This document shows positions 1 to 64,000 of a stretch of DNA of 64,000 nt, in pieces (the first letter of the stretch is position 1; every line of letters begins with the position of its first letter). The notes under the pieces were generated by a model. It saw only the letters and a list, made by a program, of their open reading frames with translations. It did not search any database and had not been told where the DNA came from. The position numbers and the translations under genes were made by a program. Origin of the DNA: Mycetocola manganoxydans (lineage in GTDB: Bacteria; Actinomycetota; Actinomycetes; Actinomycetales; Microbacteriaceae); contig NZ_RCUV01000007.1 of the NCBI RefSeq assembly GCF_003667545.1, positions 171,770 through 235,769 on the forward strand, written 5' to 3'.

Positions 1-584
1 TCATTCGCGTCAACTCGCAGTCCGGCAAAGGCGGGGTCGCGTACCTCCTCAAGACCGACCACGCCCTGGACCTGCCGCGCAAGCTGCAGATCGAGTTCTC
101 GGGGGTCGTCCAGTCGAAGACTGACGAGCAGGGTGGCGAGCTCACGAGCGACGCCATCTGGCAGATTTTCCAGGACGAATACCTGCCGTCAGTGAGTGAA
201 GCAGACAAATGGGGCCGGTTCGAGCTGCAGGGCACGCGGACGGCAAGCAGCCTGTCCGGATCCGTTGAGCTCACCGTGAACCTCCGCGATGGAGAGGACG
301 TGAGCGAAGCGGCATCCACTGGAAACGGTCCGATCGCCGCATTCCTCGGGATTCTGCGCGAACGCGGAATCGACGTCACCCTCTTCGACTACGTCGAGCA
401 CACGCTCGGCGCCAGCGGAGACGCTCAGGCTGCCGCCTATGTCGAGTTGCAGGTCGCTGACCGCCGCCTCTGGGGCGTCGGCATCGACGGAGACATCTCG
501 ACGGCATCCCTCAAGGCCGTGGTGTCCGCGGTCAACCGGGCGATCCGTACCTCGGCAGGGGACCGCACACTCGCAGCCGTGTAG
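1..584 (+). CDS. leuA: 2-isopropylmalate synthase, C-terminal part (5' end outside window)
   Basis: Only the C-terminal ~193 residues are present, in frame from base 3. LeuA condenses acetyl-CoA with 2-oxoisovalerate in the first committed step of leucine synthesis, in the cytosol. The visible part starts with the conserved stretch [13 protein letters not shown], which precedes the regulatory domain. It continues into the leucine-binding regulatory domain, where the motif [12 protein letters not shown] is typical of the actinobacterial long-form enzyme. The TAG stop is followed 44 bases later by recO, an order common in actinobacteria. The identification rests on family knowledge of these two motifs. 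The TIM-barrel catalytic domain lies to the left of the window. Confidence 0.93.
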
Positions 585-617
585 GCGAGCCGTCGGGCAC
601 AGTTCAGGATCCTGCTG

Positions 618-623
618 GATACT
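618..623 (+). promoter_or_regulatory. Putative -10 box for recO
   Basis: GATACT lies 5 bases before the GTG start of recO with no Shine-Dalgarno between them, as in a leaderless start. Inferred by analogy with the other TAnnnT-start pairs in the window. Confidence 0.4.
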
Positions 624-628
624 GGACT

Positions 629-1366
629 GTGCCCGTTTATCGTGATGAAGGCGTTGTGCTGCGCACCCACAAGCTGGGTGAAGCCGACCGGATCGTGACC
701 CTGCTGACCCGTCAGCACGGCAAGGTCCGCGCCGTCGCGAAGGGCGTTCGGCGGACCGGGTCGAAGTTCGGGGCCCGACTCGAACCGTTCATGGTCGCCG
801 ACCTTCAGCTTTACGAAGGCCGGTCGCTCGACGTGATCAACCAGGCGGAGACTCTTGCGTCCTACGGTGCGCTCATCGCCGCTGACTACGGCGCGTACAC
901 GGCGGCGACGGTCATGGTCGAGACGGCGGACAAGCTCACGGAGTCGGAGAACTCGCTCCAGCAGTACCTGCTTCTCGTCGGTGCGCTCCGGGCGCTCTCG
1001 CGGCACGACCACGACTCCTCGCTCACCCTGGACTCCTACCTCCTTCGCGCCCTGTCGCTCGCCGGCTGGGCACCGAGCTTCTTCGACTGCGCGCGCTGCC
1101 AGGCGCCCGGACCGCACAGCCACATGGTCGTGCAACTCGGCGGAGTGGTGTGTGACCAGTGCGCTCCCCCCGGGAGTCCGCGGCTGGATCCGCCCACGAT
1201 CGCACTGCTCTCCTCGCTCCTCACCGGGGACTGGGACGTCGCCGACGCCTCCGACGACGACACCCGATCCCGCGCCAGCGGCGTTGCCGCCGCCTACACC
1301 CAGTGGCACCTCGAACGTGGACTGAAATCACTCGCGCACGTCTCCCGAGAAAGAACCGACAGTTGA
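629..1366 (+). CDS. recO: DNA repair protein RecO
   Basis: RecO (245 aa) loads RecA on SSB-coated single-stranded DNA with RecR in gap repair. The N-terminal OB-fold opens with [20 protein letters not shown], a classic RecO start. The C-terminal helical domain carries a four-cysteine zinc site at Cys154, Cys157, Cys175 and Cys178. GTG is chosen as start because it gives this conserved N-terminus. The stop overlaps the TTG start of uppS by two bases, so the two genes are probably translationally coupled. Length is normal for the family. Confidence 0.95.
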
Positions 1367-2169
1367 CTCCGAAACCCTTCACCCACCGGGATGCCGTCGA
1401 ATACCGACCGCTGGACTGGACCGGCGTGTATCCGCCGATCGTGCCGGCGAGAGCGGTGCCCGAGCACGTCGCCATCGTCATGGACGGCAACGGCCGCTGG
1501 GCCAACCGCAAGGGTCTTCCGCGGGTCGAGGGTCACCGTGCCGGTGAAGCCGCGCTCCTCGACGTGGTGGCCGGGGCCATCCAGATCGGCGTCAAACACC
1601 TCTCGGTGTACGCGTTCTCCACCGAGAACTGGCGGCGTTCTCCCGACGAGGTCCGGTTCCTGATGGGATTCAACCGCGACGTGCTGCACCGCAGGCGTGA
1701 CCAGCTCAACGAGTGGGGCGTGCGTGTGAGGTGGGCCGGTCGCAAACCGCGACTGTGGGCATCCGTCATCAAGGAATTGCAGTTCGCCGAGAAGCTCACC
1801 GAGAACAACTCCACTCTCACCCTGACGATGTGCGTCAACTACGGCGGACGAACCGAAATCACGGATGCCGTCAGACAACTGGCAGAACAGGTCGCCGCCG
1901 GAACCCTCAAACCGTCCGGGATCACCGAGAAGTCCATCCAGCGTGCGCTCTACACTCCCGAGCTCCCCGATGTGGATCTGTTCGTCCGCAGTTCGGGGGA
2001 GCAGCGCACCAGCAACTTTCTGCTGTGGCAGAGCGCGTACGCCGAGATGGTGTTCCTCGACACGCTGTGGCCCGACTTCTCGCGCACCGACCTGTGGGAG
2101 GCGATCGGCGTCTACATCGACCGCGATCGGCGGTTCGGTGGCGCCGTCGACAAGCCCGGTACCGCCTGA
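1363..2169 (+). CDS. uppS: Isoprenyl (undecaprenyl) diphosphate synthase
   Basis: Cis-prenyltransferase (268 aa) that elongates prenyl diphosphates for the lipid carrier of cell-wall synthesis. The motif MDGNGRWAN starts at residue 40, so the catalytic Asp is residue 41. The C-terminal motif [11 protein letters not shown] lies near residues 209-219. The frame stays open upstream, but the TTG at 1363 is preferred: it overlaps the recO stop and gives the N-terminus [19 protein letters not shown], which resembles UppS proteins of related actinobacteria. A weak GAGAAAG sits about 10 bases upstream. Product chain length (decaprenyl or undecaprenyl) cannot be read from the sequence. Confidence 0.94.
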
Positions 2170-2199
2170 CGTTCCTGGATACGCACCGTTCGTCGTTCG

Positions 2200-2249
2200 T
2201 CGGTCCCGTATGTCGGCTTCTCGCGATCAAACCCGACATACGGGACCGA
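2200..2249. repeat. REP-like palindrome, copy 1
   Basis: Arms TCGGTCCCGTATGTCGG (2200-2216) and its exact reverse complement (2233-2249) flank a 16-base loop. It may act as a terminator after uppS, but there is no T-tract. A second degenerate copy follows at once, and a related one precedes rnpB. Confidence 0.7.
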
Positions 2250-2282
2250 TGAACTCCCGGGAACCGGGGCCGCCGCTGTTCG

Positions 2283-2333
2283 TCGGTCCGGTATGCCCGT
2301 TTTTCGACCGCGAACCCGACATATGGGACCGAT
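2283..2333. repeat. REP-like palindrome, copy 2 (degenerate)
   Basis: The left arm (about 2283-2299) and right arm (about 2317-2333) match copy 1 with a few mismatches and keep the GGGACCGATGA end. The two copies start 83 bases apart in direct orientation. Confidence 0.6.
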
Positions 2334-2555
2334 GAGCCTGCGGCCGCACGTTCGGTGGTCACCAGTGCACGTATCGGGCGGGTTCGGGGTGCGTTCGTGA
2401 CAACTGAACGGATGCCGCGGGCCCGCCCGCCGGTTCGGTGGTCGCTTACGCACCGTATTCGCCGCTGAAGCGTGCATTAGTGACAGCTGAACGCGACCCC
2501 GTCACATCCATACCGTCTCGGGAATACCCCGCCGCCCGACCCGGTTGGCCCGAGA

Positions 2556-3233
2556 GTGAGTGAATCCATCAAAATCGACATCTGGTCCGACATCGCCTGC
2601 CCGTGGTGCTACATCGGCAAGCGTAAATTCGAAACCGGCGCCGCCGCGTTCGCCGAAAAAGCCGGCGCGGACGCGCCGGACGTGACGATCGAGTACCACA
2701 GCTATGAGCTGGCGCCCGATACCCCGGTCGACTTCGATGGCAGCGAGATCGACTTCCTCTCCACGCACAAGGGAATGCCGGCCGATCAGGTCAAGGGAAT
2801 GCTCGACAACGTCGCGGGCATCGCCAGGGCGACAGGCCTCGACTACAACTTCGACACCCTCAAGCACACCAACACGGTCAAGGCACACCAGCTCCTGCAT
2901 TACGCGAAGACGCACGGCAAGCAGGTCGAAGCCAAGGAACGCCTCCTCAAGGCGTACTTCACCGAGGGCAGGCACGTCGGCCGGATCGAAGACGTCGCCG
3001 ACCTCGCCGCAGAGATCGGCCTCGACCGGGACGACGTCATCCGTTCGCTGAGTGCCGACGAGCACCTCGACGCTGTTCGTGCCGACCAGGCCCTTGGTCA
3101 GGCGTACGGCATCCAGGGCGTTCCGTTCTTCGTCATCGACGGCAAGTACGGCGTCTCGGGCGCGCAGGAAGCGGAGACCTTCGCCCAGGTCCTCGACCAG
3201 GTATGGACCGAACGCGAAGCGGCACACGCATGA
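2556..3233 (+). CDS. DsbA-family (FrnE-like) thiol oxidoreductase
   Basis: Thioredoxin-fold protein of 225 aa. The redox motif Cys15-Pro-Trp-Cys18 follows the first strand (IKIDIWSDIACPWCYIGKRK). The helical insertion and cis-Pro region (GIQGVPFFVIDGKYGVSGAQ) match the cytosolic DsbA/FrnE family. There is no signal peptide, so it should act in the cytoplasm. GTG is used as start because it places the first strand correctly. The stop overlaps the start of a 43-aa ORF (ATGA), suggesting a two-gene operon. Substrate is unknown; FrnE proteins have been linked to oxidative-stress tolerance. Confidence 0.88.
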   Translation: MSESIKIDIWSDIACPWCYIGKRKFETGAAAFAEKAGADAPDVTIEYHSYELAPDTPVDFDGSEIDFLSTHKGMPADQVKGMLDNVAGIARATGLDYNFDTLKHTNTVKAHQLLHYAKTHGKQVEAKERLLKAYFTEGRHVGRIEDVADLAAEIGLDRDDVIRSLSADEHLDAVRADQALGQAYGIQGVPFFVIDGKYGVSGAQEAETFAQVLDQVWTEREAAHA

Positions 3234-3361
3234 GCAGCGAGCGCCCCACGCTGACCCTCCTCGGCGCGACGGATGCCGTCAGTTGCGAAGGCGACACCTG
3301 TGTGCTTCCGGCGCAGGCCGAGGTCCCGGCGACCGAGAAGGCGTCTACTCCGGATCGGTGA
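3230..3361 (+). CDS. Small protein with a CEGDTC motif, coupled to the DsbA-like gene
   Basis: A 43-aa ORF that begins in the stop codon of the preceding gene (ATGA overlap). It reads SSERPTLTLLGATDAVSCEG and then DTCVLPAQAE. Two cysteines form CxxxxC (residues 19 and 24). Tight overlap with a thiol oxidoreductase and codon use like its neighbours suggest it is real. It ends 17 bases inside the 3' end of the convergent deacylase gene. I do not recognise a family. It could be a redox partner or substrate of the DsbA-like protein, which is pure inference. Confidence 0.55.
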   Translation: MSSERPTLTLLGATDAVSCEGDTCVLPAQAEVPATEKASTPDR

Positions 3362-3830
3362 TGTCGGCCACGGTTGCACCGAAGGCATCGACGAGCGCGT
3401 CGATGTCGACGAACGCACTGTGGCCCTGTTCACCCGCGCCGAGTGCGACCCGGCGACCCACCGCGGACTCGTCCACCCAGACGGGCCAGGCCGTGCTGCT
3501 TCCGAGTGGCGTGATCGTGCCGCGGCCGTATCCGGTCGCCTCGAACGCGACATCCGCCGACGGCATGGACAGCTTGTTCACGCCGACGAGGGCGCGCAGC
3601 TTGGGCCATGAGATCTTGCGGCCGCCGGGCACGAGTGCGAACAGGAAGTCGCCGTCGTGCCGTTTGACGACGAGCGTCTTGACGATCTCTTCCGGTTCGA
3701 TGCCGAGCAGCCTGGCGGCATCCTCGAGGCTCGACGCTTCTGGCCGGGGAAGGACCGACACGTCGAGGCTGCGAGCAGCGGCGTCGGCCATCATCCGCTC
3801 CAGTCCACCGCCGATTCGCTGTTCGGTCAT
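3345..3830 (-). CDS. YbaK/EbsC-type aminoacyl-tRNA deacylase
   Basis: Protein of 161 aa with the YbaK/ProRS-INS editing fold. It contains the substrate-binding lysine region (EEIVKTLVVKRHDGDF), the glycine-rich loop KISWPKLRALVG and GYGRGTITPLG. Family members hydrolyse mischarged aminoacyl-tRNAs such as Cys- or Ala-tRNA(Pro); which substrate applies here is unclear. The ATG at 3830 is chosen over longer upstream frames because it begins the domain (MTEQRIGGGLERMMADAAAR). The gene is divergent from dusB, with 33 bases between the starts. Confidence 0.88.
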   Translation of the reverse strand: MTEQRIGGGLERMMADAAARSLDVSVLPRPEASSLEDAARLLGIEPEEIVKTLVVKRHDGDFLFALVPGGRKISWPKLRALVGVNKLSMPSADVAFEATGYGRGTITPLGSSTAWPVWVDESAVGRRVALGAGEQGHSAFVDIDALVDAFGATVADITDPE

Positions 3831-3863
3831 GGTTTCGCCAGCTTTCTGGGAGAATTGAAGGAC

Positions 3864-5024
3864 ATGTCTGCCATCCCCACGATAAGCCACGCCCCGGCAC
3901 TGACGATCGGCTCCCTCGAGCTCGACGTGCCGGTCGTTCTCGCGCCCATGGCCGGGATCACCAACACCGCCTTCCGCCGACTCTGCCGAGAATTCGGCGT
4001 CGGGCTGTACGTCAGCGAAATGATCACCTCCCGTGCGCTCGTCGAGCGCAACAAAGAGACGATGCGCCTGATCACCCACCACGAGTCCGAGACGACCAGG
4101 AGCATCCAGCTCTACGGGGTCGACCCGAAGACGGTCTCCGAGGCCGTGACGATCCTCGTCGCCGAGGATCGCGCGGACCATATCGACCTCAACTTCGGGT
4201 GCCCGGTCCCCAAGGTCACGCGTAAGGGCGGCGGAAGCGCGCTGCCGTGGAAGCAGGACCTGTTCCGCGACATCGTCGAGGGCGCGGTGAAGGCCGCCGG
4301 CGACATCCCGCTCACGGTCAAGATGCGCAAGGGCATCGACTCCGATCACCTCACCTACCTCGAAGCGGGCAAGGCAGCCGAAGGTGCAGGCGTCGCGAGC
4401 ATCGCCCTACATGCCCGCACCGCATCCGAGTTCTACTCCGGCAACGCCGACTGGTCCGCGATCACCAGGCTCAAAGAGGCCGTCACCACGGTTCCCATCC
4501 TCGGCAACGGAGACATCTGGTCCGGCGAAGACGCCCTCCGCATGATGGCCGAAACGGGATGCGACGGGGTCGTCGTCGGTCGCGGCTGCCTCGGCAGGCC
4601 GTGGTTGTTTGGAGACCTCGCCGCTGCCTTCACCGGATCGGACCAGCGGTTCACCCCGTCGCTGGGACAGGTCGCGACCACGTTCCGCCGCCACGCGGAA
4701 CTCCTCGCCGAATTCTTCGAGAGCGAAGAGCGCGGATGCCGTGACATCCGCAAGCATGTCGCCTGGTACTTCAAGGGGTACCCGGTCGGCGGCGACCTCC
4801 GCGCGCGCCTGGCAACGGTGGAGTCACTCGATCAGCTCGACGAACTCCTCGCCACCCTCGACTGGTCGCTGCCGTACCCGGGTGCAGACGCCGAAGGCCA
4901 GCGAGGCCGTGCCGGCTCGCCAAAACGCACCGTTCTTCCCGATGGCTGGCTCAACTCACGCACGATCGGCGTGACTGAGCGCGGCACCCTCACCGAGACG
5001 GAGGCGGACACCAGTGGTGGATAG
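3864..5024 (+). CDS. dusB: tRNA-dihydrouridine synthase DusB
   Basis: FMN-dependent enzyme (386 aa) that reduces uridines in the tRNA D-loop. The TIM barrel starts with VVLAPMAGITNTAFRRLC. The catalytic cysteine is Cys113 in NFGCPVPKV, followed by KGGGSAL; MRKGIDSDH and GRGCLGRPWLFGD are also typical. The ATG at 3864 has GGGAG about 11 bases upstream. The stop overlaps the GTG of dgt by 11 bases, an arrangement common in actinobacteria (dusB-dgt-dnaG). Confidence 0.94.
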   Translation: MSAIPTISHAPALTIGSLELDVPVVLAPMAGITNTAFRRLCREFGVGLYVSEMITSRALVERNKETMRLITHHESETTRSIQLYGVDPKTVSEAVTILVAEDRADHIDLNFGCPVPKVTRKGGGSALPWKQDLFRDIVEGAVKAAGDIPLTVKMRKGIDSDHLTYLEAGKAAEGAGVASIALHARTASEFYSGNADWSAITRLKEAVTTVPILGNGDIWSGEDALRMMAETGCDGVVVGRGCLGRPWLFGDLAAAFTGSDQRFTPSLGQVATTFRRHAELLAEFFESEERGCRDIRKHVAWYFKGYPVGGDLRARLATVESLDQLDELLATLDWSLPYPGADAEGQRGRAGSPKRTVLPDGWLNSRTIGVTERGTLTETEADTSGG

Positions 5025-6267
5025 CGGGCAGTACAGCGAGCACGACAACGAGCGCGCTCTGCCCGAACACCACTCCTCGCGCCGCACCGACTTCGCCCGT
5101 GACCGCGCACGGCTGCTGCACTCGAGTGCTCTCCGCCGCCTTGCCGCCAAAACCCAGGTGCTCAGCCCGGCGGCGGGACTCGACTTCGCCCGTAACAGGC
5201 TGACCCACTCACTCGAGGTCGCGCAGGTCGGTCGTGAGCTCGCGACGAGCCTCGGCCTCGAACCCGACATCGTCGACACGGCCTGCCTCGCCCATGACCT
5301 GGGGCATCCTCCGTTCGGTCACAACGGCGAGCGCGCCCTCAACACCTGGGCTGAAGACATCGGCGGCTTCGAGGGCAACGCTCAGACCCTGCGGATCCTC
5401 ACCAAACTCGAACCCAAGGTGTTCGGCGCGGACGGTCGCTCCTACGGATTGAACCTCACTCGGGCGAGCCTCGACGCGAGCTGCAAGTACCCGTGGCCGG
5501 CAGCACAAGCAGTGACCGACCCCGGCGGACGCGCTAAGTTCGGCTTCTTCGACGACGACGGCGACGCGTTCGTCTGGCTCCGCCAGGGCGCTCCCGCCCG
5601 CCAGCGCTGCATCGAAGCCGAGGTCATGGACCTCTCCGACGACATCGCCTACTCGGTGCACGACTTCGAAGACGCGATCGTCAACGAATACATCGACCCG
5701 GCCTTCCTCAGCGCCCGTGCCGGCCACGACTCGCTCATCCGCGCGGTGCAGGCATGGGCGGGCGACGGCTTCACCGTCGACGACATGAGCGCTGCCTTCG
5801 ACCGGCTCGCCGGCTACGACGTGTGGATGACGAGCTGGGATGCCTCCCGTCGCGACCTCGCGAAGCTCAAGAACTTCACGAGCCAGATGATCGGGCACTT
5901 CTCCCAGTCGGCGACGCAGGCGACCCGCGAGGCGTATCCACAGTCGAGCCTCATCCGGTTCGGTGCGAGCGTCATCGTGCCCCACGAGGTGCAGGCCGAG
6001 ATCGCCGTGCTCAAGGGCGTTGTCGCAGCGTTCGTCATGGCGAGCGACGCCCGCCAGCCGATCTACCGGCAGCAGCGTGACATCCTCACGGATCTGGCTG
6101 AAGGGCTCTATGCGGCCGGACCCGATTCCCTCGACCGAGGTTTCGCCGATGACTGGAACGACGCGGCAGACGACGGCGCGAGAAAGCGTGTGATCGTCGA
6201 CCAGGTCGCGAGCCTCACCGACCAGTCGGCGATGGCCTGGCACGAACGGCTCGCGCTCCCCGCCTAA
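5014..6267 (+). CDS. dgt: Deoxyguanosinetriphosphate triphosphohydrolase
   Basis: HD-domain dNTPase (417 aa) that splits dGTP to deoxyguanosine and tripolyphosphate. Metal ligands are visible as His65 (RLTHSLEVAQVG) and His94-Asp95 (AHDLGHPPFGHNGE); the later acidic stretch EVMDLSDDIAYSVHDFED carries the last HD aspartate. It starts with GTG inside dusB. The context is housekeeping (dusB upstream, dnaG downstream), so I see no reason to call it a defence dNTPase. A hairpin begins at its stop codon. Confidence 0.93.
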   Translation: MVDSGQYSEHDNERALPEHHSSRRTDFARDRARLLHSSALRRLAAKTQVLSPAAGLDFARNRLTHSLEVAQVGRELATSLGLEPDIVDTACLAHDLGHPPFGHNGERALNTWAEDIGGFEGNAQTLRILTKLEPKVFGADGRSYGLNLTRASLDASCKYPWPAAQAVTDPGGRAKFGFFDDDGDAFVWLRQGAPARQRCIEAEVMDLSDDIAYSVHDFEDAIVNEYIDPAFLSARAGHDSLIRAVQAWAGDGFTVDDMSAAFDRLAGYDVWMTSWDASRRDLAKLKNFTSQMIGHFSQSATQATREAYPQSSLIRFGASVIVPHEVQAEIAVLKGVVAAFVMASDARQPIYRQQRDILTDLAEGLYAAGPDSLDRGFADDWNDAADDGARKRVIVDQVASLTDQSAMAWHERLALPA

Positions 6268-6294
6268 GGCCTCCCTCCCTGTGGGGAGGGCCTT
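6266..6294. terminator. Hairpin after dgt
   Basis: AAGGCCTCCC and GGGAGGGCCTT can pair with one bulge. There is no clear T-tract, so termination strength is uncertain. Confidence 0.5.
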
Positions 6295-6312
6295 CGCCCC
6301 GGTGATCCTCGA

Positions 6313-6318
6313 TAGGAT
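6313..6318 (+). promoter_or_regulatory. -10 box of dnaG (leaderless type)
   Basis: TAGGAT lies exactly 6 bases before the dnaG ATG, leaving no room for a Shine-Dalgarno. This points to transcription starting at the start codon. Confidence 0.6.
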
Positions 6319-6324
6319 GGGACG

Positions 6325-8178
6325 ATGGCCGGCCGCATTCGCTCAAGCGACATAGACGAGGTCAAGTCACGCACGAACATCGCCGACATCGTCGGCGATT
6401 TCGTCAGCCTCAAGTCAGCAGGCGTCGGCTCTCTCAAGGGTCTCTGCCCGTTTCATGACGAGCGCAGCCCCAGCTTCCACGTGCGGCCCCAGCTCGGTTT
6501 CTACCACTGCTTCGGGTGCGGCGAATCCGGCGACGTCATCTCGTTCCTGCAGAAGATGGACCACGTCACCTTCACGGATGCCGTCGAGCGGCTCGCCGCA
6601 CGCGCCGGCTTCTCCCTCACCTACGAAGACGGCGAGGGTGCCCCCGACCACGGCAATCGGGCCCGCCTCCTCGCTGCAAACGCTGCAGCCGAAGGGTACT
6701 TCCGCGAGCAGCTCGCATCGCCCGGCGCAGACCCGGGCCGCCGGTTCCTCGGCGAACGCGGATTCGACCATGTCGCCGCTGAACGCTTCGGCGTGGGTTT
6801 CGCCCCGAAGAGTTGGGATTCGCTCACCAAGTTCCTCCGTGGCAAGGGATTCTCGGTCGAGGAGATCACCGCATCCGGGCTCGTCTCGCAGGGCGACCGT
6901 GGCATCTACGACCGGTTCCGCGGCAGGCTGATCTGGCCGATTCGCGACGTCACGGGGCAGACCGTCGGCTTCGGGGCGCGCAAACTCCTCGACGACGACA
7001 AAGGCCCGAAATACCTCAACACGCCCGAGACCCCGGTCTACCACAAGGCGCAAGTGCTTTACGGGCTCGACCTCGCCAAGCGCGACGTCTCCCGCAGCGG
7101 GCGTGTGGTGGTCGTCGAGGGATACACCGACGTGATGGCGTGTCACCTCGCCGGCGTCACGACCGCCGTCGCCACGTGCGGTACGTCGTTCGGCGTCGAC
7201 CACATCAAGACCCTCCGCAGGGTCATGGGCGACGACAGCGGCAAGGGCGAGGTCATCTTCACCTTCGACCCGGATGCCGCCGGCCAGAAGGCCGCGATGC
7301 GTGCGTTCGCCGAAGAGCAGCGTTTCTCCGCCCAGACGTATGTCGCGGTCGCGCCAGACGGGCTCGACCCGTGCGACCTCCGGCTCAACCGCGGTGACGA
7401 CGCCGTCCGACGGCTGATCGAGACGAAGGAGCCGATGTTCGAGTTCGTCATCCGGCAGACCCTCGCCGCCTACGACCTCGAAACGGTGGAGGGCCGCGTC
7501 GGCGCCCTCACGGCATCCGCTCCGATCATCGCCGACATTCGCGACCCGTCGCTCCGCCCCGGTTACACGAGGGTGCTCGCGCGCCACCTCGGCGTGGACC
7601 TCGCCGAGGTGCAGGCTGCGATCAGCCGCGCCGGGCGGGGTGCTGGTCGTGGTGCATCGACCAAGGGCGCGGGCGCGACCGAACCCGAGGCGCCCGCTGA
7701 GCGTCCGGCGTCGCTGCGAGACCTCCCAGGGGACCCGGCGACGCGCCTCGAACGTGACGCACTGATGGCGATCCTGCAGCATCCGGACATGGCTGGGCTC
7801 GATCTCGTGCAGCGAGCCGTTTTCACCGGCTTCGTGAACCCGACCCTCGCGATGGTCCGGGATGCGATCGCTGCGACTCTCGACAGCTTCGGTGCCGCCA
7901 ACTGGTTCGAGCGGATCATCGAGACCGTGCCCACGCCGATGGTCGGATTCGTGCAGCAGCTCGCGGTCGCGCCGATCCCGGAGCGGGAAGAGCGGGACCT
8001 GACCGCGTATGTGCGCGAAATCACCATCGCGCTCATCGACCGGGACCTGCTGCGTCAGTCCCACGACATGCTCGGCAGGCTCCAGCGCACAGACCCCAGG
8101 GAGCGCGAGAGCTACCGTGCGATCCAGGCCGACATCATGGCTCTCGAGGCGGAACGCCGCAGGCTCCGCGAGCGCTGA
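6325..8178 (+). CDS. dnaG: DNA primase
   Basis: Primase (617 aa) that makes RNA primers at the replication fork. The N-terminal CHC2 zinc ribbon has Cys41, His44, Cys62 and Cys65 (CPFHDERSPSF...CFGCGESGD). The RNA polymerase core contains the Toprim acidic motif VVVEGYTDVMACH near residue 265 and DPDAAGQKAA near 315. The C-terminal DnaB-interacting part is present (DLTAYVREITIALIDRDLL). Length and order are normal. The ATG at 6325 gives the standard start MAGRIRSSDIDEVKSRTNIA. Confidence 0.96.
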   Translation: MAGRIRSSDIDEVKSRTNIADIVGDFVSLKSAGVGSLKGLCPFHDERSPSFHVRPQLGFYHCFGCGESGDVISFLQKMDHVTFTDAVERLAARAGFSLTYEDGEGAPDHGNRARLLAANAAAEGYFREQLASPGADPGRRFLGERGFDHVAAERFGVGFAPKSWDSLTKFLRGKGFSVEEITASGLVSQGDRGIYDRFRGRLIWPIRDVTGQTVGFGARKLLDDDKGPKYLNTPETPVYHKAQVLYGLDLAKRDVSRSGRVVVVEGYTDVMACHLAGVTTAVATCGTSFGVDHIKTLRRVMGDDSGKGEVIFTFDPDAAGQKAAMRAFAEEQRFSAQTYVAVAPDGLDPCDLRLNRGDDAVRRLIETKEPMFEFVIRQTLAAYDLETVEGRVGALTASAPIIADIRDPSLRPGYTRVLARHLGVDLAEVQAAISRAGRGAGRGASTKGAGATEPEAPAERPASLRDLPGDPATRLERDALMAILQHPDMAGLDLVQRAVFTGFVNPTLAMVRDAIAATLDSFGAANWFERIIETVPTPMVGFVQQLAVAPIPEREERDLTAYVREITIALIDRDLLRQSHDMLGRLQRTDPRERESYRAIQADIMALEAERRRLRER

Positions 8179-8226
8179 TCGGCGCGGGACTGTAGCGGCA
8201 CCCCCACTGTGGGGCAGGATGGTGCC

Positions 8227-9063
8227 ATGACTGCATCGGCAACACCGGAAGCGGCGGTGCTGGCCGACGACCTCGCCGTCGAATACCCAGCTCGCCGCCC
8301 CAGCGCGCCCCACCGAGCACTTGACGGCGTCAGCCTTCGTGTCGGAGTCGACGAGATCATCGGGATCATCGGCGAAACCGGCGCGGGGAAGTCCACGCTC
8401 GCCCGGGTCCTCGCCGGGGACCTTGTGACACCCAAGGGCACCGATCCGGCCCCGGTCATCGTCGGGGGAGAGGCGACGGTCCTGGGCTCGCGGCTGCGAG
8501 GCATCCGTCGCCGGGAACTCGACCGAGTCACCTTCAAGGTCGCGCACCTGCCCCAGGATGCCGCGTCGCGGCTCACCCCCGAGCGCACCGTTTCCGAGAT
8601 CATCGCCGAGCCGATCCTGCAGCGGGACAGACACTACAACCGCAAGGCGATCGGTCTGCGGGTCGCAACGATGCTCGACGCCGTCCAGTTGCCGCTCGCG
8701 GTGCTCGACAAATTCCCGTTCGAGCTGTCGAGTGGCCAGCGCCAGCGGGTCGCCATCGCGAAGTCGCTCGTCCTCGGCCCTGAATTGTGGATCGCCGACG
8801 AACCGACCGCCGGGATCGACGTCACGGTGCGTGGAGCGATCAACGATCTCATCGGCCGGCTTCGCGAGGAGGGCAGTTTTTCAGCGGTCCTCGTCAGTCA
8901 CGACCTCTCACTGCTGCGCCGGACTACATGCCGGGTCGCAGCGCTCGAATCTGGTCGTGTCGTCGGGCTCGGACCGATCGACGAGTTGCTCGCCGGCGGG
9001 CAGCATCCGTTCCTCAGCGGTCTCGCCGACGCGGAAAACCGTGTCACTGCCGACGGCGGCTGA
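8227..9063 (+). CDS. ABC transporter ATP-binding protein (oligopeptide-type NBD)
   Basis: A lone nucleotide-binding domain of 278 aa. It has Walker A GETGAGKST (from residue 49), signature LSSGQRQR (about 167), Walker B LWIADEP and the switch His in VSHDLSLL. The C-terminal HPFLSGLADAE resembles the DppD/OppF subfamily. No permease or binding protein is adjacent, so the transported substrate is unknown. The ATG at 8227 is preferred to the in-frame GTG at 8209 because it follows CAGGAT by 6 bases and matches the spacing of other leaderless starts here. Confidence 0.85.
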   Translation: MTASATPEAAVLADDLAVEYPARRPSAPHRALDGVSLRVGVDEIIGIIGETGAGKSTLARVLAGDLVTPKGTDPAPVIVGGEATVLGSRLRGIRRRELDRVTFKVAHLPQDAASRLTPERTVSEIIAEPILQRDRHYNRKAIGLRVATMLDAVQLPLAVLDKFPFELSSGQRQRVAIAKSLVLGPELWIADEPTAGIDVTVRGAINDLIGRLREEGSFSAVLVSHDLSLLRRTTCRVAALESGRVVGLGPIDELLAGGQHPFLSGLADAENRVTADGG

Positions 9064-9081
9064 CCCGGAGGGCCTGTCGAT

Positions 9082-9109
9082 TTGGACTCTGCCGATCCTT
9101 TGGTAAAGT
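9082..9109 (+). promoter_or_regulatory. Promoter of tRNA-Asn
   Basis: TTGGAC (-35, 9082-9087) and TAAAGT (-10, 9104-9109) are separated by 16 bases. The -10 box ends 17 bases before the mature tRNA. Confidence 0.65.
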
Positions 9110-9126
9110 AATCACGCACGACATAA

Positions 9127-9199
9127 TCCTCGATAGCTCAATTGGCAGAGCAATCGGCTGTTAACCGGTAGGTTCTTGGTTCGAGTCCAAGTCGAGGAG
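9127..9199 (+). tRNA. tRNA-Asn (GTT)
   Basis: Full cloverleaf of 73 nt. The acceptor stem pairs TCCTCGA with TCGAGGA, with discriminator G. The T-loop is TTCGAGT. The anticodon GTT is at 9160-9162 in loop CTGTTAA. CCA is not encoded. Confidence 0.97.
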
Positions 9200-9203
9200 C
9201 TGA

Positions 9204-9242
9204 GAAGACCACAAGGGCTCCACCCCTGTGGTCTTTTCTTTT
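9204..9242 (+). terminator. Rho-independent terminator of tRNA-Asn
   Basis: The hairpin AAGACCACAAGGG/CCCTGTGGTCTT is followed by a T-rich run (TTTTCTTTT) right after the tRNA. Confidence 0.85.
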
Positions 9243-9273
9243 CCCTCTGAGCCGCTCGCCCCGGCCGAGCGGC

Positions 9274-9840
9274 TCAGTCGTCGAGGTGGTCGACGCCGGG
9301 CATCCAACTCACCCCGGGAACGCCCCAGCCCATCTTCTTCGTGATCTTGTGGACGAGCTTGCGTTCGTGCCGAGCCAGACGGTCGACGTAGAGGTAGCCG
9401 TCAAGGTGGTCGTATTCGTGCTGGAGAATACGTGCCCGCCAGCCGTCGACTCGCAACTCGACGGGGTTCTGCTCCAGATCGACGCCGGTGATGATCGCTT
9501 CGTCGGCTCGCCGCAACGGGAATCGCTCGCCGGGGAACGAGAGGCAGCCTTCCGACTCGAGTTCTTCGTCGGGGTCGCCGGCGGGCGGGGGAGTGATCCA
9601 CAGCTCCGGATTGATGACGACACCGCGCCAGGGCCCATGCTCGTCCGTGTCGTATCCGTAAACGAAGATCCGGAGCGGGACGCCGACCTGCGGTGCCGCG
9701 AGGCCGACGCCGGGAGCGGCATCCATCGTTTCGAACATGTCCGACACCAGCTGGCGAAGCGAGTCATCGAACACCGTCACCGGCTCTGCAGGGGAGTGGA
9801 GAACCGGGTCGCCGGAGATGCGAATGGGAAGAATAGACAT
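9274..9840 (-). CDS. def: Peptide deformylase
   Basis: Metalloenzyme (188 aa) that removes the formyl group from nascent proteins. All three motifs are intact: GVGLAAPQVG, EGCLSFPG (metal-ligand Cys) and QHEYDHLDG (HExxH metal site). The ATG at 9840 lies 6 bases after a TAGGCT box on this strand. It is divergent from the DMT transporter and convergent with the tRNA-Asn terminator. Confidence 0.95.
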   Translation of the reverse strand: MSILPIRISGDPVLHSPAEPVTVFDDSLRQLVSDMFETMDAAPGVGLAAPQVGVPLRIFVYGYDTDEHGPWRGVVINPELWITPPPAGDPDEELESEGCLSFPGERFPLRRADEAIITGVDLEQNPVELRVDGWRARILQHEYDHLDGYLYVDRLARHERKLVHKITKKMGWGVPGVSWMPGVDHLDD

Positions 9841-9846
9841 TCGTTG

Positions 9847-9852
9847 AGCCTA
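9847..9852 (-). promoter_or_regulatory. -10 box of def (leaderless type)
   Basis: TAGGCT on the minus strand ends 6 bases before the def ATG. Confidence 0.55.
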
Positions 9853-9870
9853 ACCAAGACACGCCCGTTG

Positions 9871-9876
9871 TAGGCT
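9871..9876 (+). promoter_or_regulatory. -10 box of the DMT transporter gene (leaderless type)
   Basis: TAGGCT ends 6 bases before the GTG at 9883. It is back to back with the identical box of def. Confidence 0.55.
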
Positions 9877-9882
9877 CGCTTC

Positions 9883-10827
9883 GTGATGTTTGCGAGCAAC
9901 GACTTTACCGACCTGACGGCTGAGTTCGTTCGCAACCCCACCCAGCTGATCGGCATCCCGCTGGCGATCGTCGGTGCCGTGTTCTTGTCACTGGGCGCGC
10001 AGTTCCAGCATCGTGGAGTCACCAAGGTCGAGGCCAACAGCGGCGTCGACGCACGGACGGGCCTCAACGTGGGCCAGCTGAAGCAGCTCCTTGCGCGCCC
10101 GTCGTGGGTTCTCGGCACTCTCATGCTCGGGTTCGCGATCGCTTTCCAGCTCACAGCCCTCGTGTGGTCACCGCTGATCATCGTGCAGCCGCTCGGCGCC
10201 ATCGCGCTTGTGATCACCGCCATACTCAATGCCAGGATCAACAAGGTCGACCTCAACCGGGCATCCGTCATCGCCATTTCGGCGTGTGTGGGCGGTGTGG
10301 CGCTGTTCGTGACCGTCGCCGCCCTGGTGGCAGGGGAGAAGCCGGTCACCCGAGCCGACCTGATCACCGTCCTCATCATGCTTGCGATCGTGCTCGTGCT
10401 GTTCGCGCTGGGTTTCGTGTTCTTCCGCAAGCGGTCACGCGCGCTCTTCTACATCCTCGCCGCCGGCATCATCTATGGATTTGTCGCCACCCTGGCGAAG
10501 GTTGTGATCAACCGGATCGTCAACCAGAACTTCGACTGGCTCACCGTGCTGTGCGTCGTTGCCCTGCTCGCGGCCACCGGTATCGGAGCGTACTTCGTGC
10601 AGACGGCGTATTCGTCGGGGCCGCCGGACCTCGTCATCGCGGGCCTCACGGTCGTCGACCCGATGGTCGCCGTCGCGATCGGCATCGTCGTGCTCGACGA
10701 GGCCAGCAACGCCCCGCTCTGGGCGATGATCGGTTTCGTCGTCGCCGGGGCGATCGCCGTCTGGGGTGTCTTCCAGCTCGCGAGGCACCACCCGCAGGCC
10801 CAGAACCACGCGCAAGCATCGGGCTGA
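9883..10827 (+). CDS. DMT-family (EamA/NIPA-like) transporter
   Basis: Polytopic membrane protein of 314 aa with about nine to ten hydrophobic segments and a duplicated four- to five-helix organisation typical of the drug/metabolite transporter superfamily. Motifs such as SLGAQFQHRGVTKVE and DPMVAVAIGIVVLDE resemble actinobacterial DMT proteins related to NIPA. Substrate cannot be predicted. The GTG at 9883 is chosen by the leaderless -10 spacing; the ATG three bases later is equally possible. Confidence 0.8.
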   Translation: MMFASNDFTDLTAEFVRNPTQLIGIPLAIVGAVFLSLGAQFQHRGVTKVEANSGVDARTGLNVGQLKQLLARPSWVLGTLMLGFAIAFQLTALVWSPLIIVQPLGAIALVITAILNARINKVDLNRASVIAISACVGGVALFVTVAALVAGEKPVTRADLITVLIMLAIVLVLFALGFVFFRKRSRALFYILAAGIIYGFVATLAKVVINRIVNQNFDWLTVLCVVALLAATGIGAYFVQTAYSSGPPDLVIAGLTVVDPMVAVAIGIVVLDEASNAPLWAMIGFVVAGAIAVWGVFQLARHHPQAQNHAQASG

Positions 10828-10854
10828 CCGGTCCCACGGGTCAGTCATCAGGTT

Positions 10855-10879
10855 TAGTGGCCGCCGTTTGCGGCCGCTA
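10855..10879. terminator. Hairpin after the DMT transporter gene
   Basis: TAGTGGCCGC and GCGGCCGCTA pair across a 5-base loop with one G-T pair. There is no T-tract. Confidence 0.45.
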
Positions 10880-11090
10880 CAGAGATGACGAAGTCGACCG
10901 CGTGAAATCGACAACCGCTTCCGACAGCGGTCAGCGGAAGGCTGTCTCAACTGCTGCGGCACGCGTGCCGGGTTCCCGCGAGGGAAGGTGGGGGCCGGTT
11001 AGAATAAACCGACCGATCCCGGGAGGCCAAACGCCGAGGGATGTGGCTGGTAGCTCGAGTACCGGCCGATGACGGAGGAAAACCCCCATC

Positions 11091-12353
11091 TTGCCTGACG
11101 CACTGAATCCGACCGACAACGGTTCGACCAGTTCCGCATCCGACGGAAAACGCCCTTTGCGGATCATCATCGGCGCTGACACCTTCTCGCCGGATGTGAA
11201 TGGCGCGGCGCGATTTGCCGAACGGCTCGCAGCGGGCATGGTCGGTCGGGGCCACGAGGTCCACGTCGTCGCCCCAGCTCCTTCGCGCAAACGCGGCACC
11301 TGGACGGAGACCCACGAGGGTCAGCAGATGACGGTGCACCGGCTGAGGAGCTGGCGCTGGTATCCACACGACTGGCTGCGTTTCGCGTTGCCGTGGACCA
11401 TCAACCGGAACTCCGCCCGCATCATCGACGCGGTGAAGCCGGATGTGATCCACTCGCAGTCGTACCTCAATGTCGGCCGCGGGCTCTCGAACGAAGCCGC
11501 CAAGCGTGGCATCCGGATCATCGCCACCAACCACCTCATGCCGGAGAACGCCCTCGAGTTCACGCTCATGCCTGACCGCTTCCGGGAAAGGCTCGTTCGA
11601 TGGGCCTGGAAGCTCGCCCGCGGCAACCTCAGCCTCGCTGAAGCGGTCACCACGCCGACGCGTCGTGCAGCCGACTTCCTCGAGAAGTACACAGGTCTCA
11701 CCGGCGTGCACGCGATTTCGTGCGGCATTGACGCCCACATGTACACGCCGAGTTTCGAGCCGCGTACCGAAAACCGGATCATCTTCGTCGGGCGGGTCAC
11801 CGGTGAGAAGCAGATCGACGTGCTCATCAAGGCTTTTGCGACGCTCGACCCGGCACTTGACGCGAAACTCGAGATCGTCGGGGGAGGCGACCAGAAGCGC
11901 AACCTCGAGAACCTCGCCGCCGAGCTCGGGCTCGGGGAACGGGTGATTTTCACCGGCTATGTCAGCGACGAGGACCTGCGTGCCGCGTACACTCGCGCGA
12001 CCGTGCTCGCAATGCCGTCGATCGCGGAGTTGCAGAGCATCGTGACCATGGAGGCGATGGCATCCGCTCTTCCTGTCGTGGCAGCGAACGCGATGGCGCT
12101 CCCACACCTCGTGCACGACGACGAGAACGGGTACCTTTTCGAGCCGGGCAATGTCGAGGAACTCGCGGCGCGGCTCACCGACGTGCTCACCGCTTCGCCG
12201 GAGAAGATCACGGCGATGAAAAAAGAGTCTCTGCGCATGATCAAAGCGCACGATATCCAGCGCACACTCTCGACGTTTGAGAGCATGTATCGTGGGGAAT
12301 CGGTGACCGACCCCGTCACCGAATCGATTCCCATTCAGGTGTCCGACGACTAG
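11091..12353 (+). CDS. Family 4 glycosyltransferase
   Basis: GT-B fold glycosyltransferase of 420 aa. The N-terminal acceptor half begins IIIGADTFSPDVNGAARFAE. The C-terminal GT4 half contains RIIFVGRVTGEKQID, the nucleotide-sugar motif and the EX7E-like stretch PSIAELQSIVTMEAMASALP. It resembles enzymes that build mannosyl or glycosyl lipids at the membrane, but donor and acceptor cannot be fixed. The TTG start is supported by GGAGGA about 11 bases upstream. It is followed directly by tRNA-Met. Confidence 0.87.
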   Translation: MPDALNPTDNGSTSSASDGKRPLRIIIGADTFSPDVNGAARFAERLAAGMVGRGHEVHVVAPAPSRKRGTWTETHEGQQMTVHRLRSWRWYPHDWLRFALPWTINRNSARIIDAVKPDVIHSQSYLNVGRGLSNEAAKRGIRIIATNHLMPENALEFTLMPDRFRERLVRWAWKLARGNLSLAEAVTTPTRRAADFLEKYTGLTGVHAISCGIDAHMYTPSFEPRTENRIIFVGRVTGEKQIDVLIKAFATLDPALDAKLEIVGGGDQKRNLENLAAELGLGERVIFTGYVSDEDLRAAYTRATVLAMPSIAELQSIVTMEAMASALPVVAANAMALPHLVHDDENGYLFEPGNVEELAARLTDVLTASPEKITAMKKESLRMIKAHDIQRTLSTFESMYRGESVTDPVTESIPIQVSDD

Positions 12354-12362
12354 ACACCACCG

Positions 12363-12436
12363 GGGGCGGTAGCTCAGCTGGTTAGAGCAGCGGACTCATA
12401 ATCCGTCGGTCACGGGTTCAAGTCCCGTCCGCCCTA
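12363..12436 (+). tRNA. tRNA-Met (CAT), used as an integration site
   Basis: Complete 74-nt cloverleaf. The acceptor pairs GGGGCGG with CCGCCCT, with discriminator A. The T-stem is ACGGG/CCCGT. The anticodon CAT is at 12397-12399 in loop CTCATAA. Without more context an elongator Met is assumed; a lysidine-modified Ile tRNA cannot be excluded. Its 3' half is repeated at 14872-14916, marking the end of an inserted island. Confidence 0.95.
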
Positions 12437-12438
12437 CA
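12394..12438 (+). repeat. attL-like 45-bp direct repeat (tRNA-Met 3' part)
   Basis: These 45 bases, from the anticodon loop through ACA after the acceptor stem, are identical to 14872-14916. This is the usual attachment core of a tRNA-targeting tyrosine-recombinase element. Confidence 0.9.
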
Positions 12439-12804
12439 TATAAACACTGGGAAGCAGGACTACGCCAGAAGCCCGCTGCCCCCTATTCTGCCCCCTATGG
12501 TGGCTTCTATCCGATCCACGAAGTATCTATTCTTCTCTCCGACCGTGTGTACATAGTTGGCGAGCGTGAACCCCACTCACGTGCTGGCCATCTCCGGCGC
12601 GGGCGGGCATGAGTTCTGGAACGCGTTCCGTTCGTTGGCGATTCGAACATTGTCGAAGCCGGAAACTGTGGGACACGCTCGCCCGTGAGGCACACCGGCA
12701 CACGCTGCCTGTCACAATGAGCCTGTGGCTAATCGTTTCAAGGCGATGAATAGCGCTGAGGCATTGCGCACCACTCCGTCGAGCTGAAACTTGGGAAAGT
12801 AAAG
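12439..12804. other. Gene-free left end of the island
   Basis: I find no supportable gene. The stretch holds the repeat at 12479-12501 and then sequence with short broken frames on both strands, possibly remains of recombination genes. No convincing promoter for the next gene could be fixed. Confidence 0.5.
12479..12501 (+). repeat. Island terminal repeat, left copy
   Basis: CCCCCTATTCTGCCCCCTAT followed by GGT. Inside it the unit CCCCCTAT occurs twice. The right-hand copy (14749-14770) differs by a one-base deletion. It may be an integrase arm-type site. Confidence 0.6.
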
Positions 12805-13914
12805 ATGGCTGATATCCCGAAGAAGACACCCCTAGATTCAGAGCTTGAGGCTGCACGTCGGTCCATACATACCGATGGCTATCCGATGAGCATCGGCGAA
12901 CTCACGAATCTTTACCGGGATGGCGAACTAGTCATCAGTCCACCGTTTCAGCGACTCTTTCGTTGGGATGATTCCCAGAAGTCTCGCCTGATCGAGAGCA
13001 TACTAATCGGAATACCACTGCCGTCGATTTTCGTCGTGCAAGATGAGGCTGGTAAATGGGAACTCGTTGATGGCTTGCAGCGAGTGAGTACTCTTCTGCA
13101 GCTACAGGGCATGCTGGACCCCAAGGAGTTCCCTTCGCTCGTATTGACGGAGACAAAGTACCTGCCGTCGCTGGAGGGCGCAGTATGGGAGTCGGATACG
13201 CAGCCTTCCCTTACCTCAGTTCAAAGACTCGATATCAAGCGCGCGAAGATTGACCTGAAGATTGTGCAGAGAGGGTCCGATCCCAAGACGAAGTTTGATC
13301 TGTTCCAACGTCTGAATTCCTTCGGGTCCAAACTTTCGAATCAAGAGATACGGAATGCTCAGTTGGTGGGCGTGAACCCGAGTTTCGTCGCATGGCTGAA
13401 CGAGATCGCCAACCGCGAATCGTTTGTGTCCCTTCTTCGGTTACCCGAGGCCGATAAGGCCAAGAAGTACGACGAGGAACTCGCACTTCGATTCCTTTTC
13501 CTGCACTCAAAATCAAACGACGAAATACTTAGCATCCGCAGTTTCCAAGATGAACTAGAGGAATTCTCGGTGGGCTTGGCATCAAGCTTCTCGGATGACG
13601 TCAAGCACCGTCTGGACGAAGTATTCGGGAAGACGTTCGACCGGCTGCAGGCTGCCGACGAGGATGTTCTCCGGCGGTGGGACGCTGCGAAAAACAGGTT
13701 CACGGGCGGCTTCCTGAATACCTCCTTTGAGGCACTCGCTGTGGGGCTTGGCTATCTCATCACGGAGGGCTCGTGGTCTCGCCAAGATTTGCGGGCGGCC
13801 GCGATCGAGTTTTGGAACGAGCCCGAAATGACCGGACAGTTCGCCACGGGAAAGTCCACAGAGGCCCGCTTACGGTTGATGGTGCCTAAAGGGCGGAAGA
13901 TCCTCAGCTCCTAA
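12805..13914 (+). CDS. DUF262 domain protein (GmrS/ParB-like fold), putative defence component
   Basis: Protein of 369 aa. The N-terminal DUF262 domain has SPPFQRLFRW at residues 45-54, the helix RLIESILIGIPLPSIFV, and the signature DGLQRVST at residues 89-96. DUF262 is the N-terminal part of the GmrSD type IV restriction enzymes and of several other defence proteins. The DUF1524 HNH nuclease that completes GmrSD is absent. The ~230-residue C-terminal part is helical with no motif I recognise. ATG follows GGGAAAG by 8 bases. The TAA stop overlaps the ATG of the HEPN gene (TAATG), so the two are probably co-translated. Composition is AT-richer than the flanks, pointing to transfer. Biochemical role is inferred. 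Confidence 0.85.
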   Translation: MADIPKKTPLDSELEAARRSIHTDGYPMSIGELTNLYRDGELVISPPFQRLFRWDDSQKSRLIESILIGIPLPSIFVVQDEAGKWELVDGLQRVSTLLQLQGMLDPKEFPSLVLTETKYLPSLEGAVWESDTQPSLTSVQRLDIKRAKIDLKIVQRGSDPKTKFDLFQRLNSFGSKLSNQEIRNAQLVGVNPSFVAWLNEIANRESFVSLLRLPEADKAKKYDEELALRFLFLHSKSNDEILSIRSFQDELEEFSVGLASSFSDDVKHRLDEVFGKTFDRLQAADEDVLRRWDAAKNRFTGGFLNTSFEALAVGLGYLITEGSWSRQDLRAAAIEFWNEPEMTGQFATGKSTEARLRLMVPKGRKILSS

Positions 13915-14564
13915 TGGTGAAAATTCGAACCCTCGAGGCGTTGGAAGATGCGATCTCCGACGAGATAGCGTGGCGGAAGCGAGAACTTACTACCGCTCGA
14001 AAACTCGTGCAGCAATCGTCGGGCTCCACCCAGACCGCCAATCTGAGGTCTGGGGTCCTCATCCTGTACGCGCACTGGGAGGGCTGGGTCAAGAACGTTG
14101 CTCGTCTATATATTCGGTACGCCAATACCCAGAGCGCCACTTATGCTCAGCTCAGCTCTGCGTTCCTAGGCAATGCACTAAAAGTAAAGATTTCCTCCAT
14201 CGAGAAGGCATCGACACCAGCAATACATAATGAGTTCGCCTTGTTTCTGATGGAGGGCCTTTCGGGCAAGGCTCGTCTTTCCGAGGATCTCGTCCAGACT
14301 CAAAGCAATCTCTCATCGGCGGTCTTGTCTAATGTCGTGGAGCGCCTCGGTCTACCGCGACGAACGGAATATGCCACGCGAGCGAACATGATTGACCAAG
14401 AGCTAGTGAACAGGAGGAACTCCATTGCTCATGGGCAGTTCTTGGAACTTAACGCCAACGATTTTCTAGCCCTTCATGAGGACGTGCTCGCGCTGCTGCA
14501 ACTCTTCACCGACGACGTACGGAATGCCGCCTCCACCAGTTCGTACCTGAAAGATTCGGTCTAG
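13914..14564 (+). CDS. HEPN-fold nuclease-like protein (MAE_28990/MAE_18760 type)
   Basis: Protein of 216 aa, mainly helical. LYAHWEGWVKNVARLYI (residues 51-67) and VNRRNSIAHGQFLEL (from about 165) match the MAE_28990/MAE_18760 HEPN family. The catalytic HEPN motif Rx4H is intact as Arg168-Asn-Ser-Ile-Ala-His173. HEPN proteins of this kind act as RNases in toxin-antitoxin and abortive-infection systems. The start overlaps the stop of the DUF262 gene by one base. I infer the HEPN protein is the toxic effector and the DUF262 protein its sensor, regulator or antitoxin. A strong terminator follows at 14701. Confidence 0.82.
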   Translation: MVKIRTLEALEDAISDEIAWRKRELTTARKLVQQSSGSTQTANLRSGVLILYAHWEGWVKNVARLYIRYANTQSATYAQLSSAFLGNALKVKISSIEKASTPAIHNEFALFLMEGLSGKARLSEDLVQTQSNLSSAVLSNVVERLGLPRRTEYATRANMIDQELVNRRNSIAHGQFLELNANDFLALHEDVLALLQLFTDDVRNAASTSSYLKDSV

Positions 14565-14700
14565 CGAGTTCCTGCGGTTCAAGATCCGGACCTCATCGGC
14601 CCCGCACCCTCATTTGCTGCATCGCTAACCGGCTGCAGGTCTCGCTGGGAAGGTTCATTCGATGATCTAAAGGAACACTGACCCGAACTGAACAGAAGAT

Positions 14701-14745
14701 GCTCCCCCTGCCCGGCGTTTGCGCCGTGGCGGGGGGAGCTTTTTC
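14701..14745 (+). terminator. Strong terminator at the end of the island
   Basis: GCTCCCCCTGCCCGGCG pairs with the run GCGCCGTGGCGGGGGGAGC, followed by TTTTT. This is a classic Rho-independent terminator. Confidence 0.9.
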
Positions 14746-14748
14746 TGT

Positions 14749-14770
14749 CCCCCTATCTGCCCCCTATGGT
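14749..14770 (+). repeat. Island terminal repeat, right copy
   Basis: CCCCCTATCTGCCCCCTATG followed by GT. It is the same element as 12479-12501 with one base missing, 102 bases before the attR-like core. Confidence 0.6.
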
Positions 14771-14871
14771 TCTAATAACCTCCAACATAGAGCCACAGTT
14801 TGATCCTGAACTTCCGCATGTTTCCGCCGATCTGCCACACGAGCCACACCCACCAACAGGCACAACGGTAA

Positions 14872-14916
14872 ACTCATAATCCGTCGGTCACGGGTTCAAG
14901 TCCCGTCCGCCCTACA
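14872..14916 (+). repeat. attR-like 45-bp direct repeat
   Basis: Exact copy of 12394-12438. It contains only the anticodon loop, T-arm and 3' acceptor of tRNA-Met, so it is not a functional tRNA. Confidence 0.9.
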
Positions 14917-14999
14917 ATACGAGCCTGACCAAATCCCACGAGTGGGATACTTCAGCTCACTCCTCGTCGAGCGATTTCTGCCGACTCTCCGCGTCGAGT

Positions 15000-15305
15000 G
15001 CTTCGTGCCCTGGCCGTGTCCGGGGAACTCCCGCTCCACTTCAGCCGCCTCCGAATGCCTCTCGCTTTGCTAGTTGGGTTTCGCACGGAGGCCTCCGTGG
15101 GCGCCTGGCTCGCGGTCGCAGGAATTCTGATCCTGTTCACGTTGGCTCTGACCTGGCTGGCGGTGGTGGCCGGTCTTTCCGCCAGAACCGTCGACGGCTC
15201 GAGCGCCTTCAGTTACCCGCTGATCTTCTTGCCGTTCGTCAGCTCGGCGTTCGTGCCATCGCGTACGTCTGGGCCGTCGCGATGTACCGTCGCAAGCTCA
15301 GCTAA
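15000..15305 (+). pseudogene. ABC-2 type transporter permease, decayed fragment
   Basis: One frame reads WLAVAGILILFTLALTWLAV, then VAGLSARTVDGSSAFSYPLI and FLPFVSSAFVP, the conserved core of DrrB-like ABC-2 permeases. It then breaks. In another frame the sequence continues IAYVWAVAMYRRKLS and stops at 15305, which matches the usual C-terminus. About 50 residues between these parts are missing, as is the N-terminal half. No ATPase partner remains. It abuts the island's attR, so decay or deletion may relate to the insertion. Confidence 0.7.
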
Positions 15306-15422
15306 CTGTCGCAGACCTGACGACCGCTCGGGGTCCGTCCACCACGATGGCAACCACGACGGCGAGGCTCCACCGGGAGTACGATCCGGGTGAAGCACTC
15401 CGCGTTCGCTGGAAGGAACCCG

Positions 15423-16022
15423 ATGAGACAACTTCGATATTCGATCAACGTCACGCTCGACGGATGCTGCCACCACGAGGCAGGAGTGGCTCCGGACGAG
15501 GAGTCGATGCGCTTCTGGACCGCAGGGATGGAACGAGCTGATGCGCTGCTGTTCGGCCGGGTGACCTACGAGATGATGGAATCGGCGTGGCGAAAGCCCC
15601 TCACCGGTGTATGGCCCGAGTGGATGAATGAGTGGGAGATACCGTTCGCCGAGGCCATAGACCGGAAGAAAAAGTACGTCGTGTCGAGCACACTCGAGCG
15701 GGTCGACTGGAATGCGGAGTTGGTGCGCGGCGACCTCAAAAGGTCGGTGCAGCGGCTCAAGCAGGAATCAGGCGAAGGCGGCCTGTCGGTCGGTGGGGTG
15801 ACACTTCCCCTCGCGTTGGCGGATCTGGGTCTGATTGACGAATACGAATTCGTCGTTCAGCCGGTCCTTGCGGGACACGGGCCGACGCTGTTCGCCGGTC
15901 TGAGCGAGCCAATCGAATTGGCGCTCGTGGACCGGCATGAGTTCCGGTCCGGCGCGGTCGCCATGCGATATCGAGATGATCGCCGCAAAGTTCGCGTTCT
16001 CGCCGGGGGATCGATACTGTGA
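15423..16022 (+). CDS. RibD C-terminal/dihydrofolate-reductase-like protein
   Basis: Protein of 199 aa with a Rossmann-like reductase fold: RQLRYSINVTLDGCC, DALLFGRVTYEMMESAW, GGLSVGGVTLPLALADLGLI and DEYEFVVQPVLAGHGPTLF are hallmarks of the RibD_C family. Members reduce pteridine- or pyrimidine-like substrates with NADPH, but most have no assigned role. The ATG at 15423 follows GGAAGGAA by 6 bases and is preferred to an upstream in-frame start. It stands alone among accessory genes. Confidence 0.85.
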   Translation: MRQLRYSINVTLDGCCHHEAGVAPDEESMRFWTAGMERADALLFGRVTYEMMESAWRKPLTGVWPEWMNEWEIPFAEAIDRKKKYVVSSTLERVDWNAELVRGDLKRSVQRLKQESGEGGLSVGGVTLPLALADLGLIDEYEFVVQPVLAGHGPTLFAGLSEPIELALVDRHEFRSGAVAMRYRDDRRKVRVLAGGSIL

Positions 16023-16049
16023 GGCTTCTCACACACCAAAGGAGCCGAT

Positions 16050-16373
16050 ATGTCAGCTGAAGTGAACACCACTTTTCACACACCCGCGGATGTAACGTCG
16101 GTTGCCTCGGCGATTCAACGCGTGATTGCCGACAACAAACACATGCTTCTCGGGAACTCCGCCGACGGCAGCCAGATCGATTTCTTGACTCGGAAGACGA
16201 TGTTGAACTGGGAACTCAAGGGGAGCGCAGTGACCACACCAGCGTCGGGTGGTTCAAACGTCGCACTTACGCTTGACGTACAGGACGGTCGCCCCCGCGC
16301 CCTGCTCGACGGCATGAAGAACCAGAAGGCACTCGACAAACTCGTCGGCCAGATTCAAGACGCGCTCAAATAG
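16050..16373 (+). CDS. Small conserved-type hypothetical protein
   Basis: A 107-aa soluble protein preceded by AGGAG 6-7 bases before ATG. It starts SAEVNTTFHTPADVTSVASA and has a central beta-rich part (FLTRKTMLNWELKGSAV, NVALTLDVQDG) and a C-terminal amphipathic helix (NQKALDKLVGQIQDALK). I do not recognise the family. Codon use is like the backbone, and the good ribosome-binding site makes it a credible gene. Confidence 0.7.
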   Translation: MSAEVNTTFHTPADVTSVASAIQRVIADNKHMLLGNSADGSQIDFLTRKTMLNWELKGSAVTTPASGGSNVALTLDVQDGRPRALLDGMKNQKALDKLVGQIQDALK

Positions 16374-16459
16374 CGGCTGCCGGCGACCAACCAAAGGGCG
16401 CTCGTTTACACCGTCAATCCGCTCGGGGACGGCGGCCATAAGCTGCGGGCCCGCTGCAA

Positions 16460-16465
16460 TATACT
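16460..16465 (+). promoter_or_regulatory. -10 box upstream of a 21-codon leader and DUF808
   Basis: TATACT ends 6 bases before the ATG of a 21-codon ORF. No clear -35 is visible. Confidence 0.5.
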
Positions 16466-16471
16466 GCGACT

Positions 16472-16537
16472 ATGCCAATCACACGCGGCCTTCCCGCTCA
16501 GCCGTCGGACCTCGAGCAGCACGGTGGTGATCTGTGA
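16472..16537 (+). CDS. Possible 21-aa leader peptide of the DUF808 gene
   Basis: The ORF reads MPITRGLPAQPSDLEQHGGD and ends in L-TGA. Its ATG is placed like a leaderless start after TATACT, and its TGA overlaps the GTG of the DUF808 gene (GTGA). Translational coupling is plausible; a peptide function is not evident. Confidence 0.35.
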   Translation: MPITRGLPAQPSDLEQHGGDL

Positions 16538-17556
16538 GCGGCGGCCTCGTTGCGCTGCTGGATGATGTCGCGGCGCTGGCCCGCATCGCGGCTGCCTCGA
16601 TCGACGACGTCGCGGCCGGCGCGGCGAAAGCAGGAGTGAAGGCAGCAGGTGTCGTCATCGACGACGCTGCAGTGACGCCGCAATACGTCTCGGGTTCTGA
16701 GCCCTCTCGCGAACTGCCGATGATCAAGCGAATCTTCTGGGGCTCGCTGCGAAACAAGTTGTTGATCATACTGCCCGCGTTGCTGCTCATCAGTGCCTTC
16801 ATTCCGGCAGTGATCCCATTCATCCTCATGCTCGGTGGCACCTACCTCTGTTACGAGGGCGCGGAGAAGGTCTGGCACAAACTGCGCGGCCACCATGCAG
16901 AGGAGAAGGCCCCGGCCGTCGAGCGAGGCCCTGAGGCAGAGGCGAAGGTGACCAAGGGCGCCATCACCACCGACTTCATCCTTTCCTGCGAGATCATGGT
17001 GATCTCGATGAACGAGGTCGCGGACGAGTCACTGTGGGTTCGCGCGATCATCCTCGTCGTTGTCGCAATCGGAATCACGGTGCTCGTGTACGGCGCCGTC
17101 GCACTCATCGTCAAGATGGACGACATCGGTCTGCACCTCACGACAAAGGACTCCGTCAGCACCCAGCGATTCGGTGCAATGCTCGTCAAGGGGATGCCAG
17201 CGGTCCTGGCCGGAATCACTTTCGTCGGCACGATCGCCATGCTCTGGGTCGGCGGCCACATCATGCTGCAGGGAGTTTATGACCTCGGCTGGCACCTGCC
17301 CTATGACCTGGTGCACACGCTTGAGGCCCCGTTCGTCGGGATCCCGGTCGTCGGAGGCGTCCTGGTCTGGCTTGTGGATACCCTGTGTTCAGCGGTGCTC
17401 GGACTGGCGTGGGGGCTCGTCGTGATGGCGGTCCTGCACCCCTTGCTGAAGATCCTGCCTTTCGGCAAAAAGAAGGGTGAGCACGAGGAAGGTGCCGTAC
17501 GCGCTGCGGTCGCTGGTCATCGTCCGGAGAAGCGCGGCGTCGATTCGACCTCCTAG
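16534..17556 (+). CDS. DUF808 (YedI-type) membrane protein
   Basis: Protein of 340 aa. The start SGGLVALLDDVAALARIAAA with IDDVAAGAAKAGVKAAGVV and then DDAAVTPQYVSG is diagnostic of the DUF808 family. Several membrane segments follow (LLIILPALLLISAFIPAVI, AIILVVVAIGITVLVYGAVA and two later ones). The function of the family is unknown. GTG is used as start because it opens the conserved block and overlaps the leader ORF stop. Confidence 0.88.
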   Translation: MSGGLVALLDDVAALARIAAASIDDVAAGAAKAGVKAAGVVIDDAAVTPQYVSGSEPSRELPMIKRIFWGSLRNKLLIILPALLLISAFIPAVIPFILMLGGTYLCYEGAEKVWHKLRGHHAEEKAPAVERGPEAEAKVTKGAITTDFILSCEIMVISMNEVADESLWVRAIILVVVAIGITVLVYGAVALIVKMDDIGLHLTTKDSVSTQRFGAMLVKGMPAVLAGITFVGTIAMLWVGGHIMLQGVYDLGWHLPYDLVHTLEAPFVGIPVVGGVLVWLVDTLCSAVLGLAWGLVVMAVLHPLLKILPFGKKKGEHEEGAVRAAVAGHRPEKRGVDSTS

Positions 17557-17557
17557 C

Positions 17558-17944
17558 TCAACCTGACCGTTCGGCCTCACTGCGCAGAATGCAGAACTCG
17601 TTGCCCTCGGGGTCGCCAAGCACGACCCACCCCGTTCCATCCGACATCCGTCGGTCGTCGATCACTCGGGCTCCCAGTTCCAGCAAACGCGACAGCTCCT
17701 GATCGCGCGTGCCGTCGGCAGGCACAAGATCGAGGTGGAGCCGGTTCTTGACCTGTTTCACATCTGGCACCTCGATGAAGAGAAGCCGCTGGGTCCGATC
17801 AGGCGAGAAGATCATGCACTCTTCGTCTCCCGGGCCGTCGGGATCGTCGGCGTCCGGCGCGAAGCCGAGGACTCTGCCCCAAAATAGCGACTGAGCGTAG
17901 GCGTCGAGGCAATCGAAGGTCGTGTGCGAGATGAGAGCGGTCAC
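17558..17944 (-). CDS. VOC (glyoxalase-like) family protein
   Basis: Protein of 128 aa from the GTG at 17944. It has the beta-alpha-beta-beta-beta repeat of the vicinal oxygen chelate fold: SHTTFDCLDAYAQSLFWGRV, NRLHLDLVPADG and VVLGDPEGNEFCILR. The last motif is typical of the glyoxalase-like subgroup. Substrate unknown. An upstream TTG (17980) would add 12 residues but has no ribosome-binding site; the start is uncertain. Its stop is one base beyond the DUF808 stop, convergent. Confidence 0.78.
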   Translation of the reverse strand: MTALISHTTFDCLDAYAQSLFWGRVLGFAPDADDPDGPGDEECMIFSPDRTQRLLFIEVPDVKQVKNRLHLDLVPADGTRDQELSRLLELGARVIDDRRMSDGTGWVVLGDPEGNEFCILRSEAERSG

Positions 17945-18052
17945 GACCGCAATGCTGGCAGCATCGCGACGCACGAGCAACTAAAGACCGCGTCTGACAG
18001 GTCCTTGCTGTCAGCATCCTGCACGTCACCCTTCCCGTAACGCGACCCGTCC

Positions 18053-18058
18053 TACCAT
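18053..18058 (+). promoter_or_regulatory. -10 box of the small membrane protein gene
   Basis: TACCAT ends 6 bases before the ATG at 18065, the leaderless spacing seen repeatedly here. Confidence 0.5.
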
Positions 18059-18064
18059 GGGGTC

Positions 18065-18265
18065 ATGACCTTCAAGACGGAACCGAGCACCGCCGACCGC
18101 CGTTTGCGTCTCGCGCTTTGGACAGTCGCGATCGTTCTCGCGCTCATCGGGGTCGGAGTCGCCATCGTCACCTCATCGTGGGCGCCGCTGGTAATCGTGT
18201 TCGGGTTGGCCCTGCCGATGATTCCGTTCCGTTCTCCCATGACGACGCGTCAGCGGACGCGCTGA
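18065..18265 (+). CDS. Small two-helix membrane protein
   Basis: A 66-aa protein with a basic N-terminus (TADRRLRLALW), two predicted membrane helices (about residues 17-36 and 40-54) and a basic tail (MTTRQRTR). Family not recognised. The leaderless -10 spacing and clean hydrophobic pattern support it as real. Confidence 0.6.
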   Translation: MTFKTEPSTADRRLRLALWTVAIVLALIGVGVAIVTSSWAPLVIVFGLALPMIPFRSPMTTRQRTR

Positions 18266-18331
18266 CTCATCGACTTGCGGAGCCGCAGGTGTACCGACTG
18301 AGTGTCCGGGGAAAGCGGGACGAGCTGGCGC

Positions 18332-18337
18332 TAAGCT
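18332..18337 (+). promoter_or_regulatory. -10 box of the DUF1801 gene
   Basis: TAAGCT ends 6 bases before the ATG at 18344. Confidence 0.5.
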
Positions 18338-18343
18338 CGCGTC

Positions 18344-18706
18344 ATGGCTGAGAAAGCGAAGAGCGTCGAAGAGTATCTCCCCGCGCTCGACCCCCGAACC
18401 CGATCAGAACTCGAACGGATCCGCGGCATCGTGACACAGCTCGCGCCTGATACCGAAGAGACGATGAGTTACGGGATGCCCACTCTCAAATATAGGAATC
18501 GAGCGCTCGTGTACTTCACCGCCTCCAAGAAACACATGAGCTTTTACCCCTCCTCATGGGCGATAGAGGAGTTGAAGGAGCAGCTCGACAACTACAAGAC
18601 CACCGAACACGTGATCCAATTCACCCCGGACAACCCCTTGCCCCGCAGCCTGGTCGAGGACCTCGTTCGCGTCCACATGAGCGAGATCGACGCGAACAGG
18701 CAGTAG
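18344..18706 (+). CDS. DUF1801 (YdhG-like) family protein
   Basis: A 120-aa soluble protein. KSVEEYLPALDPRTRSELER, SYGMPTLKYRNRALVYFTA and KKHMSFYPSS match DUF1801 proteins, a fold shared with the frataxin-like iron chaperone YdhG/Fra. Actual role unknown. It is a single gene with its own leaderless-type promoter. Confidence 0.85.
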   Translation: MAEKAKSVEEYLPALDPRTRSELERIRGIVTQLAPDTEETMSYGMPTLKYRNRALVYFTASKKHMSFYPSSWAIEELKEQLDNYKTTEHVIQFTPDNPLPRSLVEDLVRVHMSEIDANRQ

Positions 18707-18781
18707 CCGGTCGGGTTCGCGGTGAGGGGCGGCGCAGCCTAAGCAATTGCCGGATGGGAGTTTCGACTGTTACCCAAGTGG

Positions 18782-18829
18782 CTTTCCAAAACGGAAAACG
18801 AACCGATATGCTTTCCAGCATGGAAAACG
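18782..18829. promoter_or_regulatory. Twin operator-like palindromes before the membrane protein/HTH pair
   Basis: Two similar palindromes of the form CTTTCCA-n-GGAAAACGA lie 29 bases apart: 18782-18799 and 18811-18829. The second covers the start-codon region of the next gene. They are good candidates for autoregulatory binding sites of the winged-helix protein encoded two genes on. Confidence 0.6.
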
Positions 18830-19287
18830 ATCACAGGAATTTGTCGCCGGCGGAGGCCGCCACCGCCCTGAACGGGCTGACCGTGGACAGGGAACGCCTT
18901 TCCTCGAGTGTGCAGGTGCCATGGGTGCTTCTCGCGGCGTTCGGGGGAGTAGGGGCGTGGTGGGTGTCGACCGCTTCCGGCACCACGCCCGGTGGGAATT
19001 ATGAGCCACCGGCATCCGGGTGGTTGGCGCTGGTCGGGGCTCTCGTCATCGCGCACCTGGTGCGTCGAGAGACTGGCGTCCGGTTTCGCAAAATGGGCGT
19101 TCGTGCCGGATGGGCGTTCGCCGGCATCCTCACCGTGTGCCTCGTGGTCTTCAGCGTCTCTCTCGGCCTCGTGTCCTTCGGCCTGCACTGGGCGGTCGCA
19201 CTGACCAGTCTGCTCGCCTTCGCGGCGACAACGTGGTTGGCCGGTGTGGCTTTTCGCTCAGCAGTGGAGCAGTTGCGCCGTGGGTGA
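18808..19287 (+). CDS. Membrane protein paired with a winged-helix regulator
   Basis: A 159-aa protein with a short soluble N-terminus and four hydrophobic segments (VPWVLLAAFGGVGAWWV, GWLALVGALVIAHLV, WAFAGILTVCLVVFSVSLGL, WAVALTSLLAFAATTWLAG). Start is uncertain: ATG 18808 or the in-frame ATG 18820; neither has a strong ribosome-binding site. Its stop overlaps the GTG of the regulator gene. Homologous pairs of a small membrane protein and a HTH_34-type regulator are common in actinobacteria. Function unknown. Confidence 0.7.
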   Translation: MLSSMENDHRNLSPAEAATALNGLTVDRERLSSSVQVPWVLLAAFGGVGAWWVSTASGTTPGGNYEPPASGWLALVGALVIAHLVRRETGVRFRKMGVRAGWAFAGILTVCLVVFSVSLGLVSFGLHWAVALTSLLAFAATTWLAGVAFRSAVEQLRRG

Positions 19288-19585
19288 AGCGAGCTTCGAC
19301 GAGACCATTCACGCACCGGTCCGGTTGCGGATCTGCGGGCTCTTGCGACCCGTGGAACAACTCGACTTCGCGGTGCTGCGCGACGCACTGGACGTGTCGG
19401 ATGCAACGCTCTCCAAACACCTCAAGACTCTCGCCGCATCGGGTTACGTCTCCTCGACGAAAGTTGCGTCCGCCGGACGCGATGACGCACGGCGAATCAC
19501 CTGGCTGAGCCTCACCAACGCAGGAAGATCTGCGTTCGATGCGCATGTGCTCGCGCTTCAACAGATCGCAGGAACGCTCGCCTGA
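19280..19585 (+). CDS. Winged-helix transcriptional regulator (HTH_34/ArsR-like)
   Basis: A 101-aa DNA-binding protein. The helix-turn-helix core is VRLRICGLLRPVEQLDFAVL with RDALDVSDATLSKHLKTLAA; the wing GYVSSTKVAS follows, then TWLSLTNAGRSAFDAHV. GTG at 19280 overlaps the upstream stop, giving MGEASFDETIHAPVRLRICG. It probably represses its own two-gene operon through the twin palindromes at 18782-18829. Confidence 0.83.
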   Translation: MGEASFDETIHAPVRLRICGLLRPVEQLDFAVLRDALDVSDATLSKHLKTLAASGYVSSTKVASAGRDDARRITWLSLTNAGRSAFDAHVLALQQIAGTLA

Positions 19586-19644
19586 ATCGAGGGTTGAGGT
19601 AGCGGCACGGATGTGGTCGGCTTAGTCGCGGAGAGGGGCGCAAC

Positions 19645-21045
19645 GTGAGTGATCCATCCTGGACGCAAGTCGTCAAAACTGTCGAGCCGAACCAACCCGA
19701 GCTCAAGCGCGTGCTCGGTCCCGGGCTGCTGCTCCTGTTCATTGTCGGGGACATCCTCGGCACCGGCATCTATGCGCTGACCGGGCAAGTGGCCGCCGAG
19801 GTCGGAGGGGCCGCGTGGCTGCCGTTTCTCCTCGCATTCGCGGTGGCGACGGTCACCGCATTCTCCTACCTCGAACTCGTGACGAAGTTCCCTCAAGCGG
19901 CGGGAGCAGCGCTCTACACCCACAAGGCGTTCGGCATCCACTTCGTCACGTTCATCGTGTGTTTCGTGGTGATGAGTTCCGGCATCACGTCGGCGTCAAC
20001 TGCTTCTCGCGCGTTCGCCGCGAACTTCGCGGTCGCCTTCAATCTTCCGGATGCAACGGTGATGACGATGCTGATTGCGCTCGGTTTCATCGTGCTCATC
20101 ATGCTGGTCAACCTCCGCGGTGTTGCGGAGAGCGTCTGGCTCAATGTTGTCCTGACCCTCGTCGAGCTCTCAGGTCTACTCCTCGTCGTCTTTATCGGCA
20201 TGTGGGCCATCACCGGCGGCAACGCGGACTGGTCCCGCGTGGTCGCTTTCGAAACACCGGAAGACAAGAACGTGCTGCTCGCCGTCAGCGCAGCTACATC
20301 GCTCGCCTTCTTCGCAATGGTCGGCTTTGAGGACTCCGTCAACATGGCGGAGGAGACGAAGGATCCGAGCCGCATCTTCCCGAAGATGATGCTGGGCGGG
20401 CTGGGTATCGCCGCGGCGATCTACGTGCTGGTGTCGATCACCGTGGTTGCCTTGGTGCCGATCGGCGATCTCGTCGGCAGCGAGACCCCACTGGTCACGG
20501 CCGTCGAAGCGGCGGCACCCGGCTTTCCCGTCAACGACCTCCTGCCGTTCATTTCCATGTTCGCGGTGGCGAACACCGCTCTGATCAACATGATGATGGC
20601 GAGTCGGCTGCTGTACGGCATGAGTCGGCAGCAGGTGCTGCCGCCGTTCCTTGCGCGGGTAGCGCCCCGACGTCGTACGCCGTGGGCCGCGATCCTCTTC
20701 ACGAGCGTGCTGGCTGCGGGCCTCATCGTTTATGTCTCCCTCGATGCCGAGGGTTCGATCGTCGCTCTGTTGGGCGGCACGACGTCGTTGTTGCTGCTCA
20801 CCGTGTTCGCAGTCGTCAACGTGACCGTCCTGGTGCTGCGTCGGCAGCCCGTCGATCACAAGCACTTTCGCACACCCGTCTTCCTTCCGGTCGTCGGCGC
20901 AATCACGTGCCTCTACCTGGTGCTGCCGTTCACTTCCGGCAGACCCGTCGGACAGTACTGGATTGCTGTTGTCCTCCTGGCGATCGGGGTCGCTCTCTGG
21001 GTGGTCGAGCGTCTTTACACAGCCGCGCGACGCCGCCGAGGATAG
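19645..21045 (+). CDS. APC-family amino acid permease
   Basis: Integral membrane protein of 466 aa with about 12 transmembrane helices. TM1 carries the APC motif GDILGTGIYALTGQVA, and TM6/TM8 regions include SLAFFAMVGFEDSVNMAEE. These place it in the amino acid-polyamine-organocation superfamily. Substrate cannot be fixed. GTG follows GAGAGGGG by about 7 bases. Confidence 0.88.
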   Translation: MSDPSWTQVVKTVEPNQPELKRVLGPGLLLLFIVGDILGTGIYALTGQVAAEVGGAAWLPFLLAFAVATVTAFSYLELVTKFPQAAGAALYTHKAFGIHFVTFIVCFVVMSSGITSASTASRAFAANFAVAFNLPDATVMTMLIALGFIVLIMLVNLRGVAESVWLNVVLTLVELSGLLLVVFIGMWAITGGNADWSRVVAFETPEDKNVLLAVSAATSLAFFAMVGFEDSVNMAEETKDPSRIFPKMMLGGLGIAAAIYVLVSITVVALVPIGDLVGSETPLVTAVEAAAPGFPVNDLLPFISMFAVANTALINMMMASRLLYGMSRQQVLPPFLARVAPRRRTPWAAILFTSVLAAGLIVYVSLDAEGSIVALLGGTTSLLLLTVFAVVNVTVLVLRRQPVDHKHFRTPVFLPVVGAITCLYLVLPFTSGRPVGQYWIAVVLLAIGVALWVVERLYTAARRRRG

Positions 21046-21112
21046 GGCGCCGTCACCGCCGGCTACTTCTGCGTCAACTCTTCCGCGAGCATCACGTCAG
21101 CAGGATGCAGGG

Positions 21113-21280
21113 TCAGGAGTGCTCGCTGTGATCCTCGACGTCCGGCTCGGCGCGCAAAACATCCGCGACCTCTTCCTCTGGACGGGGCGCGATGGTTTCA
21201 TCGACCTCGAGTTCCGGGATGATCGGCGCGCTCCCATCGGGGAGGTGCTCGTCTGCGGAGTGCTTCTTGTGGTGGGACAC
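21113..21280 (-). CDS. Small acidic protein with a His-rich N-terminus
   Basis: A 55-aa ORF reading SHHKKHSADEHLPDGSAP, then IIPELEVDETIAPRPEEEVA and DVLRAEPDVEDHSEHS. GTG start has AGGA about 6 bases upstream. The sequence is low-complexity and strongly acidic, probably disordered. Codon pattern is consistent with coding, unlike the alternative frames. Family not recognised. Confidence 0.5.
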   Translation of the reverse strand: MSHHKKHSADEHLPDGSAPIIPELEVDETIAPRPEEEVADVLRAEPDVEDHSEHS

Positions 21281-21344
21281 GGGAATCCTTCGGTCGGCAA
21301 CACCGCCAGCGTATACCGACGGGGCGCGCGGGGTCAGGAGCGGT

Positions 21345-22247
21345 CTAAATCGAATCGAGGAAGTCGACGATGAGACGCACCGTCACATCCGGCTCTTCGT
21401 CGAGAACATAATGGCCGCCGCCCTCGACAAGAGAGAAACGTGTGTCAGCGCCGAAGATGTGAGGATCAGCGAACACCTCGCGGGTGACGTGCGCGGGAAA
21501 CCCGAGGTCCTCCGCGCCGAAGATGAACAGGGATGGCATCGCGAATCGTTCCCGGCGGTACGCGCCACGAATGATCCGCGAAAGCTCGGGGAGCACCATC
21601 CGTCGACAGAGGAGACTCGCGGCGCGCGACAATTCGGGATCGCGGAGAAGCGCGGCTGCCAGTCCGATGACCTCAGGGTCGAGCACGTGCCTCGAGTGGT
21701 GCTCAAAAAGATGGCGCGACAATCGTTTCCTGCGCAGCAGAGCAGGGCCGATCCCCGGGAGGGCGACCACTTCCTGGTGCCACAGGTGCCTCATCCCCGG
21801 AAGCATGTCGACCGAGAACTTCATTTGGGGTGGCGGAACCGAAATCATCACCTGCGCCGAGAACCGGTCGGGAAAGTCCAGCGCCAATTGAAAGGCTGTG
21901 ATGGAACCCAGGTCATGGCTCACGAGTTTCACGCGCTCGAGCTCGAGGGCATCGAGCAGCTCAATGACGTCCTGCGCACGCCGTGTCCGGGTGAGGTCGG
22001 CGAAAGGGAGCTCGGTCCATCCCTCGCCGCGAAGATCTGGAGCAATCGATCGGTGGCCGGCCGCCTCGAGAGCGGACATCACTTCGCGCCACTGCCACCA
22101 CGTTTGGGCGAATCCCGGGAGGAGCAGTACGCCGTCGCCCGCTCCCCGCGTCGCGACGTGCATTCGTCCGTCAGCCACGTTCACAAACGAATGGTCAACT
22201 CCGTCGACGACCGGCATTGAAGGTCTGGATGTCATTGTCACGGTCAT
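21345..22247 (-). CDS. Alpha/beta hydrolase, epoxide-hydrolase-like
   Basis: A 300-aa hydrolase. The nucleophile elbow is LVSHDLGSI, i.e. an aspartate (S-H-D-L-G) rather than serine, as in epoxide hydrolases and haloalkane dehalogenases. The oxyanion region is LLPGFAQTWW, and the catalytic histidine is in EGGGHYVLDEEP. Substrate unknown. The ATG at 22247 is used; a second ATG two codons on is possible. Two operator-like palindromes lie just upstream. Confidence 0.82.
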   Translation of the reverse strand: MTVTMTSRPSMPVVDGVDHSFVNVADGRMHVATRGAGDGVLLLPGFAQTWWQWREVMSALEAAGHRSIAPDLRGEGWTELPFADLTRTRRAQDVIELLDALELERVKLVSHDLGSITAFQLALDFPDRFSAQVMISVPPPQMKFSVDMLPGMRHLWHQEVVALPGIGPALLRRKRLSRHLFEHHSRHVLDPEVIGLAAALLRDPELSRAASLLCRRMVLPELSRIIRGAYRRERFAMPSLFIFGAEDLGFPAHVTREVFADPHIFGADTRFSLVEGGGHYVLDEEPDVTVRLIVDFLDSI

Positions 22248-22260
22248 GATGCACCTCGAT

Positions 22261-22316
22261 GCACTACAGGAATAGTGCTCCTAGAATACAACGATTGATA
22301 CTACGGCGGTAGTGCT
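22261..22316. promoter_or_regulatory. Twin operator-like palindromes upstream of the hydrolase
   Basis: GCACTACAGGAATAGTGCT (22261-22279) and ATACTACGGCGGTAGTGCT (22298-22316) share the pattern ACTACnGnnnTAGTGCT, 37 bases apart. This is typical of TetR-type operators. No TetR gene is adjacent in the window. Confidence 0.6.
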
Positions 22317-22488
22317 AATCCGCGGTATCTGCTACCCGGGGTGGAAACGGCTCTGTGCTCGCTGAAAGCGGTTCATTCTCTGGCTCTGCCCGCCAAATGC
22401 AAGGGGGTATCCGCTTCGGAGCCCACCTACTTACAGTGATGAATGCGTGCGCGCTCGCGTACGACCGCACTCTAAAGAAGGAGACGCC

Positions 22489-23253
22489 ATGAGCACGAAG
22501 GTTGAGAAAAGCATCCTCGTAAACGTCCCGCTGAGCGTTGCATACAACCAGTGGACCCAGTTCGAAGAGTTCCCGCACTTCATGAGCGGCATCAAGTCGG
22601 TGACTCAACTCGGCGATGAGAACCTGAAGTGGGTCGCAGAAATTGGCGGTGTCAAGCGGCAGTGGAACGCGAAAATCCTGGAGCAGGTGCCAGACAAGAA
22701 GGTCTCCTGGGCTGCGACGGACGGCGCGACCAACGCAGGGTCCGTGACCTTCGAGGACGTCGGTGGGGGACAGACGCAGGTGCACCTCGTACTCGAGTAC
22801 GAGCCCGAAGGGCTGGTGGAGAAAATCGGTGACAAGCTCAACGTTGTCGAGAATCAGGCCGAGGGTGACCTCGATCGGTTCAAGGCCTTCATCGAAGCCG
22901 AGGGATATGCGACCGGGGCGTGGCGCGGGTCGGTAGACGGCACTACGTCCGGTGAGCCCGGCGTAGAAGCTGCCGAGAGTTCACGAGGCGACAGCGGTAA
23001 AGCGGGGATCTCTGGCAAGGTCGCTGCTGGCGTGGGAATCGCAGCCGCTGCCGCCGCCGTCGGTGTAGCCGCAAGTAAGAAGGGTGAGAAGGACACGGAT
23101 CTCGAGGCAGATGTCACCGTGACGCCGGCCGTCGACACTCCCGTCGGCGATGTCGATCCGACCGTCGCCGGAACGACTTCCGCAGAATCAGAGGTCTACG
23201 TCGAAGAAGATCCGCTGCTCAACCGGGATCGTCGCGACGGCGGCGCCCTGTAA
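22489..23253 (+). CDS. SRPBCC-family (START-like) protein with Ala/Gly-rich tail
   Basis: Protein of 254 aa. Residues 1-150 form a polyketide-cyclase/START-like domain (VEKSILVNVPLSVAYNQWTQ, FEEFPHFMSGIKSVTQL, RQWNAKILEQVPDKKVSWA). The rest is Gly/Ala/Ser-rich with a weakly hydrophobic stretch (KVAAGVGIAAAAAAVGVAA) that could associate with membrane, then an acidic tail. ATG 22489 has AAGAAGGAGA at ideal spacing. Such proteins often appear among actinobacterial stress genes; ligand unknown. Confidence 0.83.
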   Translation: MSTKVEKSILVNVPLSVAYNQWTQFEEFPHFMSGIKSVTQLGDENLKWVAEIGGVKRQWNAKILEQVPDKKVSWAATDGATNAGSVTFEDVGGGQTQVHLVLEYEPEGLVEKIGDKLNVVENQAEGDLDRFKAFIEAEGYATGAWRGSVDGTTSGEPGVEAAESSRGDSGKAGISGKVAAGVGIAAAAAAVGVAASKKGEKDTDLEADVTVTPAVDTPVGDVDPTVAGTTSAESEVYVEEDPLLNRDRRDGGAL

Positions 23254-23277
23254 ACGCGCGACCAGCGAAGTAATCGC

Positions 23278-23316
23278 ACCGCCGGCAGTCCTCCTTCGGG
23301 TTGGGCCGCCGGCGGT
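23278..23316. terminator. Bidirectional hairpin between convergent genes
   Basis: ACCGCCGGC (23278-23286) and GCCGGCGGT (23308-23316) are perfect 9-bp arms. The hairpin lies between the convergent SRPBCC and AAA ATPase genes. Confidence 0.65.
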
Positions 23317-23328
23317 TCGCTGTGATGA

Positions 23329-24360
23329 TCAGCCCAGAAGCCACCGCCGCCAGCGAGATTGCTCGGGTACCCGGTCGGGCGCCGGGCCTTCGCCCAGCGC
23401 CCGCGCTGCCTCCTCCAGGTCATCCGCAGTCAGTGTGATCACGTCATCGCGGTCGAGAGTTTCGAGGCTTCGCGCCTCATCGAGAGAGAGTCGCAGCGCC
23501 TGTCGATTGAGCGACTGCTCGAACAGGGTGCGCGCGAAACGAGCGTTCCCCGAATCCTCGCCGGAGTGGAGGCCGTCGAGAATACGGCGCAGCATCACAT
23601 CCGCTCCCGGTGCCAGCCGGTATTCGTGGTGCGCCAGCATCTGGCGGAAGATCGTCTCGAGTGCATCGAGTGAATAGTCGGGGAAGGTGATCTCACGGGC
23701 GAAACGGGAGCGCAGCCCCGGATTCGACAGCAGGAAGGACTCCATGAGCCGCGGATATCCGGCCACGATCACGACGAGACGGTGGCGGTGATCTTCCATC
23801 CGCTTGAGGAGTACCTCGATGGCTTCGGGGCCGAAGTCCATCCGGCCGTCTTCGGGGGTCAGTGCGTAGGCCTCATCAATGAAGAGGACACCGTCGAGCG
23901 CACGGCGGATGACCCGGTCCGTCTTGATGGCGGTCGCGCCGACATACTGACCGACAAGTCCCGACCGGTCGACCTCGACGAGATGGCCCTTCTGGAGGAG
24001 GCCAACTGCGCGGTACATTTCGGCGAGGAGCCGGGCAACAGTGGTCTTTCCCGTGCCAGGGTTTCCCAGAAAGACGAGGTGCTGCGACGTCGCCACTTCG
24101 GGCAACCCGTGCTCTTTCCGCCTGGCTTGCACCTGGAGCAGTGCGACGAGCGCCCGGACCTGTTCCTTGACGGTTTCCAGCCCGACGAGCGAATCGAGCT
24201 CGGCTTGTACCTCTTCGAGCGGGCGCGCTGCGACGGAGCGTCCGCCTACCAGGTCGCTCCGCAGCTCATCGACTCGCTCCGAGCCCGGCAGCTTGAGCTG
24301 CTCGGCAAGGTGGGCGATCGTCTCACGCAGTTCTTCAAGCGGATTGCGTTTGCTCGCCAT
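23329..24360 (-). CDS. CbxX/CfqX-type AAA+ ATPase
   Basis: Single AAA+ module of 343 aa. Walker A is [18 protein letters not shown], Walker B is [12 protein letters not shown], and sensor/arginine-finger region [15 protein letters not shown] is present. These match the CbxX/CfqX (Rubisco activase-like, also EccA C-terminal) family. There is a ~70-residue helical N-terminus but no TPR domain, and no ESX or Rubisco genes are nearby. Its client is unknown. It lies downstream of the LacI gene on the same strand, about 120 bases away. Confidence 0.87.
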
Positions 24361-24479
24361 CGGTTCCTCCTGTCACGATCGCGAGTCACGCGATCATCCG
24401 TCCCACGGTACTGAAGCGGGAGCAGGCAGGACAGGCGGTGGCCTCTCGGCCAGGTTCGTGCATAGACCCTTCGGAACGT

Positions 24480-25517
24480 CTAGACGGGTGGCGGCGCGGT
24501 TGACTCCCTCACCACGAGTTCGGTAGCCAGTTCGGTGTGGGACGAGTCGAGCTGCTCACCGCGTGAGAGGCGAAGCACTCCGCGCAGCGCGGCACGCCCC
24601 ATCTCCTGAAGTGGTTGCGCCACCGACGTCAACCGGGGGAGCGTCTGCTCCGTGAGGGGTGTTCCGTCGAATCCGACGACGCTGAGGTCGTCGGGCACAC
24701 GCAGCCCGCGATTGCGGGCAACCTCGAGCACCCCCAGAGCGATGGTGTCGCTCGCCGCGAAAATCGCTGTCGGCGGTTCGTCGAGGGCGAGCACCTCACG
24801 GCTCGCCTCAGCGCCCGATTTCTGGTTGAACGCGCCGGCAAGGATGTAGTCCTGGCGCGTCGTCACCCCCCGCCCCATCAGTGCTGCGAGATATCCGTGC
24901 AGCCGGGCCACACTGCATTCGGCGGCAGCGGGCCCGCCGAGAAACGCGATGCGTTCGTGGCCCAGGTCGAGAAGATGCTCGGTCGCGGCCTTCCCGCCGG
25001 CCCAGTTGGTTGCTCCGACGCTTGCGTAGCCGCCTGGTGGCGGCGGATTGAGCGGGTCGATCACGAGCACGGCGATCTCGCGGCGGTGGAAGGCATTCAA
25101 TTGGTCGATGGTGATCTCGGAGGTGACGAAGATGATGCCGCTCCGCCCGGACTCCTTCATGCGTTCGGCCCACTCGTCGTGATCCACTCGCGACAGCTTG
25201 TCCGGCGTGTAGCTGCTCACGACGACATCGACATCCACATCGACCGCGAAATCGAGGATGCCGCGGAGGATCTCCATCGAGTAGGCCCCGTCGTGCACTC
25301 CGATAACCAGATCGATCATCGCCGGGCCGGTCGACCGCGTGCGGCGTTGCATCGGAGACCGGTAGCCGAGTTCGTCGAGCGCAGCCTGGACGCGGAGGCG
25401 GGTGGCGTCGGCCACGTCGTCGCGACCGTTGATCACCTTGGAGACGGTGGGTGCCGATACGCCGGCAAGCGCAGCGACGGTCGCCAGAATGGGTTTTGAT
25501 CGGTGGGTCGTGGGCAT
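24480..25517 (-). CDS. LacI-family transcriptional regulator of the adjacent sugar operon
   Basis: 345-aa repressor. The N-terminal HTH is KPILATVAALAGVSAPTVSK with the hinge VINGRDDVADATRLRVQAAL. The periplasmic-binding-like effector domain follows (IDLVIGVHDGAYSMEILRGI, PPTAIFAASDTIALGVLEVA, RVPDDLSVVGFDGTPLTEQT). The ATG at 25517 begins this HTH; upstream in-frame sequence is not domain-like. It is divergent from the transporter operon and probably controls it, likely through the palindrome at 25545-25562. Confidence 0.92.
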   Translation of the reverse strand: MPTTHRSKPILATVAALAGVSAPTVSKVINGRDDVADATRLRVQAALDELGYRSPMQRRTRSTGPAMIDLVIGVHDGAYSMEILRGILDFAVDVDVDVVVSSYTPDKLSRVDHDEWAERMKESGRSGIIFVTSEITIDQLNAFHRREIAVLVIDPLNPPPPGGYASVGATNWAGGKAATEHLLDLGHERIAFLGGPAAAECSVARLHGYLAALMGRGVTTRQDYILAGAFNQKSGAEASREVLALDEPPTAIFAASDTIALGVLEVARNRGLRVPDDLSVVGFDGTPLTEQTLPRLTSVAQPLQEMGRAALRGVLRLSRGEQLDSSHTELATELVVRESTAPPPV

Positions 25518-25544
25518 GAGTGTTCGATTCGCTGGTCGGGTTGG

Positions 25545-25562
25545 TCCCGAAATATTTCGGGA
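25545..25562. promoter_or_regulatory. Probable LacI operator
   Basis: TCCCGAAATATTTCGGGA is a perfect 18-bp palindrome, 28 bases upstream of the lacI-type start and between the two divergent promoters. Its even symmetry fits LacI-family operators. Confidence 0.7.
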
Positions 25563-25616
25563 ACTCCAGAATGTCCCATCCTGCTGTGCGCCGCAATGCC
25601 GCCACGCCGGGTTTCC

Positions 25617-25645
25617 TTGACTCTTTTGTTGCGTGTGGCTACATT
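25617..25645 (+). promoter_or_regulatory. Promoter of the sugar-uptake operon
   Basis: TTGACT and TACATT are separated by 17 bases, the best -35/-10 pair in the window. About 97 bases of leader follow, then GGAGAT before the first gene. Confidence 0.75.
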
Positions 25646-25742
25646 GAGGTGCATTCGTAGAAATAGTTGCGAAATCTATCGAAGCTCTTCTTGCGCTGTC
25701 GAGGCAGACAGCATCCGGTCCTTTTATCAATGGAGATAGAAA

Positions 25743-27074
25743 ATGGAAACCAAGGCCACCCCCTCGCGTCGCACGTTCATTTCACTCGCGATTGCCGCAC
25801 CGCTCCTTACCTGGGGTCTGACGTCCTGTGGCACCACCGGTCCCGGTGGTGCAGCAGCAGCCGGCACCGCTTCGATGTGGGCGCTCTCCGGAGATCCGAA
25901 TGAGACGATCCGCAAGAACTCGGTCGACGCGTTCAACAAGAAGAACCCGGACGCGAAGCTTTCGGTGACGTTCTTCCAGAACGACGCGTACAAAACCAAG
26001 ATCAAGACAGCGATCGGCGCCGGACAGGCACCGACCATGATCTACGGCTGGGGCGGCGGAACGCTCAAGTCCTACGCCGACGCCGGTCAGGTCGACGACC
26101 TGACGAGTTGGCTCGAGGAGAATCCGGACGTCAAGGACCGCCTCTTCGCCGGTGCCTTTGGTGCCGCGACCATCGATGGCAAGATCTTCGCGATTCCGAT
26201 CCAGGCCGTGCAACCGATCGTCTTCTACTACAACAAGGAACTCTTCGAGCAGGCGAAGGTCGAACCGCCGGAGACCTGGTCCGATGTTATGAGCCTCGTC
26301 CAGACCTTCAACGACCGCGGCGTCGCCCCGTTCTCGCTCGGCGGCCAGTCCCGCTGGACCTCGATGATGTGGCTGCAGTACATGTTCGACCGCGTCGGCG
26401 GCCCCGAAGTTTTCACCGATATCTTCAACGGGAAAGCGGATGCCTGGTCGCACCCCGCCGCCATTGAGGCACTGACCAAAATCCAGGAGCTCGTCAAGGC
26501 GAACGGATTCATCAAGGGGTTCAACACGATCACCGCGGACAGCAACGCCGACCAGGCACTGCTCTACACCGGTAAGGCCGCGATGATGCTGCACGGTTCG
26601 TGGACCTACGGCGGAATGAAAAACGACGGTGCCGGCTTCGTGCAGGACGGCAAGCTCGGATGGGTTCCTTTCCCCACCGTCGAGGGTGGCGTCGGCGACC
26701 CGAAAAACGCCGTCGGCAACCCGTGCAACTACCTTTCAATCTCGTCGAAAGCGTCGGACGAGGAGAAGGCGACCGCAAAGAAGTACTTCACCGAGTCGCT
26801 CTCGAACGACGAGGAAGTCGCAGCGTTCATCGAGACCGGCGCTGTGCCCGTCGTCAATGGGATCGAGGACCAGATCAAGGAAACTCCCGACAGCGATTTC
26901 CTCGGCCACGTCTATGAACTGGGCGCGAACGCGCCCGCGTTCCAGCAGTCGTGGGACCAGGCGCTCAACCCGACCGCCGCCGAAGCGCTGCTGAACAACA
27001 TCGACCAGCTCTTCGTTCTCTCGATCACGCCCGAGCAATTCGCGTCGAACATGAACGAGACCCTCGGCACATGA
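25743..27074 (+). CDS. Sugar ABC transporter substrate-binding lipoprotein
   Basis: Extracellular solute-binding protein (family 1) of 443 aa. The signal peptide ends in a lipobox LTSC with lipid-modified Cys29, so it is anchored to the outer face of the membrane. Typical motifs include FNKKNPDAKLSVTFFQNDAY, PIQAVQPIVFYYNKELFEQA and KAAMMLHGSWTYGG. It should capture an oligosaccharide or glycoside and deliver it to the two permeases downstream. The stop overlaps the first permease start (ATGA). Confidence 0.92.
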   Translation: METKATPSRRTFISLAIAAPLLTWGLTSCGTTGPGGAAAAGTASMWALSGDPNETIRKNSVDAFNKKNPDAKLSVTFFQNDAYKTKIKTAIGAGQAPTMIYGWGGGTLKSYADAGQVDDLTSWLEENPDVKDRLFAGAFGAATIDGKIFAIPIQAVQPIVFYYNKELFEQAKVEPPETWSDVMSLVQTFNDRGVAPFSLGGQSRWTSMMWLQYMFDRVGGPEVFTDIFNGKADAWSHPAAIEALTKIQELVKANGFIKGFNTITADSNADQALLYTGKAAMMLHGSWTYGGMKNDGAGFVQDGKLGWVPFPTVEGGVGDPKNAVGNPCNYLSISSKASDEEKATAKKYFTESLSNDEEVAAFIETGAVPVVNGIEDQIKETPDSDFLGHVYELGANAPAFQQSWDQALNPTAAEALLNNIDQLFVLSITPEQFASNMNETLGT

Positions 27075-27997
27075 CGATAGCCGCTGCCAGGCGGGTCTCC
27101 GGGGAGCAGACGACGCCGACCGAGTCCGGGAAGACCGGTCGGATCGCGTGGCTCGTCATCCCTGCTCTCGTCTTCTTCATTGCGTTCGCCGTGATCCCTC
27201 TCGCCGGAGTGCTGATTCTCAGCTTCACGAACTGGGACGGCATCGGTGCGATTACGCCTGCGGGGTTTGCAAACTGGGCGTCGGTCCTTGTCGACCCGGA
27301 CATGTTCCACGCACTCGGCCTCACCCTGCTGGTCATGGTGCTGTCGTGGCTCGTGCAGACCCCGTTGAGCCTCCTGCTCGGGGTCTTCACCGCTGGTACC
27401 CAGAAGTACCGAGCGATCCTTGCGGTTCTCTACTTTCTGCCGCTCCTGCTGTCCTCCGCGGCCATCGCCGTTGCCTACAAGGCGCTGCTCGACCCCAACT
27501 TCGGCCTCGGGGCCGGCCTCGGCCTGCCCTTCCTGTCGCAGGACTGGCTCGGTAATCCGCAACTCGCCTTCGGTGTGGTCATCTTCGTCATCGCGTGGCA
27601 GTTCATCCCCTTCCACACCCTCATCTACCAGGGCGGCGTTCGCCAGATCCCGCGCTCGATCTATGAAGCCGCGGAGATAGACGGCGCCGGCCGGATCAAG
27701 CAGTTCTTCTTCATTACGATCCCGCAACTGAAGTACACGATCATCACGTCTTCGACGCTCATGACGGTTGGAGCCCTCACATACTTCGACCTGATCTTCG
27801 TTCTCACAGGAGGCGGGCCTGCGAACGCGACGCGCATCCTGCCGCTCGATATGTACCTGCTCGGGTTCCGGGCAAACCTCATGGGGCCGGCGAGCGTCAT
27901 CGCCGTCATCCTCGTCGCCATCGGACTCGCCCTCGCGCTGTTCCTTCAGCGGCTCGGCGGTAAAGACAACAACAGCTCGCAGCTCGAAGGGATGTGA
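27071..27997 (+). CDS. Sugar ABC transporter permease (MalF-like)
   Basis: 308-aa inner-membrane permease with six transmembrane helices. The EAA loop is YEAAEIDGAGRIKQFFFITI, which docks the ATPase. The ATG at 27071 overlaps the stop of the binding protein and starts MTIAAARRVSGEQ; the longer upstream frame is not supported. Confidence 0.92.
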   Translation: MTIAAARRVSGEQTTPTESGKTGRIAWLVIPALVFFIAFAVIPLAGVLILSFTNWDGIGAITPAGFANWASVLVDPDMFHALGLTLLVMVLSWLVQTPLSLLLGVFTAGTQKYRAILAVLYFLPLLLSSAAIAVAYKALLDPNFGLGAGLGLPFLSQDWLGNPQLAFGVVIFVIAWQFIPFHTLIYQGGVRQIPRSIYEAAEIDGAGRIKQFFFITIPQLKYTIITSSTLMTVGALTYFDLIFVLTGGGPANATRILPLDMYLLGFRANLMGPASVIAVILVAIGLALALFLQRLGGKDNNSSQLEGM

Positions 27998-27999
27998 TC

Positions 28000-28890
28000 A
28001 TGACCGCGACCACCGATGCGACGTCCACGACAGTGGCGACCGCGCCAACGGCATCCGCCCGATCGAGACACGGGCTCCGCAAGCTAAACCTGCCCGGCGG
28101 CCTCGCAGGCTGGATCTGGCTGGCGATCATCATCATCCCGATCTATTACGTCGTCATCACGAGCCTCAAGACACAGGCAGGGTACTTCGGGCAGAACCCG
28201 CTCGCACCGCCACTCCAACCCACCCTCGAGAACTACGTGATGGTGCTCGAGGCGGATTTCGCCCGGTACTTCCTCAACAGCGCCATCATCACGATCGGTG
28301 CCGTCGTGCCGACACTGGCCGTGTCGTTCATGGCCGCATTCGCCATCGTTCGCGGAAACGGAAGATTCCTCAGGGGAGTGAACTGGCTGTTCCTGATGGG
28401 GCTCGCCATTCCGCTGCAGGCAACGATCATCCCGGTGTACCTCATCATCATCAGGCTGAGCCTTTATGACAGCCTGCTAGCGATCATCCTTCCGTCGATT
28501 GCTTTCGCCATCCCGCTGAGTGTGCTCATCCTGTCGAACTTCATCCGCGACGTTCCGAACGAATTGTTCGAATCCATGCGGCTCGACGGCTGCAGCGAGT
28601 GGCAGACTTTGTGGAGACTGGCTCTTCCCTTGACCAAACCGGCCATCGTCACCGTGGCAATCTACAACGGTCTGGGGGTGTGGAACGGCTTCCTGCTCCC
28701 GCTCGTGCTGACCCAGAGTCCCGACCTCCGTGTGCTCCCTCTCGCCCTCTGGACCTTCCAGGGCGAGTTCAGCGTCAACATTCCCGCCGTACTCGCGTGC
28801 GTCGTGTTGACAACCCTGCCTATCCTTGTCCTCTACATCATCGGTCGCCGCCAGCTCCTTGCTGGACTCACCGCCGGCTTCAGTAAATAA
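28000..28890 (+). CDS. Sugar ABC transporter permease (MalG-like)
   Basis: 296-aa permease with six transmembrane helices and the EAA loop FESMRLDGCSEWQTLWRLAL. The ATG at 28000 follows GAAGGGA at good spacing; the GTG at 27994 is too close to it. No ATPase gene is in the operon, so a shared MsiK-like ATPase encoded elsewhere is expected, as is usual in actinobacteria. Confidence 0.91.
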   Translation: MTATTDATSTTVATAPTASARSRHGLRKLNLPGGLAGWIWLAIIIIPIYYVVITSLKTQAGYFGQNPLAPPLQPTLENYVMVLEADFARYFLNSAIITIGAVVPTLAVSFMAAFAIVRGNGRFLRGVNWLFLMGLAIPLQATIIPVYLIIIRLSLYDSLLAIILPSIAFAIPLSVLILSNFIRDVPNELFESMRLDGCSEWQTLWRLALPLTKPAIVTVAIYNGLGVWNGFLLPLVLTQSPDLRVLPLALWTFQGEFSVNIPAVLACVVLTTLPILVLYIIGRRQLLAGLTAGFSK

Positions 28891-28910
28891 CACTCACGAA
28901 GGAACCATCT

Positions 28911-29609
28911 ATGACAAACGCCCGCACCGCCCTCGTGGTCCGAGGAGGCTGGGACGGCCATCAGCCCGTCGAAGCCACCAACCTCTTTCTGCCTTTCCTC
29001 GAAGCCTCTGGCTTCGAAGTGCGGGTCGAAGAAAGCCCGGCCGTTTACGCCGACGCGGACTACATGGCAACCGTCGACCTCATCGTGCAGTGCAACACCA
29101 TGAACACGATCGAAAAGGACGAGTTCGCGGGCTTGCGTACCGCCATCGAGGCGGGAACCGGCATGGCGGGGTGGCACGGCGGTATTGCCGACTCGTACCG
29201 CAACAACTCCGACTACCTGCACCTCATCGGCGGGCAGTTCGCCTGCCACCCCGGAAAACACCCCGACGAGCGCATCGGTGATGCCTCGGACAACTACATC
29301 GACTACCGGGTCGAGATGACGGATGCCGCGGCAAGCCACCCCATCACCGAGGGAATCTCCGATTTCGATCTGACCACCGAGCAGTACTGGGTGCTCAGCG
29401 ACGACTACATCGACGTGCTCGCCACGACGACCCTTCCTGCGCGGGAATGGGACGCGTGGACTCGTCCCGTCGTCTCGCCCGCGATCTGGACACGACAGTG
29501 GGGCAAGGGCAAGATCTTCGTCGCGACGCCTGGCCACTCGGTTGAGGTCCTTCAGGACGAGAACGTCCGCACCATCATCGAAAGGGGCATGCTGTGGGCG
29601 AGCCGCTGA
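28911..29609 (+). CDS. ThuA-like (class I amidotransferase fold) protein
   Basis: 232-aa protein of the ThuA (trehalose utilisation) family: TALVVRGGWDGHQPVEATNL, GMAGWHGGIADSYRNNSDYL, IGGQFACHPGKHPDE and the C-terminal GKGKIFVATPGHS. ThuA proteins accompany disaccharide uptake operons and are linked with keto-sugar metabolism together with Gfo/Idh/MocA dehydrogenases. Its stop overlaps the start of the dehydrogenase gene, supporting a joint role. Confidence 0.88.
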   Translation: MTNARTALVVRGGWDGHQPVEATNLFLPFLEASGFEVRVEESPAVYADADYMATVDLIVQCNTMNTIEKDEFAGLRTAIEAGTGMAGWHGGIADSYRNNSDYLHLIGGQFACHPGKHPDERIGDASDNYIDYRVEMTDAAASHPITEGISDFDLTTEQYWVLSDDYIDVLATTTLPAREWDAWTRPVVSPAIWTRQWGKGKIFVATPGHSVEVLQDENVRTIIERGMLWASR

Positions 29610-30700
29610 ACCCCCTGAACGTCGGAATCGTCGGCTGCGGCCACATCATCGGCGCCTACCTCGAGACGTTCCCGAGGCTCGACGCTGTACGGCTCGTTGC
29701 CGTCGCCGACCTCGACCGGTCACGCGCTGATGCCGTCGCGGCCGAGCACCCCGGTGTCCGCTCGCTGAGCGTGGACGAACTGATGGCGGACGACGAGGTT
29801 CAGCTCGTGCTGAACCTCACCATCCCCGCGGCGCACGCCCCGATCGCGCTGCAGGCCCTTGCCGCCGGCAAGATCGTCTATGGCGAAAAGCCCCTGGCCG
29901 CCAACTCCGAGCAGGCGGCAACGGTTCTCGCGGCTGCAGCAGAAGCGGGCATCACCGTTGGCTGCGCCCCGGACACCGTTCTGGGAACAGGCACCCAGAC
30001 CGCTCGCCGAGCCATCGACGACGGACTGATCGGCCGCCCGATCTCGGCGACCGCCACGATGATGACGCCAGGGCATGAACGCTGGCACCCCAACCCGGAC
30101 TTCTACTACGTGCCTGGCGGTGGCCCACTGCTCGACATGGGCCCGTACTACGTCTCGGCGCTCATCACACTGCTCGGCCCCGTGGCATCCGTCATCGGAG
30201 CGGCCAGCCACACGAGGACGAGCCGCACGATCGGCTCCGGCCCGCGGGAGGGCGAAGTCATCCCGGTGACGACGGACACCCACGTCACCGGCGTGCTCGT
30301 GCACGAGTCAGGTGCCCTGTCGACCCTCGTCATGAGCTTCGACGCCGTCGCCACCCAGGCCGCGAATATCGAGATCCACGGCGAGACCGGTTCGCTCATC
30401 GTCCCCGACCCGAATCGCTTCGACGGAGACGTGAAATTGCGCTCGCTCGGGTCGACGGACTGGGAGATCCTTCCGGTCTCGGCAGGCTACGTCGACGCAA
30501 GCCGCGGGATCGGGCTCCAGGACCTCGCCCTCACCGAGACGGATGCCGAACCGCGCGCGAGTGGGCGGCTCGCCTATCACGCGCTCGACGTCATGGAGTC
30601 GGTGCTGAAGTCCGCTCACTCCGGTCAGTCGGTGACGATCGAAAGCACCTGCGAGCGGCCGGCAGCGGTCCCGCTGACCGAGTTGAGCGTGCGGGCCTAG
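29594..30700 (+). CDS. Gfo/Idh/MocA-family oxidoreductase
   Basis: 368-aa NAD(P)-dependent sugar dehydrogenase. The N-terminal Rossmann motif is VGIVGCGHIIGAYLETFPR. The EKP motif, VYGEKPLAANSEQA, carries the catalytic lysine. The C-terminal alpha/beta domain includes DMGPYYVSALITLLGPV. The GTG at 29594 overlaps the ThuA gene. It likely oxidises or epimerises the imported sugar. Its last four bases overlap the convergent GIY-YIG gene. Confidence 0.9.
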   Translation: MGEPLNPLNVGIVGCGHIIGAYLETFPRLDAVRLVAVADLDRSRADAVAAEHPGVRSLSVDELMADDEVQLVLNLTIPAAHAPIALQALAAGKIVYGEKPLAANSEQAATVLAAAAEAGITVGCAPDTVLGTGTQTARRAIDDGLIGRPISATATMMTPGHERWHPNPDFYYVPGGGPLLDMGPYYVSALITLLGPVASVIGAASHTRTSRTIGSGPREGEVIPVTTDTHVTGVLVHESGALSTLVMSFDAVATQAANIEIHGETGSLIVPDPNRFDGDVKLRSLGSTDWEILPVSAGYVDASRGIGLQDLALTETDAEPRASGRLAYHALDVMESVLKSAHSGQSVTIESTCERPAAVPLTELSVRA

Positions 30701-31266
30701 CCGCGCAACGCCGCCTTCTGGCTGCGCCACAACGCGTACTGCGCCCACGGATCGTCGATCCCGGCGCGCAGGACGTCGATGTGGGCGAGGATCTCCGGGT
30801 GAGGCGCGAACCACTCGGACGTGCCGAGCCGGTAGGCGGCAAACTGCCGGTGCCGCCTCCGCTCGGTGAGCCGGTTGCCTGGTTCGAACGCGAGAACTTC
30901 GTCGTGTCGGATGCCGGCGAACCGCTGGCGAGGATTCGCCGACGTTCCAATCTTGATCCGGTCGCCGAACCGCAGGTAGTAGACGACGTCGAGTCGTGGG
31001 TCGACGGTTTCGCCGTCAGGTGCATCGCCGACTCGCCATTCGCACACCGCGCACAACCAGCCGGAGGGGTACCGCACCCCGAGCCGCGACCCGCAGGCGA
31101 CGCACGGTGACGGAAGCAGGTCCGTCGTGCCGGACGTCTGGGCGACCCAGTCGTGGGCGACCTCGAAGTGGGCGCCACACAGGTCGAGCGGAGCACCTGG
31201 CTCGACGTGCTCGCCGCAGCCCTCACCGTCTGGCGAAGTCGCAACACACCGTCGGTCGGTCATCAT
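30697..31266 (-). CDS. GIY-YIG nuclease-like protein with zinc-ribbon N-terminus
   Basis: 189-aa protein. The N-terminus has two cysteine groups (RRCVATSPDGEGCGEH and CVACGSRLGV...CAVCEW) suggesting zinc binding. The C-terminal part carries the GIY-YIG-type core VYYLRFGDRIKIGTSANPRQ, then LTERRRHRQFAAYRLGTSEW. Similar proteins occur in actinobacteria and their phages. Whether it cuts DNA is unknown. Confidence 0.75.
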   Translation of the reverse strand: MMTDRRCVATSPDGEGCGEHVEPGAPLDLCGAHFEVAHDWVAQTSGTTDLLPSPCVACGSRLGVRYPSGWLCAVCEWRVGDAPDGETVDPRLDVVYYLRFGDRIKIGTSANPRQRFAGIRHDEVLAFEPGNRLTERRRHRQFAAYRLGTSEWFAPHPEILAHIDVLRAGIDDPWAQYALWRSQKAALRG

Positions 31267-31293
31267 CCGTCACCTCGTCCGTGTGCGCGACAG

Positions 31294-32139
31294 TCAGACA
31301 CGGATGTCACCGAACGTCTCGAGTGGGACCCAGCCCTCCGCCCGCGGACGGATGCCCTGCACGCGCTCGAGTCTGTCGGCAGCAACCAACCCGCCGAAGT
31401 CGAGACCCGTTGCCTCCTCGAGGTCCCTCACGGGCACCTGGAACGTGCGGAACGGACCGAGGGGCGGCGGAGCATCCGTCGATCGCGCCCTGAGTCGCGC
31501 CTCGGTGAGGTCGATCTCATCGAGTTGCGGGCTCTGGTCGAGGAGGTAGGCGGTGGACGCGAGTGTCGGAGCGTCGCCCGGAGTGGTCCACGCGGCGACC
31601 TTCCAGAATGCCCGAGGGATGCCGATACCGCGGTAAACCGGGTCGTCGTCGGCGAGCACGGAACCGGTGAACACGTCGAGTCGCTGCTCAGTGGCGTCGG
31701 CGTAGCCGAGGAGGTAGTCCTCGAGGCCGAGCCAGAGCTCTTTGGACTGGTTGAACTGGGCGGCCTGTGGAGCGGCGTTGGTATAGGCGAAGGTGTCACG
31801 GTTCGCCCGGGCGGCCTCGACCGGTGCTCCCCACACCGGATCGCGCCGACGCACGAGGTGCCCGCGGTCGAGGTCATTCCGGCGGTAGAGCTCAGGGCCC
31901 GCCTGCTCGTTCTCGGCGACACGGGAGTCGAGGTGCCAGTCGTCGCCGCGCGGAACATCCACAAGTGATGTTCCGTCGATGTTCACGGCAGTGGCCGCGG
32001 CCAGCCTTCTGCCGGTGTCGAGCAGAACAGTGAAGTGCGTGTAGTCGAGTTCCATCACCGCGCGAGCCGTTCGGGGGAGTGGGACCGCGATCGCGAGGAA
32101 GTCAGGGTTGTAACCGTCGGCAGGCGTGGTGTTCGGCAT
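31294..32139 (-). CDS. DNA/RNA non-specific endonuclease (NucA/Serratia type)
   Basis: 281-aa protein with the beta-beta-alpha-Me nuclease signature NDLDRGHLVRRRDPVWG (DRGH carries the general-base histidine) and the downstream Asn-rich stretch FAYTNAAPQAAQFNQ that supplies the metal-binding Asn. No signal peptide is visible, so it appears cytoplasmic. The ATG at 32139 is favoured because a TTAGCT box lies 6 bases before it and the longer frame looks non-coding. Confidence 0.87.
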   Translation of the reverse strand: MPNTTPADGYNPDFLAIAVPLPRTARAVMELDYTHFTVLLDTGRRLAAATAVNIDGTSLVDVPRGDDWHLDSRVAENEQAGPELYRRNDLDRGHLVRRRDPVWGAPVEAARANRDTFAYTNAAPQAAQFNQSKELWLGLEDYLLGYADATEQRLDVFTGSVLADDDPVYRGIGIPRAFWKVAAWTTPGDAPTLASTAYLLDQSPQLDEIDLTEARLRARSTDAPPPLGPFRTFQVPVRDLEEATGLDFGGLVAADRLERVQGIRPRAEGWVPLETFGDIRV

Positions 32140-32406
32140 GACCCCAGCTAAGCACCGGCATCCGACAGCCGCACCTGTCCGGGCGACGACCCGTTCATCC
32201 GTTGCGGTCGAAATCACCCGGCGTACCGGGTGCGTGCGTCCGAATTGAGTGATCAGACGATCCTGAGGGCGCCGGACGGGACCTTGCCGCATCCCGCCAT
32301 GCACGTTCGATGCGCCGGGGAAAGGGGGTGACTTAACGCGTTCGCCGCCCTAGCCTTCGAGCAGAAGCGGTCGGTCGAGCCAGACGCCCGCGCAAAGGGG
32401 GATGTC
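32140..32406. other. Divergent intergenic region
   Basis: 267 bases between the divergent nuclease and cysteine-rich protein genes. It holds the TTAGCT box of the nuclease (32146-32151, minus strand) and an AAAGGGGGA ribosome-binding site for the right-hand gene. I see no gene or clear operator. Confidence 0.5.
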
Positions 32407-32811
32407 ATGAGTTACGCGACGTCGATGCTTCGGGCTGATCCGCGCAGCAGTGAACTGGGTGATCCGTCGGCGCTGGCCGACTGCATCGAGGCCTGCCTCG
32501 AGTGTTCCCAGGCCTGCACGTCCTGCGCCGAATCGTGCCTGAGCGAGCCCGAGGTCGCGGCGCTCAGCGACTGCATCCGGCTCGCCCTTGATTGCGCCGA
32601 CGTGAGCAGCGCCGCCGCCAAAGTTCTGTCGCGGCACTCTCGGTACGACGGCAACCTTCGCCGGGCGCTTCTCGCTGCGACGCGGGCGGCCAGCAGCCTC
32701 GCGGCTGAGGCATGCGAGGCTGACGCGGAAGGTTATGCCCACTGCCGGGTCTGCGCTGAAGCCTGCCGCCGCTGCGAGGCCGCGTGCGTCCGGCTCCTCG
32801 AGAGCCTCTGA
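32407..32811 (+). CDS. Cysteine-rich four-helix-bundle copper-storage-like protein
   Basis: 134-aa cytosolic protein with 14 cysteines spaced along helices (CIEACLECSQACTSCAESC near the N-terminus and CRVCAEACRRCEAACVRLL at the C-terminus). This pattern matches the four-helix-bundle copper-binding (Csp/DUF326) family, in which cysteines line the core and store many Cu(I) ions. There is no signal peptide, so it resembles cytosolic Csp3. No copper ATPase or CsoR-type gene is adjacent. RBS AAAGGGGGA precedes ATG. Confidence 0.9.
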   Translation: MSYATSMLRADPRSSELGDPSALADCIEACLECSQACTSCAESCLSEPEVAALSDCIRLALDCADVSSAAAKVLSRHSRYDGNLRRALLAATRAASSLAAEACEADAEGYAHCRVCAEACRRCEAACVRLLESL

Positions 32812-32816
32812 CGCCG

Positions 32817-35297
32817 TTATTCGACCCGCACCTCCTCCGGCGACTTGTCAGGCCGCCAGCCGCGCCACGAGGAGTGCCGGAGCGAGCCAGCACTCGTCCA
32901 CTCCATGAAGGTAACCTCGCCGACCAGCTCAGGCTCGATCCAGTGCACGTGCAGCAACTCGTCGCGCGGAGCGTCATGCACCGGCGGTTTCTCGCGGGCC
33001 ATCGACCGGAATCGCGTCACCAGGGACCTGCGTTCAGCGTCGGAGAAACCCGTACCGACGCGTCCTGCGTACCGGATGCCGGCGGCATCCGGTATCCCGA
33101 GGACGAGCGACCCGATCCCGCCCGCGGCGCTGCCTCCGCCGGCGCGCCAGCCCACCACGACCACTTCCTGCATGCGCTGATGCTTGAGCTTGATCCAGGC
33201 GCGCGAGCGTTTGCCCTCGGTGTATCGACTGTCGCGTTCCTTCGCGATGACGCCCTCGAGGCCGAGCGAGGTACTCGAAGCAAGAGCGGCCTCGATGTCA
33301 CCGTCGAATTCCTCCGAAACCTGAACTGGTCCTGTGGGCACGACGCTCGCCCGCAACGCCGCACGGCGCACGTCGTACTCGTCGGCGGTGATGTCGTGCC
33401 CCTCGAGTTCCAGCAGGTCGAACAGCATGAGTTCGATGCTTGCTGACCGTGCCGCGGATTCGTCCTCGGTCAACCCGGCCCGGGACTGGAGAAATCCGAA
33501 ATTCGGTCGACCTTTACGGTCCAGCGCGACGACCTCCCCGTCGAGCACGACGGAGGCAGGCTTCACCGCCTCCCTGATGGGCTTCAGCAATTCGGGGAAC
33601 GTCGCAGTGAGGTCTTTACCCGAGCGGCTCTTCAGCCACACCTCGTCTCCGTCGACGTAGATGACGGCCCGGTAGCCGTCCCATTTCATCTCCAGTGCCC
33701 AGTCCGCATCGGGGTCGAGGTCGGATGCCGTCCCGGCCGTTGCGAGCATCGGGGCGCGGAGCGGTCGGGAGAGCGGTGCAACGTCATCCGGAGCGTCGGC
33801 GGCGAGGGCGGCGGGCGCCGGCGATCGCCGTTTCGAAGGGGTCTTCTTCTTGCGGTCCGGATCCATCAGGTGAATCAGCCAGTTGTTCTCGGCACCGGGG
33901 CGACTCGTATGGATGAGGGCGTATTTGCGCGGTTTGCCGCCGAGTCCGCCATCCGGCTGACCGGTCAGGGTGGCGATGACCTCCTTGCCCTCGCGCCATT
34001 TCTCCAGCTCGAATGTGCCCGCATCCCAGATCTTCACATCCCCGGCGCCGTACTCGCCTTTCGGGATCACGCCCTCGAACGTGCCATATTCCAGTGGGTG
34101 GTCCTCCGTCTGAACGGCGAGGTGGTTCTCGTCACTGTCCAGCGGTGGTCCTTTCGGGACCGCCCAGGAGACCAGCACGCCCTCATGTTCGAGGCGGAAG
34201 TCATAGTGCAGCCGTCGGGCATGGTGTTCCTGGATCACGAAGGAGTTCCCGCTCGACGGGCGCGCCGCGGCATCCGGAACCGGCTCAGGCGTCTTCGACC
34301 CGTCCCGCATGCTTCGGTATTTCGCGAGCCGGTCGCGAGATTCCGGGGTCGCATCGAAGCTGGCGAGATGCTCGGGGGTTGGCTCGAGGCCGGCATCACG
34401 AGACACGAGAAGGGGCGCAAGCAGGTCACCATGCTCCCTGACACGGTCGAGTACCTCCTCGAAGTCAAGCTGTTCGAGATCCGGGTCGTCGAGCTCTTCC
34501 CACGTGCGAGGGGCCGCGACCATCGGGGTCAGCCGGCCCCGCAGAGAGTACGGGGCGATCGTCGTCTTGGCCTGGTTGTTCTGGCTCCAGTCGACGAGGA
34601 CCTTTCCCGTGCGCAGCGACTTCTTCATGTCGCTGACGACGAGGTCCTTGTGGTCGGCCTCGAGAGCACGCGCCAGTTCGTGCGCTACCGCTGACACCTG
34701 GTCGGAACTCCACCGCCCGTCGAGGGGGGCGTACAGGTGGATGCCTTTGCTCCCGCTCGTCACTGGCAGCGGTTCGAGGTCCATGTCGACGAGGATGTCA
34801 CGGGCGAGCCGGGCGACGTCGGCGCAATCCGAGAGGGTGACCCCGGGGCCCGGGTCCAGGTCGAGCACGAGCCGGTCCGGTTTGCGACGACCGCCGGTGC
34901 GTTCAAACTGCCACTGGGGAACGTGGATCTCCAGGGCAGACATCTGGGCCAGCCAGGCGAGTGTTGCCCGGTCGTTGACGAGGGGATATTCGTTGGGTCC
35001 GCTGCTGTGCTCAATGGAGCGTCGGGCCACCCATCCCGGCGCCGATTCATCCAGATTCTTCTGGTAGAAAACCTCGCCCGGATGCCGCGCGGTTCCGACT
35101 CCATGAACCCACCGTTTGCGTGTCGCCGGGCGGTTCGCCGTGTACGGAACCATCACGTCGGCGATCTCGGCGTAATACCGCAGGACATCGGCTTTGGTGG
35201 TGCCCGTCTCCGGGTACATCACCTTGTCGAGATTAGTGACGGCGATCCGCCTGCCGTCGACGTCGACCATTTGCCTGCCGTTTCCGCGCGCTGCCAC
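32817..35297 (-). CDS. ligD: Multidomain ATP-dependent DNA ligase LigD (Pol-PE-Lig)
   Basis: 826-aa enzyme of bacterial non-homologous end joining. Domains in order: primase-polymerase (about 1-300; VTNLDKVMYPETG, LVLDLDPGPGV, LRTGKVLVDWSQNNQAKT), 3'-phosphoesterase (about 350-490; QEHHARRLHYDFRLEHEG, GTFEGVIPKGEYGAGDV) and ATP-dependent ligase (about 515-826; adenylated Lys538 in EMKWDGYRAV). This is the mycobacterial domain order. GTG 35297 lies 2 bases after the DUF488 stop. No ku gene is present in the window. Confidence 0.93.
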   Translation of the reverse strand: MAARGNGRQMVDVDGRRIAVTNLDKVMYPETGTTKADVLRYYAEIADVMVPYTANRPATRKRWVHGVGTARHPGEVFYQKNLDESAPGWVARRSIEHSSGPNEYPLVNDRATLAWLAQMSALEIHVPQWQFERTGGRRKPDRLVLDLDPGPGVTLSDCADVARLARDILVDMDLEPLPVTSGSKGIHLYAPLDGRWSSDQVSAVAHELARALEADHKDLVVSDMKKSLRTGKVLVDWSQNNQAKTTIAPYSLRGRLTPMVAAPRTWEELDDPDLEQLDFEEVLDRVREHGDLLAPLLVSRDAGLEPTPEHLASFDATPESRDRLAKYRSMRDGSKTPEPVPDAAARPSSGNSFVIQEHHARRLHYDFRLEHEGVLVSWAVPKGPPLDSDENHLAVQTEDHPLEYGTFEGVIPKGEYGAGDVKIWDAGTFELEKWREGKEVIATLTGQPDGGLGGKPRKYALIHTSRPGAENNWLIHLMDPDRKKKTPSKRRSPAPAALAADAPDDVAPLSRPLRAPMLATAGTASDLDPDADWALEMKWDGYRAVIYVDGDEVWLKSRSGKDLTATFPELLKPIREAVKPASVVLDGEVVALDRKGRPNFGFLQSRAGLTEDESAARSASIELMLFDLLELEGHDITADEYDVRRAALRASVVPTGPVQVSEEFDGDIEAALASSTSLGLEGVIAKERDSRYTEGKRSRAWIKLKHQRMQEVVVVGWRAGGGSAAGGIGSLVLGIPDAAGIRYAGRVGTGFSDAERRSLVTRFRSMAREKPPVHDAPRDELLHVHWIEPELVGEVTFMEWTSAGSLRHSSWRGWRPDKSPEEVRVE

Positions 35298-35299
35298 GA

Positions 35300-35830
35300 T
35301 TACACCGGCTCGGGGGTCGGGGGATAGGTGATCGACAGTCCGTCGACGGACGCGAACCGCGTGAGCGTGTGCGGCTTGGCAGACGTTGCACTGAAAATGT
35401 CGCTGACCTCGATACCGCGCACGAGCAAGGCATCGCCGACGAGCGAACGGTGGCAGCGCCACGGCACTGCTTCCGCACACATGATGGCGACGCTCCTCTC
35501 GTCGGCAAGCGTCAGCAGCTCATCGATCCCGTGGGTGAAGGCATCCGTCTGCATGTAGTCCGCGTAGCCGCGGAATGACGTGTTGCGCCAGCCCATGTTC
35601 ACGGACTCCGCCGTGGTGTGCCGAAGCCCGCCGAGTGCTGAAAGGCGCCGGTAGCCAATGCCGAATGTGGGCAGGCTCTTCGCCATCGCGTCCTCACCGA
35701 ATTGAGGGTTGTGCCTGGACTTGGGGATCGTGCGGATATCCACCACCTGCGTCACGCCGTGGGCGTCGAGAATTCCGGCGAATTCTTTGATCGGGTGGGT
35801 CGAGTGCCCCACGGTGAATATCCGGGTCAT
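35300..35830 (-). CDS. DUF488 family protein
   Basis: 176-aa protein with the family start TRIFTVGHSTHPIKEFAGIL, the central RTIPKSRHNPQF and the C-terminal motif VAIMCAEAVPWRCHRSLVGD, whose Cys and His residues are conserved in DUF488. Function unknown; it frequently lies beside LigD or DNA-repair genes. ATG 35830 is 7 bases after TACGCT, the leaderless pattern. It is the first gene of a two-gene unit with ligD. Confidence 0.88.
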   Translation of the reverse strand: MTRIFTVGHSTHPIKEFAGILDAHGVTQVVDIRTIPKSRHNPQFGEDAMAKSLPTFGIGYRRLSALGGLRHTTAESVNMGWRNTSFRGYADYMQTDAFTHGIDELLTLADERSVAIMCAEAVPWRCHRSLVGDALLVRGIEVSDIFSATSAKPHTLTRFASVDGLSITYPPTPEPV

Positions 35831-35862
35831 GCCGGGCAGCGTATCGCCGTTCCGGAACGTGC

Positions 35863-36423
35863 TCAAGGCGTGGACAAGCCGGTCTGGCCGGGTCGCCGAC
35901 CGCGCGACGGGCGGATGCTACGCAGCGGCAATGCAGGATCGGTCTCGGTGAACACCGCCCGGGTGTCGTCGAGCCACGCCAGTGCAGCTGATGCCCAGTG
36001 GCGGCGGGCTGAAGCAATCCGGTCGGAAGCGGGCGCCGCATCTGCCTCGGCACGCGCCGCCTGCCAGTTCGACAAGTGCCGGTCGAGGAGCGCCGACCAG
36101 TCGGTTCCCGGGATGCTCGACCCGAGAAGAACCTGGTCGAGGAAATCGGTCCACGCGCGAGGGTCGGCGTCGGACGGGCGTTCCAGCCAGGCGGCGACGG
36201 CTTCTTTCCCCGCCGGAGTGAGGCTGTACAGGGGCAGGTTGTCGTCGGTCGTCGTGCCGGTCGCAACCAGCCCGTCGCGTCGAAGGCGCTCCAGGGTGCT
36301 GTAGACCTGGCCGACGTTGAGGTCGGAGCGGTGCGGGGCCCGTGCCGCGATTTCATCGCGAAGTGCGAGACCGTAGCCCGAACCGAGCGAGAGAATCGCG
36401 AGAATGCCGTCCCGAACCGCCAT
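35863..36423 (-). CDS. PadR-family transcriptional regulator
   Basis: 186-aa regulator. The winged helix is RDGILAILSLGSGYGLALRD with VGQVYSTLERLRRDGLVAT and YSLTPAGKEAVAAWLERP; the C-terminal helices belong to the PadR vir_C subtype used for dimerisation. The ligand is unknown. A palindrome (36452-36464) lies just upstream and is a likely operator. It is divergent from the DUF3145 gene. Confidence 0.89.
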   Translation of the reverse strand: MAVRDGILAILSLGSGYGLALRDEIAARAPHRSDLNVGQVYSTLERLRRDGLVATGTTTDDNLPLYSLTPAGKEAVAAWLERPSDADPRAWTDFLDQVLLGSSIPGTDWSALLDRHLSNWQAARAEADAAPASDRIASARRHWASAALAWLDDTRAVFTETDPALPLRSIRPSRGRRPGQTGLSTP

Positions 36424-36451
36424 GCCGCCTCCTGAACTCGCCTGCGTTCAC

Positions 36452-36464
36452 TATACCGGGTATA
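36452..36464. promoter_or_regulatory. Palindrome upstream of the padR-type gene
   Basis: TATACC-G-GGTATA is a perfect odd palindrome about 30 bases before the start, a plausible autoregulatory site. Confidence 0.55.
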
Positions 36465-36509
36465 CGTCAATGCGGTGTGGCGGGTCTGCGGGCTCTTTAC
36501 CACAACTCG

Positions 36510-36549
36510 AATCACATCGTTGTGATTTCGCGTGGGACTACGGCATAAT
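36510..36549 (+). promoter_or_regulatory. Promoter of the DUF3145 gene with overlapping palindrome
   Basis: TTGTGA (36520-36525) and CATAAT (36544-36549) are 18 bases apart. The palindrome AATCACA-TCGT-TGTGATT (36510-36527) overlaps the -35 box. Confidence 0.55.
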
Positions 36550-36649
36550 TACTGCAACGGCACTGTGCCGACAATTTCATACGATGCCGCGAAATCCGCG
36601 CATCTCCATGGTCGTTGGGGAAGACGTACCACAGGAGATGGAGGAGAAC

Positions 36650-37153
36650 ATGGTGGCATCTGTTGCACGAGGGGTAATTTTGGTTCACTCCTCACCGCGC
36701 GCGCTCTGCCCGCACGTTGAGTGGGCAGCTGGTCGCGCTCTTGGTCGTGCCGTGAACTTCGCCTGGGAGGACCAGCCGGTCCTCAAAGGGGCTCAGCGCG
36801 CCGAGTTCTACTGGGAGGGCTACCAGGGGATGGGCGCCGCCCTGGCCTCCGCACTGCACGGATGGGAACACCTCCGTTTCGAAGTGACTGAAGATGCGAC
36901 GCCCGCCTCCGACGGTGGCCGCTGGCTGCACACTCCCGATCTCGGCATCTTCTTCGCCCAGACCGACACGGCCGGCAACGTCGTCATTCCCGAGGACCGG
37001 GTGCGCTACGCCATGGAAGTGGCTGGCGCGAATGCGGACGAACTCCACCGCGAACTGCGAATCGCCCTCGGTCAGGCCTGGGACGACGAGCTCGAGCCGT
37101 TCCGTCATGCCTCCGATGACTCGTCCGTTATCTGGCTGCACAAGGTGGGCTGA
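36650..37153 (+). CDS. DUF3145 family protein
   Basis: 167-aa protein characteristic of actinobacteria: GVILVHSSPRALCPHVEWAA, GRALGRAVNFAWEDQPVLKG, HTPDLGIFFAQTDTAGNVVI and LGQAWDDELEPFRHASDD. Function unknown, but the family is broadly conserved and usually sits near the fab cluster, as here. The ATG at 36650 follows GGAGGA; longer upstream frames are not supported. Confidence 0.88.
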   Translation: MVASVARGVILVHSSPRALCPHVEWAAGRALGRAVNFAWEDQPVLKGAQRAEFYWEGYQGMGAALASALHGWEHLRFEVTEDATPASDGGRWLHTPDLGIFFAQTDTAGNVVIPEDRVRYAMEVAGANADELHRELRIALGQAWDDELEPFRHASDDSSVIWLHKVG

Positions 37154-37259
37154 CACGACGACGTCCCAGCTGCAGGATCCACGTGTGTGGCCCGAGGCGC
37201 TCCGGTTGGTGATTTCCCGGTCGGTTCGTCGGTGAAACAGCGTTGATCCTGTGAACAGA

Positions 37260-37292
37260 AGAACCCCCGACGGATGCTCCGCCGGGGGTTCT
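37260..37292. terminator. Bidirectional terminator between DUF3145 gene and fabF
   Basis: AGAACCCCCG (37260-37269) pairs with CGGGGGTTCT (37283-37292), and the inner CGG/CCG extends the stem. It separates two convergent genes. Confidence 0.75.
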
Positions 37293-37316
37293 GTCGTTCT
37301 ACTCAGGCTCTCGTGC

Positions 37317-38552
37317 CTAGTAGCTCCGGAATGCGACGACCGCGTTGTGGCCACCGAACCCGAAGGAGTTGCTGATGGCGAGGAGGTCGCCCGAGCCGAG
37401 ATCCCGCGGAGAGGTGACCACGTCGAGCGGGATCGCAGGGTCCTGCTCGGTGAGGTTGATCGTCGGGGGAGCCGTCCGGTTGTGGAGCGCGAGGATGGTG
37501 AAGATCGCCTCGAGTGCGCCTGTGCCTCCCAGCAGGTGACCGGTGGACGCCTTCGTCGCCGACACGGCGATGTTCGGCAGGTGGTCGCCGAACACCCGCA
37601 GAAGCGCGTTGTATTCGGCGATGTCGCCGACAGGAGTACTCGTAGCGTGCGCGTTGATGTGGTTCACGTCTGTGACGCTCGCCCCTGCCGCGTCGATCGC
37701 CGCGAGCATGGCACGGGCAGCCGCTGAACCCTCGGGGTCCGGCGCGGTGATGTGGTACGAGTCACTGGTGACGGAGCCGCCGGCGAGTTCGGCGTAGATC
37801 CGGGCGCCACGGGCGAGGGCGTGTTCTTCGGTCTCGAGAACGACGGATGCCGCGCCCTCACCGAGCACGAATCCGTCGCGTGAGACGTCGTAGGGGCGGG
37901 ATGCCGTCTCCGGGGAGTCGTTACGACGCGACAGTGCCTGCATGGCCGCGAAGGATGCGATGGGGAGCGGGTGAACTACGGCTTCGGTTCCGCCGGCGAT
38001 GACGACGTCGGCCAGCCCTGCCTGCAGGTGTTCGTAGGCATTCGCGATGGCCTCGGTGCTTGATGCGCAGGCCGAGACATCCGTGCGGGAGTATGCCCGC
38101 GAGGGGATGGACATGCTGATCGCCGCGGACGCGGCGTTGGGCATGAGCATGGGAATCGTCATGGGAAGAACGCGACGAGGCCCCTTGGCTTTGAGTGTGT
38201 CCCAGGCGTCGAGGAGGGTCCACAGCCCACCGATGCCGGTGGAGTAGTCGACTCCGACGCGGAGAGGGTCGACGTCGGGTGAGCCGGCGTCAGCCCAGGC
38301 TTCACGCGCCGAGACGAGGGCGAACTGGCTCGACGGGTCGAGGCGCTTGACCTCCTGGCGTTCGAGAACCTCGGACGGGCGAACCTTGGCTTCACCGGCG
38401 AAAGTCACGGGAAGGTTGTGTTCGGCGACCCACTCGTGTTCGAGGGCGCGGATGCCGGACTCGCCTGCGAGGAGAGCACTCCACGATTCCGGTGCCGTTC
38501 CTCCGAGGGGGGAGCTGGCGCCGATGCCGGTGACGACGATCTTCTTGGTCAT
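37317..38552 (-). CDS. fabF: 3-oxoacyl-[ACP] synthase II
   Basis: Elongating condensing enzyme (411 aa) of type II fatty-acid synthesis. Active-site residues are Cys162 (DVSACASSTEAI), His302 (NAHATSTPVGD) and Lys334/His339 (SATKASTGHLLGG). It starts TKKIVVTGIGASSPLGG and ends in the glycine-rich NSFGFGGHNAVVAF motif. It is the last gene of fabD-fabH-acpP-fabF, separated from acpP by a large hairpin. Confidence 0.95.
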   Translation of the reverse strand: MTKKIVVTGIGASSPLGGTAPESWSALLAGESGIRALEHEWVAEHNLPVTFAGEAKVRPSEVLERQEVKRLDPSSQFALVSAREAWADAGSPDVDPLRVGVDYSTGIGGLWTLLDAWDTLKAKGPRRVLPMTIPMLMPNAASAAISMSIPSRAYSRTDVSACASSTEAIANAYEHLQAGLADVVIAGGTEAVVHPLPIASFAAMQALSRRNDSPETASRPYDVSRDGFVLGEGAASVVLETEEHALARGARIYAELAGGSVTSDSYHITAPDPEGSAAARAMLAAIDAAGASVTDVNHINAHATSTPVGDIAEYNALLRVFGDHLPNIAVSATKASTGHLLGGTGALEAIFTILALHNRTAPPTINLTEQDPAIPLDVVTSPRDLGSGDLLAISNSFGFGGHNAVVAFRSY

Positions 38553-38601
38553 GGGAACTCTCCTGGTGCTTGGTCAGCGATACGAAGGAAACAGCGTCCG
38601 C

Positions 38602-38652
38602 GATGCACGAAGACCGGGCCGGGCGTTCGCTCGCCCCGGTCTTCCGTGCATC
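38602..38652 (-). promoter_or_regulatory. Large intercistronic hairpin between acpP and fabF
   Basis: A near-perfect stem GATGCACGAAGACCGGG/CCCGGTCTTCCGTGCATC has one bulge and no T-run. It may be a partial terminator or a processing and stability element that keeps acpP mRNA above fabF mRNA. Confidence 0.6.
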
Positions 38653-38664
38653 ACTGCAAAGGGT

Positions 38665-38913
38665 TTAGGCCTGCGCCTTGACGATGAAGTCGACGGCGTC
38701 GCCAACGGTCTTGAGGTTCTTGACCTCTTCGTCGGGGATCTTGACGTCGAACTTCTCTTCAGCGTTGACGACGATCGTCATCATCGAGATGGAGTCGATG
38801 TCGAGGTCGTCCGTGAAGGACTTGTCGAGCTCGACGGTGTCGGCGGCGATTCCGGTCTCGTCGTTGACGAGTTCAGCCAGACCGGCGAGGACTTCTTCGG
38901 TGGACAGTGCCAT
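38665..38913 (-). CDS. acpP: Acyl carrier protein
   Basis: 82-aa acidic carrier of growing acyl chains. The phosphopantetheine attachment site is Ser41 in DDLDIDSISMMTIV. The helix IPDEEVKNLKTVGDAVDFIV is typical of actinobacterial FAS-II ACPs. ATG at 38913 gives MALSTEEVLAGLAELVNDET. It is third in the fab operon. Confidence 0.96.
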   Translation of the reverse strand: MALSTEEVLAGLAELVNDETGIAADTVELDKSFTDDLDIDSISMMTIVVNAEEKFDVKIPDEEVKNLKTVGDAVDFIVKAQA

Positions 38914-38995
38914 GGTGTTTCTCCTTGAGTATCGATTGACCGTGCAACAGTCTATGGGGGTGGCAGCACGAGGAACCCGCGCTGTTGAGCGGGAT

Positions 38996-40000
38996 TTAGG
39001 GCAGGACGACGACCTGGGCGGCGAAAACGAGGCCCGCGCCGAAGCCGATCTGCAGGGCAAGACCTCCGCTGAGCTCCGGGTGTTCCTCGAGAAGGCGATG
39101 TGCAGCGAGCGGGATCGACGCGGCAGAGGTGTTGCCTGTCGTCTCGATGTCGCGCCCGATGGCGACGGTGTCGGGGAGCTTGAGCTGCTTGGCGAACTCA
39201 TCGATGATGCGCATGTTCGCCTGGTGCGGGATGAACGCTGCGAGCTGGTCGGCGGTGATGCCTGCGGCCTCGAGTGCCTGCTTGGCGACCTTGGCCATGT
39301 CCCAGACGGCCCAGCGGAAGACCGTCTGGCCCTCCTGCCGCAGGGTCGGCCATTCGGCTTCGCCCCGGCGGTATTGCTGCAGGGTGGCGTTCATGCCGAC
39401 GGCCCCGGCCTTCGACCCGTCAGAACCCCACACCGTTGGTGCGATCCCGGGGAAGTCGCTGGGACCCACAACAGCAGCGCCGGCGCCGTCTCCGAGGAGG
39501 AATGAGATCGAACGGTCGGCGGGGTCGACGACATCCGAGAGCTTTTCGGCGCCGACGACGAGAACGTAGCGTGCGGCACCCGAGCGGATCAGCGCGTCAG
39601 CCTGGGCTATAGCGTACGGGTAACCGGCGCAGGCGGCGTTCACGTCATACGCGGCGGCCGGATTCGACCCGACCCGGTCGGCGACGACGGCGGCCATGGA
39701 CGGCGTCTGCTGGGTGTTCGAGATCGTTGCGATGATGACGGCGTCGATCTTGTCCGCGTCGACGCCGGAGACCCGGATCGCTTCGACAGCAGCGTCCGTC
39801 GCGAGGTCCGTTGCCGACAGGTCCTGGCTCGCGCGGGTGCGGGTGATGATGCCCGTGCGCTGGCGGATCCACTCGTCTGACGAGTCGATGGGGCCGATGA
39901 GGTCATCGTTGGGGACAGAGAGGTCCCCTCGCGCCGCGCCGAATCCGAGGATGCGGGTGAAGGCGGGGCCCTGGGACTGCCGGAGGGTGGGTGTGGTCAA
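38996..40000 (-). CDS. fabH: 3-oxoacyl-[ACP] synthase III
   Basis: Initiating condensing enzyme (334 aa) that joins an acyl-CoA primer to malonyl-ACP. The nucleophile is Cys124 in DVNAACAGYPYA; the histidine and asparagine motifs are IPHQANMRII and ETTGNTSAAS. The start is TTG with GAGAGAG upstream. It lies between fabD and acpP. Confidence 0.95.
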   Translation of the reverse strand: MTTPTLRQSQGPAFTRILGFGAARGDLSVPNDDLIGPIDSSDEWIRQRTGIITRTRASQDLSATDLATDAAVEAIRVSGVDADKIDAVIIATISNTQQTPSMAAVVADRVGSNPAAAYDVNAACAGYPYAIAQADALIRSGAARYVLVVGAEKLSDVVDPADRSISFLLGDGAGAAVVGPSDFPGIAPTVWGSDGSKAGAVGMNATLQQYRRGEAEWPTLRQEGQTVFRWAVWDMAKVAKQALEAAGITADQLAAFIPHQANMRIIDEFAKQLKLPDTVAIGRDIETTGNTSAASIPLAAHRLLEEHPELSGGLALQIGFGAGLVFAAQVVVLP

Positions 40001-40041
40001 GGCGTCTCTCTCGTTGCGGTGATGTGTCGGGAAGAAGAGTG

Positions 40042-40947
40042 TCAGGCTGCGAGCAGGTCGAGGGCGGACTGGAGATCGTCAGGGGACTTGATGCCGACGG
40101 CAGGGATTCCCTTGAGACCGCGACGGGCGAGTCCAGTGAGGGCACCGGCCGGTGCGAGTTCGATGATTCCGGTGACGCCGGCGTCGAGCATTCCGGCCAT
40201 GGTCAAATCCCAGCGGACCGGTGACGCCACCTGCTGCACGAGGAGTTCGACGAACCGGTCGCCGGATTCGATTCGCGAGCCGTCGGCGTTGGTCCACAGC
40301 GGACGCGCTGGGTCGGATGCCGTGACCGACTGGGCGGTCGACGCCAGCTCGATACGGGCATCAGCCATGTACCGCGTGTGGAAAGCTCCGGCGACCTGCA
40401 GGGGTACTACCCGGGTTCCTGCGAGGGGGGTGGCGGCGAGTTCGGCGAGGGACGCGAGTTCTCCGGCGACGACCGTCTGTCCTCCGCCGTTGAAATTGGC
40501 GGGTTCGAGCCCCAGGTCATCGAGCCGGGCGAGGAGGGCGTCGGCGTCTCCGCCGAGCACAGCGCTCATGCCCGTTGGCACGGCGGCTGCTGCGGTCGCC
40601 ATGGCGGTGGCGCGAGCGGCGACGAATCGCATCGCTGCCGTGTCGCTGAGGACGCCGGCCCCGACGGCCGCAGTGATCTCACCGACGCTGTGGCCGGCGA
40701 TGCCGACCGAGTGGGGGATGCTCCCGAGTGCCCGAAGCGTCACGAGGCCCGCTGCGACGATGAGCGGCTGGGCGATGCGGGTGTCGCGGATGGTGTCGGC
40801 GTCCGACTCGGTGCCGTGGCGGATGAGGTCGAGGCCGGCTTCGTCGGAGTATCGCTCAAGCAGTTCCCGGTTTGCCGGGTCGTCCAGCCACGGGGAGAGG
40901 AATCCGGGCGTCTGCGAGCCCTGACCTGGGCATACGAGAACAATCAC
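40042..40947 (-). CDS. fabD: [ACP] S-malonyltransferase
   Basis: 301-aa enzyme that loads malonyl onto ACP. The N-terminal VLVCPGQGSQTPGF, catalytic Ser87 in GHSVGE and the histidine in QVAGAFHTRYM are present. GTG is the start. It is the first gene of the fab operon; a palindrome lies about 75 bases upstream, next to the regulator gene. Confidence 0.95.
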   Translation of the reverse strand: MIVLVCPGQGSQTPGFLSPWLDDPANRELLERYSDEAGLDLIRHGTESDADTIRDTRIAQPLIVAAGLVTLRALGSIPHSVGIAGHSVGEITAAVGAGVLSDTAAMRFVAARATAMATAAAAVPTGMSAVLGGDADALLARLDDLGLEPANFNGGGQTVVAGELASLAELAATPLAGTRVVPLQVAGAFHTRYMADARIELASTAQSVTASDPARPLWTNADGSRIESGDRFVELLVQQVASPVRWDLTMAGMLDAGVTGIIELAPAGALTGLARRGLKGIPAVGIKSPDDLQSALDLLAA

Positions 40948-41022
40948 CGTACCAGTCTGCCAATCGTCGCGAAGATCGAGGTGTTGATCGCGTCACAAGA
41001 ATCACCGGAACCCTTGTGCATG

Positions 41023-41039
41023 TCCCACATAGCGTGGGA
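41023..41039. promoter_or_regulatory. Palindrome between regulator gene and fabD, possible FasR-type site
   Basis: TCCCAC-n5-GTGGGA is a 6-bp inverted repeat 76 bases before the fabD start. Its place next to the PucR-type regulator gene makes it a candidate operator. Confidence 0.5.
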
Positions 41040-41050
41040 ACGGATGCCGC

Positions 41051-42250
41051 TCAGCGGCGCCGCTTGACGGCATCCGGTTCGGCGATCGAGCCGAGGATCA
41101 GCGCCGACTGGAGGATGAGCGCTTCGCGCGCTCCCGTCGCATCCCAGCCGATGACGTCGGACACCCTCTTGAGGCGATACCGGACCGTGTTGGGGTGCAC
41201 GAAGAGTTCGCGTGCCGTTGCCTCGAGCGAACGTCCGTTGTCGAGGTAGCACCACAGGGTGGTGACGAGCTCGGTGGAGTGCGCCTGGAGGGGTTTGTAG
41301 ATGCGCTCGATGAGCGTCGTGCGGGCGAGCGAGTCGCCGGCGAGGGCGCGCTCGGGCAAGAGATCGTCGGCCTGGACGGGGCGTGGTGCGTGGCGCCAGG
41401 CGCGGGCGACGGCAAAACCGGCGAGTGCAGCACGTGCGCTTCGCGAGGCTTCAACGAGGGTCGGGACGGCGTGACCGAGCACGAGGTGACCGGAACCGAA
41501 GCCGGGTTCCAGCTGGCTGGCGATCTCGACGAAGCTGAGTGACGCGGCGGTGCCGATCTCGTCATCATCGACTCCGTGGGACGTCTCAGCCCTGCCGATC
41601 ACCAGAACGAGCCGGCCACCCTGCACTCCGATGAGAACATCTGCGGCCATGTGCCGAGCGGTTCGGCGCAACTGGTCCACGTCGAGCTGCGGAGGCGTCG
41701 TGCCGACGAGGACCGCGACTTCTCCGTGTCCGTGCCAGCCGAGTGCCGCGATCCTGCTGGGCAACTCGTCGTCGGCTTCACCGGAGAGGATGGAGTCGAC
41801 AACGAGCGCTTCGAGCCGCGCGTCCCAGAGGCCGCGGGCCTCGGCTGCACGGGCGTAGACATCGGCAGCGGCGAACGCGATTTCCCGTGAGTACAGCAGG
41901 ATGCTTTCACGCAGGTCCTCGGCGCCGCCGTCCTTGATCCTCGCTTCGACGACCTCGACGGTGACGCGGATGAGCTGCAGCGTCTGCTGCAGACTCACTG
42001 ATCGCAAGAGTTCCCGCGGGGCAGCACCGAAGACGTCCGCCGCAATCCACGGCGTCGACTTGGGGTCGTCGAACCACGCAATGAACGAGCTGATACCGGC
42101 TTGCGCGACCAGCCCGACCGCGGACCGCCGCCCCGGCGGCATTTCTGCATACCAGGGCAGCGTGTCTTCGAGCTTTTTCAGAGTCGTCGTTGCGAGCTCG
42201 CCGGAGAGCCGGCGGAGCCATGCGAGCGTTTCTGCTTTGGATCGCGGCAC
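41051..42250 (-). CDS. fasR: PucR-family regulator of the fatty-acid synthesis cluster
   Basis: 399-aa protein with a GGDEF-like central region and a C-terminal PucR HTH (NGRSLEATARELFVHPNTVR, then YRLKRVSDVIGWD). In Streptomyces and mycobacteria an orthologous PucR-type protein next to fabD (FasR) activates the fab genes; position and domain layout are the same here. The name is by synteny. GTG start. It lies between aceE and fabD on the same strand, so it links E1 of pyruvate dehydrogenase with fatty-acid synthesis. Confidence 0.82.
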   Translation of the reverse strand: MPRSKAETLAWLRRLSGELATTTLKKLEDTLPWYAEMPPGRRSAVGLVAQAGISSFIAWFDDPKSTPWIAADVFGAAPRELLRSVSLQQTLQLIRVTVEVVEARIKDGGAEDLRESILLYSREIAFAAADVYARAAEARGLWDARLEALVVDSILSGEADDELPSRIAALGWHGHGEVAVLVGTTPPQLDVDQLRRTARHMAADVLIGVQGGRLVLVIGRAETSHGVDDDEIGTAASLSFVEIASQLEPGFGSGHLVLGHAVPTLVEASRSARAALAGFAVARAWRHAPRPVQADDLLPERALAGDSLARTTLIERIYKPLQAHSTELVTTLWCYLDNGRSLEATARELFVHPNTVRYRLKRVSDVIGWDATGAREALILQSALILGSIAEPDAVKRRR

Positions 42251-42268
42251 GAGCGGGGAGCTGATGGT

Positions 42269-44995
42269 CTAGCTCTCGCCACCGGCGTTGCCGGTGGTCC
42301 CCGCGTTGACGTCGTTCAGCTTGTACTTCTCGATCGCCTGGGCAGGCACTGAACGGTCGATCTCGCCACGGTCCGCGAGGAGCTCGAGAGTCCTCACGAC
42401 CATCGACGGGCCGTCGATCTTGAAGTACCGGCGCGCGGCGGCACGAGTGTCCGAGAAACCGAAGTCATCGGCGCCGAGTGAGGCGAAGTCTCCGGGGACG
42501 AACTGGCGGATCGAGTCGGGGACCGCGTGCATGAAGTCGGAGACGGCAACGAACGGACCGTCCGCGCCCTGGAGCTTCGACGTGACGTACGGGACCTTCT
42601 TCTCGGCATCCGGGTTGAGGAAGTTGTGTTCCTCGGCGATGATGCCGTCGCGACGAAGCTCGGTCCATGAGGTGACCGACCAGACGTCCGCCGAAACACC
42701 CCAGTCCTTCTCGAGGAGTTCCTGGGCTTCGAGTGCCCACGGCACAGCGACGCCGGATGCCAGCAGCTGGGCCTTGGGGCCGTCGGCTGCGGAGTCCTTG
42801 AGCTTGTAGATACCGCGGACGAGTCCGTCGACGTCGAGGTTCTCCGGTTCAGCGGGCTGAACGATCGGCTCGTTGTAGACGGTGATGTAGTACATCACGT
42901 TGGGATCTTCGTGCGTGCCGCCGTACATCCGCTCGAGACCGGTGCGCATGATGTGCCCGATCTCGTATCCGTATGCCGGGTCGTATGTGACCGTTGCCGG
43001 GTTCGTCGACGCGAGAAGCGGCGAGTGTCCGTCGGCGTGCTGGAGGCCTTCACCGGTGAGGGTGGTGCGTCCCGCGGTCGCGCCGATGATGAATCCACGC
43101 GTCATCTGGTCGCCAGCTGCCCAGAATGCGTCTCCGGTCCGCTGGTATCCGAACATCGAGTAGAAGACATAGATCGGGATGAGCGGCTCGCCGTGGGTGG
43201 AGTACGACGTTCCGACGTTCGTGAACGCCGCGGCGCCGCCGGCTTCGTTGATTCCGACGTGGAGGATCTGGCCCTGCGGGCTTTCCTTGTACGCCAGGAG
43301 GAGCTCGCGGTCGACCGAGGTGTAGTGCTGGCCGTTCGGGTTGTAGATCTTCGCCGTCGGGAAGAAGGCGTCGATACCGAAGGTGCGGGCCTCGTCCGGG
43401 ATGATCGGGACGATCCGGTTGCCGAAGTCCTTCGAGCGGATGAGGTCCTTGAGCAGTCGGACGAACGCCATGGTGGTGGCGATCTCCTGCGTGCCAGAAC
43501 CCTTCTTCGCGATCGCATAAGTGGACTCGTCCGGCAGGTTCAGCTGCGTGTACTTCGAGCGGCGCTCAGGAACGTATCCGCCGAGCGCGCGACGACGTTC
43601 GTGGAGGTACTGGATCGCCTCGTCCTGCTCACCCGGGTGGTAATACGGGGGCAGGTACGGGTTCTCTTCGAGCTGCGCGTCGGTGAAGGGGATGCGCATC
43701 TCGTCACGGAACGTCTTGAGGTTGTCCAGCGTCATCTTCTTCATCTGGTGGGTCGCGTTGCGCCCCTCAAATGACGGGCCGAGGCCGTAGCCCTTGACCG
43801 TCTTCGCCAGGATGACCGTCGGCTGCCCCTTGTGTTCGGATGCCGCCTTGAATGCCGCATAGACCTTGCGGTAGTCGTGGCCGCCTCGCTTGAGGTTCCA
43901 GATCTGTTCGTCGGTGTAGTTCTCGACCAGCTTGAGCGTGCGCTCGTCGCGCCCGAAGAAGTGCTCCCGCACGAACGCGCCACTCTCAGCCTTGTAGGTC
44001 TGGTAGTCGCCGTCCGGGGTGGCGTTCATCAGGTTGAGCAGGGCACCACTGTTGTCGTTGGCGAGGAGGTCATCCCACTCGCGACCCCAGACGACCTTGA
44101 TGACGTTCCAGCCAGCACCGCGGAAGAAGCTCTCCAGTTCCTGGATGATCTTGCCGTTGCCACGCACAGGGCCGTCAAGGCGCTGGAGGTTGCAGTTGAT
44201 GATGAAGTTGAGGTTGTCGAGGCCTTCATTCGCTGCGACCTGCAGCTGACCGCGGCTCTCGACCTCGTCCATTTCGCCGTCACCGAGGAACGCCCAGACC
44301 TGCTGGTCGCTCGCGTCCTTGATGCCGCGGTTGGTGAGGTACTTGTTGACCTGCGCCTGGTAGATGGCGTTGATTGGGCCGAGGCCCATCGACACCGTCG
44401 GGAACTGCCAGAAGTCCGGCATGAGGCGCGGGTGCGGGTACGACGAAATACCGCTCGGGGCGTGTGACTTCTCCTGGCGGAAGCCGTCGAGTTGGTCCGT
44501 CGACATCCGTCCTTCGAGGAAGGCGCGGGCGTAGGTGCCGGGGGAGGCATGGCCCTGGATGAAGATCTGGTCGCCACCGCCCGGGTGGTCGTGGCCGCGG
44601 AAGAAGTGGTTGAAACCGACCTCGTAGAGGGCCGCCGAAGAGGCGTAGGTCGAGATGTGCCCTCCGACACCGATCCCGGGGCGCTGGCCGCGGTGCACCG
44701 TGACGGCCGCATTCCAGCGGATCCAGGCACGGTAGCGACGCTCGATGTCTTCGTTGCCCGGGAATTCGGGTTCGTTCTCGGGAGCGATGGTGTTGATGTA
44801 GTCGGTGGTCGGGACCATCGGCACGCCGAGGTGCAATTCACGCGAGCGCTTGAGGAGGCTCAGCATGATTTCGCGCGCACGGCCGTGGCCGTGGGCTGCG
44901 ACGAGCTGGTCGAGGGACTCTTGCCACTCGGCGGTCTCTTCCGGGTCCGCGTCGAAGTTGTTCACCGAGTATGGGTCCTGGTCGTTTACAGTCAC
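42269..44995 (-). CDS. aceE: Pyruvate dehydrogenase E1 component (homodimeric)
   Basis: 908-aa thiamine diphosphate enzyme that decarboxylates pyruvate and acetylates the lipoyl groups of E2. It shows the ThDP/Mg motif [15 protein letters not shown]...[11 protein letters not shown], the His-rich [20 protein letters not shown] and the YFVTxY-like C-terminal region [10 protein letters not shown]. The start is GTG 44995 ([20 protein letters not shown]) with AAAGG upstream; a much longer frame reaching 45268 is rejected. It is divergent from the peroxiredoxin gene. Confidence 0.95.
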
Positions 44996-45170
44996 CGTCG
45001 ACCTTTCTGTATGGGCAGATCGTGCCTGGTTCTCACGGTGCATATCTGTCGCCGAGGTCAGGGTGTGAACTCCGCTGGCACCACTGATCAGCCTAGCGAC
45101 TCGTGCGCGCGACAGGCGACATGACCGGCGCTGCTTGGCGCGGGCAACAGCGGGGTTTAGCATGTGGACC

Positions 45171-45187
45171 TTCCGCGTGACGCGGAA
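45171..45187. promoter_or_regulatory. Perfect 17-bp palindrome upstream of the peroxiredoxin gene
   Basis: TTCCGCGT-G-ACGCGGAA, 43 bases before the ATG and between divergent aceE and peroxiredoxin. A regulator site is likely; which protein binds is unknown. Confidence 0.55.
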
Positions 45188-45230
45188 TTCCCCGTAACCC
45201 AACCAGGCACCTCGCCTGAAAGGACGCCAC

Positions 45231-45713
45231 ATGGCCCTCGAGATCGGTGCTCCCGCGCCCGAGTTCACCTTGCCGAATCAGTTCGGCGAAGACGTCGACC
45301 TCCGCGGCTTCCGCGGCAAACGGTCCGTGGCGCTCGTCTTCTTCCCGCTTGCGTTCTCCGGTCGGTGCACGAGCGAACTGTGTGAACTCCGCGACAACCT
45401 GAAGCTCTTCGCCGATGCCGGCGTCGAGTTGATCGGTATCTCCGTGGACTCCAAGTTCGCGCTCCGCGCCTGGGCCGAGCAGGAAGGCTACGACTTCGCG
45501 CTGCTCGCCGACTTCTGGCCGCACGGCGAGGTGAGCTCGGACTACGGCGTGTTCCTCCCGGAGAACGGCTTCGCCAACCGGGCGACGTTCCTCATCGACA
45601 TCGACGGCATCGTCCGGGCCAGGTTCATCACGGCACCCGGAGAGGTTCGACCTCTCGCTGCCTACCGGGCCGCGCTCGCGGACCTGCAGTCGACGCACGC
45701 CGAAGCCGTGTAA
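45231..45713 (+). CDS. Peroxiredoxin (AhpE/BCP-like)
   Basis: 160-aa thiol peroxidase. The peroxidatic cysteine is Cys46 in [13 protein letters not shown]; Cys51 may be the resolving residue. Strand and helix pattern ([40 protein letters not shown]) match AhpE-type enzymes. Mycobacteria also carry ahpE next to aceE, so the name AhpE is likely. The tRNA-Val gene follows 26 bases after the stop. Confidence 0.9.
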
Positions 45714-45739
45714 CATGAACTGCTGCCATCGGCAGTGAG

Positions 45740-45812
45740 GGGCCTTTAGCTCAGCTGGTAGAGCGCCACGTTTACACCGTGGATGTCATCGGTTCGATCC
45801 CGGTAGGGCCCA
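45740..45812 (+). tRNA. tRNA-Val (TAC)
   Basis: 73-nt cloverleaf. The acceptor pairs GGGCCTT with AGGGCCC, with discriminator A. The anticodon stem is CCACG/CGTGG, with TAC at 45773-45775. The T-arm is ATCGG/CCGGT with TTCGATC. CCA is not encoded. Confidence 0.97.
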
Positions 45813-46077
45813 CTCTCTCAGCGTCTGGACGGATCGAATTCGCGTCGTCGTCGGTGAACGACCGAGTCGCGTCGCCGGGCTCCCAGCGGAGCAGATCACC
45901 CGGCTGACACTCGAGTGCCTCGCACAACGCCTCGAGGGTCGTGAACCGCACCGCCTTCGCCCGGCCGTTCTTGAGGACGGCGATGTTCGCGGGGGTGACC
46001 CCGACCAGATCAGCGAGCGTTCCGACGGCCATCTTGCGCTTCGCGAGCATGACGTCGATGTCGACCACGATTGGCAT
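45772..46077 (-). CDS. Xre/Cro-type HTH regulator (YozG-like)
   Basis: 101-aa protein. The HTH is MAVGTLADLVGVTPANIAVL followed by KNGRAKAVRFTTLEALCEAL and ECQPGDLLRW, typical of small YozG-like regulators paired with DUF2975 membrane proteins. ATG 46077 overlaps the stop of the broken DUF2975 gene. The last ~25 residues run past the usual end and read antisense through the 3' half of tRNA-Val; the TAA lies opposite the anticodon loop. That tail is probably not conserved. Confidence 0.8.
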   Translation of the reverse strand: MPIVVDIDVMLAKRKMAVGTLADLVGVTPANIAVLKNGRAKAVRFTTLEALCEALECQPGDLLRWEPGDATRSFTDDDANSIRPDAERVGPTGIEPMTSTV

Positions 46078-46320
46078 CAGATCACCTCTTTCAGCTCGGA
46101 GCGCAGCTCGCGTGCTTCCGCTTCCCTCTCGACCGCCTGGACGAGAAGCATCCGGAGCACGACGACGAGGAGGGCGACCCCGCCGCACGAGCGTGAGGAG
46201 CTGCGAGATACATACGGCGCTGACCTGCAGGGTCAGGACGCCGAGGATCAGGATGACGGCGAACAGGCTGCGGACCCAGTTCTCTGTGCCCTCCAGGTCT
46301 TGCCAGAACCCGCGTCGCCA
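46077..46320 (-). pseudogene. DUF2975 membrane protein, internally deleted
   Basis: One frame reads WVRSLFAVILILGVLTLQVS and AVCISQLLTLVRR, the middle of DUF2975 proteins. The frame then shifts near 46190 and continues GVALLVVVLRMLLVQAVERE and AEARELRSELKEVI to the stop, the usual C-terminus. About 50 residues between the two parts and the N-terminal start are missing. The stop overlaps the intact HTH gene (TGATG), so the operon layout survives but the membrane partner is dead. Confidence 0.75.
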
Positions 46321-46344
46321 CGCTGTCGTTTACGATGGGCGGAG

Positions 46345-46707
46345 ATGATTACTCGACGAGAAGCCGCACTCCGCTTGGACATTCCGCTTGAGATGGCGGT
46401 GCGCCACGGCATCCCCGGGCGACTGTCCGCAGAAGAGGTGGCCGAACTCGACGCGAACCCGCCGGCCTGGCTCGCCCAGTCCCGAGCGAATCGCACCGGG
46501 AAGAAGCCCGTCTGGGTCACGCTCACGTGCGATATTTGCGGCTTCACCGAGTCAGTCAGGCCCAAGAAGTGGTGGCCAGAGTTCGCCTACCTGAGCTGTG
46601 ATTTCCACGGTTCCGACGAGCTGCCAGAACCCCGGCCAGGTCACTCCCGCACGGAAATCGATGGCATCGGCAGCCGGTTCATCGGCATCGTCGACGCGGA
46701 CTCGTAG
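46345..46707 (+). CDS. Hypothetical protein with zinc-ribbon-like cysteines
   Basis: 120-aa soluble protein. The N-terminus resembles a small helical DNA-binding or scaffold module (ITRREAALRLDIPLEMAVRH, LSAEEVAELDANPPAWLAQS). A second part has LTCDICGF...YLSCDFHG, a possible Cys3-His zinc site, and KKPVWVTLTCDICGFTESVR. Similar proteins are, to my knowledge, restricted to actinobacteria and have no assigned role. The ATG at 46345 lies 8 bases after TACGAT and has GGAG just upstream. Confidence 0.7.
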   Translation: MITRREAALRLDIPLEMAVRHGIPGRLSAEEVAELDANPPAWLAQSRANRTGKKPVWVTLTCDICGFTESVRPKKWWPEFAYLSCDFHGSDELPEPRPGHSRTEIDGIGSRFIGIVDADS

Positions 46708-47004
46708 GGTCCCTCTCACCGTTTGTACAGGTCCGGTGGATACTCCTCCCAGCCCGATGCAGAAGTATGGCCGCTTCAGCCGCTCGCGCCCGGACCCGAA
46801 ATCCTGCGAGTGTACGGTGGGCCGAATTGCCGCCGTGATCCCGACATCGTCCGTCACCCCATGTAGCCGCTGAGCACGTGCCGGCTTTGCCCGCGTGCTC
46901 GCGATGGTGAGACTGTCACGCCAGTTCGAAGCACTTTTTCGGCGTGTCTGCACCGAGGCTTGGTTCCGTATGCGCTGACCTGCGGAACACAAACCGGAAG
47001 ACTC
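46708..47004. other. Upstream region of the secreted SLT-like gene
   Basis: 297 bases without a gene. It holds a hairpin GAGCACG/CGTGCTC (46872-46900), which may terminate the upstream gene. I found no convincing c-di-AMP riboswitch. The rest shows nothing clear. Confidence 0.5.
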
Positions 47005-47793
47005 ATGCTCAGTACTGCTCAGAAAACCACCCGTTTGTCCAAAGTCGCCGCGGTCGTCGCCGGCGCAGGCATCCTCACCGCCTCCGTTTTCACCCTCCAG
47101 GCGAACTCCGCCCAGGCCGAAACGGCTTCCCAGTTGTCTGGTTCCCTGAAGGGGATCGACGCATCGCTCACCGAGACAACGGATGCCATCACCGGCGCCC
47201 ACGCGGAGAAGGTGGCGGAGGAGACCCTCGCCGAGGCCCACAAGGTCGTTGCCGCTGCACAGGACAAGGTGGACACGACGCCGCTCACGGCATCCGTCGC
47301 CTCGCTCGCCGGTTACAAGAGCCTGGAACCGGCTAGTGTCGTGACCCTCGCGTCGTACACGGACGGAACCGCTGAGAAGATTGCCGCGGCTGTGGTCGAG
47401 GCGGACCGCATCGCCGCGGAGAAGGCTGCGGCCGCCGCTGCAGCAGCCGCCAAGGCGAAGGCGGAGAAGATTGCTGCCGGAAACACCCCGGACGGCGCCC
47501 GCGCCACCGCCGCGTCGCTCGCATCGTCCACCTACGGATGGGGTGCCGGCGAGTTCTCCTGCCTGAACTCGCTGTGGCAGAAGGAGTCCGGCTGGTCATA
47601 CACCGCGTACAACGCATCGAGCGGTGCCACGGGCATCCCGCAGGCGCTGCCCGGCAGCAAGATGGCGTCGGCCGGTTCCGACTGGAAGACCAACGCGGCC
47701 ACCCAGATCTCATGGGGCCTCGGCTACATCAAGGCCGTCTACGGCAACCCGTGTTCCGCGTGGGGCCACTCACAGGCCGTCAACTGGTACTGA
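47005..47793 (+). CDS. Secreted transglycosylase-like (SLT) cell-wall protein
   Basis: 262 aa. A Sec signal peptide ends at about residue 38 (VFTLQANSAQA). A helical, alanine-rich middle part (long KAAAAAAAAAKAKAEK run) leads to a C-terminal lysozyme/SLT-like domain: FSCLNSLWQKESGWSYTAYN with Glu in QKESGW as likely catalytic acid, SSGATGIPQALPGSKMA and QISWGLGYIKAVYG. Such proteins cleave peptidoglycan glycan strands outside the cell. ATG 47005 follows CCGGAAG. A strong terminator follows the gene. Confidence 0.86.
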   Translation: MLSTAQKTTRLSKVAAVVAGAGILTASVFTLQANSAQAETASQLSGSLKGIDASLTETTDAITGAHAEKVAEETLAEAHKVVAAAQDKVDTTPLTASVASLAGYKSLEPASVVTLASYTDGTAEKIAAAVVEADRIAAEKAAAAAAAAAKAKAEKIAAGNTPDGARATAASLASSTYGWGAGEFSCLNSLWQKESGWSYTAYNASSGATGIPQALPGSKMASAGSDWKTNAATQISWGLGYIKAVYGNPCSAWGHSQAVNWY

Positions 47794-47822
47794 TTCCCGG
47801 CGTCGCTGACCGCTGATCGCCA

Positions 47823-47858
47823 CGAGCCGCCTCCCTGCGCAATCCGGGAGGCGGCTCG
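47823..47858. terminator. Terminator after the SLT-like gene
   Basis: CGAGCCGCCTCCC and GGGAGGCGGCTCG are perfect 13-bp arms around a 10-base loop. There is no T-run. Confidence 0.7.
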
Positions 47859-47859
47859 C

Positions 47860-47865
47860 TAGGCT
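47860..47865 (+). promoter_or_regulatory. -10 box of the Nif3-like gene (leaderless type)
   Basis: TAGGCT ends 6 bases before the GTG at 47872. Confidence 0.55.
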
Positions 47866-47871
47866 TGCGGG

Positions 47872-48690
47872 GTGTCTTACTCACTCGCCGACGTGTGCGC
47901 AGCCGTCGAGGAACTCTGGCCGATCTCCGGAGCCGAAGGGTGGGACGCCTCCGGCCTCGTCGCCGGGCACCCGGATGACCCGGTGACGCGCGTCCTGTTC
48001 GCGGTGGATGCCGTGGCATCCGTCGTCGACCAGGCACTCGAAACCCGCACCGACCTGCTGCTCGTGCACCATCCGCTTCTGCTCCGCGGTGTGACGACCG
48101 TCGCGGCCGACCGCTACAAGGGGTCGGTGCTCACGAGGCTGATCCGCGCCCGCTGCGCTCTCCTCGCTGCCCACACCAACGCCGATGTGGTCGACGAGGG
48201 CACGTCGGGGGTGTTCGCCGAACGGCTGGGTCTCGTGGATGTGAGCCCGATCGTCCCGAACGCCGACAATTCGACCGGGATCGGCCGTGTCGGCCGCCTC
48301 GACCAGCCCACGACGCTCGGACATCTCGCCCACAGCATCGGCAGGATCCTGCCCGCGACGGCGACAGGCATCCGCGTCGCGGGCGACTACGACCGCGTCG
48401 TCGAGCAGGTTGCCCTGTGCGGCGGAGCCGGTGATTCGCTGCTCAACGACCCGGCGGTCCGGTCAGCCGACGTGTACATCACCAGCGACCTGCGTCACCA
48501 CCCGGCTTCGGAGGCCATCGAACAGTCGCTGGTCGGCGGAGGACCTGCGCTCATCGACGTTTCGCACTGGGCGAGTGAGTGGCTGTGGCTCGATCGTGCC
48601 GCCGAACAATTCGCCGGCCTGCTCCCGGATCTGGAGATCTCGGTGAGCGACGTCCGCACCGACCCGTGGGATTTCGTCGTTACCCAGTAA
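47872..48690 (+). CDS. Nif3-like dinuclear metal centre hexameric protein
   Basis: 272-aa protein of the Nif3/YqfO family. The metal-binding motifs LLLVHHPLLLRGV, AHTNADVVDEGTSGVFAERL and the C-terminal DVSHWASEWLWLD are present. It corresponds to the GTP cyclohydrolase I type 2 homologue of other bacteria; physiological role unsettled. A zinc-ribbon gene follows, as in mycobacteria. Confidence 0.92.
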   Translation: MSYSLADVCAAVEELWPISGAEGWDASGLVAGHPDDPVTRVLFAVDAVASVVDQALETRTDLLLVHHPLLLRGVTTVAADRYKGSVLTRLIRARCALLAAHTNADVVDEGTSGVFAERLGLVDVSPIVPNADNSTGIGRVGRLDQPTTLGHLAHSIGRILPATATGIRVAGDYDRVVEQVALCGGAGDSLLNDPAVRSADVYITSDLRHHPASEAIEQSLVGGGPALIDVSHWASEWLWLDRAAEQFAGLLPDLEISVSDVRTDPWDFVVTQ

Positions 48691-48729
48691 TCTGGGCTGA
48701 CACCCGCAGCACCACTCAGGAAGAAGCCC

Positions 48730-49470
48730 GTGAAATCCAGCCTCGCCGAGCAGAAGAAACTGCTCGAACTGCAGACCATCGATTCGGGTCTCGCCCGTGT
48801 CGCCCACCGCGAGCGGAGCCTCCCCGAGCTGGCCGAGCACTCGAAGGTCACCGCCGAACGAACCGCGCTCAGCGGCCGGCTCGCCGCGGAACTCGGGGTA
48901 CTCGAAGACGCGAAGACCGAACTGGGTCGACTTGAATCGGATGCCACGGTCGTCGACGCGCGGATCGCTCGCGACTCCGACCGGCTCACCCACACCTCAT
49001 CGGTGAAGGACGTGACGGCGCTCGAGAGCGAACTCGAGTCGCTCAACCGACGCAAGAACAACCTCGAGGACATGGAACTCGTCGTCATGGAACGGGTGGA
49101 GCAGGCCGAAGCACAGCTCGCCGCGACCCGGGCTATCGACGACGGCCTTCAGGCTCAGCTCACCGACATCGCCGCGCGTAAAACCGCTGCGCTCGACGAG
49201 TTGTCGCAGGAGCGTGCAACGCTCTCAGCAGAGCGCGGCCTGCTCGAGGACTCGGTCACCGCCGATCTGCTCGCCCTCTACGAGAAGCTCCGCACCCGCG
49301 GCGGCACCGGTGCAGCCCTGTTCCGGGCGGGGACGTGCGGTGCGTGCACCATCACGCTCACCGGCAACGAGCTCCAGAAGATCCGGGCGGCAGAGATCGA
49401 CGAGGTGCTCCAGTGCCCCGAGTGCTCGGCGATCATGGTGCGCACGGAGGAATCCGGCCTCTGGAGCTGA
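48730..49470 (+). CDS. Coiled-coil protein with C-terminal C4 zinc ribbon
   Basis: 246 aa. Residues ~5-180 form a long coiled coil (AEQKKLLELQTIDSGLARVA, VTALESELESLNRRKNNLED). The C-terminal zf-RING_7-type ribbon uses CGAC...CPEC (GTCGACTITLTGNELQKIR, VLQCPECSAIMVR). The family is widespread in actinobacteria and always near a Nif3-like gene; role unknown. GTG start. Confidence 0.9.
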   Translation: MKSSLAEQKKLLELQTIDSGLARVAHRERSLPELAEHSKVTAERTALSGRLAAELGVLEDAKTELGRLESDATVVDARIARDSDRLTHTSSVKDVTALESELESLNRRKNNLEDMELVVMERVEQAEAQLAATRAIDDGLQAQLTDIAARKTAALDELSQERATLSAERGLLEDSVTADLLALYEKLRTRGGTGAALFRAGTCGACTITLTGNELQKIRAAEIDEVLQCPECSAIMVRTEESGLWS

Positions 49471-49502
49471 CCGGAGGCATCCGCTCCCGAACCGTCCCGC
49501 GT

Positions 49503-49591
49503 GATCGATCGGTCCGAAAGGGCGAGGTCGCGTATCGATCGGTCCCAGAGGGTCGCTCGCATCGCCGCTGAGCGACCCTTTGGGACCGATC
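49503..49591. repeat. REP-like palindrome upstream of rnpB
   Basis: GATCGGTCCCAGAGGGTCGCT (49537-49557) pairs with 49571-49591 with one mismatch, a 21-bp stem. A further left-arm-like copy lies at 49503-49530. The ends TCGGTCCC/GGGACCGA are shared with the elements at 2200-2333. Confidence 0.7.
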
Positions 49592-49652
49592 AACCGCACG
49601 GATGCCCCGTACCCCTCCGCGCCGACCGCACGGACGCAGCGACACCGCCCGG

Positions 49653-49658
49653 TAGGCT
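49653..49658 (+). promoter_or_regulatory. -10 box of rnpB
   Basis: TAGGCT ends 6 bases before the predicted 5' end of the RNA. Confidence 0.6.
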
Positions 49659-49664
49659 GAACGT

Positions 49665-50034
49665 GTGAATGGGTCGGCAAGACGGCCGCGTCGCCAGCGA
49701 TGGCGCCGAGGAACGTCCGGGCTCCACAGAGCAGGGCGGTGGGTAACTCCCACCCGGGGTAACCCGCGAGACAGTGCAACAGAAAACAGACCGCCGGGCG
49801 CGCAAGCGCCAGGTAAGGGTGAAACGGTGGTGTAAGAGACCACCAGCGGCCGGGGTGACCCGGCCGGCTCGGTAAACCTCGCCCGGAGCAAGGTCAGACA
49901 GAGGACTATGGGGCTGCTCGTCCCGTCCTCGGGTAGACCGCTGGAAGGCTGCGGTAACGCAGTCTCGAGAGAGATGGTCGTCCAGGGCGCGCAAGCGCCT
50001 GAACAGAACCCGGCGTATCAGCCGGCCCATTCAC
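49665..50034 (+). ncRNA. rnpB: RNase P RNA (class A)
   Basis: About 370 nt. P1 pairs GTGAATGGGTCGGC with GCCGGCCCATTCAC at the two ends. Conserved core blocks are visible: GAGGAACGTCCGGGCTCC, ACAGAAAACAGACCGCC, AAGGGTGAAACGGTGGTGTA and AGAACCCGGCGTATCAGCCG. The RNA is the catalytic subunit that trims tRNA 5' leaders. The kynureninase gene starts 24 bases after its 3' end. Confidence 0.95.
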
Positions 50035-50057
50035 CCCCAGAGAACGACGGATGCCAC

Positions 50058-51305
50058 ATGAACCGCGAATCGTGCCTCGCCGCCGACCGCAACGATCCGT
50101 TGGCTCCGTTCCGGGACGAGTTCCTGCTCCCGGACTGTGTCCTCTATTTCGACGGAAACTCCCTCGGCCCACGCCCCGTTGGCGCACTCGAGCGCGCGAC
50201 GACCGTTGTCGCGGACGAGTGGGGCTCCGGGCTGATCCGCAGCTGGAACGACGCGGACTGGTTTTCGCTTCCCTCCCGCCTCGGCGACAAGATGTCGCAC
50301 CTGATCGGGGGAGGCGACGGTGAGACGGTCGTCACGGATACCACCACCCTCAACATCTTCAAGACTCTCGCCGCAGCTCTCGGGATCGCCGAGAAGCGCG
50401 ACCCGGCTCGGCGCGTCATCCTCTCGGAGCGGGACAACTTTCCCACCGACCTCTACATCACCGAGGGGCTCATCGAGTTCGTGGACCGCGGCTACGAACT
50501 TCGCCTGATCGACAGCCCGGCCGACCTGGCCGGAGCGCTCGGCCCGGAGGTCGCCGTCGTCCTGCTCTCCCATGTGAACTACCGCACGGGGGCCATGTTC
50601 GACCTCGCGGCGTCCACTCGAGACATCCATGACGCCGGTGCTCTCGTGATCTGGGACCTCGCGCACTCTGTCGGTGCCGTCCCGGTGGATCTCGTCGGCG
50701 CCGACGCCGACTTCGCGGTCGGCTGCACCTACAAGTACCTCAACGGAGGTCCGGGTGCTCCCGCTTTTCTCTGGGTTCACGCCCGCCACCACGATGACTT
50801 CAGGCAGCCGCTGTCAGGTTGGTGGGGCCACGCCCGGCCGTTCGCGATGGAGCCGTCCTATGAACCGCACGCCGGCATCCAGCGGTTCCTGTGCGGCACG
50901 CAACCCGTCGTGTCGCTCTCGCTCGTCGAATGCGGCCTGGACATCGCATTGAGGGCGGACCCGGTCGATGTCCGGCGCAAATCGCTCGAGTTGAGCGACC
51001 TGTTCATCGCCCTCGTCGAGGAACGTTGCTCGCGGCATCCGCTCACCCTGATCACGCCGCGCGACCCGGCCGCGCGGGGCAGCCACGTCAGTTTCCGGCA
51101 CCCGGAGGGCTACGCCGTCATGCAGGCTTTGATCGCGCGCGGTCTCATCGGCGACTATCGCGAGCCCGAGGTCCTGCGTTTCGGCATCACGCCGCTCTAC
51201 CTCGGTCACACCGACGTCTGGGATGCGGTTGAGATCCTGCGCGACGTGCTCGACAGCGAGGCCTGGGATTCACCCGCGTTCCGAAACCGCGCCGCCGTCA
51301 CGTAG
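50058..51305 (+). CDS. kynU: Kynureninase
   Basis: 415-aa PLP enzyme that splits kynurenine to anthranilate and alanine. PLP-lysine is Lys226 in [12 protein letters not shown]; other motifs are [12 protein letters not shown] near the N-terminus and [20 protein letters not shown]. The ATG at 50058 is used because the longer frame runs back into rnpB. No other kyn gene is in the window. Confidence 0.92.
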
Positions 51306-51335
51306 GTCTCTCGAAGCGGCCAGGCTGCGTTGGGG

Positions 51336-52100
51336 TCAGCTGAGCGGCGGGATCGTCCGTACGGCAAGCGCAGCAGCGCCGAGGATGCCGGCGTTGTTTC
51401 GGTGCACGGCAGGCACGATCGGCGTCGACAGATCGAGAAGCGGCAGGAACTTCGCGTGCTGTTTCGACACGCCACCTCCGACGATGAACAGGTCGGGGGA
51501 GAGGTACGCCTCGAGCGCCCGGTAGAAGGTCTGCAGCCGCTTCGCCCACTCCTCCCAGCTGAGGTCTTCACGCTCCCGGGCGGAGTTCGACGCCAGGGTC
51601 TCGATGTCATGCCCACCGATCTCGAGGTGACCGAACTCGGCGTTCGGAACGAGCGTGCCGTTGTGCAGGATCGCGGTACCGATTCCCGTGCCGAGCGTCG
51701 TCATTAGAGCCACACCGTCGACCCCGCGCGCGGCGCCGAACGACGCTTCGGCGTAACCGGCGGCATCCGCGTCGTTGACGAAGGTGATGTCGCGGCCGAG
51801 CGCCTGCTCGAACAGCTTCTCAGCCTCGAGGCCGATCCACTTCTTCGAAATGTTCGCAGCGGAGAGGGTGACCCCGTGCTTGACGACGGCGGGGAAGCAG
51901 ACTCCGACCGGGGCGTCGGGTTCCAGTCCCTGGAGCTGCGTCACGAGCTCGACGGTGGTCTCGAGGATGCCGTCCGGCGTGCCGCCTTTCGGCGTCGGGA
52001 TCTTGATCCGGTCGCTGAGCAGTTCGCCCGATGAAAGGTCGACGACCGCGCCTTTGATGCCCGTTCCGCCGATGTCGATGCCGACCGCTGTGCCGCTCAT
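51336..52100 (-). CDS. ppgK: Polyphosphate glucokinase (ROK family)
   Basis: 254-aa kinase that phosphorylates glucose with polyphosphate or ATP. Motifs: [17 protein letters not shown] (phosphate 1), [30 protein letters not shown] and EFGHLEIGG. These match actinobacterial PpgK. ATG overlaps the stop of map (ATGA), so the two genes are co-transcribed. Confidence 0.92.
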
Positions 52101-52978
52101 GCCGATGCTCCCGTCGGAAGGGTGAGGATGTCAGCGCCGCGTTCGGTCACGACGAGGGTGTGCTCGAATTGCGCGGTGATGCTCTTGTCTTTCGTCGTCA
52201 CGGTCCAGTCGTCCGGCCACATGTCCCATTCGTGGGTGCCGAGTGTGAGCATCGGCTCGATCGTGAAGACCATTCCGACCTCCATCACGGTGTCGTACTG
52301 CGGTGCGGAGTCGTAGTGGGGGATGATCAGCCCGGAGTGGAACGCTTCTCCGACGCCGTGCCCGGTGAAGTCCCGTATGACCCCGTAGCCGAAGCGCCTG
52401 GCATACGACTCGATCGCGCGGCCGATGACGTTGACCTGACGGCCGGGAGCGACGGCCTTGATGCCGCGGCGCAGGGATTCCTCCGTGCGCTCGACGAGCA
52501 GACGCACGTCTTCGGACGGTTCGCCCGCGAGGAAGGTACGGTTGCTGTCGCCGTGCACGCCGTCGATGAACGCGGTGATGTCGATGTTGACGATGTCTCC
52601 GTCTTCGAGCACGGTGTCGTCAGGGATCCCGTGGCAGACGACCTCGTTCACTGAACTGCAGATCGACTTGGCGAACCCTCGATAACCCAGAGTCGACGGG
52701 TACGCGCCGTTCTCGATGAGATAGCGGTGACCGATGGCATCCAGTTCGTCCGTCGTCACCCCGGGGCGGACGTTCTCGCCGACGAGAGCGATGGCATCCG
52801 CAGCGATCCGTCCCGCCCGTCGAATCCGCTCGACCGCCTCCGGCGGGTACACGTCCGAGCCGGTGAACGGACTCGGTGCCGCCTTGCCGACATACTCGGG
52901 ACGAGGGATGCCCGGGGGCACGTTTCGCAGGGCGGTTGGCGTACCGGGAATCAGATGGCCGTTGGGGTCCTTGGGCAT
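52097..52978 (-). CDS. map: Type I methionine aminopeptidase
   Basis: 293-aa dinuclear-metal peptidase that removes N-terminal methionine. Metal ligands lie in [30 protein letters not shown] and [12 protein letters not shown]. The N-terminal extension ([20 protein letters not shown]) is typical of the actinobacterial long form MapB. ATG 52978 is 7 bases after TAAGCT; the longer upstream frame is rejected. Confidence 0.94.
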
Positions 52979-52985
52979 AGGATCA

Positions 52986-52991
52986 AGCTTA
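52986..52991 (-). promoter_or_regulatory. -10 box of map (leaderless type)
   Basis: TAAGCT on the minus strand ends 7 bases before the map ATG. Confidence 0.45.
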
Positions 52992-53014
52992 GCCATCCAG
53001 CGAAGGGGGAACTC

Positions 53015-53203
53015 ATGACCGAGGAACCGTCGAAGAAGTATTGGTACAACCTCAAGACCGGCAAGGTCGAGCAGGGTTTCGAATCTCCCGTCGTCGACCG
53101 CGCCGGCCCGTTCGACACCGCGGAGGAAGCAGCTCACGCTCTCGAGCGGATGCGTGCACGCAGCGCCGCATGGGACGAGGAAGAAGCAGCGGAGGACCGC
53201 TAG
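53015..53203 (+). CDS. Small SPOR-like/hypothetical protein
   Basis: 62-aa protein: [40 protein letters not shown] and an acidic tail. The pattern (KYWYN-TG-VEQG...GPFDTxEEA) resembles short SPOR-like proteins common beside map in Microbacteriaceae. Function unknown. GAAGGGGGAA precedes ATG. It ends four bases inside the convergent panB stop region. Confidence 0.75.
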
Positions 53204-54045
53204 CTGTAGCTGTGCTCCTCGCCGGGGTACACGCCATCGGCGACTTCGGTGCGGAACGTCGAGACGGCATCCGTCAGCGTTCCGCGCAGGTCGGCGTACT
53301 TCTTGACGAATGACGGGATCCTGCCGGTCGTGAGGCCGGCGAAGTCGGTCCAGACGAGCAGCTGACCGGAGACGTGCGGGCCTGCGCCGACGCCGATCGT
53401 GGGAATGTCGAGTTCGGCGGTGACCTTTGCAGCCGCGTCTGCCGGCACCATTTCGAGCACGACCGCGAACGCGCCGGCATCCTGCACGGCCCTGGCGTCG
53501 CGGAGGAGTTGTTCCAGAGCCGCGCCGCGTCCCTGGATCAGATGTCCGCCGAGTCCATGTTCGCTCTGCGGGGTGAAGCCGATGTGACCCATGACCGGGA
53601 TGCCCGCGGACACGATGCGACGGATCTGCTCGTGGCTGCGTTCGCCGCCTTCGAGCTTCACTGCCTGGCTGCCGGTCTCCTTCATGAACCGGAAGGCCGT
53701 CTTGAGGGCGTCCTCGGGGCCGTTCTCGTACGAGCCGAAGGGCATGTCAGCGATGACGAAGGCACGTTTCGCTGCTCCGGCGACGGCGCGGGTCAGCGGG
53801 ATCAGTTCGTCGACGGTCACCGGGAGAGTCGTGTCGAAACCGAGGACCGTATTCCCGGCGGAGTCACCGACGAGCAGGAAGTCGATCCCGGCCTCGTCGA
53901 AAATGCGCGCCGTGAGCATGTCGTAGCTCGTCAGGCCGGTGATCTTGATGCCCTGCTCCTTCGCCCGCTGGAAGTGGCGGGTGCGAACTCGGGCGGGGCT
54001 GGGCGTCGCAGCGGGGACGGGTGCGGGCTTCATTGGCTCAGACAT
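53200..54045 (-). CDS. panB: 3-methyl-2-oxobutanoate hydroxymethyltransferase
   Basis: 281-aa enzyme of pantothenate synthesis; it makes ketopantoate from 2-oxoisovalerate and 5,10-methylene-THF. Motifs: [23 protein letters not shown] start ([20 protein letters not shown]), [40 protein letters not shown] and [27 protein letters not shown] box lies 6 bases before the ATG. Confidence 0.95.
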
Positions 54046-54051
54046 GGCGCC

Positions 54052-54057
54052 AGTCTA
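54052..54057 (-). promoter_or_regulatory. -10 box of panB (leaderless type)
   Basis: TAGACT on the minus strand ends 6 bases before the panB ATG. Confidence 0.5.
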
Positions 54058-54155
54058 GCGAGGGAGCAACCGCCGGACGCCCGCGCTGCACACCGGGCAC
54101 CCCATACCGGATAACCTATGAACGCAGCCGCCGCCGGACACTTCAAGGGGATCAG

Positions 54156-55511
54156 ATGGATAAGCAACGGGACTTCGTTCTTCGCACGATCGAGGAGCGG
54201 GGAGTCAAGTTCGTCCGGCTCTGGTTCACCGATGTCGTCGGTACTCTCAAGTCAGTGGCGATCGCCCCGGCCGAGGTCGAGGGCGCGTTCGCCGAAGGCC
54301 TCGGTTTCGACGGTTCAGCCATCGAGGGCCTCTCCCGGTCGTACGAGTCTGACCTCCTCGCCGTGCCTGACCCGACGACGTTCCAGTTGCTCCCGTGGCG
54401 GGGCGAGATCGACCCCACAGCCCGCATGTTCTGCGACATCACCACACCGGACGGCCTCCCGGCGCTCTCCGACCCTCGCAACGTGATGAAGCGCACCCTC
54501 GAGAAAGCGGCGGACCGCGGCTTCACCTTCTACACGCACCCCGAAATTGAGTTCTACCTGCTGAAGTCAGCGCAGATCGGGCCCGAGGGCCCCATCCCCG
54601 TCGACTCCGCCGGCTACTTCGACAACGTCCCCGGCGGCACGGCACACGACTTCCGACGCCGATCGGTCCGGATGCTCGAGGACCTCGGCATCTCCGTCGA
54701 GTTCAGCCACCACGAGGCCGGCCCCGGCCAGAACGAAATCGACCTCAGGTACGCGGACGCCCTGACCACGGCGGACAACATCATGACCTTCCGCACCGTC
54801 ATCAAGGAAGTAGCGATCGAGCAGGGCGTCTACGCCACCTTCATGCCCAAGCCGCTCTCCGACAAGCCGGGCTCGGGCATGCACACCCACATGTCGCTGT
54901 TCGAAGGCGACAACAACGCGTTCTACGAGGCCGGCGCCAAGTACCAGTTGTCGAAGATCGGGCGTCAGTTCATCGCCGGGCTGCTCAAGCACGCACCGGA
55001 GATCACCGCGGTGACGAACCAGTTCGTCAACTCCTACAAGCGGTTGTGGGGCTCCGTCGGCAACAACGGCCTCGCCGAAGCGCCGAGCTTCGTGACCTGG
55101 GGCCACAACAACCGGTCCGCCCTCGTGCGCGTTCCGTTGTACAAGCCCAACAAGGGCGGAAGCGCCCGGGTCGAGTACCGCGCGCTGGATTCAGCCGCGA
55201 ACCCCTACCTCGCGTACTCACTGCTTCTCGCTGCGGGCCTCAAGGGCATCGAGGAAGGCTACGAGCTTCCCCCGGAGGCCGAGGACAACGTGTGGAGCCT
55301 CAGTGACGCCGAACGGCGCGCGCTCGGCTATGCCGCTCTTCCCGCGAGCCTCGACCACGCCATCCAGTTGATGGAAGAATCCGAACTCGTCGCTGAGACC
55401 CTCGGGGAGCAGGTGTTCAACTACGTCCTGCTCAACAAGCGCCAGGAGTGGCAGGACTACCGCGCCCAGGTCACCCCGTTCGAGCTCTCGAAAAACATCG
55501 AGATCCTCTAG
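54156..55511 (+). CDS. glnA2: Glutamine synthetase, GlnA2-type
   Basis: 451-aa type I glutamine synthetase of the alpha subgroup found in actinobacteria. The start KQRDFVLRTIEERGVKFVRL and motifs EGLGFDGSAIEGLSRSYESD, HPEIEFYLLK, GSGMHTHMSLFEG and the C-terminal stretch VRVPLYKPNKGGSARVEYRA are clear. Tyr369 (GYELPPEAED) sits where the adenylylation tyrosine lies, but the context differs from GlnA1. ATG 54156 follows AAGGGG. The glnE gene begins 12 bases later. Confidence 0.9.
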   Translation: MDKQRDFVLRTIEERGVKFVRLWFTDVVGTLKSVAIAPAEVEGAFAEGLGFDGSAIEGLSRSYESDLLAVPDPTTFQLLPWRGEIDPTARMFCDITTPDGLPALSDPRNVMKRTLEKAADRGFTFYTHPEIEFYLLKSAQIGPEGPIPVDSAGYFDNVPGGTAHDFRRRSVRMLEDLGISVEFSHHEAGPGQNEIDLRYADALTTADNIMTFRTVIKEVAIEQGVYATFMPKPLSDKPGSGMHTHMSLFEGDNNAFYEAGAKYQLSKIGRQFIAGLLKHAPEITAVTNQFVNSYKRLWGSVGNNGLAEAPSFVTWGHNNRSALVRVPLYKPNKGGSARVEYRALDSAANPYLAYSLLLAAGLKGIEEGYELPPEAEDNVWSLSDAERRALGYAALPASLDHAIQLMEESELVAETLGEQVFNYVLLNKRQEWQDYRAQVTPFELSKNIEIL

Positions 55512-55523
55512 AAGTCCCACCGG

Positions 55524-58500
55524 ATGCGACGGGACCAGGCCACCCTCACCGAACTCGCTCGGCTCGGCTTCGCTGCGCTGAGCGGCGTTCGTGCACAGCT
55601 CGACGAACTCGTCGTCGCTGTTCCCATCGATGTCGACGAACTGCTGCCTGCCTTCGCCCGCGCGGCTGATCCCGATGAGGCGCTCTCCGGTCTCCTTGGC
55701 CTTGCCCGGTCGCATCCGGATGCCGTGACGGCGGCTCTTGCAGACGCCACGCAGCGCGATCGCCTCATCCGCATCCTGGGGGCATCCGTCGGCCTCGCCG
55801 ATTTCTTCCAGCGTCACCCGGGAGAGATCGCGGCGGTGACGGGCTGGGACGGCGCCCTTCCCGACCGCGGAGAGTTGGTCGACAGCCTCCTGGAGTCCGT
55901 CGGCGCCACCGACGGCTTCGCTGCCGTCGGTGAAGACGATGGCTATACACGCCTGCGCGTCCGCTATCGTCGCTGGCTGGCGAGGATCGCCGCCCACGAC
56001 CTCGCCGCCGAGGACCCCCGCGAGGTATTCGACGCCGTCGCCGTCGCCCTGTCGGATGCCGCCGCCGCCGCTCTCGAGGCATCCATCGCCGTCGCCCGCA
56101 CGCAACTGACCACCGCGGCGTCGGGACCCATGCGGTTCGACGAGGACGAGGTCCGCTGGACCCGCTTTGCCGTGATCGGCATGGGCAAGGCGGGAGCGGG
56201 GGAGCTCAACTACGTGAGCGACGTCGACGTCATTTTCGTCGCCGAGGGGAGCGAAGAGCACGACCTCAGCAACGCGCGCGCCGTGGACGTGGCCACGCGG
56301 ATCGCCATGCTCTGCATGCGCGGCATCAGCCAGCCTGACATCGAACCGGAATTGTGGGAGGTCGATCCGAACCTCCGCCCGGAGGGAAAGCAGGGAGCAC
56401 TCGTCCGCACCCTCGACTCCCACCTCGCCTATTACGAACGCTGGGCGAAGAGCTGGGAATTCCAGGCGCTCTTGAAGGCCCGGGCTTTCGCCGGCGACGT
56501 CGAACTCGGTCAACGCTACGTCGACGCGATCTCTCCTCTCGTGTGGTCCAGTGCCGGCCGCGAGAACTTCGTCGGCTCGGTGCAGCGGATGCGCGAACGC
56601 GTCACCGAGAACATCCCCACCGATGAGGTGCATTACCAGCTCAAACTCGGTCCGGGTGGCCTGCGCGACGTCGAATTCACCGTGCAGTTGCTGCAACTCG
56701 TCCACGGCTCAGCGGAACCCGGGGTGCGGGTACGTGGCACCATCGCAGCGCTGAACGCCCTGTCGGAGCACGGCTTCATCGGCCGCGAGGAGGCGGCGGA
56801 GTTCGCCGCGGACTACCGGCTCCTGCGCGTACTCGAGCACCGGCTTCAGCTGCACCGCTTGCGCCGCACCCACCTCATGCCCCGCGACGCCGACGCGCTG
56901 CGGGTTCTCGCCCGGGCGTCGACCTTCGCGACCACCGGTGACGCACTCGTCACTCTCTGGGAGCGGACCAAGCACGAGGTCCGGGCGCTGCACGAGCGGC
57001 TGTTCTACCGACCGCTGCTCTCGGCTGTTGCGTCACTGCCCGAAGAAGAAGTCCTCCTCAGCCCCGAGCAGGCAGGCGCACGCCTCGCCGCCATCGGGTT
57101 CCTCGACCCGCTGGGGGCGCTCAAGCACATCGCAGCGCTCACCTCGGGGATGAGCCGCCGCGCGATCATCCAGCGCAACCTCCTACCGGTCATGCTGCGC
57201 TGGCTCGGCGAAGGAGCCGACCCCGACTACGGACTTCTCGCCTTCCGCCGCCTCAGCGAATCACTCGGCACGACACACTGGTTCCTCCGCATGCTTCGCG
57301 ATTCGTCGAGCGTTGCGGAGAAACTCACTCGCGTCCTCAGCGGGTCGCGGTACATCGGTGAACTGCTCGACCAGATCCCTGAAGCGGTCGCCTGGCTCGA
57401 GCAGGACTCAGAACTACGCCCCCGGTCGCTCGATGCCCTGAGCGAGGAGATCTCAGCCATTCTGCGCCGGCACGACACGGACGCGCCCGCCGCGACCGCT
57501 ATCCGCCGCCTGCGGCGTCGGGAGATCCTCCGCCTGGCCCTCGGCTCGGTCGCGGGTCCGCTGCCGCTCAGCGACCTCGCACAGGGGCTGACGGATGTCA
57601 CGACAGCGACCATCGACGGACTGTTGCGCACCATCCGGCGCGGCGACGGTCTCGGAACCGACTCCCTCGAGTTCGCGGTCATCGGGATGGGCAGGTACGG
57701 GGGAGCGGAACTCGGCTTCGGCTCGGACGCCGACGTCATGTACGTCTACCGGACCACGTCGCTGCCGAACGAGCAGACTCACCTCGCCGCGAACCGGATC
57801 ATCTCCGAACTCAACCGCCTGAGCGAGGATGCCCGCCTGCCGCTCGACCTCGACGTCAATCTGCGACCCGAGGGCAAGAACGGGCCCGTCGCGCGTTCCC
57901 TCGATTCTTACCGCGCGTACTACGCGCGGTGGTCGCTCACGTGGGAAGCCCAGGCGCTGTTGCGTGCTCGCGGGGTGGCCGGGGACGCTGGGCTGCAGCG
58001 CGACTTCGAGGAGTTGGCGGACAGCATCCGTTATCCCGCCGACATCACCGAAAACGCCGTCCGTGAAGTGCGGCGGATCAAGGCCCGCGTGGAGAATGAG
58101 CGGCTCCCGCAGGGAGCGGACCCGACCCGGCACGTGAAGCTCGGGCGCGGCTCGCTCAGCGACGTCGAATGGTTCGTCCAGTTGTTGCAGCTGCAGCACG
58201 GTGCCGCCATTCCCGGGCTGCGGACGACGAGCACCCTCGACGCCCTCACCGTGGCCGCCGAGAACGACCTGGTCGGCGAGGAAACAGCCGACCGGCTCCG
58301 CGCCGCCTGGATCTTCTCGTCGCGACTGCGCTCGGCGATGACCCTCTGGCTCAACAAGACGACGGATGTTCTTCCCAGCGACCGGATGCAGCTCGACGGC
58401 ATCGCGCGCGTCCTCGAGTACCCGCCGGGGTCAGCGGCCCAGTTGGAGCAGGACTACCTCCAGGTCACGCGGCGCGCGCGCAGCGTGTTCGAGAAGGAGT

Positions 58501-58541
58501 TCTACGGCGCCCCACAGCGGCCGGAGCCGACCGCGCGCTGA
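55524..58541 (+). CDS. glnE: Bifunctional glutamine synthetase adenylyltransferase/deadenylase
   Basis: 1005-aa enzyme that adds or removes AMP on glutamine synthetase. It contains two nucleotidyltransferase-like modules with their acidic motifs: N-terminal FAVIGMGKAGAGELNYVSDV (DVDVIFV) and C-terminal FAVIGMGRYGGAELGFGSDA (DADVMYVY), each followed by DVNLRPEGK-like strings. The two domains catalyse the opposite reactions in the family. It lies between glnA2 and a terminator, convergent with glnA1. Confidence 0.95.
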   Translation: MRRDQATLTELARLGFAALSGVRAQLDELVVAVPIDVDELLPAFARAADPDEALSGLLGLARSHPDAVTAALADATQRDRLIRILGASVGLADFFQRHPGEIAAVTGWDGALPDRGELVDSLLESVGATDGFAAVGEDDGYTRLRVRYRRWLARIAAHDLAAEDPREVFDAVAVALSDAAAAALEASIAVARTQLTTAASGPMRFDEDEVRWTRFAVIGMGKAGAGELNYVSDVDVIFVAEGSEEHDLSNARAVDVATRIAMLCMRGISQPDIEPELWEVDPNLRPEGKQGALVRTLDSHLAYYERWAKSWEFQALLKARAFAGDVELGQRYVDAISPLVWSSAGRENFVGSVQRMRERVTENIPTDEVHYQLKLGPGGLRDVEFTVQLLQLVHGSAEPGVRVRGTIAALNALSEHGFIGREEAAEFAADYRLLRVLEHRLQLHRLRRTHLMPRDADALRVLARASTFATTGDALVTLWERTKHEVRALHERLFYRPLLSAVASLPEEEVLLSPEQAGARLAAIGFLDPLGALKHIAALTSGMSRRAIIQRNLLPVMLRWLGEGADPDYGLLAFRRLSESLGTTHWFLRMLRDSSSVAEKLTRVLSGSRYIGELLDQIPEAVAWLEQDSELRPRSLDALSEEISAILRRHDTDAPAATAIRRLRRREILRLALGSVAGPLPLSDLAQGLTDVTTATIDGLLRTIRRGDGLGTDSLEFAVIGMGRYGGAELGFGSDADVMYVYRTTSLPNEQTHLAANRIISELNRLSEDARLPLDLDVNLRPEGKNGPVARSLDSYRAYYARWSLTWEAQALLRARGVAGDAGLQRDFEELADSIRYPADITENAVREVRRIKARVENERLPQGADPTRHVKLGRGSLSDVEWFVQLLQLQHGAAIPGLRTTSTLDALTVAAENDLVGEETADRLRAAWIFSSRLRSAMTLWLNKTTDVLPSDRMQLDGIARVLEYPPGSAAQLEQDYLQVTRRARSVFEKEFYGAPQRPEPTAR

Positions 58542-58562
58542 CCGGGCACCACCTGAGACGCA

Positions 58563-58612
58563 GAAGAGCCCGCTCCCGTGTGAAACGGGAAACGGGCTCT
58601 TCTTCGTTTTGG
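58563..58612 (+). terminator. Terminator between glnE and glnA
   Basis: AGAAGAGCCCG (58563-58573) pairs with CGGGCTCTTCT (58594-58604), then TTCGTTTT. On the minus strand the hairpin can also serve glnA. Confidence 0.8.
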
Positions 58613-58614
58613 GA

Positions 58615-60051
58615 CTATACGCCGTAGTAGAGCTCGAACTCGAACGGGTGCGGACGCTGCGCGAGAGGCTTGATCTCGTGCTCGCGCTTGTAGTCGATCC
58701 AGGTCTCGATGAGGTCGCGGGTGAACACGTTGCCCTGCAGGAGGAACTCGTGGTCGGCTTCAAGCGCCTGGAGGGCACCCTCGAGCGTGGACGGGACCTG
58801 CGGGATGCTCTTCGCTTCTTCCGGCGGCAGCTCGTACAGGTCCTTGTCGACGGGCTCGTGAGGCTCGATGCGGTTCTTGATTCCGTCGAGGCCGGCCATC
58901 AGCTGGGCGGCGAATGCGAGGTACGGGTTGCCTGAGGCGTCAGGCGCGCGGAACTCGATGCGCTTGGCCTTCGGGTTCGTTCCGGTGATCGGGATCCGGA
59001 TCGAGGCTGACCGGTTACCGGCCGAGTAGACCAGGTTGACGGGAGCTTCGAAGCCGGGAACCAGGCGGTGGTAGCTGTTCACCGTCGGGTTGGTGAACGC
59101 GAGGACGGCAGGAGCGTGCTTGAGCAGACCGCCGATGTACCAGCGGGCGACGTCGGAGAGGCCTCCGTAGCCTGCTTCGTCGTAGAACAGCGGTTCTCCA
59201 CCGTTCCAGAGCGACTGGTGAACGTGCATCCCGGATCCGTTGTCACCGAACAGCGGCTTCGGCATGAACGTCGCCGTCTTGTTCCACTGGTGAGCGGTGT
59301 TCTTGACAATGTACTTGAACTTCAGGATGTCGTCCGCGGAGTGCGTCATCGTGTCGAAGCGGTAGTTGATTTCACCCTGGCCGGCTGTGCCGACCTCGTG
59401 GTGACTGCGCTCGAGGATGAGGCCAGCATCGGAGAGCTTGATGCAGATGTCGTCCCGCAGGTCGGCGTGCTGGTCGACCGGGCTGACCGGGAAGTAGCCG
59501 CCCTTGTACGGGGTCTTGTTGGCGAGGTTGCCGCCGACACCGTTGACCTTTTCGTCCCTGCCGGAGTTCCAGGCACCTTCGCTGGAGTCGACCGAATAGA
59601 AGCTCGAGTGCTGGTTGACCTCGTAACGCACGTCATCGAAGATGTAGAACTCGGCTTCGGGGGCGAAGAACGCCGTGTCCGCGATACCGGTCGACGCGAG
59701 GTACTTCTCGGCCTTCTTGGCGACCTGGCGCGGGTCCTTCGCGTAGATTTCGCCGTTGCGCGGGTTGTAGATGTCGAAAACCATGATGAGGGTGCGTTCC
59801 GTGCGGAACGGGTCGATGTACGCCGTGGTGACATCGGGGATGAGCTGCATGTCAGATTCGTGAATGCTCGCGAAGCCCCGGATCGATGAGCCGTCGAACA
59901 GCTGGCCGACGGTGAAGAACTCCTCGTCGACGGTCGAAGCGGGAATGTTGAAGTGCTGCTGGACACCGGGAAGGTCGGTGAACCGGACGTCCACGAACTT
60001 GACGTCCGTGTCCTTGATGAACTTAAGCACCTCGGATGAATCGCTGAACAT
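58615..60051 (-). CDS. glnA: Glutamine synthetase type I (main, adenylylated form)
   Basis: 478-aa dodecameric enzyme that makes glutamine from glutamate and ammonia. Motifs: [60 protein letters not shown]. The adenylylation tyrosine is Tyr406 ([11 protein letters not shown]), target of GlnE encoded next to it. C-terminus EFELYYGV is standard. ATG 60051. A GlnR-type box 76-113 bases upstream predicts nitrogen control. Confidence 0.96.
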
Positions 60052-60126
60052 ATGGAGAACTCCAAATTTAGTGTTGGTACCGAGAAGGATGCACCATGCA
60101 ACCTGTAGTGAGAGTATGCACAGGGG

Positions 60127-60164
60127 ATTACCCCGCGGTCACACCCATGTTTCTGGCATGTTAC
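60127..60164 (-). promoter_or_regulatory. GlnR-type box upstream of glnA
   Basis: On the minus strand: GTAAC-n6-GAAAC-n6-GTGAC-n6-GTAAT, with exact 6-base spacers. This fits the actinobacterial GlnR consensus of two GTnAC-n6-GAAAC half-sites in tandem; only the last unit deviates. It also lies near the -35 region of the divergent RDD gene. Confidence 0.8.
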
Positions 60165-60179
60165 ACGTCGGGCGGCGCG

Positions 60180-60185
60180 TAAGAT
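60180..60185 (+). promoter_or_regulatory. -10 box of the RDD gene (leaderless type)
   Basis: TAAGAT ends 6 bases before the GTG at 60192. Confidence 0.55.
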
Positions 60186-60191
60186 CGGTGT

Positions 60192-60635
60192 GTGTCGAGT
60201 GTTCCGAAGTCCGCCGCCGCATCCGGTGGAGTAGCCCCGAGCAAGTATCCGGGCGAGCGCCTCGGCCTCCCCGAACACGGTCCCCGGAGCGTCGCTCGGG
60301 CCGGCCGTCGCCTGGCGGCTCTCGCCATCGACTGGTCGTCTGCCCTCCTCATCGTCTGGGTCTTCTTCCCCGCGACCCTGTCGGTGGGCAACGGATGGTC
60401 CAACAGCGTCGCTTTCGCTGTCCTCCAGATTATCTTCTTGGCGACAACCGGCGGCAGTGTCGGTCACCGGCTCCTCGGCCTCCGTGTCGTGCCACTGGCC
60501 GGCGGGTATGTCGGCCTCTGGAGGCCGGTCGTCCGCGCACTCCTGCTCACGCTCGTCCTCCCCGCGATCATCTGGGACTCGGACCAGCGCGGCTTCCACG
60601 ACAAACTCGCCGGAACCGTCCTCATCCGGGCCTGA
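60192..60635 (+). CDS. RDD-family membrane protein
   Basis: 147 aa. The RDD domain begins with RRLAALAIDWSSALLIVWVF (Arg and Asp of the RDD signature in RLAALAIDW) and contains GGSVGHRLLGLRVVPLAGG and RGFHDKLAGTVLI. Three membrane helices. Function unknown in most members. It is divergent from glnA, as the mycobacterial neighbours of glnA1 are. Confidence 0.88.
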   Translation: MSSVPKSAAASGGVAPSKYPGERLGLPEHGPRSVARAGRRLAALAIDWSSALLIVWVFFPATLSVGNGWSNSVAFAVLQIIFLATTGGSVGHRLLGLRVVPLAGGYVGLWRPVVRALLLTLVLPAIIWDSDQRGFHDKLAGTVLIRA

Positions 60636-60660
60636 CGCCCGCTCCGGTTCAGCCGTCCTT

Positions 60661-60707
60661 CCACGAGAAAACCCGCAGTGACATCGTCTCTGCGGGCTTC
60701 TCTGTGG
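60661..60707. terminator. Hairpin between convergent RDD and DUF4191 genes
   Basis: CCACGAGAAAACCCGCAG pairs with CTGCGGGCTTCTCTGTGG with two small interruptions. Confidence 0.65.
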
Positions 60708-60718
60708 CTTGCGTCGGG

Positions 60719-61429
60719 TCAGCGCGCGCGCTGCGGCCGCACCTTGAACGGGTCCACACCCTTGGGGATCGGGAGCGACCCGGCGCTGAGCGATGCGAGC
60801 CGGTTGACGACCGCGAGGACCTCGGGTTTGGTCAGCGTCTTCTTGACGGACCTGAACGATTTGGTCAGCTTGTAGAGCGGGACGGAATCCTCGTCCGGTC
60901 CCACGAAGAACACGGTGACAGGAACGTTTGGCACGACACGGTTGATCTTGCGCTTCTCATCGTCGACGAGGCGCCGGACACGTGACTGCGGGCCTTCACC
61001 GACGAGAACGACCCCTCCGCGCCCGACGGCACGGTACACGGCATCCTGTGTCTTCGCGTTGGCGTTGATGGGCATCTCGCTGCCCTGCCACCCGCGGGGG
61101 AGCGAGCTGCGGAACACAGCACCGACCGCACCGGGCTGGCCGGCGATCTGCCCGTAGGCGGCGCGCTCTGCCCGGCGGCCGAGGATGATCATCGCCGCGA
61201 GCACTCCGCCGAGCAGACCGGCGATGATCCACAGGACGAGAGCGAAGATACTGCCGGGAGAGAAGATGAGGGCTGCGGCCACGCCGACAGCGACGCTGCC
61301 GAGGAATCCCAGGAGCATCCACCAGACGACGCTCTTGTCGTAGCGGCGGGTCATCGTGAAGACCTGCCCCATTTGCTTCAGACGGCCGGGTTCCTTCGCC
61401 GCCTTAGCGGGTTTTTCTTTGCGTGCCAT
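60719..61429 (-). CDS. DUF4191 family membrane protein
   Basis: 236 aa. A lysine-rich N-terminus is followed by two membrane helices (VVWWMLLGFLGSVAVGVAAA and LVLWIIAGLLGGVLAAMII) and a cytosolic C-terminal domain (VGRGGVVLVGEGPQSRVRRL). This is the actinobacterial DUF4191 family, also encoded next to glnA1 in mycobacteria. Function unknown. TATCCT lies 7 bases before the ATG. Confidence 0.9.
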   Translation of the reverse strand: MARKEKPAKAAKEPGRLKQMGQVFTMTRRYDKSVVWWMLLGFLGSVAVGVAAALIFSPGSIFALVLWIIAGLLGGVLAAMIILGRRAERAAYGQIAGQPGAVGAVFRSSLPRGWQGSEMPINANAKTQDAVYRAVGRGGVVLVGEGPQSRVRRLVDDEKRKINRVVPNVPVTVFFVGPDEDSVPLYKLTKSFRSVKKTLTKPEVLAVVNRLASLSAGSLPIPKGVDPFKVRPQRAR

Positions 61430-61436
61430 GGTTCCA

Positions 61437-61442
61437 AGGATA
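61437..61442 (-). promoter_or_regulatory. -10 box of the DUF4191 gene (leaderless type)
   Basis: TATCCT on the minus strand ends 7 bases before the ATG. Confidence 0.45.
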
Positions 61443-61581
61443 CCGTCATCGAACGTGCCCGGCTGCGCCGATTGCTCCCGCCGCCGACCGCCGTTCCCTC
61501 ACACGGACGTCGGGCAGTGGCTTCCTCCCCGGCGCCGTCCCGGTTTCGTCCGTGCGTGCCTTCCCCACGCATCCTTTCTCC

Positions 61582-62961
61582 ATGACCGACCCGCCCTCTC
61601 CCGCGAATGAACACCCCCTCTCACCCGGTGCCGTCGTCGCCGGTTACCGCCTGGTTCGCCGGATATCGCTCGACACGGGAACCGCCGGGTGGCTCGCCAA
61701 AACGATCGACGGCAACGAAACGGTATCGATCTCACTGCACCGGGAGACGGATGCCGTGACGCGCCGGGTGCGGGCACACGCGGCGCTGCGTTCCCCTCAT
61801 GTCCTGGCTCTGCGCGATCTGGCGTCGGACGGAGACGGATGCATCGTCCTCGTTTGTGAACGAACGGAATGGACTCTCGCGGCGTTGCTCGCTGCTCGGG
61901 TCAGGCTGGCAGCGGGAGAGGCGGTCACGATCCTCGCCCCGTTGGTCAGCGGGCTCTCGGCACTCCGCGAGGCGGGTTTCGTCCACGGCCACCTCACCGC
62001 TGCGACCGTACTGTTCAGCCCGGACGGGCGGCCTGTCATCGGCGGTCTGGAATTCCTGCGTGAGCGAGAGGTCGAAACGACGTCAATCGTGCTCAGCGAC
62101 GTCCGGGCACTCGCCGCGCTCATTTCTCTCGTCGGCGAGGCCGTCGACGAACCGGCGAGGGATGGATTCCTCGATGTCCGTTCGTGGTTGATCGAGTCCC
62201 TCAGTGATGACGAGGAACCCGCGGGCCTGCTGGGCCAGCTCGAGTGCAGGCTCTTCGCGTTGGCGGAAGGGCTCCCCGTCGTCCTCGGCGCGGATCGGAA
62301 GGCACCACAGATCGATGGTGACGCTCGAGCACCCTTCTCCGTCACGTCCGCGCGGCGGGCGGCGGGCGCCCTGCCCACCACTGCGCGAATTCTGGCGGCG
62401 ATGCTTCGTTCCGGAATCGGTGGGTGGGCAGCGAGGGCGGTTCGCGGCAGAGCACTCGCCGCGTGCGTCGGAATCGTCGTCCTCACCGGTTCGCTCATGG
62501 CCGGCCTGACCCTCGTTCCCGAGGCGAGCCCCGCCGCACCTGCACCGAGGAGATCAGTGCCCTCCAGCTCACCGCCACTCGTCACACCGCCTTCGCCGCG
62601 GGCATCCGTTCCCGGGAACGCCGAGCCTGCGCTTGTCGGCGACGACGTAGTTGCTGCGACCGCGGCCCTGTTGGCTCGTCGGGCTGACTGCCTTGGCGGT
62701 GGATCGACCGGTTGTGTCCCGGGCTACGCAGAAGGCGGATCCGCCCTTGCCGACGCCGATTCGCATCGGGCTGCCGAGGCAGGCGTCGACGGACTACTGA
62801 TCGCCGAAGAGACCAGGAAGCGGATCGAGCAGCTCCAGGCATACGGAGACGCAGTGCTTCTCCGGGTTCTCGGAGCAGACGAAAAACGCCAGCCGGTGCT
62901 CGTCCTCACCGTGAGAACGGACACCGGCTGGCGTCTGCGTGATGTGTTCGAGCCGGACTAG
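61582..62961 (+). CDS. Membrane-anchored protein-kinase-like protein (pseudokinase)
   Basis: 459 aa. Residues ~15-250 follow the layout of a bacterial Ser/Thr kinase ([60 protein letters not shown]). The catalytic loop HRDxKxxN is replaced by HGHLTAAT (135-142), the DFG site by IGGLEF (about 153), and the VAIK lysine is missing ([10 protein letters not shown]). A membrane helix (about 291-313) leads to a Pro/Ser-rich linker and an extracellular domain with two Cys. It probably senses or scaffolds rather than phosphorylates. The ATG at 61582 is chosen because the frame to its left is not kinase-like. Confidence 0.75.
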
Positions 62962-64000
62962 ATTCCGAGGTCAGCCTCGAAGTTGCCCTCTTCCAGACGG
63001 TTCTTCACCGCGACGAGGAAGCGCGAGGCGTCAGCCCCGTCAACGATGCGGTGGTCGTAGGAGAGCGCGAGGTACACCATCGAGCGGATCGCGATGGCTT
63101 CCTGGCCGGCAGCCTTGACGACGACCGGGCGCTTCGTGACGATTCCCGTTCCGAGGATCGCGACCTGCGGGAGGAAGACGACCGGCGTGTCGAAGAGCGC
63201 TCCACGCGAACCGGTGTTGGTCAGCGTGAACGTTCCGCCTGAGAGCTCGTCCGGCTTGAGCTTGTTGTCGCGGGTCCGCTCGGCGAGGTCAGCAATCTGT
63301 GCGGCCAGTTCGGCCAGGTTGAGGTCGCTTGCGTTGCGGACAACGGGGGTCAGGAGGCCCCGCTCGGTGTCGACCGCGATGCTCATGTTCTCGTGGTCGG
63401 GGTAGACGATCGAGTCGCCGTCGATCGTCGCGTTGACGACGGGGTATGCCTTGAGAGCCTCTGCCGCTGCGAGCGCAAAGAAGGGGAGGAACGACAGCTT
63501 GTTCCCGGTCTTCGACTGGAAGTCGTTCTTGACGCGGTCACGCAGGGTCGCGATGTTGGTCACGTCGACCTCGACAACGCTCGTCAGCTGAGCCGACGAC
63601 TGCATCGAGATGACGGCGCGTTCCGCGACAACCTTGCGCAGTCGGGACATGGGCTGGGTGGTTCCACGCAGCGGCGAGACCTCGAGCGGGGCCGACTTGG
63701 CCGGAGCGCTCGAAGCGGATGCCGACTGGCCGGCCTGCAGGACGTCTTCCTTGCGGATACGTCCGCCGACACCGGTTCCGGTGATGGTGGAGAGATCGAC
63801 ACCCTGCTGGTTCGCGAGACGGCGAACGAGGGGAGTCACATAACCGTTTCCGCCGAGAGCGGATCCGGACGCAGCTTCCTCAGCCGCCGGAGCAGCAGGC
63901 GCGGGAGCGGGTGCTGCGGGAGCCGGTGCTGCGGGAGCAGACGCGGCCGGCGCCGGAGCGGCCGGCGCCGGAGCGGCGGGCGCCGGAGCGGCGGGCGCCT
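62958..64000 (-). CDS. sucB: 2-oxo acid dehydrogenase E2 (dihydrolipoamide acyltransferase), C-terminal part
   Basis: The 5' end, with the lipoyl domains, lies right of the window. The visible ~347 codons give an Ala-Pro linker, a peripheral subunit-binding domain ([34 protein letters not shown]) and the catalytic acyltransferase core with the active-site His-Asp in [14 protein letters not shown]. In actinobacteria one such E2 often serves both pyruvate and 2-oxoglutarate dehydrogenase, so it may partner the AceE encoded in this window. Assignment as SucB/DlaT is by family. Confidence 0.9.
63901..64000 (-). repeat. 15-bp tandem repeat encoding the E2 linker
   Basis: About 6.7 units of a 15-base repeat (e.g. 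GCCGGCGCCGGAGCG at 63946 and 63961) encode Ala-Pro pentapeptides in the E2 interdomain linker. The array continues beyond the window edge. Confidence 0.85.

Follow-up and report, generated by a model that had tools for sequence, protein, structure and literature searches.

Among the described defence systems, PD-T4-2 is the closest to the locus presented here. It is listed both among the systems that have a DUF262 protein without DUF1524 and under the HEPN family PF18735 (PMC10952713). PD-T4-2 was selected with phage T4, and T4 plaquing rose dramatically once the system had been deleted from Escherichia coli ECOR65 (Vassallo et al. 2022, PMC9519451). HEPN proteins of the MAE_28990 type have been reported from operons with genes for a ParB nuclease and a DNA methylase, and those of the RiboL-PSP type from operons with ParB (Anantharaman et al. 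2013, PMC3710099). Modified DNA is the target of the systems that contain the DUF262 proteins of GmrSD, BrxU and SspE, and the Menshen system includes an OLD nuclease partner (PMC10952713).

The window analysed here (i.e. the whole stretch of 64,000 nucleotides from Mycetocola manganoxydans) carries two genes of related types on its forward strand: gene A (12805..13914), which encodes a 369-aa DUF262 (GmrSD_N) protein with a predicted ParB/Srx-type NTPase fold, and gene B (13914..14564), which encodes a 216-aa HEPN protein of the MAE_28990/RiboL-PSP type. A preliminary description of this DNA had put such a pairing forward as a candidate undescribed system. This view has to be abandoned, since the pairing has already been described and tested as PD-T4-2 (PMC10952713, PMC9519451), PADLOC models of that system match a complete pair in E. 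coli, and ParB operons were tabulated in 2013 (PMC3710099). The 2013 survey shares with our study the HEPN families, the type of partner and the derivation from genome context; it is a context table without experiment, whereas here we present a concrete subfamily, figures for co-divergence and an island bounded by a tRNA gene. In our limited literature search we met no study of the mechanism of DUF262-HEPN pairs.

The comparison with PD-T4-2 was made through its two PADLOC models (A, the DUF262 model, and B, the HEPN model), not through its own sequence. Gene A matches PD-T4-2_A (PDLC04027; E 7.3e-28, 95.6 bits), with a higher score for the NsnA model, while gene B gave no match to PD-T4-2_B (PDLC04028), the genome-wide scan included, and has Cas5b (E 0.011) as its sole PADLOC match. 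Both models recognise a pair residing in an E. coli prophage (L021; PD-T4-2_A, E 1.7e-55; PD-T4-2_B, E 1.4e-8), whose HEPN protein is placed by Pfam in PF18735 (E 2.2e-19). The window pair resembles PD-T4-2 in having DUF262 and HEPN components, in the membership of gene B in PF18735, the family of the PD-T4-2 HEPN, and in the gene order, which it shares with the L021 pair. It differs in that gene B misses PD-T4-2_B, in that BLASTP similarity between its product and the L021 HEPN is limited to RNxxAHG, and in that the two DUF262 proteins are only 29% identical (over 251 residues). On the strength of these differences we assign the pair, judging by sequence, to a PD-T4-2-like subfamily of DUF262-HEPN, distinct from strict PD-T4-2, GmrSD and Menshen.

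GmrSD, BrxU and SspE share with the window pair the DUF262 module (PF03235), which in GmrSD has a DGQQR-like motif (DGLQR here), but combine DUF262 with DUF1524, whereas our pair has a separate HEPN protein and no DUF1524. A sequence profile of the gene A family reaches the solved DUF262 proteins SspE and BrxU, and the predicted model of the gene A product (pLDDT 86.8) has BrxU (7p9k, the best match), ParB and PadC in its top Foldseek ranks. Menshen likewise contains a DUF262 protein, and its NsnA model is the best PADLOC model for gene A, but the second gene of our pair encodes a HEPN protein, and the island has neither an OLD nuclease partner nor any further gene; the further partner genes of Menshen are named NsnB and NsnC. 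Assignment to Menshen on the basis of the NsnA match was considered and rejected. Ten other DUF262 proteins that were scanned, nine of which have a Pfam-recognised HEPN partner, all score NsnA above PD-T4-2_A, and the NsnA model is therefore not specific.

Two overlapping genes in a tRNA-Met island

Genes A and B both start with ATG and share a single base, with the stop codon of gene A (TAA) at 13912-13914 and the start codon of gene B at 13914-13916. The product of gene A matches GmrSD_N/DUF262 (PF03235; E 5.2e-24, above the cut-off), and that of gene B matches HEPN_MAE_28990 (PF18737; E 1.2e-37, 130.6 bits versus a cut-off of 26.8) as well as HEPN_RiboL-PSP (PF18735; E 1.3e-28, above the cut-off). 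Pfam detected neither DUF1524 nor any other DNase domain in the two proteins, and no NCBIfam model matched either of them.

The predicted NTP-pocket motif of gene A, DGLQR, occupies residues 89-93 (13069..13083, forward strand). D89, G90, Q92 and R93 are invariant among 31 aligned DUF262 proteins, and the entire motif, including L91, is invariant among 69 closer ones. The Rx4H motif of gene B, RNSIAH, extends from R168 to H173 (14415..14432, forward strand). In an alignment of 42 HEPN proteins that takes in distant plasmid pairs, the invariant columns are R168, H173 and G174. The same three residues are invariant in 75 closer HEPN proteins, together with N169 and with W20, R21, E24, H54, E56 and K60, among others. 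The gene B product was modelled with a pLDDT of 93.3. Foldseek returned no match for this model at E 0.001 or better; in VIA-align, HEPN entries stand at or near the top, toxins from MNT-HEPN pairs among them, though within a range that helical bundles also reach by chance. A sequence profile of gene B searched against solved structures gave one match, an unrelated protein at E 0.77.

The cassette lies beside a tRNA-Met (CAU) gene, the integration site (12363..12437, forward strand; ARAGORN; Rfam RF00005, 72.7 bits), which was the one Rfam match over 12300-15000. The 3' part of this gene forms the left attachment repeat (12394..12438, forward strand), and a perfect copy of the tRNA 3' end forms the right one (14872..14916, forward strand). 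The locus is thus flanked on both sides by direct repeats of the tRNA-Met 3' end (45 bp, 100% identical), the arrangement that characterizes a tRNA-integrated island. Genes A and B are the sole cargo of the approximately 2.4 kb between the repeats, the remaining open reading frames there being short, mechanical ones that for the most part run antisense to A and B. The cassette has a GC content of 52-57%, versus 58-70% elsewhere in the region 8000-20000 (500-base steps).

A strong GC-rich hairpin followed by a T run lies 3' of gene B (14692..14748, forward strand; -48.8 kcal/mol, z -7.97 by RNA fold) and is the likely terminator of the cassette; it is absent from the output of the consensus scan. 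A search for a sigma-70-like consensus promoter of the cassette found none (0, with 0.9 in shuffles). On the points covered in this section the preliminary description proved accurate: it had given the joint extent of the two genes with their one shared base, the residue numbers of DGLQR and of R168/H173, an intact HEPN active-site motif (conserved here in both the 42 and the 75 relatives), the missing DUF1524 nuclease, an AT-rich composition and the status of the pair as the only cargo of a tRNA-Met island.

Recurrence and mobile carriage of the pair

Searches with HEPN queries placed a DUF262 gene directly upstream of the HEPN gene in 37 of 38 loci. This arrangement was found in all 26 viral contigs (query: an alignment of HEPN relatives), a set that includes near-identical copies (e.g. 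L069-L071 and L076-L080), and in 5/5 plasmid records examined. Six plasmid records matched HEPN, one of which (H4) was left out, and the count takes in one pair that spans the origin of a circular record (L009) and one whose gene A is annotated in two pieces (L008). The class-wide genomes contributed four further HEPN genomes among 394, with DUF262 upstream in all four (the window's own excluded), and the genome contigs 2 of 3. The sole exception is an Arthrobacter locus that holds just the C-terminal half of a HEPN gene; this fragment (L004:6001-6329) comes from a close HEPN relative (81% identical) and is not accompanied by DUF262. The one-base overlap of the two genes is retained in four close relatives (L002, L003, L005 and L006). 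A phylum-wide Pfam search found the HEPN family in 4 of 396 genomes, our own included, with three matches above the cut-off, and DUF262 stood beside none of the three non-self matches, of which one lies at the edge of a contig and another scores under the cut-off; these numbers are too small to give a rate.

The two proteins have also diverged together. Among the matches listed, 53 of 119 HEPN entries have a DUF262 entry whose longest contig is of identical size, compared with 0-3 entries when shifted values were used; the 119 include the window's own entry and leave out P0086, and the underlying lists hold the best 120 of 394 HEPN matches and the best 120 of 3971 DUF262 matches. For 51 single-partner pairs among the matches listed, the identity matrices of A and B are correlated with a Mantel r of 0.82, the largest value in 999 permutations being 0.33. 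The nearest named relatives of the pair, among the matches listed, are actinobacterial. An Enterobacter DUF262 gene gave no DNA match in E. coli genomes, and the Enterobacter HEPN gave none in phage records.

Relatives of the pair are carried by plasmids of Corynebacterium, Psychrobacter, Leptospira, Enterobacter, E. coli, Roseomonas and Klebsiella, and in two plasmids (L005 and L007) they lie beside restriction-modification genes of the PaeR7I and BsuBI/PstI types. The L021 pair sits between the CI repressor and the integrase of its prophage, which we call P2-like from its own genes. The neighbourhoods of three of the 26 viral contigs, together with that of L062, were examined: the pair lies downstream of a phage-repressor-type gene in L072, within a tail-gene cluster in L076 and beside a restriction/methyltransferase-type protein in L083. 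The gene directly preceding the pair in the last of these (L083:2324-4840) matches the phage restriction endonuclease family phrog_1639 (1885.6 bits) and also DNA methyltransferase families.

The adjacency in 37 of 38 loci and the Mantel correlation support the earlier suggestion that the two genes are transferred as one unit, as far as this can be read from sequence comparison. The search for co-occurrence that had been proposed at the same time thus yielded a recurrent neighbourhood, as well as proximity to known defence genes, namely the restriction-modification genes next to the pair in L005, L007 and L083.

Seven further loci (L014-L020), retrieved with DUF262 as the query and selected for inspection, are outside the 37/38 count. 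One of them (L020) has no HEPN-annotated neighbour. In a Pantoea plasmid the DUF262 gene overlaps, and is followed by, a gene for DUF3696, another DUF262 partner (L019:2851-5143). In Cetobacterium (L017:2998-4660) it overlaps the gene for a 203-aa protein without a Pfam match, followed by an Eco57I-type methylase; this protein is possibly a further, unrecognised type of DUF262 partner.

The M. manganoxydans genome also contains a second, different pair (L053:3020-4803, on G000:C5; 419 aa and 175 aa), in which the DUF262 gene (L053:3020-4279) overlaps the HEPN gene (L053:4276-4803) by 4 bases. Its HEPN protein is of a shorter type, was found by Pfam (PF18735, E 1.7e-7) and does not match PD-T4-2_B; our own HEPN profile had no match in this locus or in the Cetobacterium one. 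With this pair beside that of the window, the genome holds two different DUF262-HEPN subtypes. A CHAT-domain protein (L053:8232-10685; PF12770, E 2.2e-12) and a tyrosine integrase (L053:11979-13166) are encoded near the second pair, and a large protein that appears relaxase-like by eye lies at the start of the locus. The region is likely to be a mobile one.

Possible movement of the island

No integrase open reading frame was found between the attachment repeats, and of the six matches to the integrase family PF00589 in the host genome none is inside the island. By eye, a weak candidate for an integrase C-terminal remnant, with 38 codons before a stop, can be recognised on the reverse strand at 12463..12576. 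It matched neither Pfam nor the phage records, and its comparison with the analysed loci gave nothing of note beyond its own locus. Two subterminal direct repeats lie within the island, the left one (CTGCCCCCTATTCTGCCCCCTATGGT; 12476..12501, forward strand) being a possible integrase arm site and the right one (14745..14770, forward strand) being 85% identical to it. In a circular form of the island these repeats would flank the core as arm-type sites do, an arrangement that is suggestive only. The double arm-like repeat (up to 2 mismatches) was found in one of 59 genomes searched, the window's own, and its exact form in none of the viral contigs.

The tRNA-Met site looks like a variable hotspot. 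Genome G002 has a second copy of the tRNA-Met 3' end (41 bp) at a distance of 13.4 kb and G005 one (37 bp) at 9.1 kb, and no integrase was recognised by eye among the ORFs of at least 80 aa in these two intervals. The G002 interval encodes CoiA_nuc and NucS_C proteins (L040, G002:C1:1687500-1701700) and, as judged by eye, a GIY-YIG-like protein without a Pfam match. Two relatives (L042 and L043) show a single copy of the repeat, followed by DNA unlike the right flank of the window, and in the viral contig L088 an integrase gene ends next to the same tRNA-Met sequence. Matches to the left-end DNA of the island in three relatives were dismissed as chance; they lie near genes that by eye are lacI-like, glmU-like and rpsL-like, and no integrase was recognised by eye in their vicinity.

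It is conceivable, although in our estimate rather doubtful, that the island is a minimal non-autonomous defence element of 2.48 kb, devoid of an integrase and mobilised in trans by that of a prophage or island using the same tRNA-Met site. Such an element would comprise the attachment repeats and arm-like subterminal repeats, a DUF262-HEPN cassette including its terminator, and a PD-T4-2-like HEPN. If this were true, the island would be a stand-alone defence cassette that travels as a hitch-hiker and could be likened to a MITE with an immune system on board.

Proposed function and rival explanations

We consider it likely, with a probability of roughly two in three, that the recurrent DUF262-HEPN pair is an anti-phage module, in which the DUF262 protein would sense infection and set free the HEPN protein, which would cut RNA and thereby stop the infected cell. 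Gene order, overlap, domains, conserved motifs, co-divergence and carriage by mobile elements, including prophages and the surroundings of restriction-modification genes, were observed directly, and they argue for this reading together with the recurrent adjacency of the two genes. It also draws on the precedent of PD-T4-2, a DUF262 and HEPN system whose deletion from ECOR65 raised T4 plaquing, and on the resemblance of gene A to BrxU, SspE, ParB and PadC and the HEPN entries returned for gene B by VIA-align.

Protein A is predicted to bind nucleotide and may be an NTP-gated sensor, which would respond to infection or to foreign DNA; the preliminary description had proposed modified DNA as a possible trigger beside infection. 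A and B would bind each other, and A would keep B inactive until triggered; it would then release B, which would cut RNA at its Rx4H site. The infected cell would be stopped, probably in an abortive manner, and the HEPN protein is presumably toxic. In SspE and related proteins the DUF262 NTPase controls a DUF1524 nuclease; the pair would be wired in the same way, except that a HEPN RNase would stand in for this nuclease.

The main rival is a plain toxin-antitoxin role. The pair would then be a type II system, with HEPN as the toxin and DUF262 as the antitoxin that neutralises it and keeps the island or a plasmid stable, phage defence being absent or secondary. We regard this as unlikely, although it would agree with the two short overlapping genes, with the HEPN toxins of MNT-HEPN pairs among the VIA-align rows of gene B and with the occurrence of relatives on plasmids. 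Usual antitoxins are smaller than the 369-aa product of gene A, which is a protein of the NTPase type with a fully conserved nucleotide motif, and sibling pairs are found beside restriction-modification genes and in the cargo slots of prophages. Moreover, the related PD-T4-2 protects against T4 (PMC9519451). A quite improbable alternative is type IV-like DNA restriction, with DUF262 itself acting on DNA and the HEPN protein serving as a structural or regulatory subunit. The action of GmrSD, BrxU and SspE systems on modified DNA (PMC10952713) and the position of BrxU as the best Foldseek match of gene A speak for it; yet Pfam detected no DNase domain, DUF1524 included, in either protein, and nothing in gene B apart from the Rx4H RNase motif is invariant across the 42 relatives.

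Two explanations that deny the pair a complete function have very little in their favour. Among PADLOC models gene A scores best with NsnA, as would be expected if the locus were a broken Menshen-like remnant, i.e. NsnA with its partners lost; but this model is non-specific, outscoring PD-T4-2_A in ten other DUF262 proteins, and the two-gene unit recurs in many genomes, which makes a remnant of this kind most improbable. It is equally hard to regard the pair as decayed, non-functional island cargo: the island has at most an integrase remnant and the cassette no consensus promoter (0, shuffles 0.9), but both reading frames are intact, the invariant residues are present and a strong hairpin follows gene B.

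The anti-phage reading, which we prefer, adds to the DUF262-HEPN defence pairs, of which PD-T4-2 of E. coli has been tested, a separate HEPN subfamily that the second PADLOC model of this system (PD-T4-2_B) does not recognise. The presence of two subtypes in a single genome invites a comparison of their triggers. With its two genes and clear motifs, the window pair may also serve as a compact natural test case for the control that a DUF262 NTPase would exert over an effector other than an HNH nuclease.
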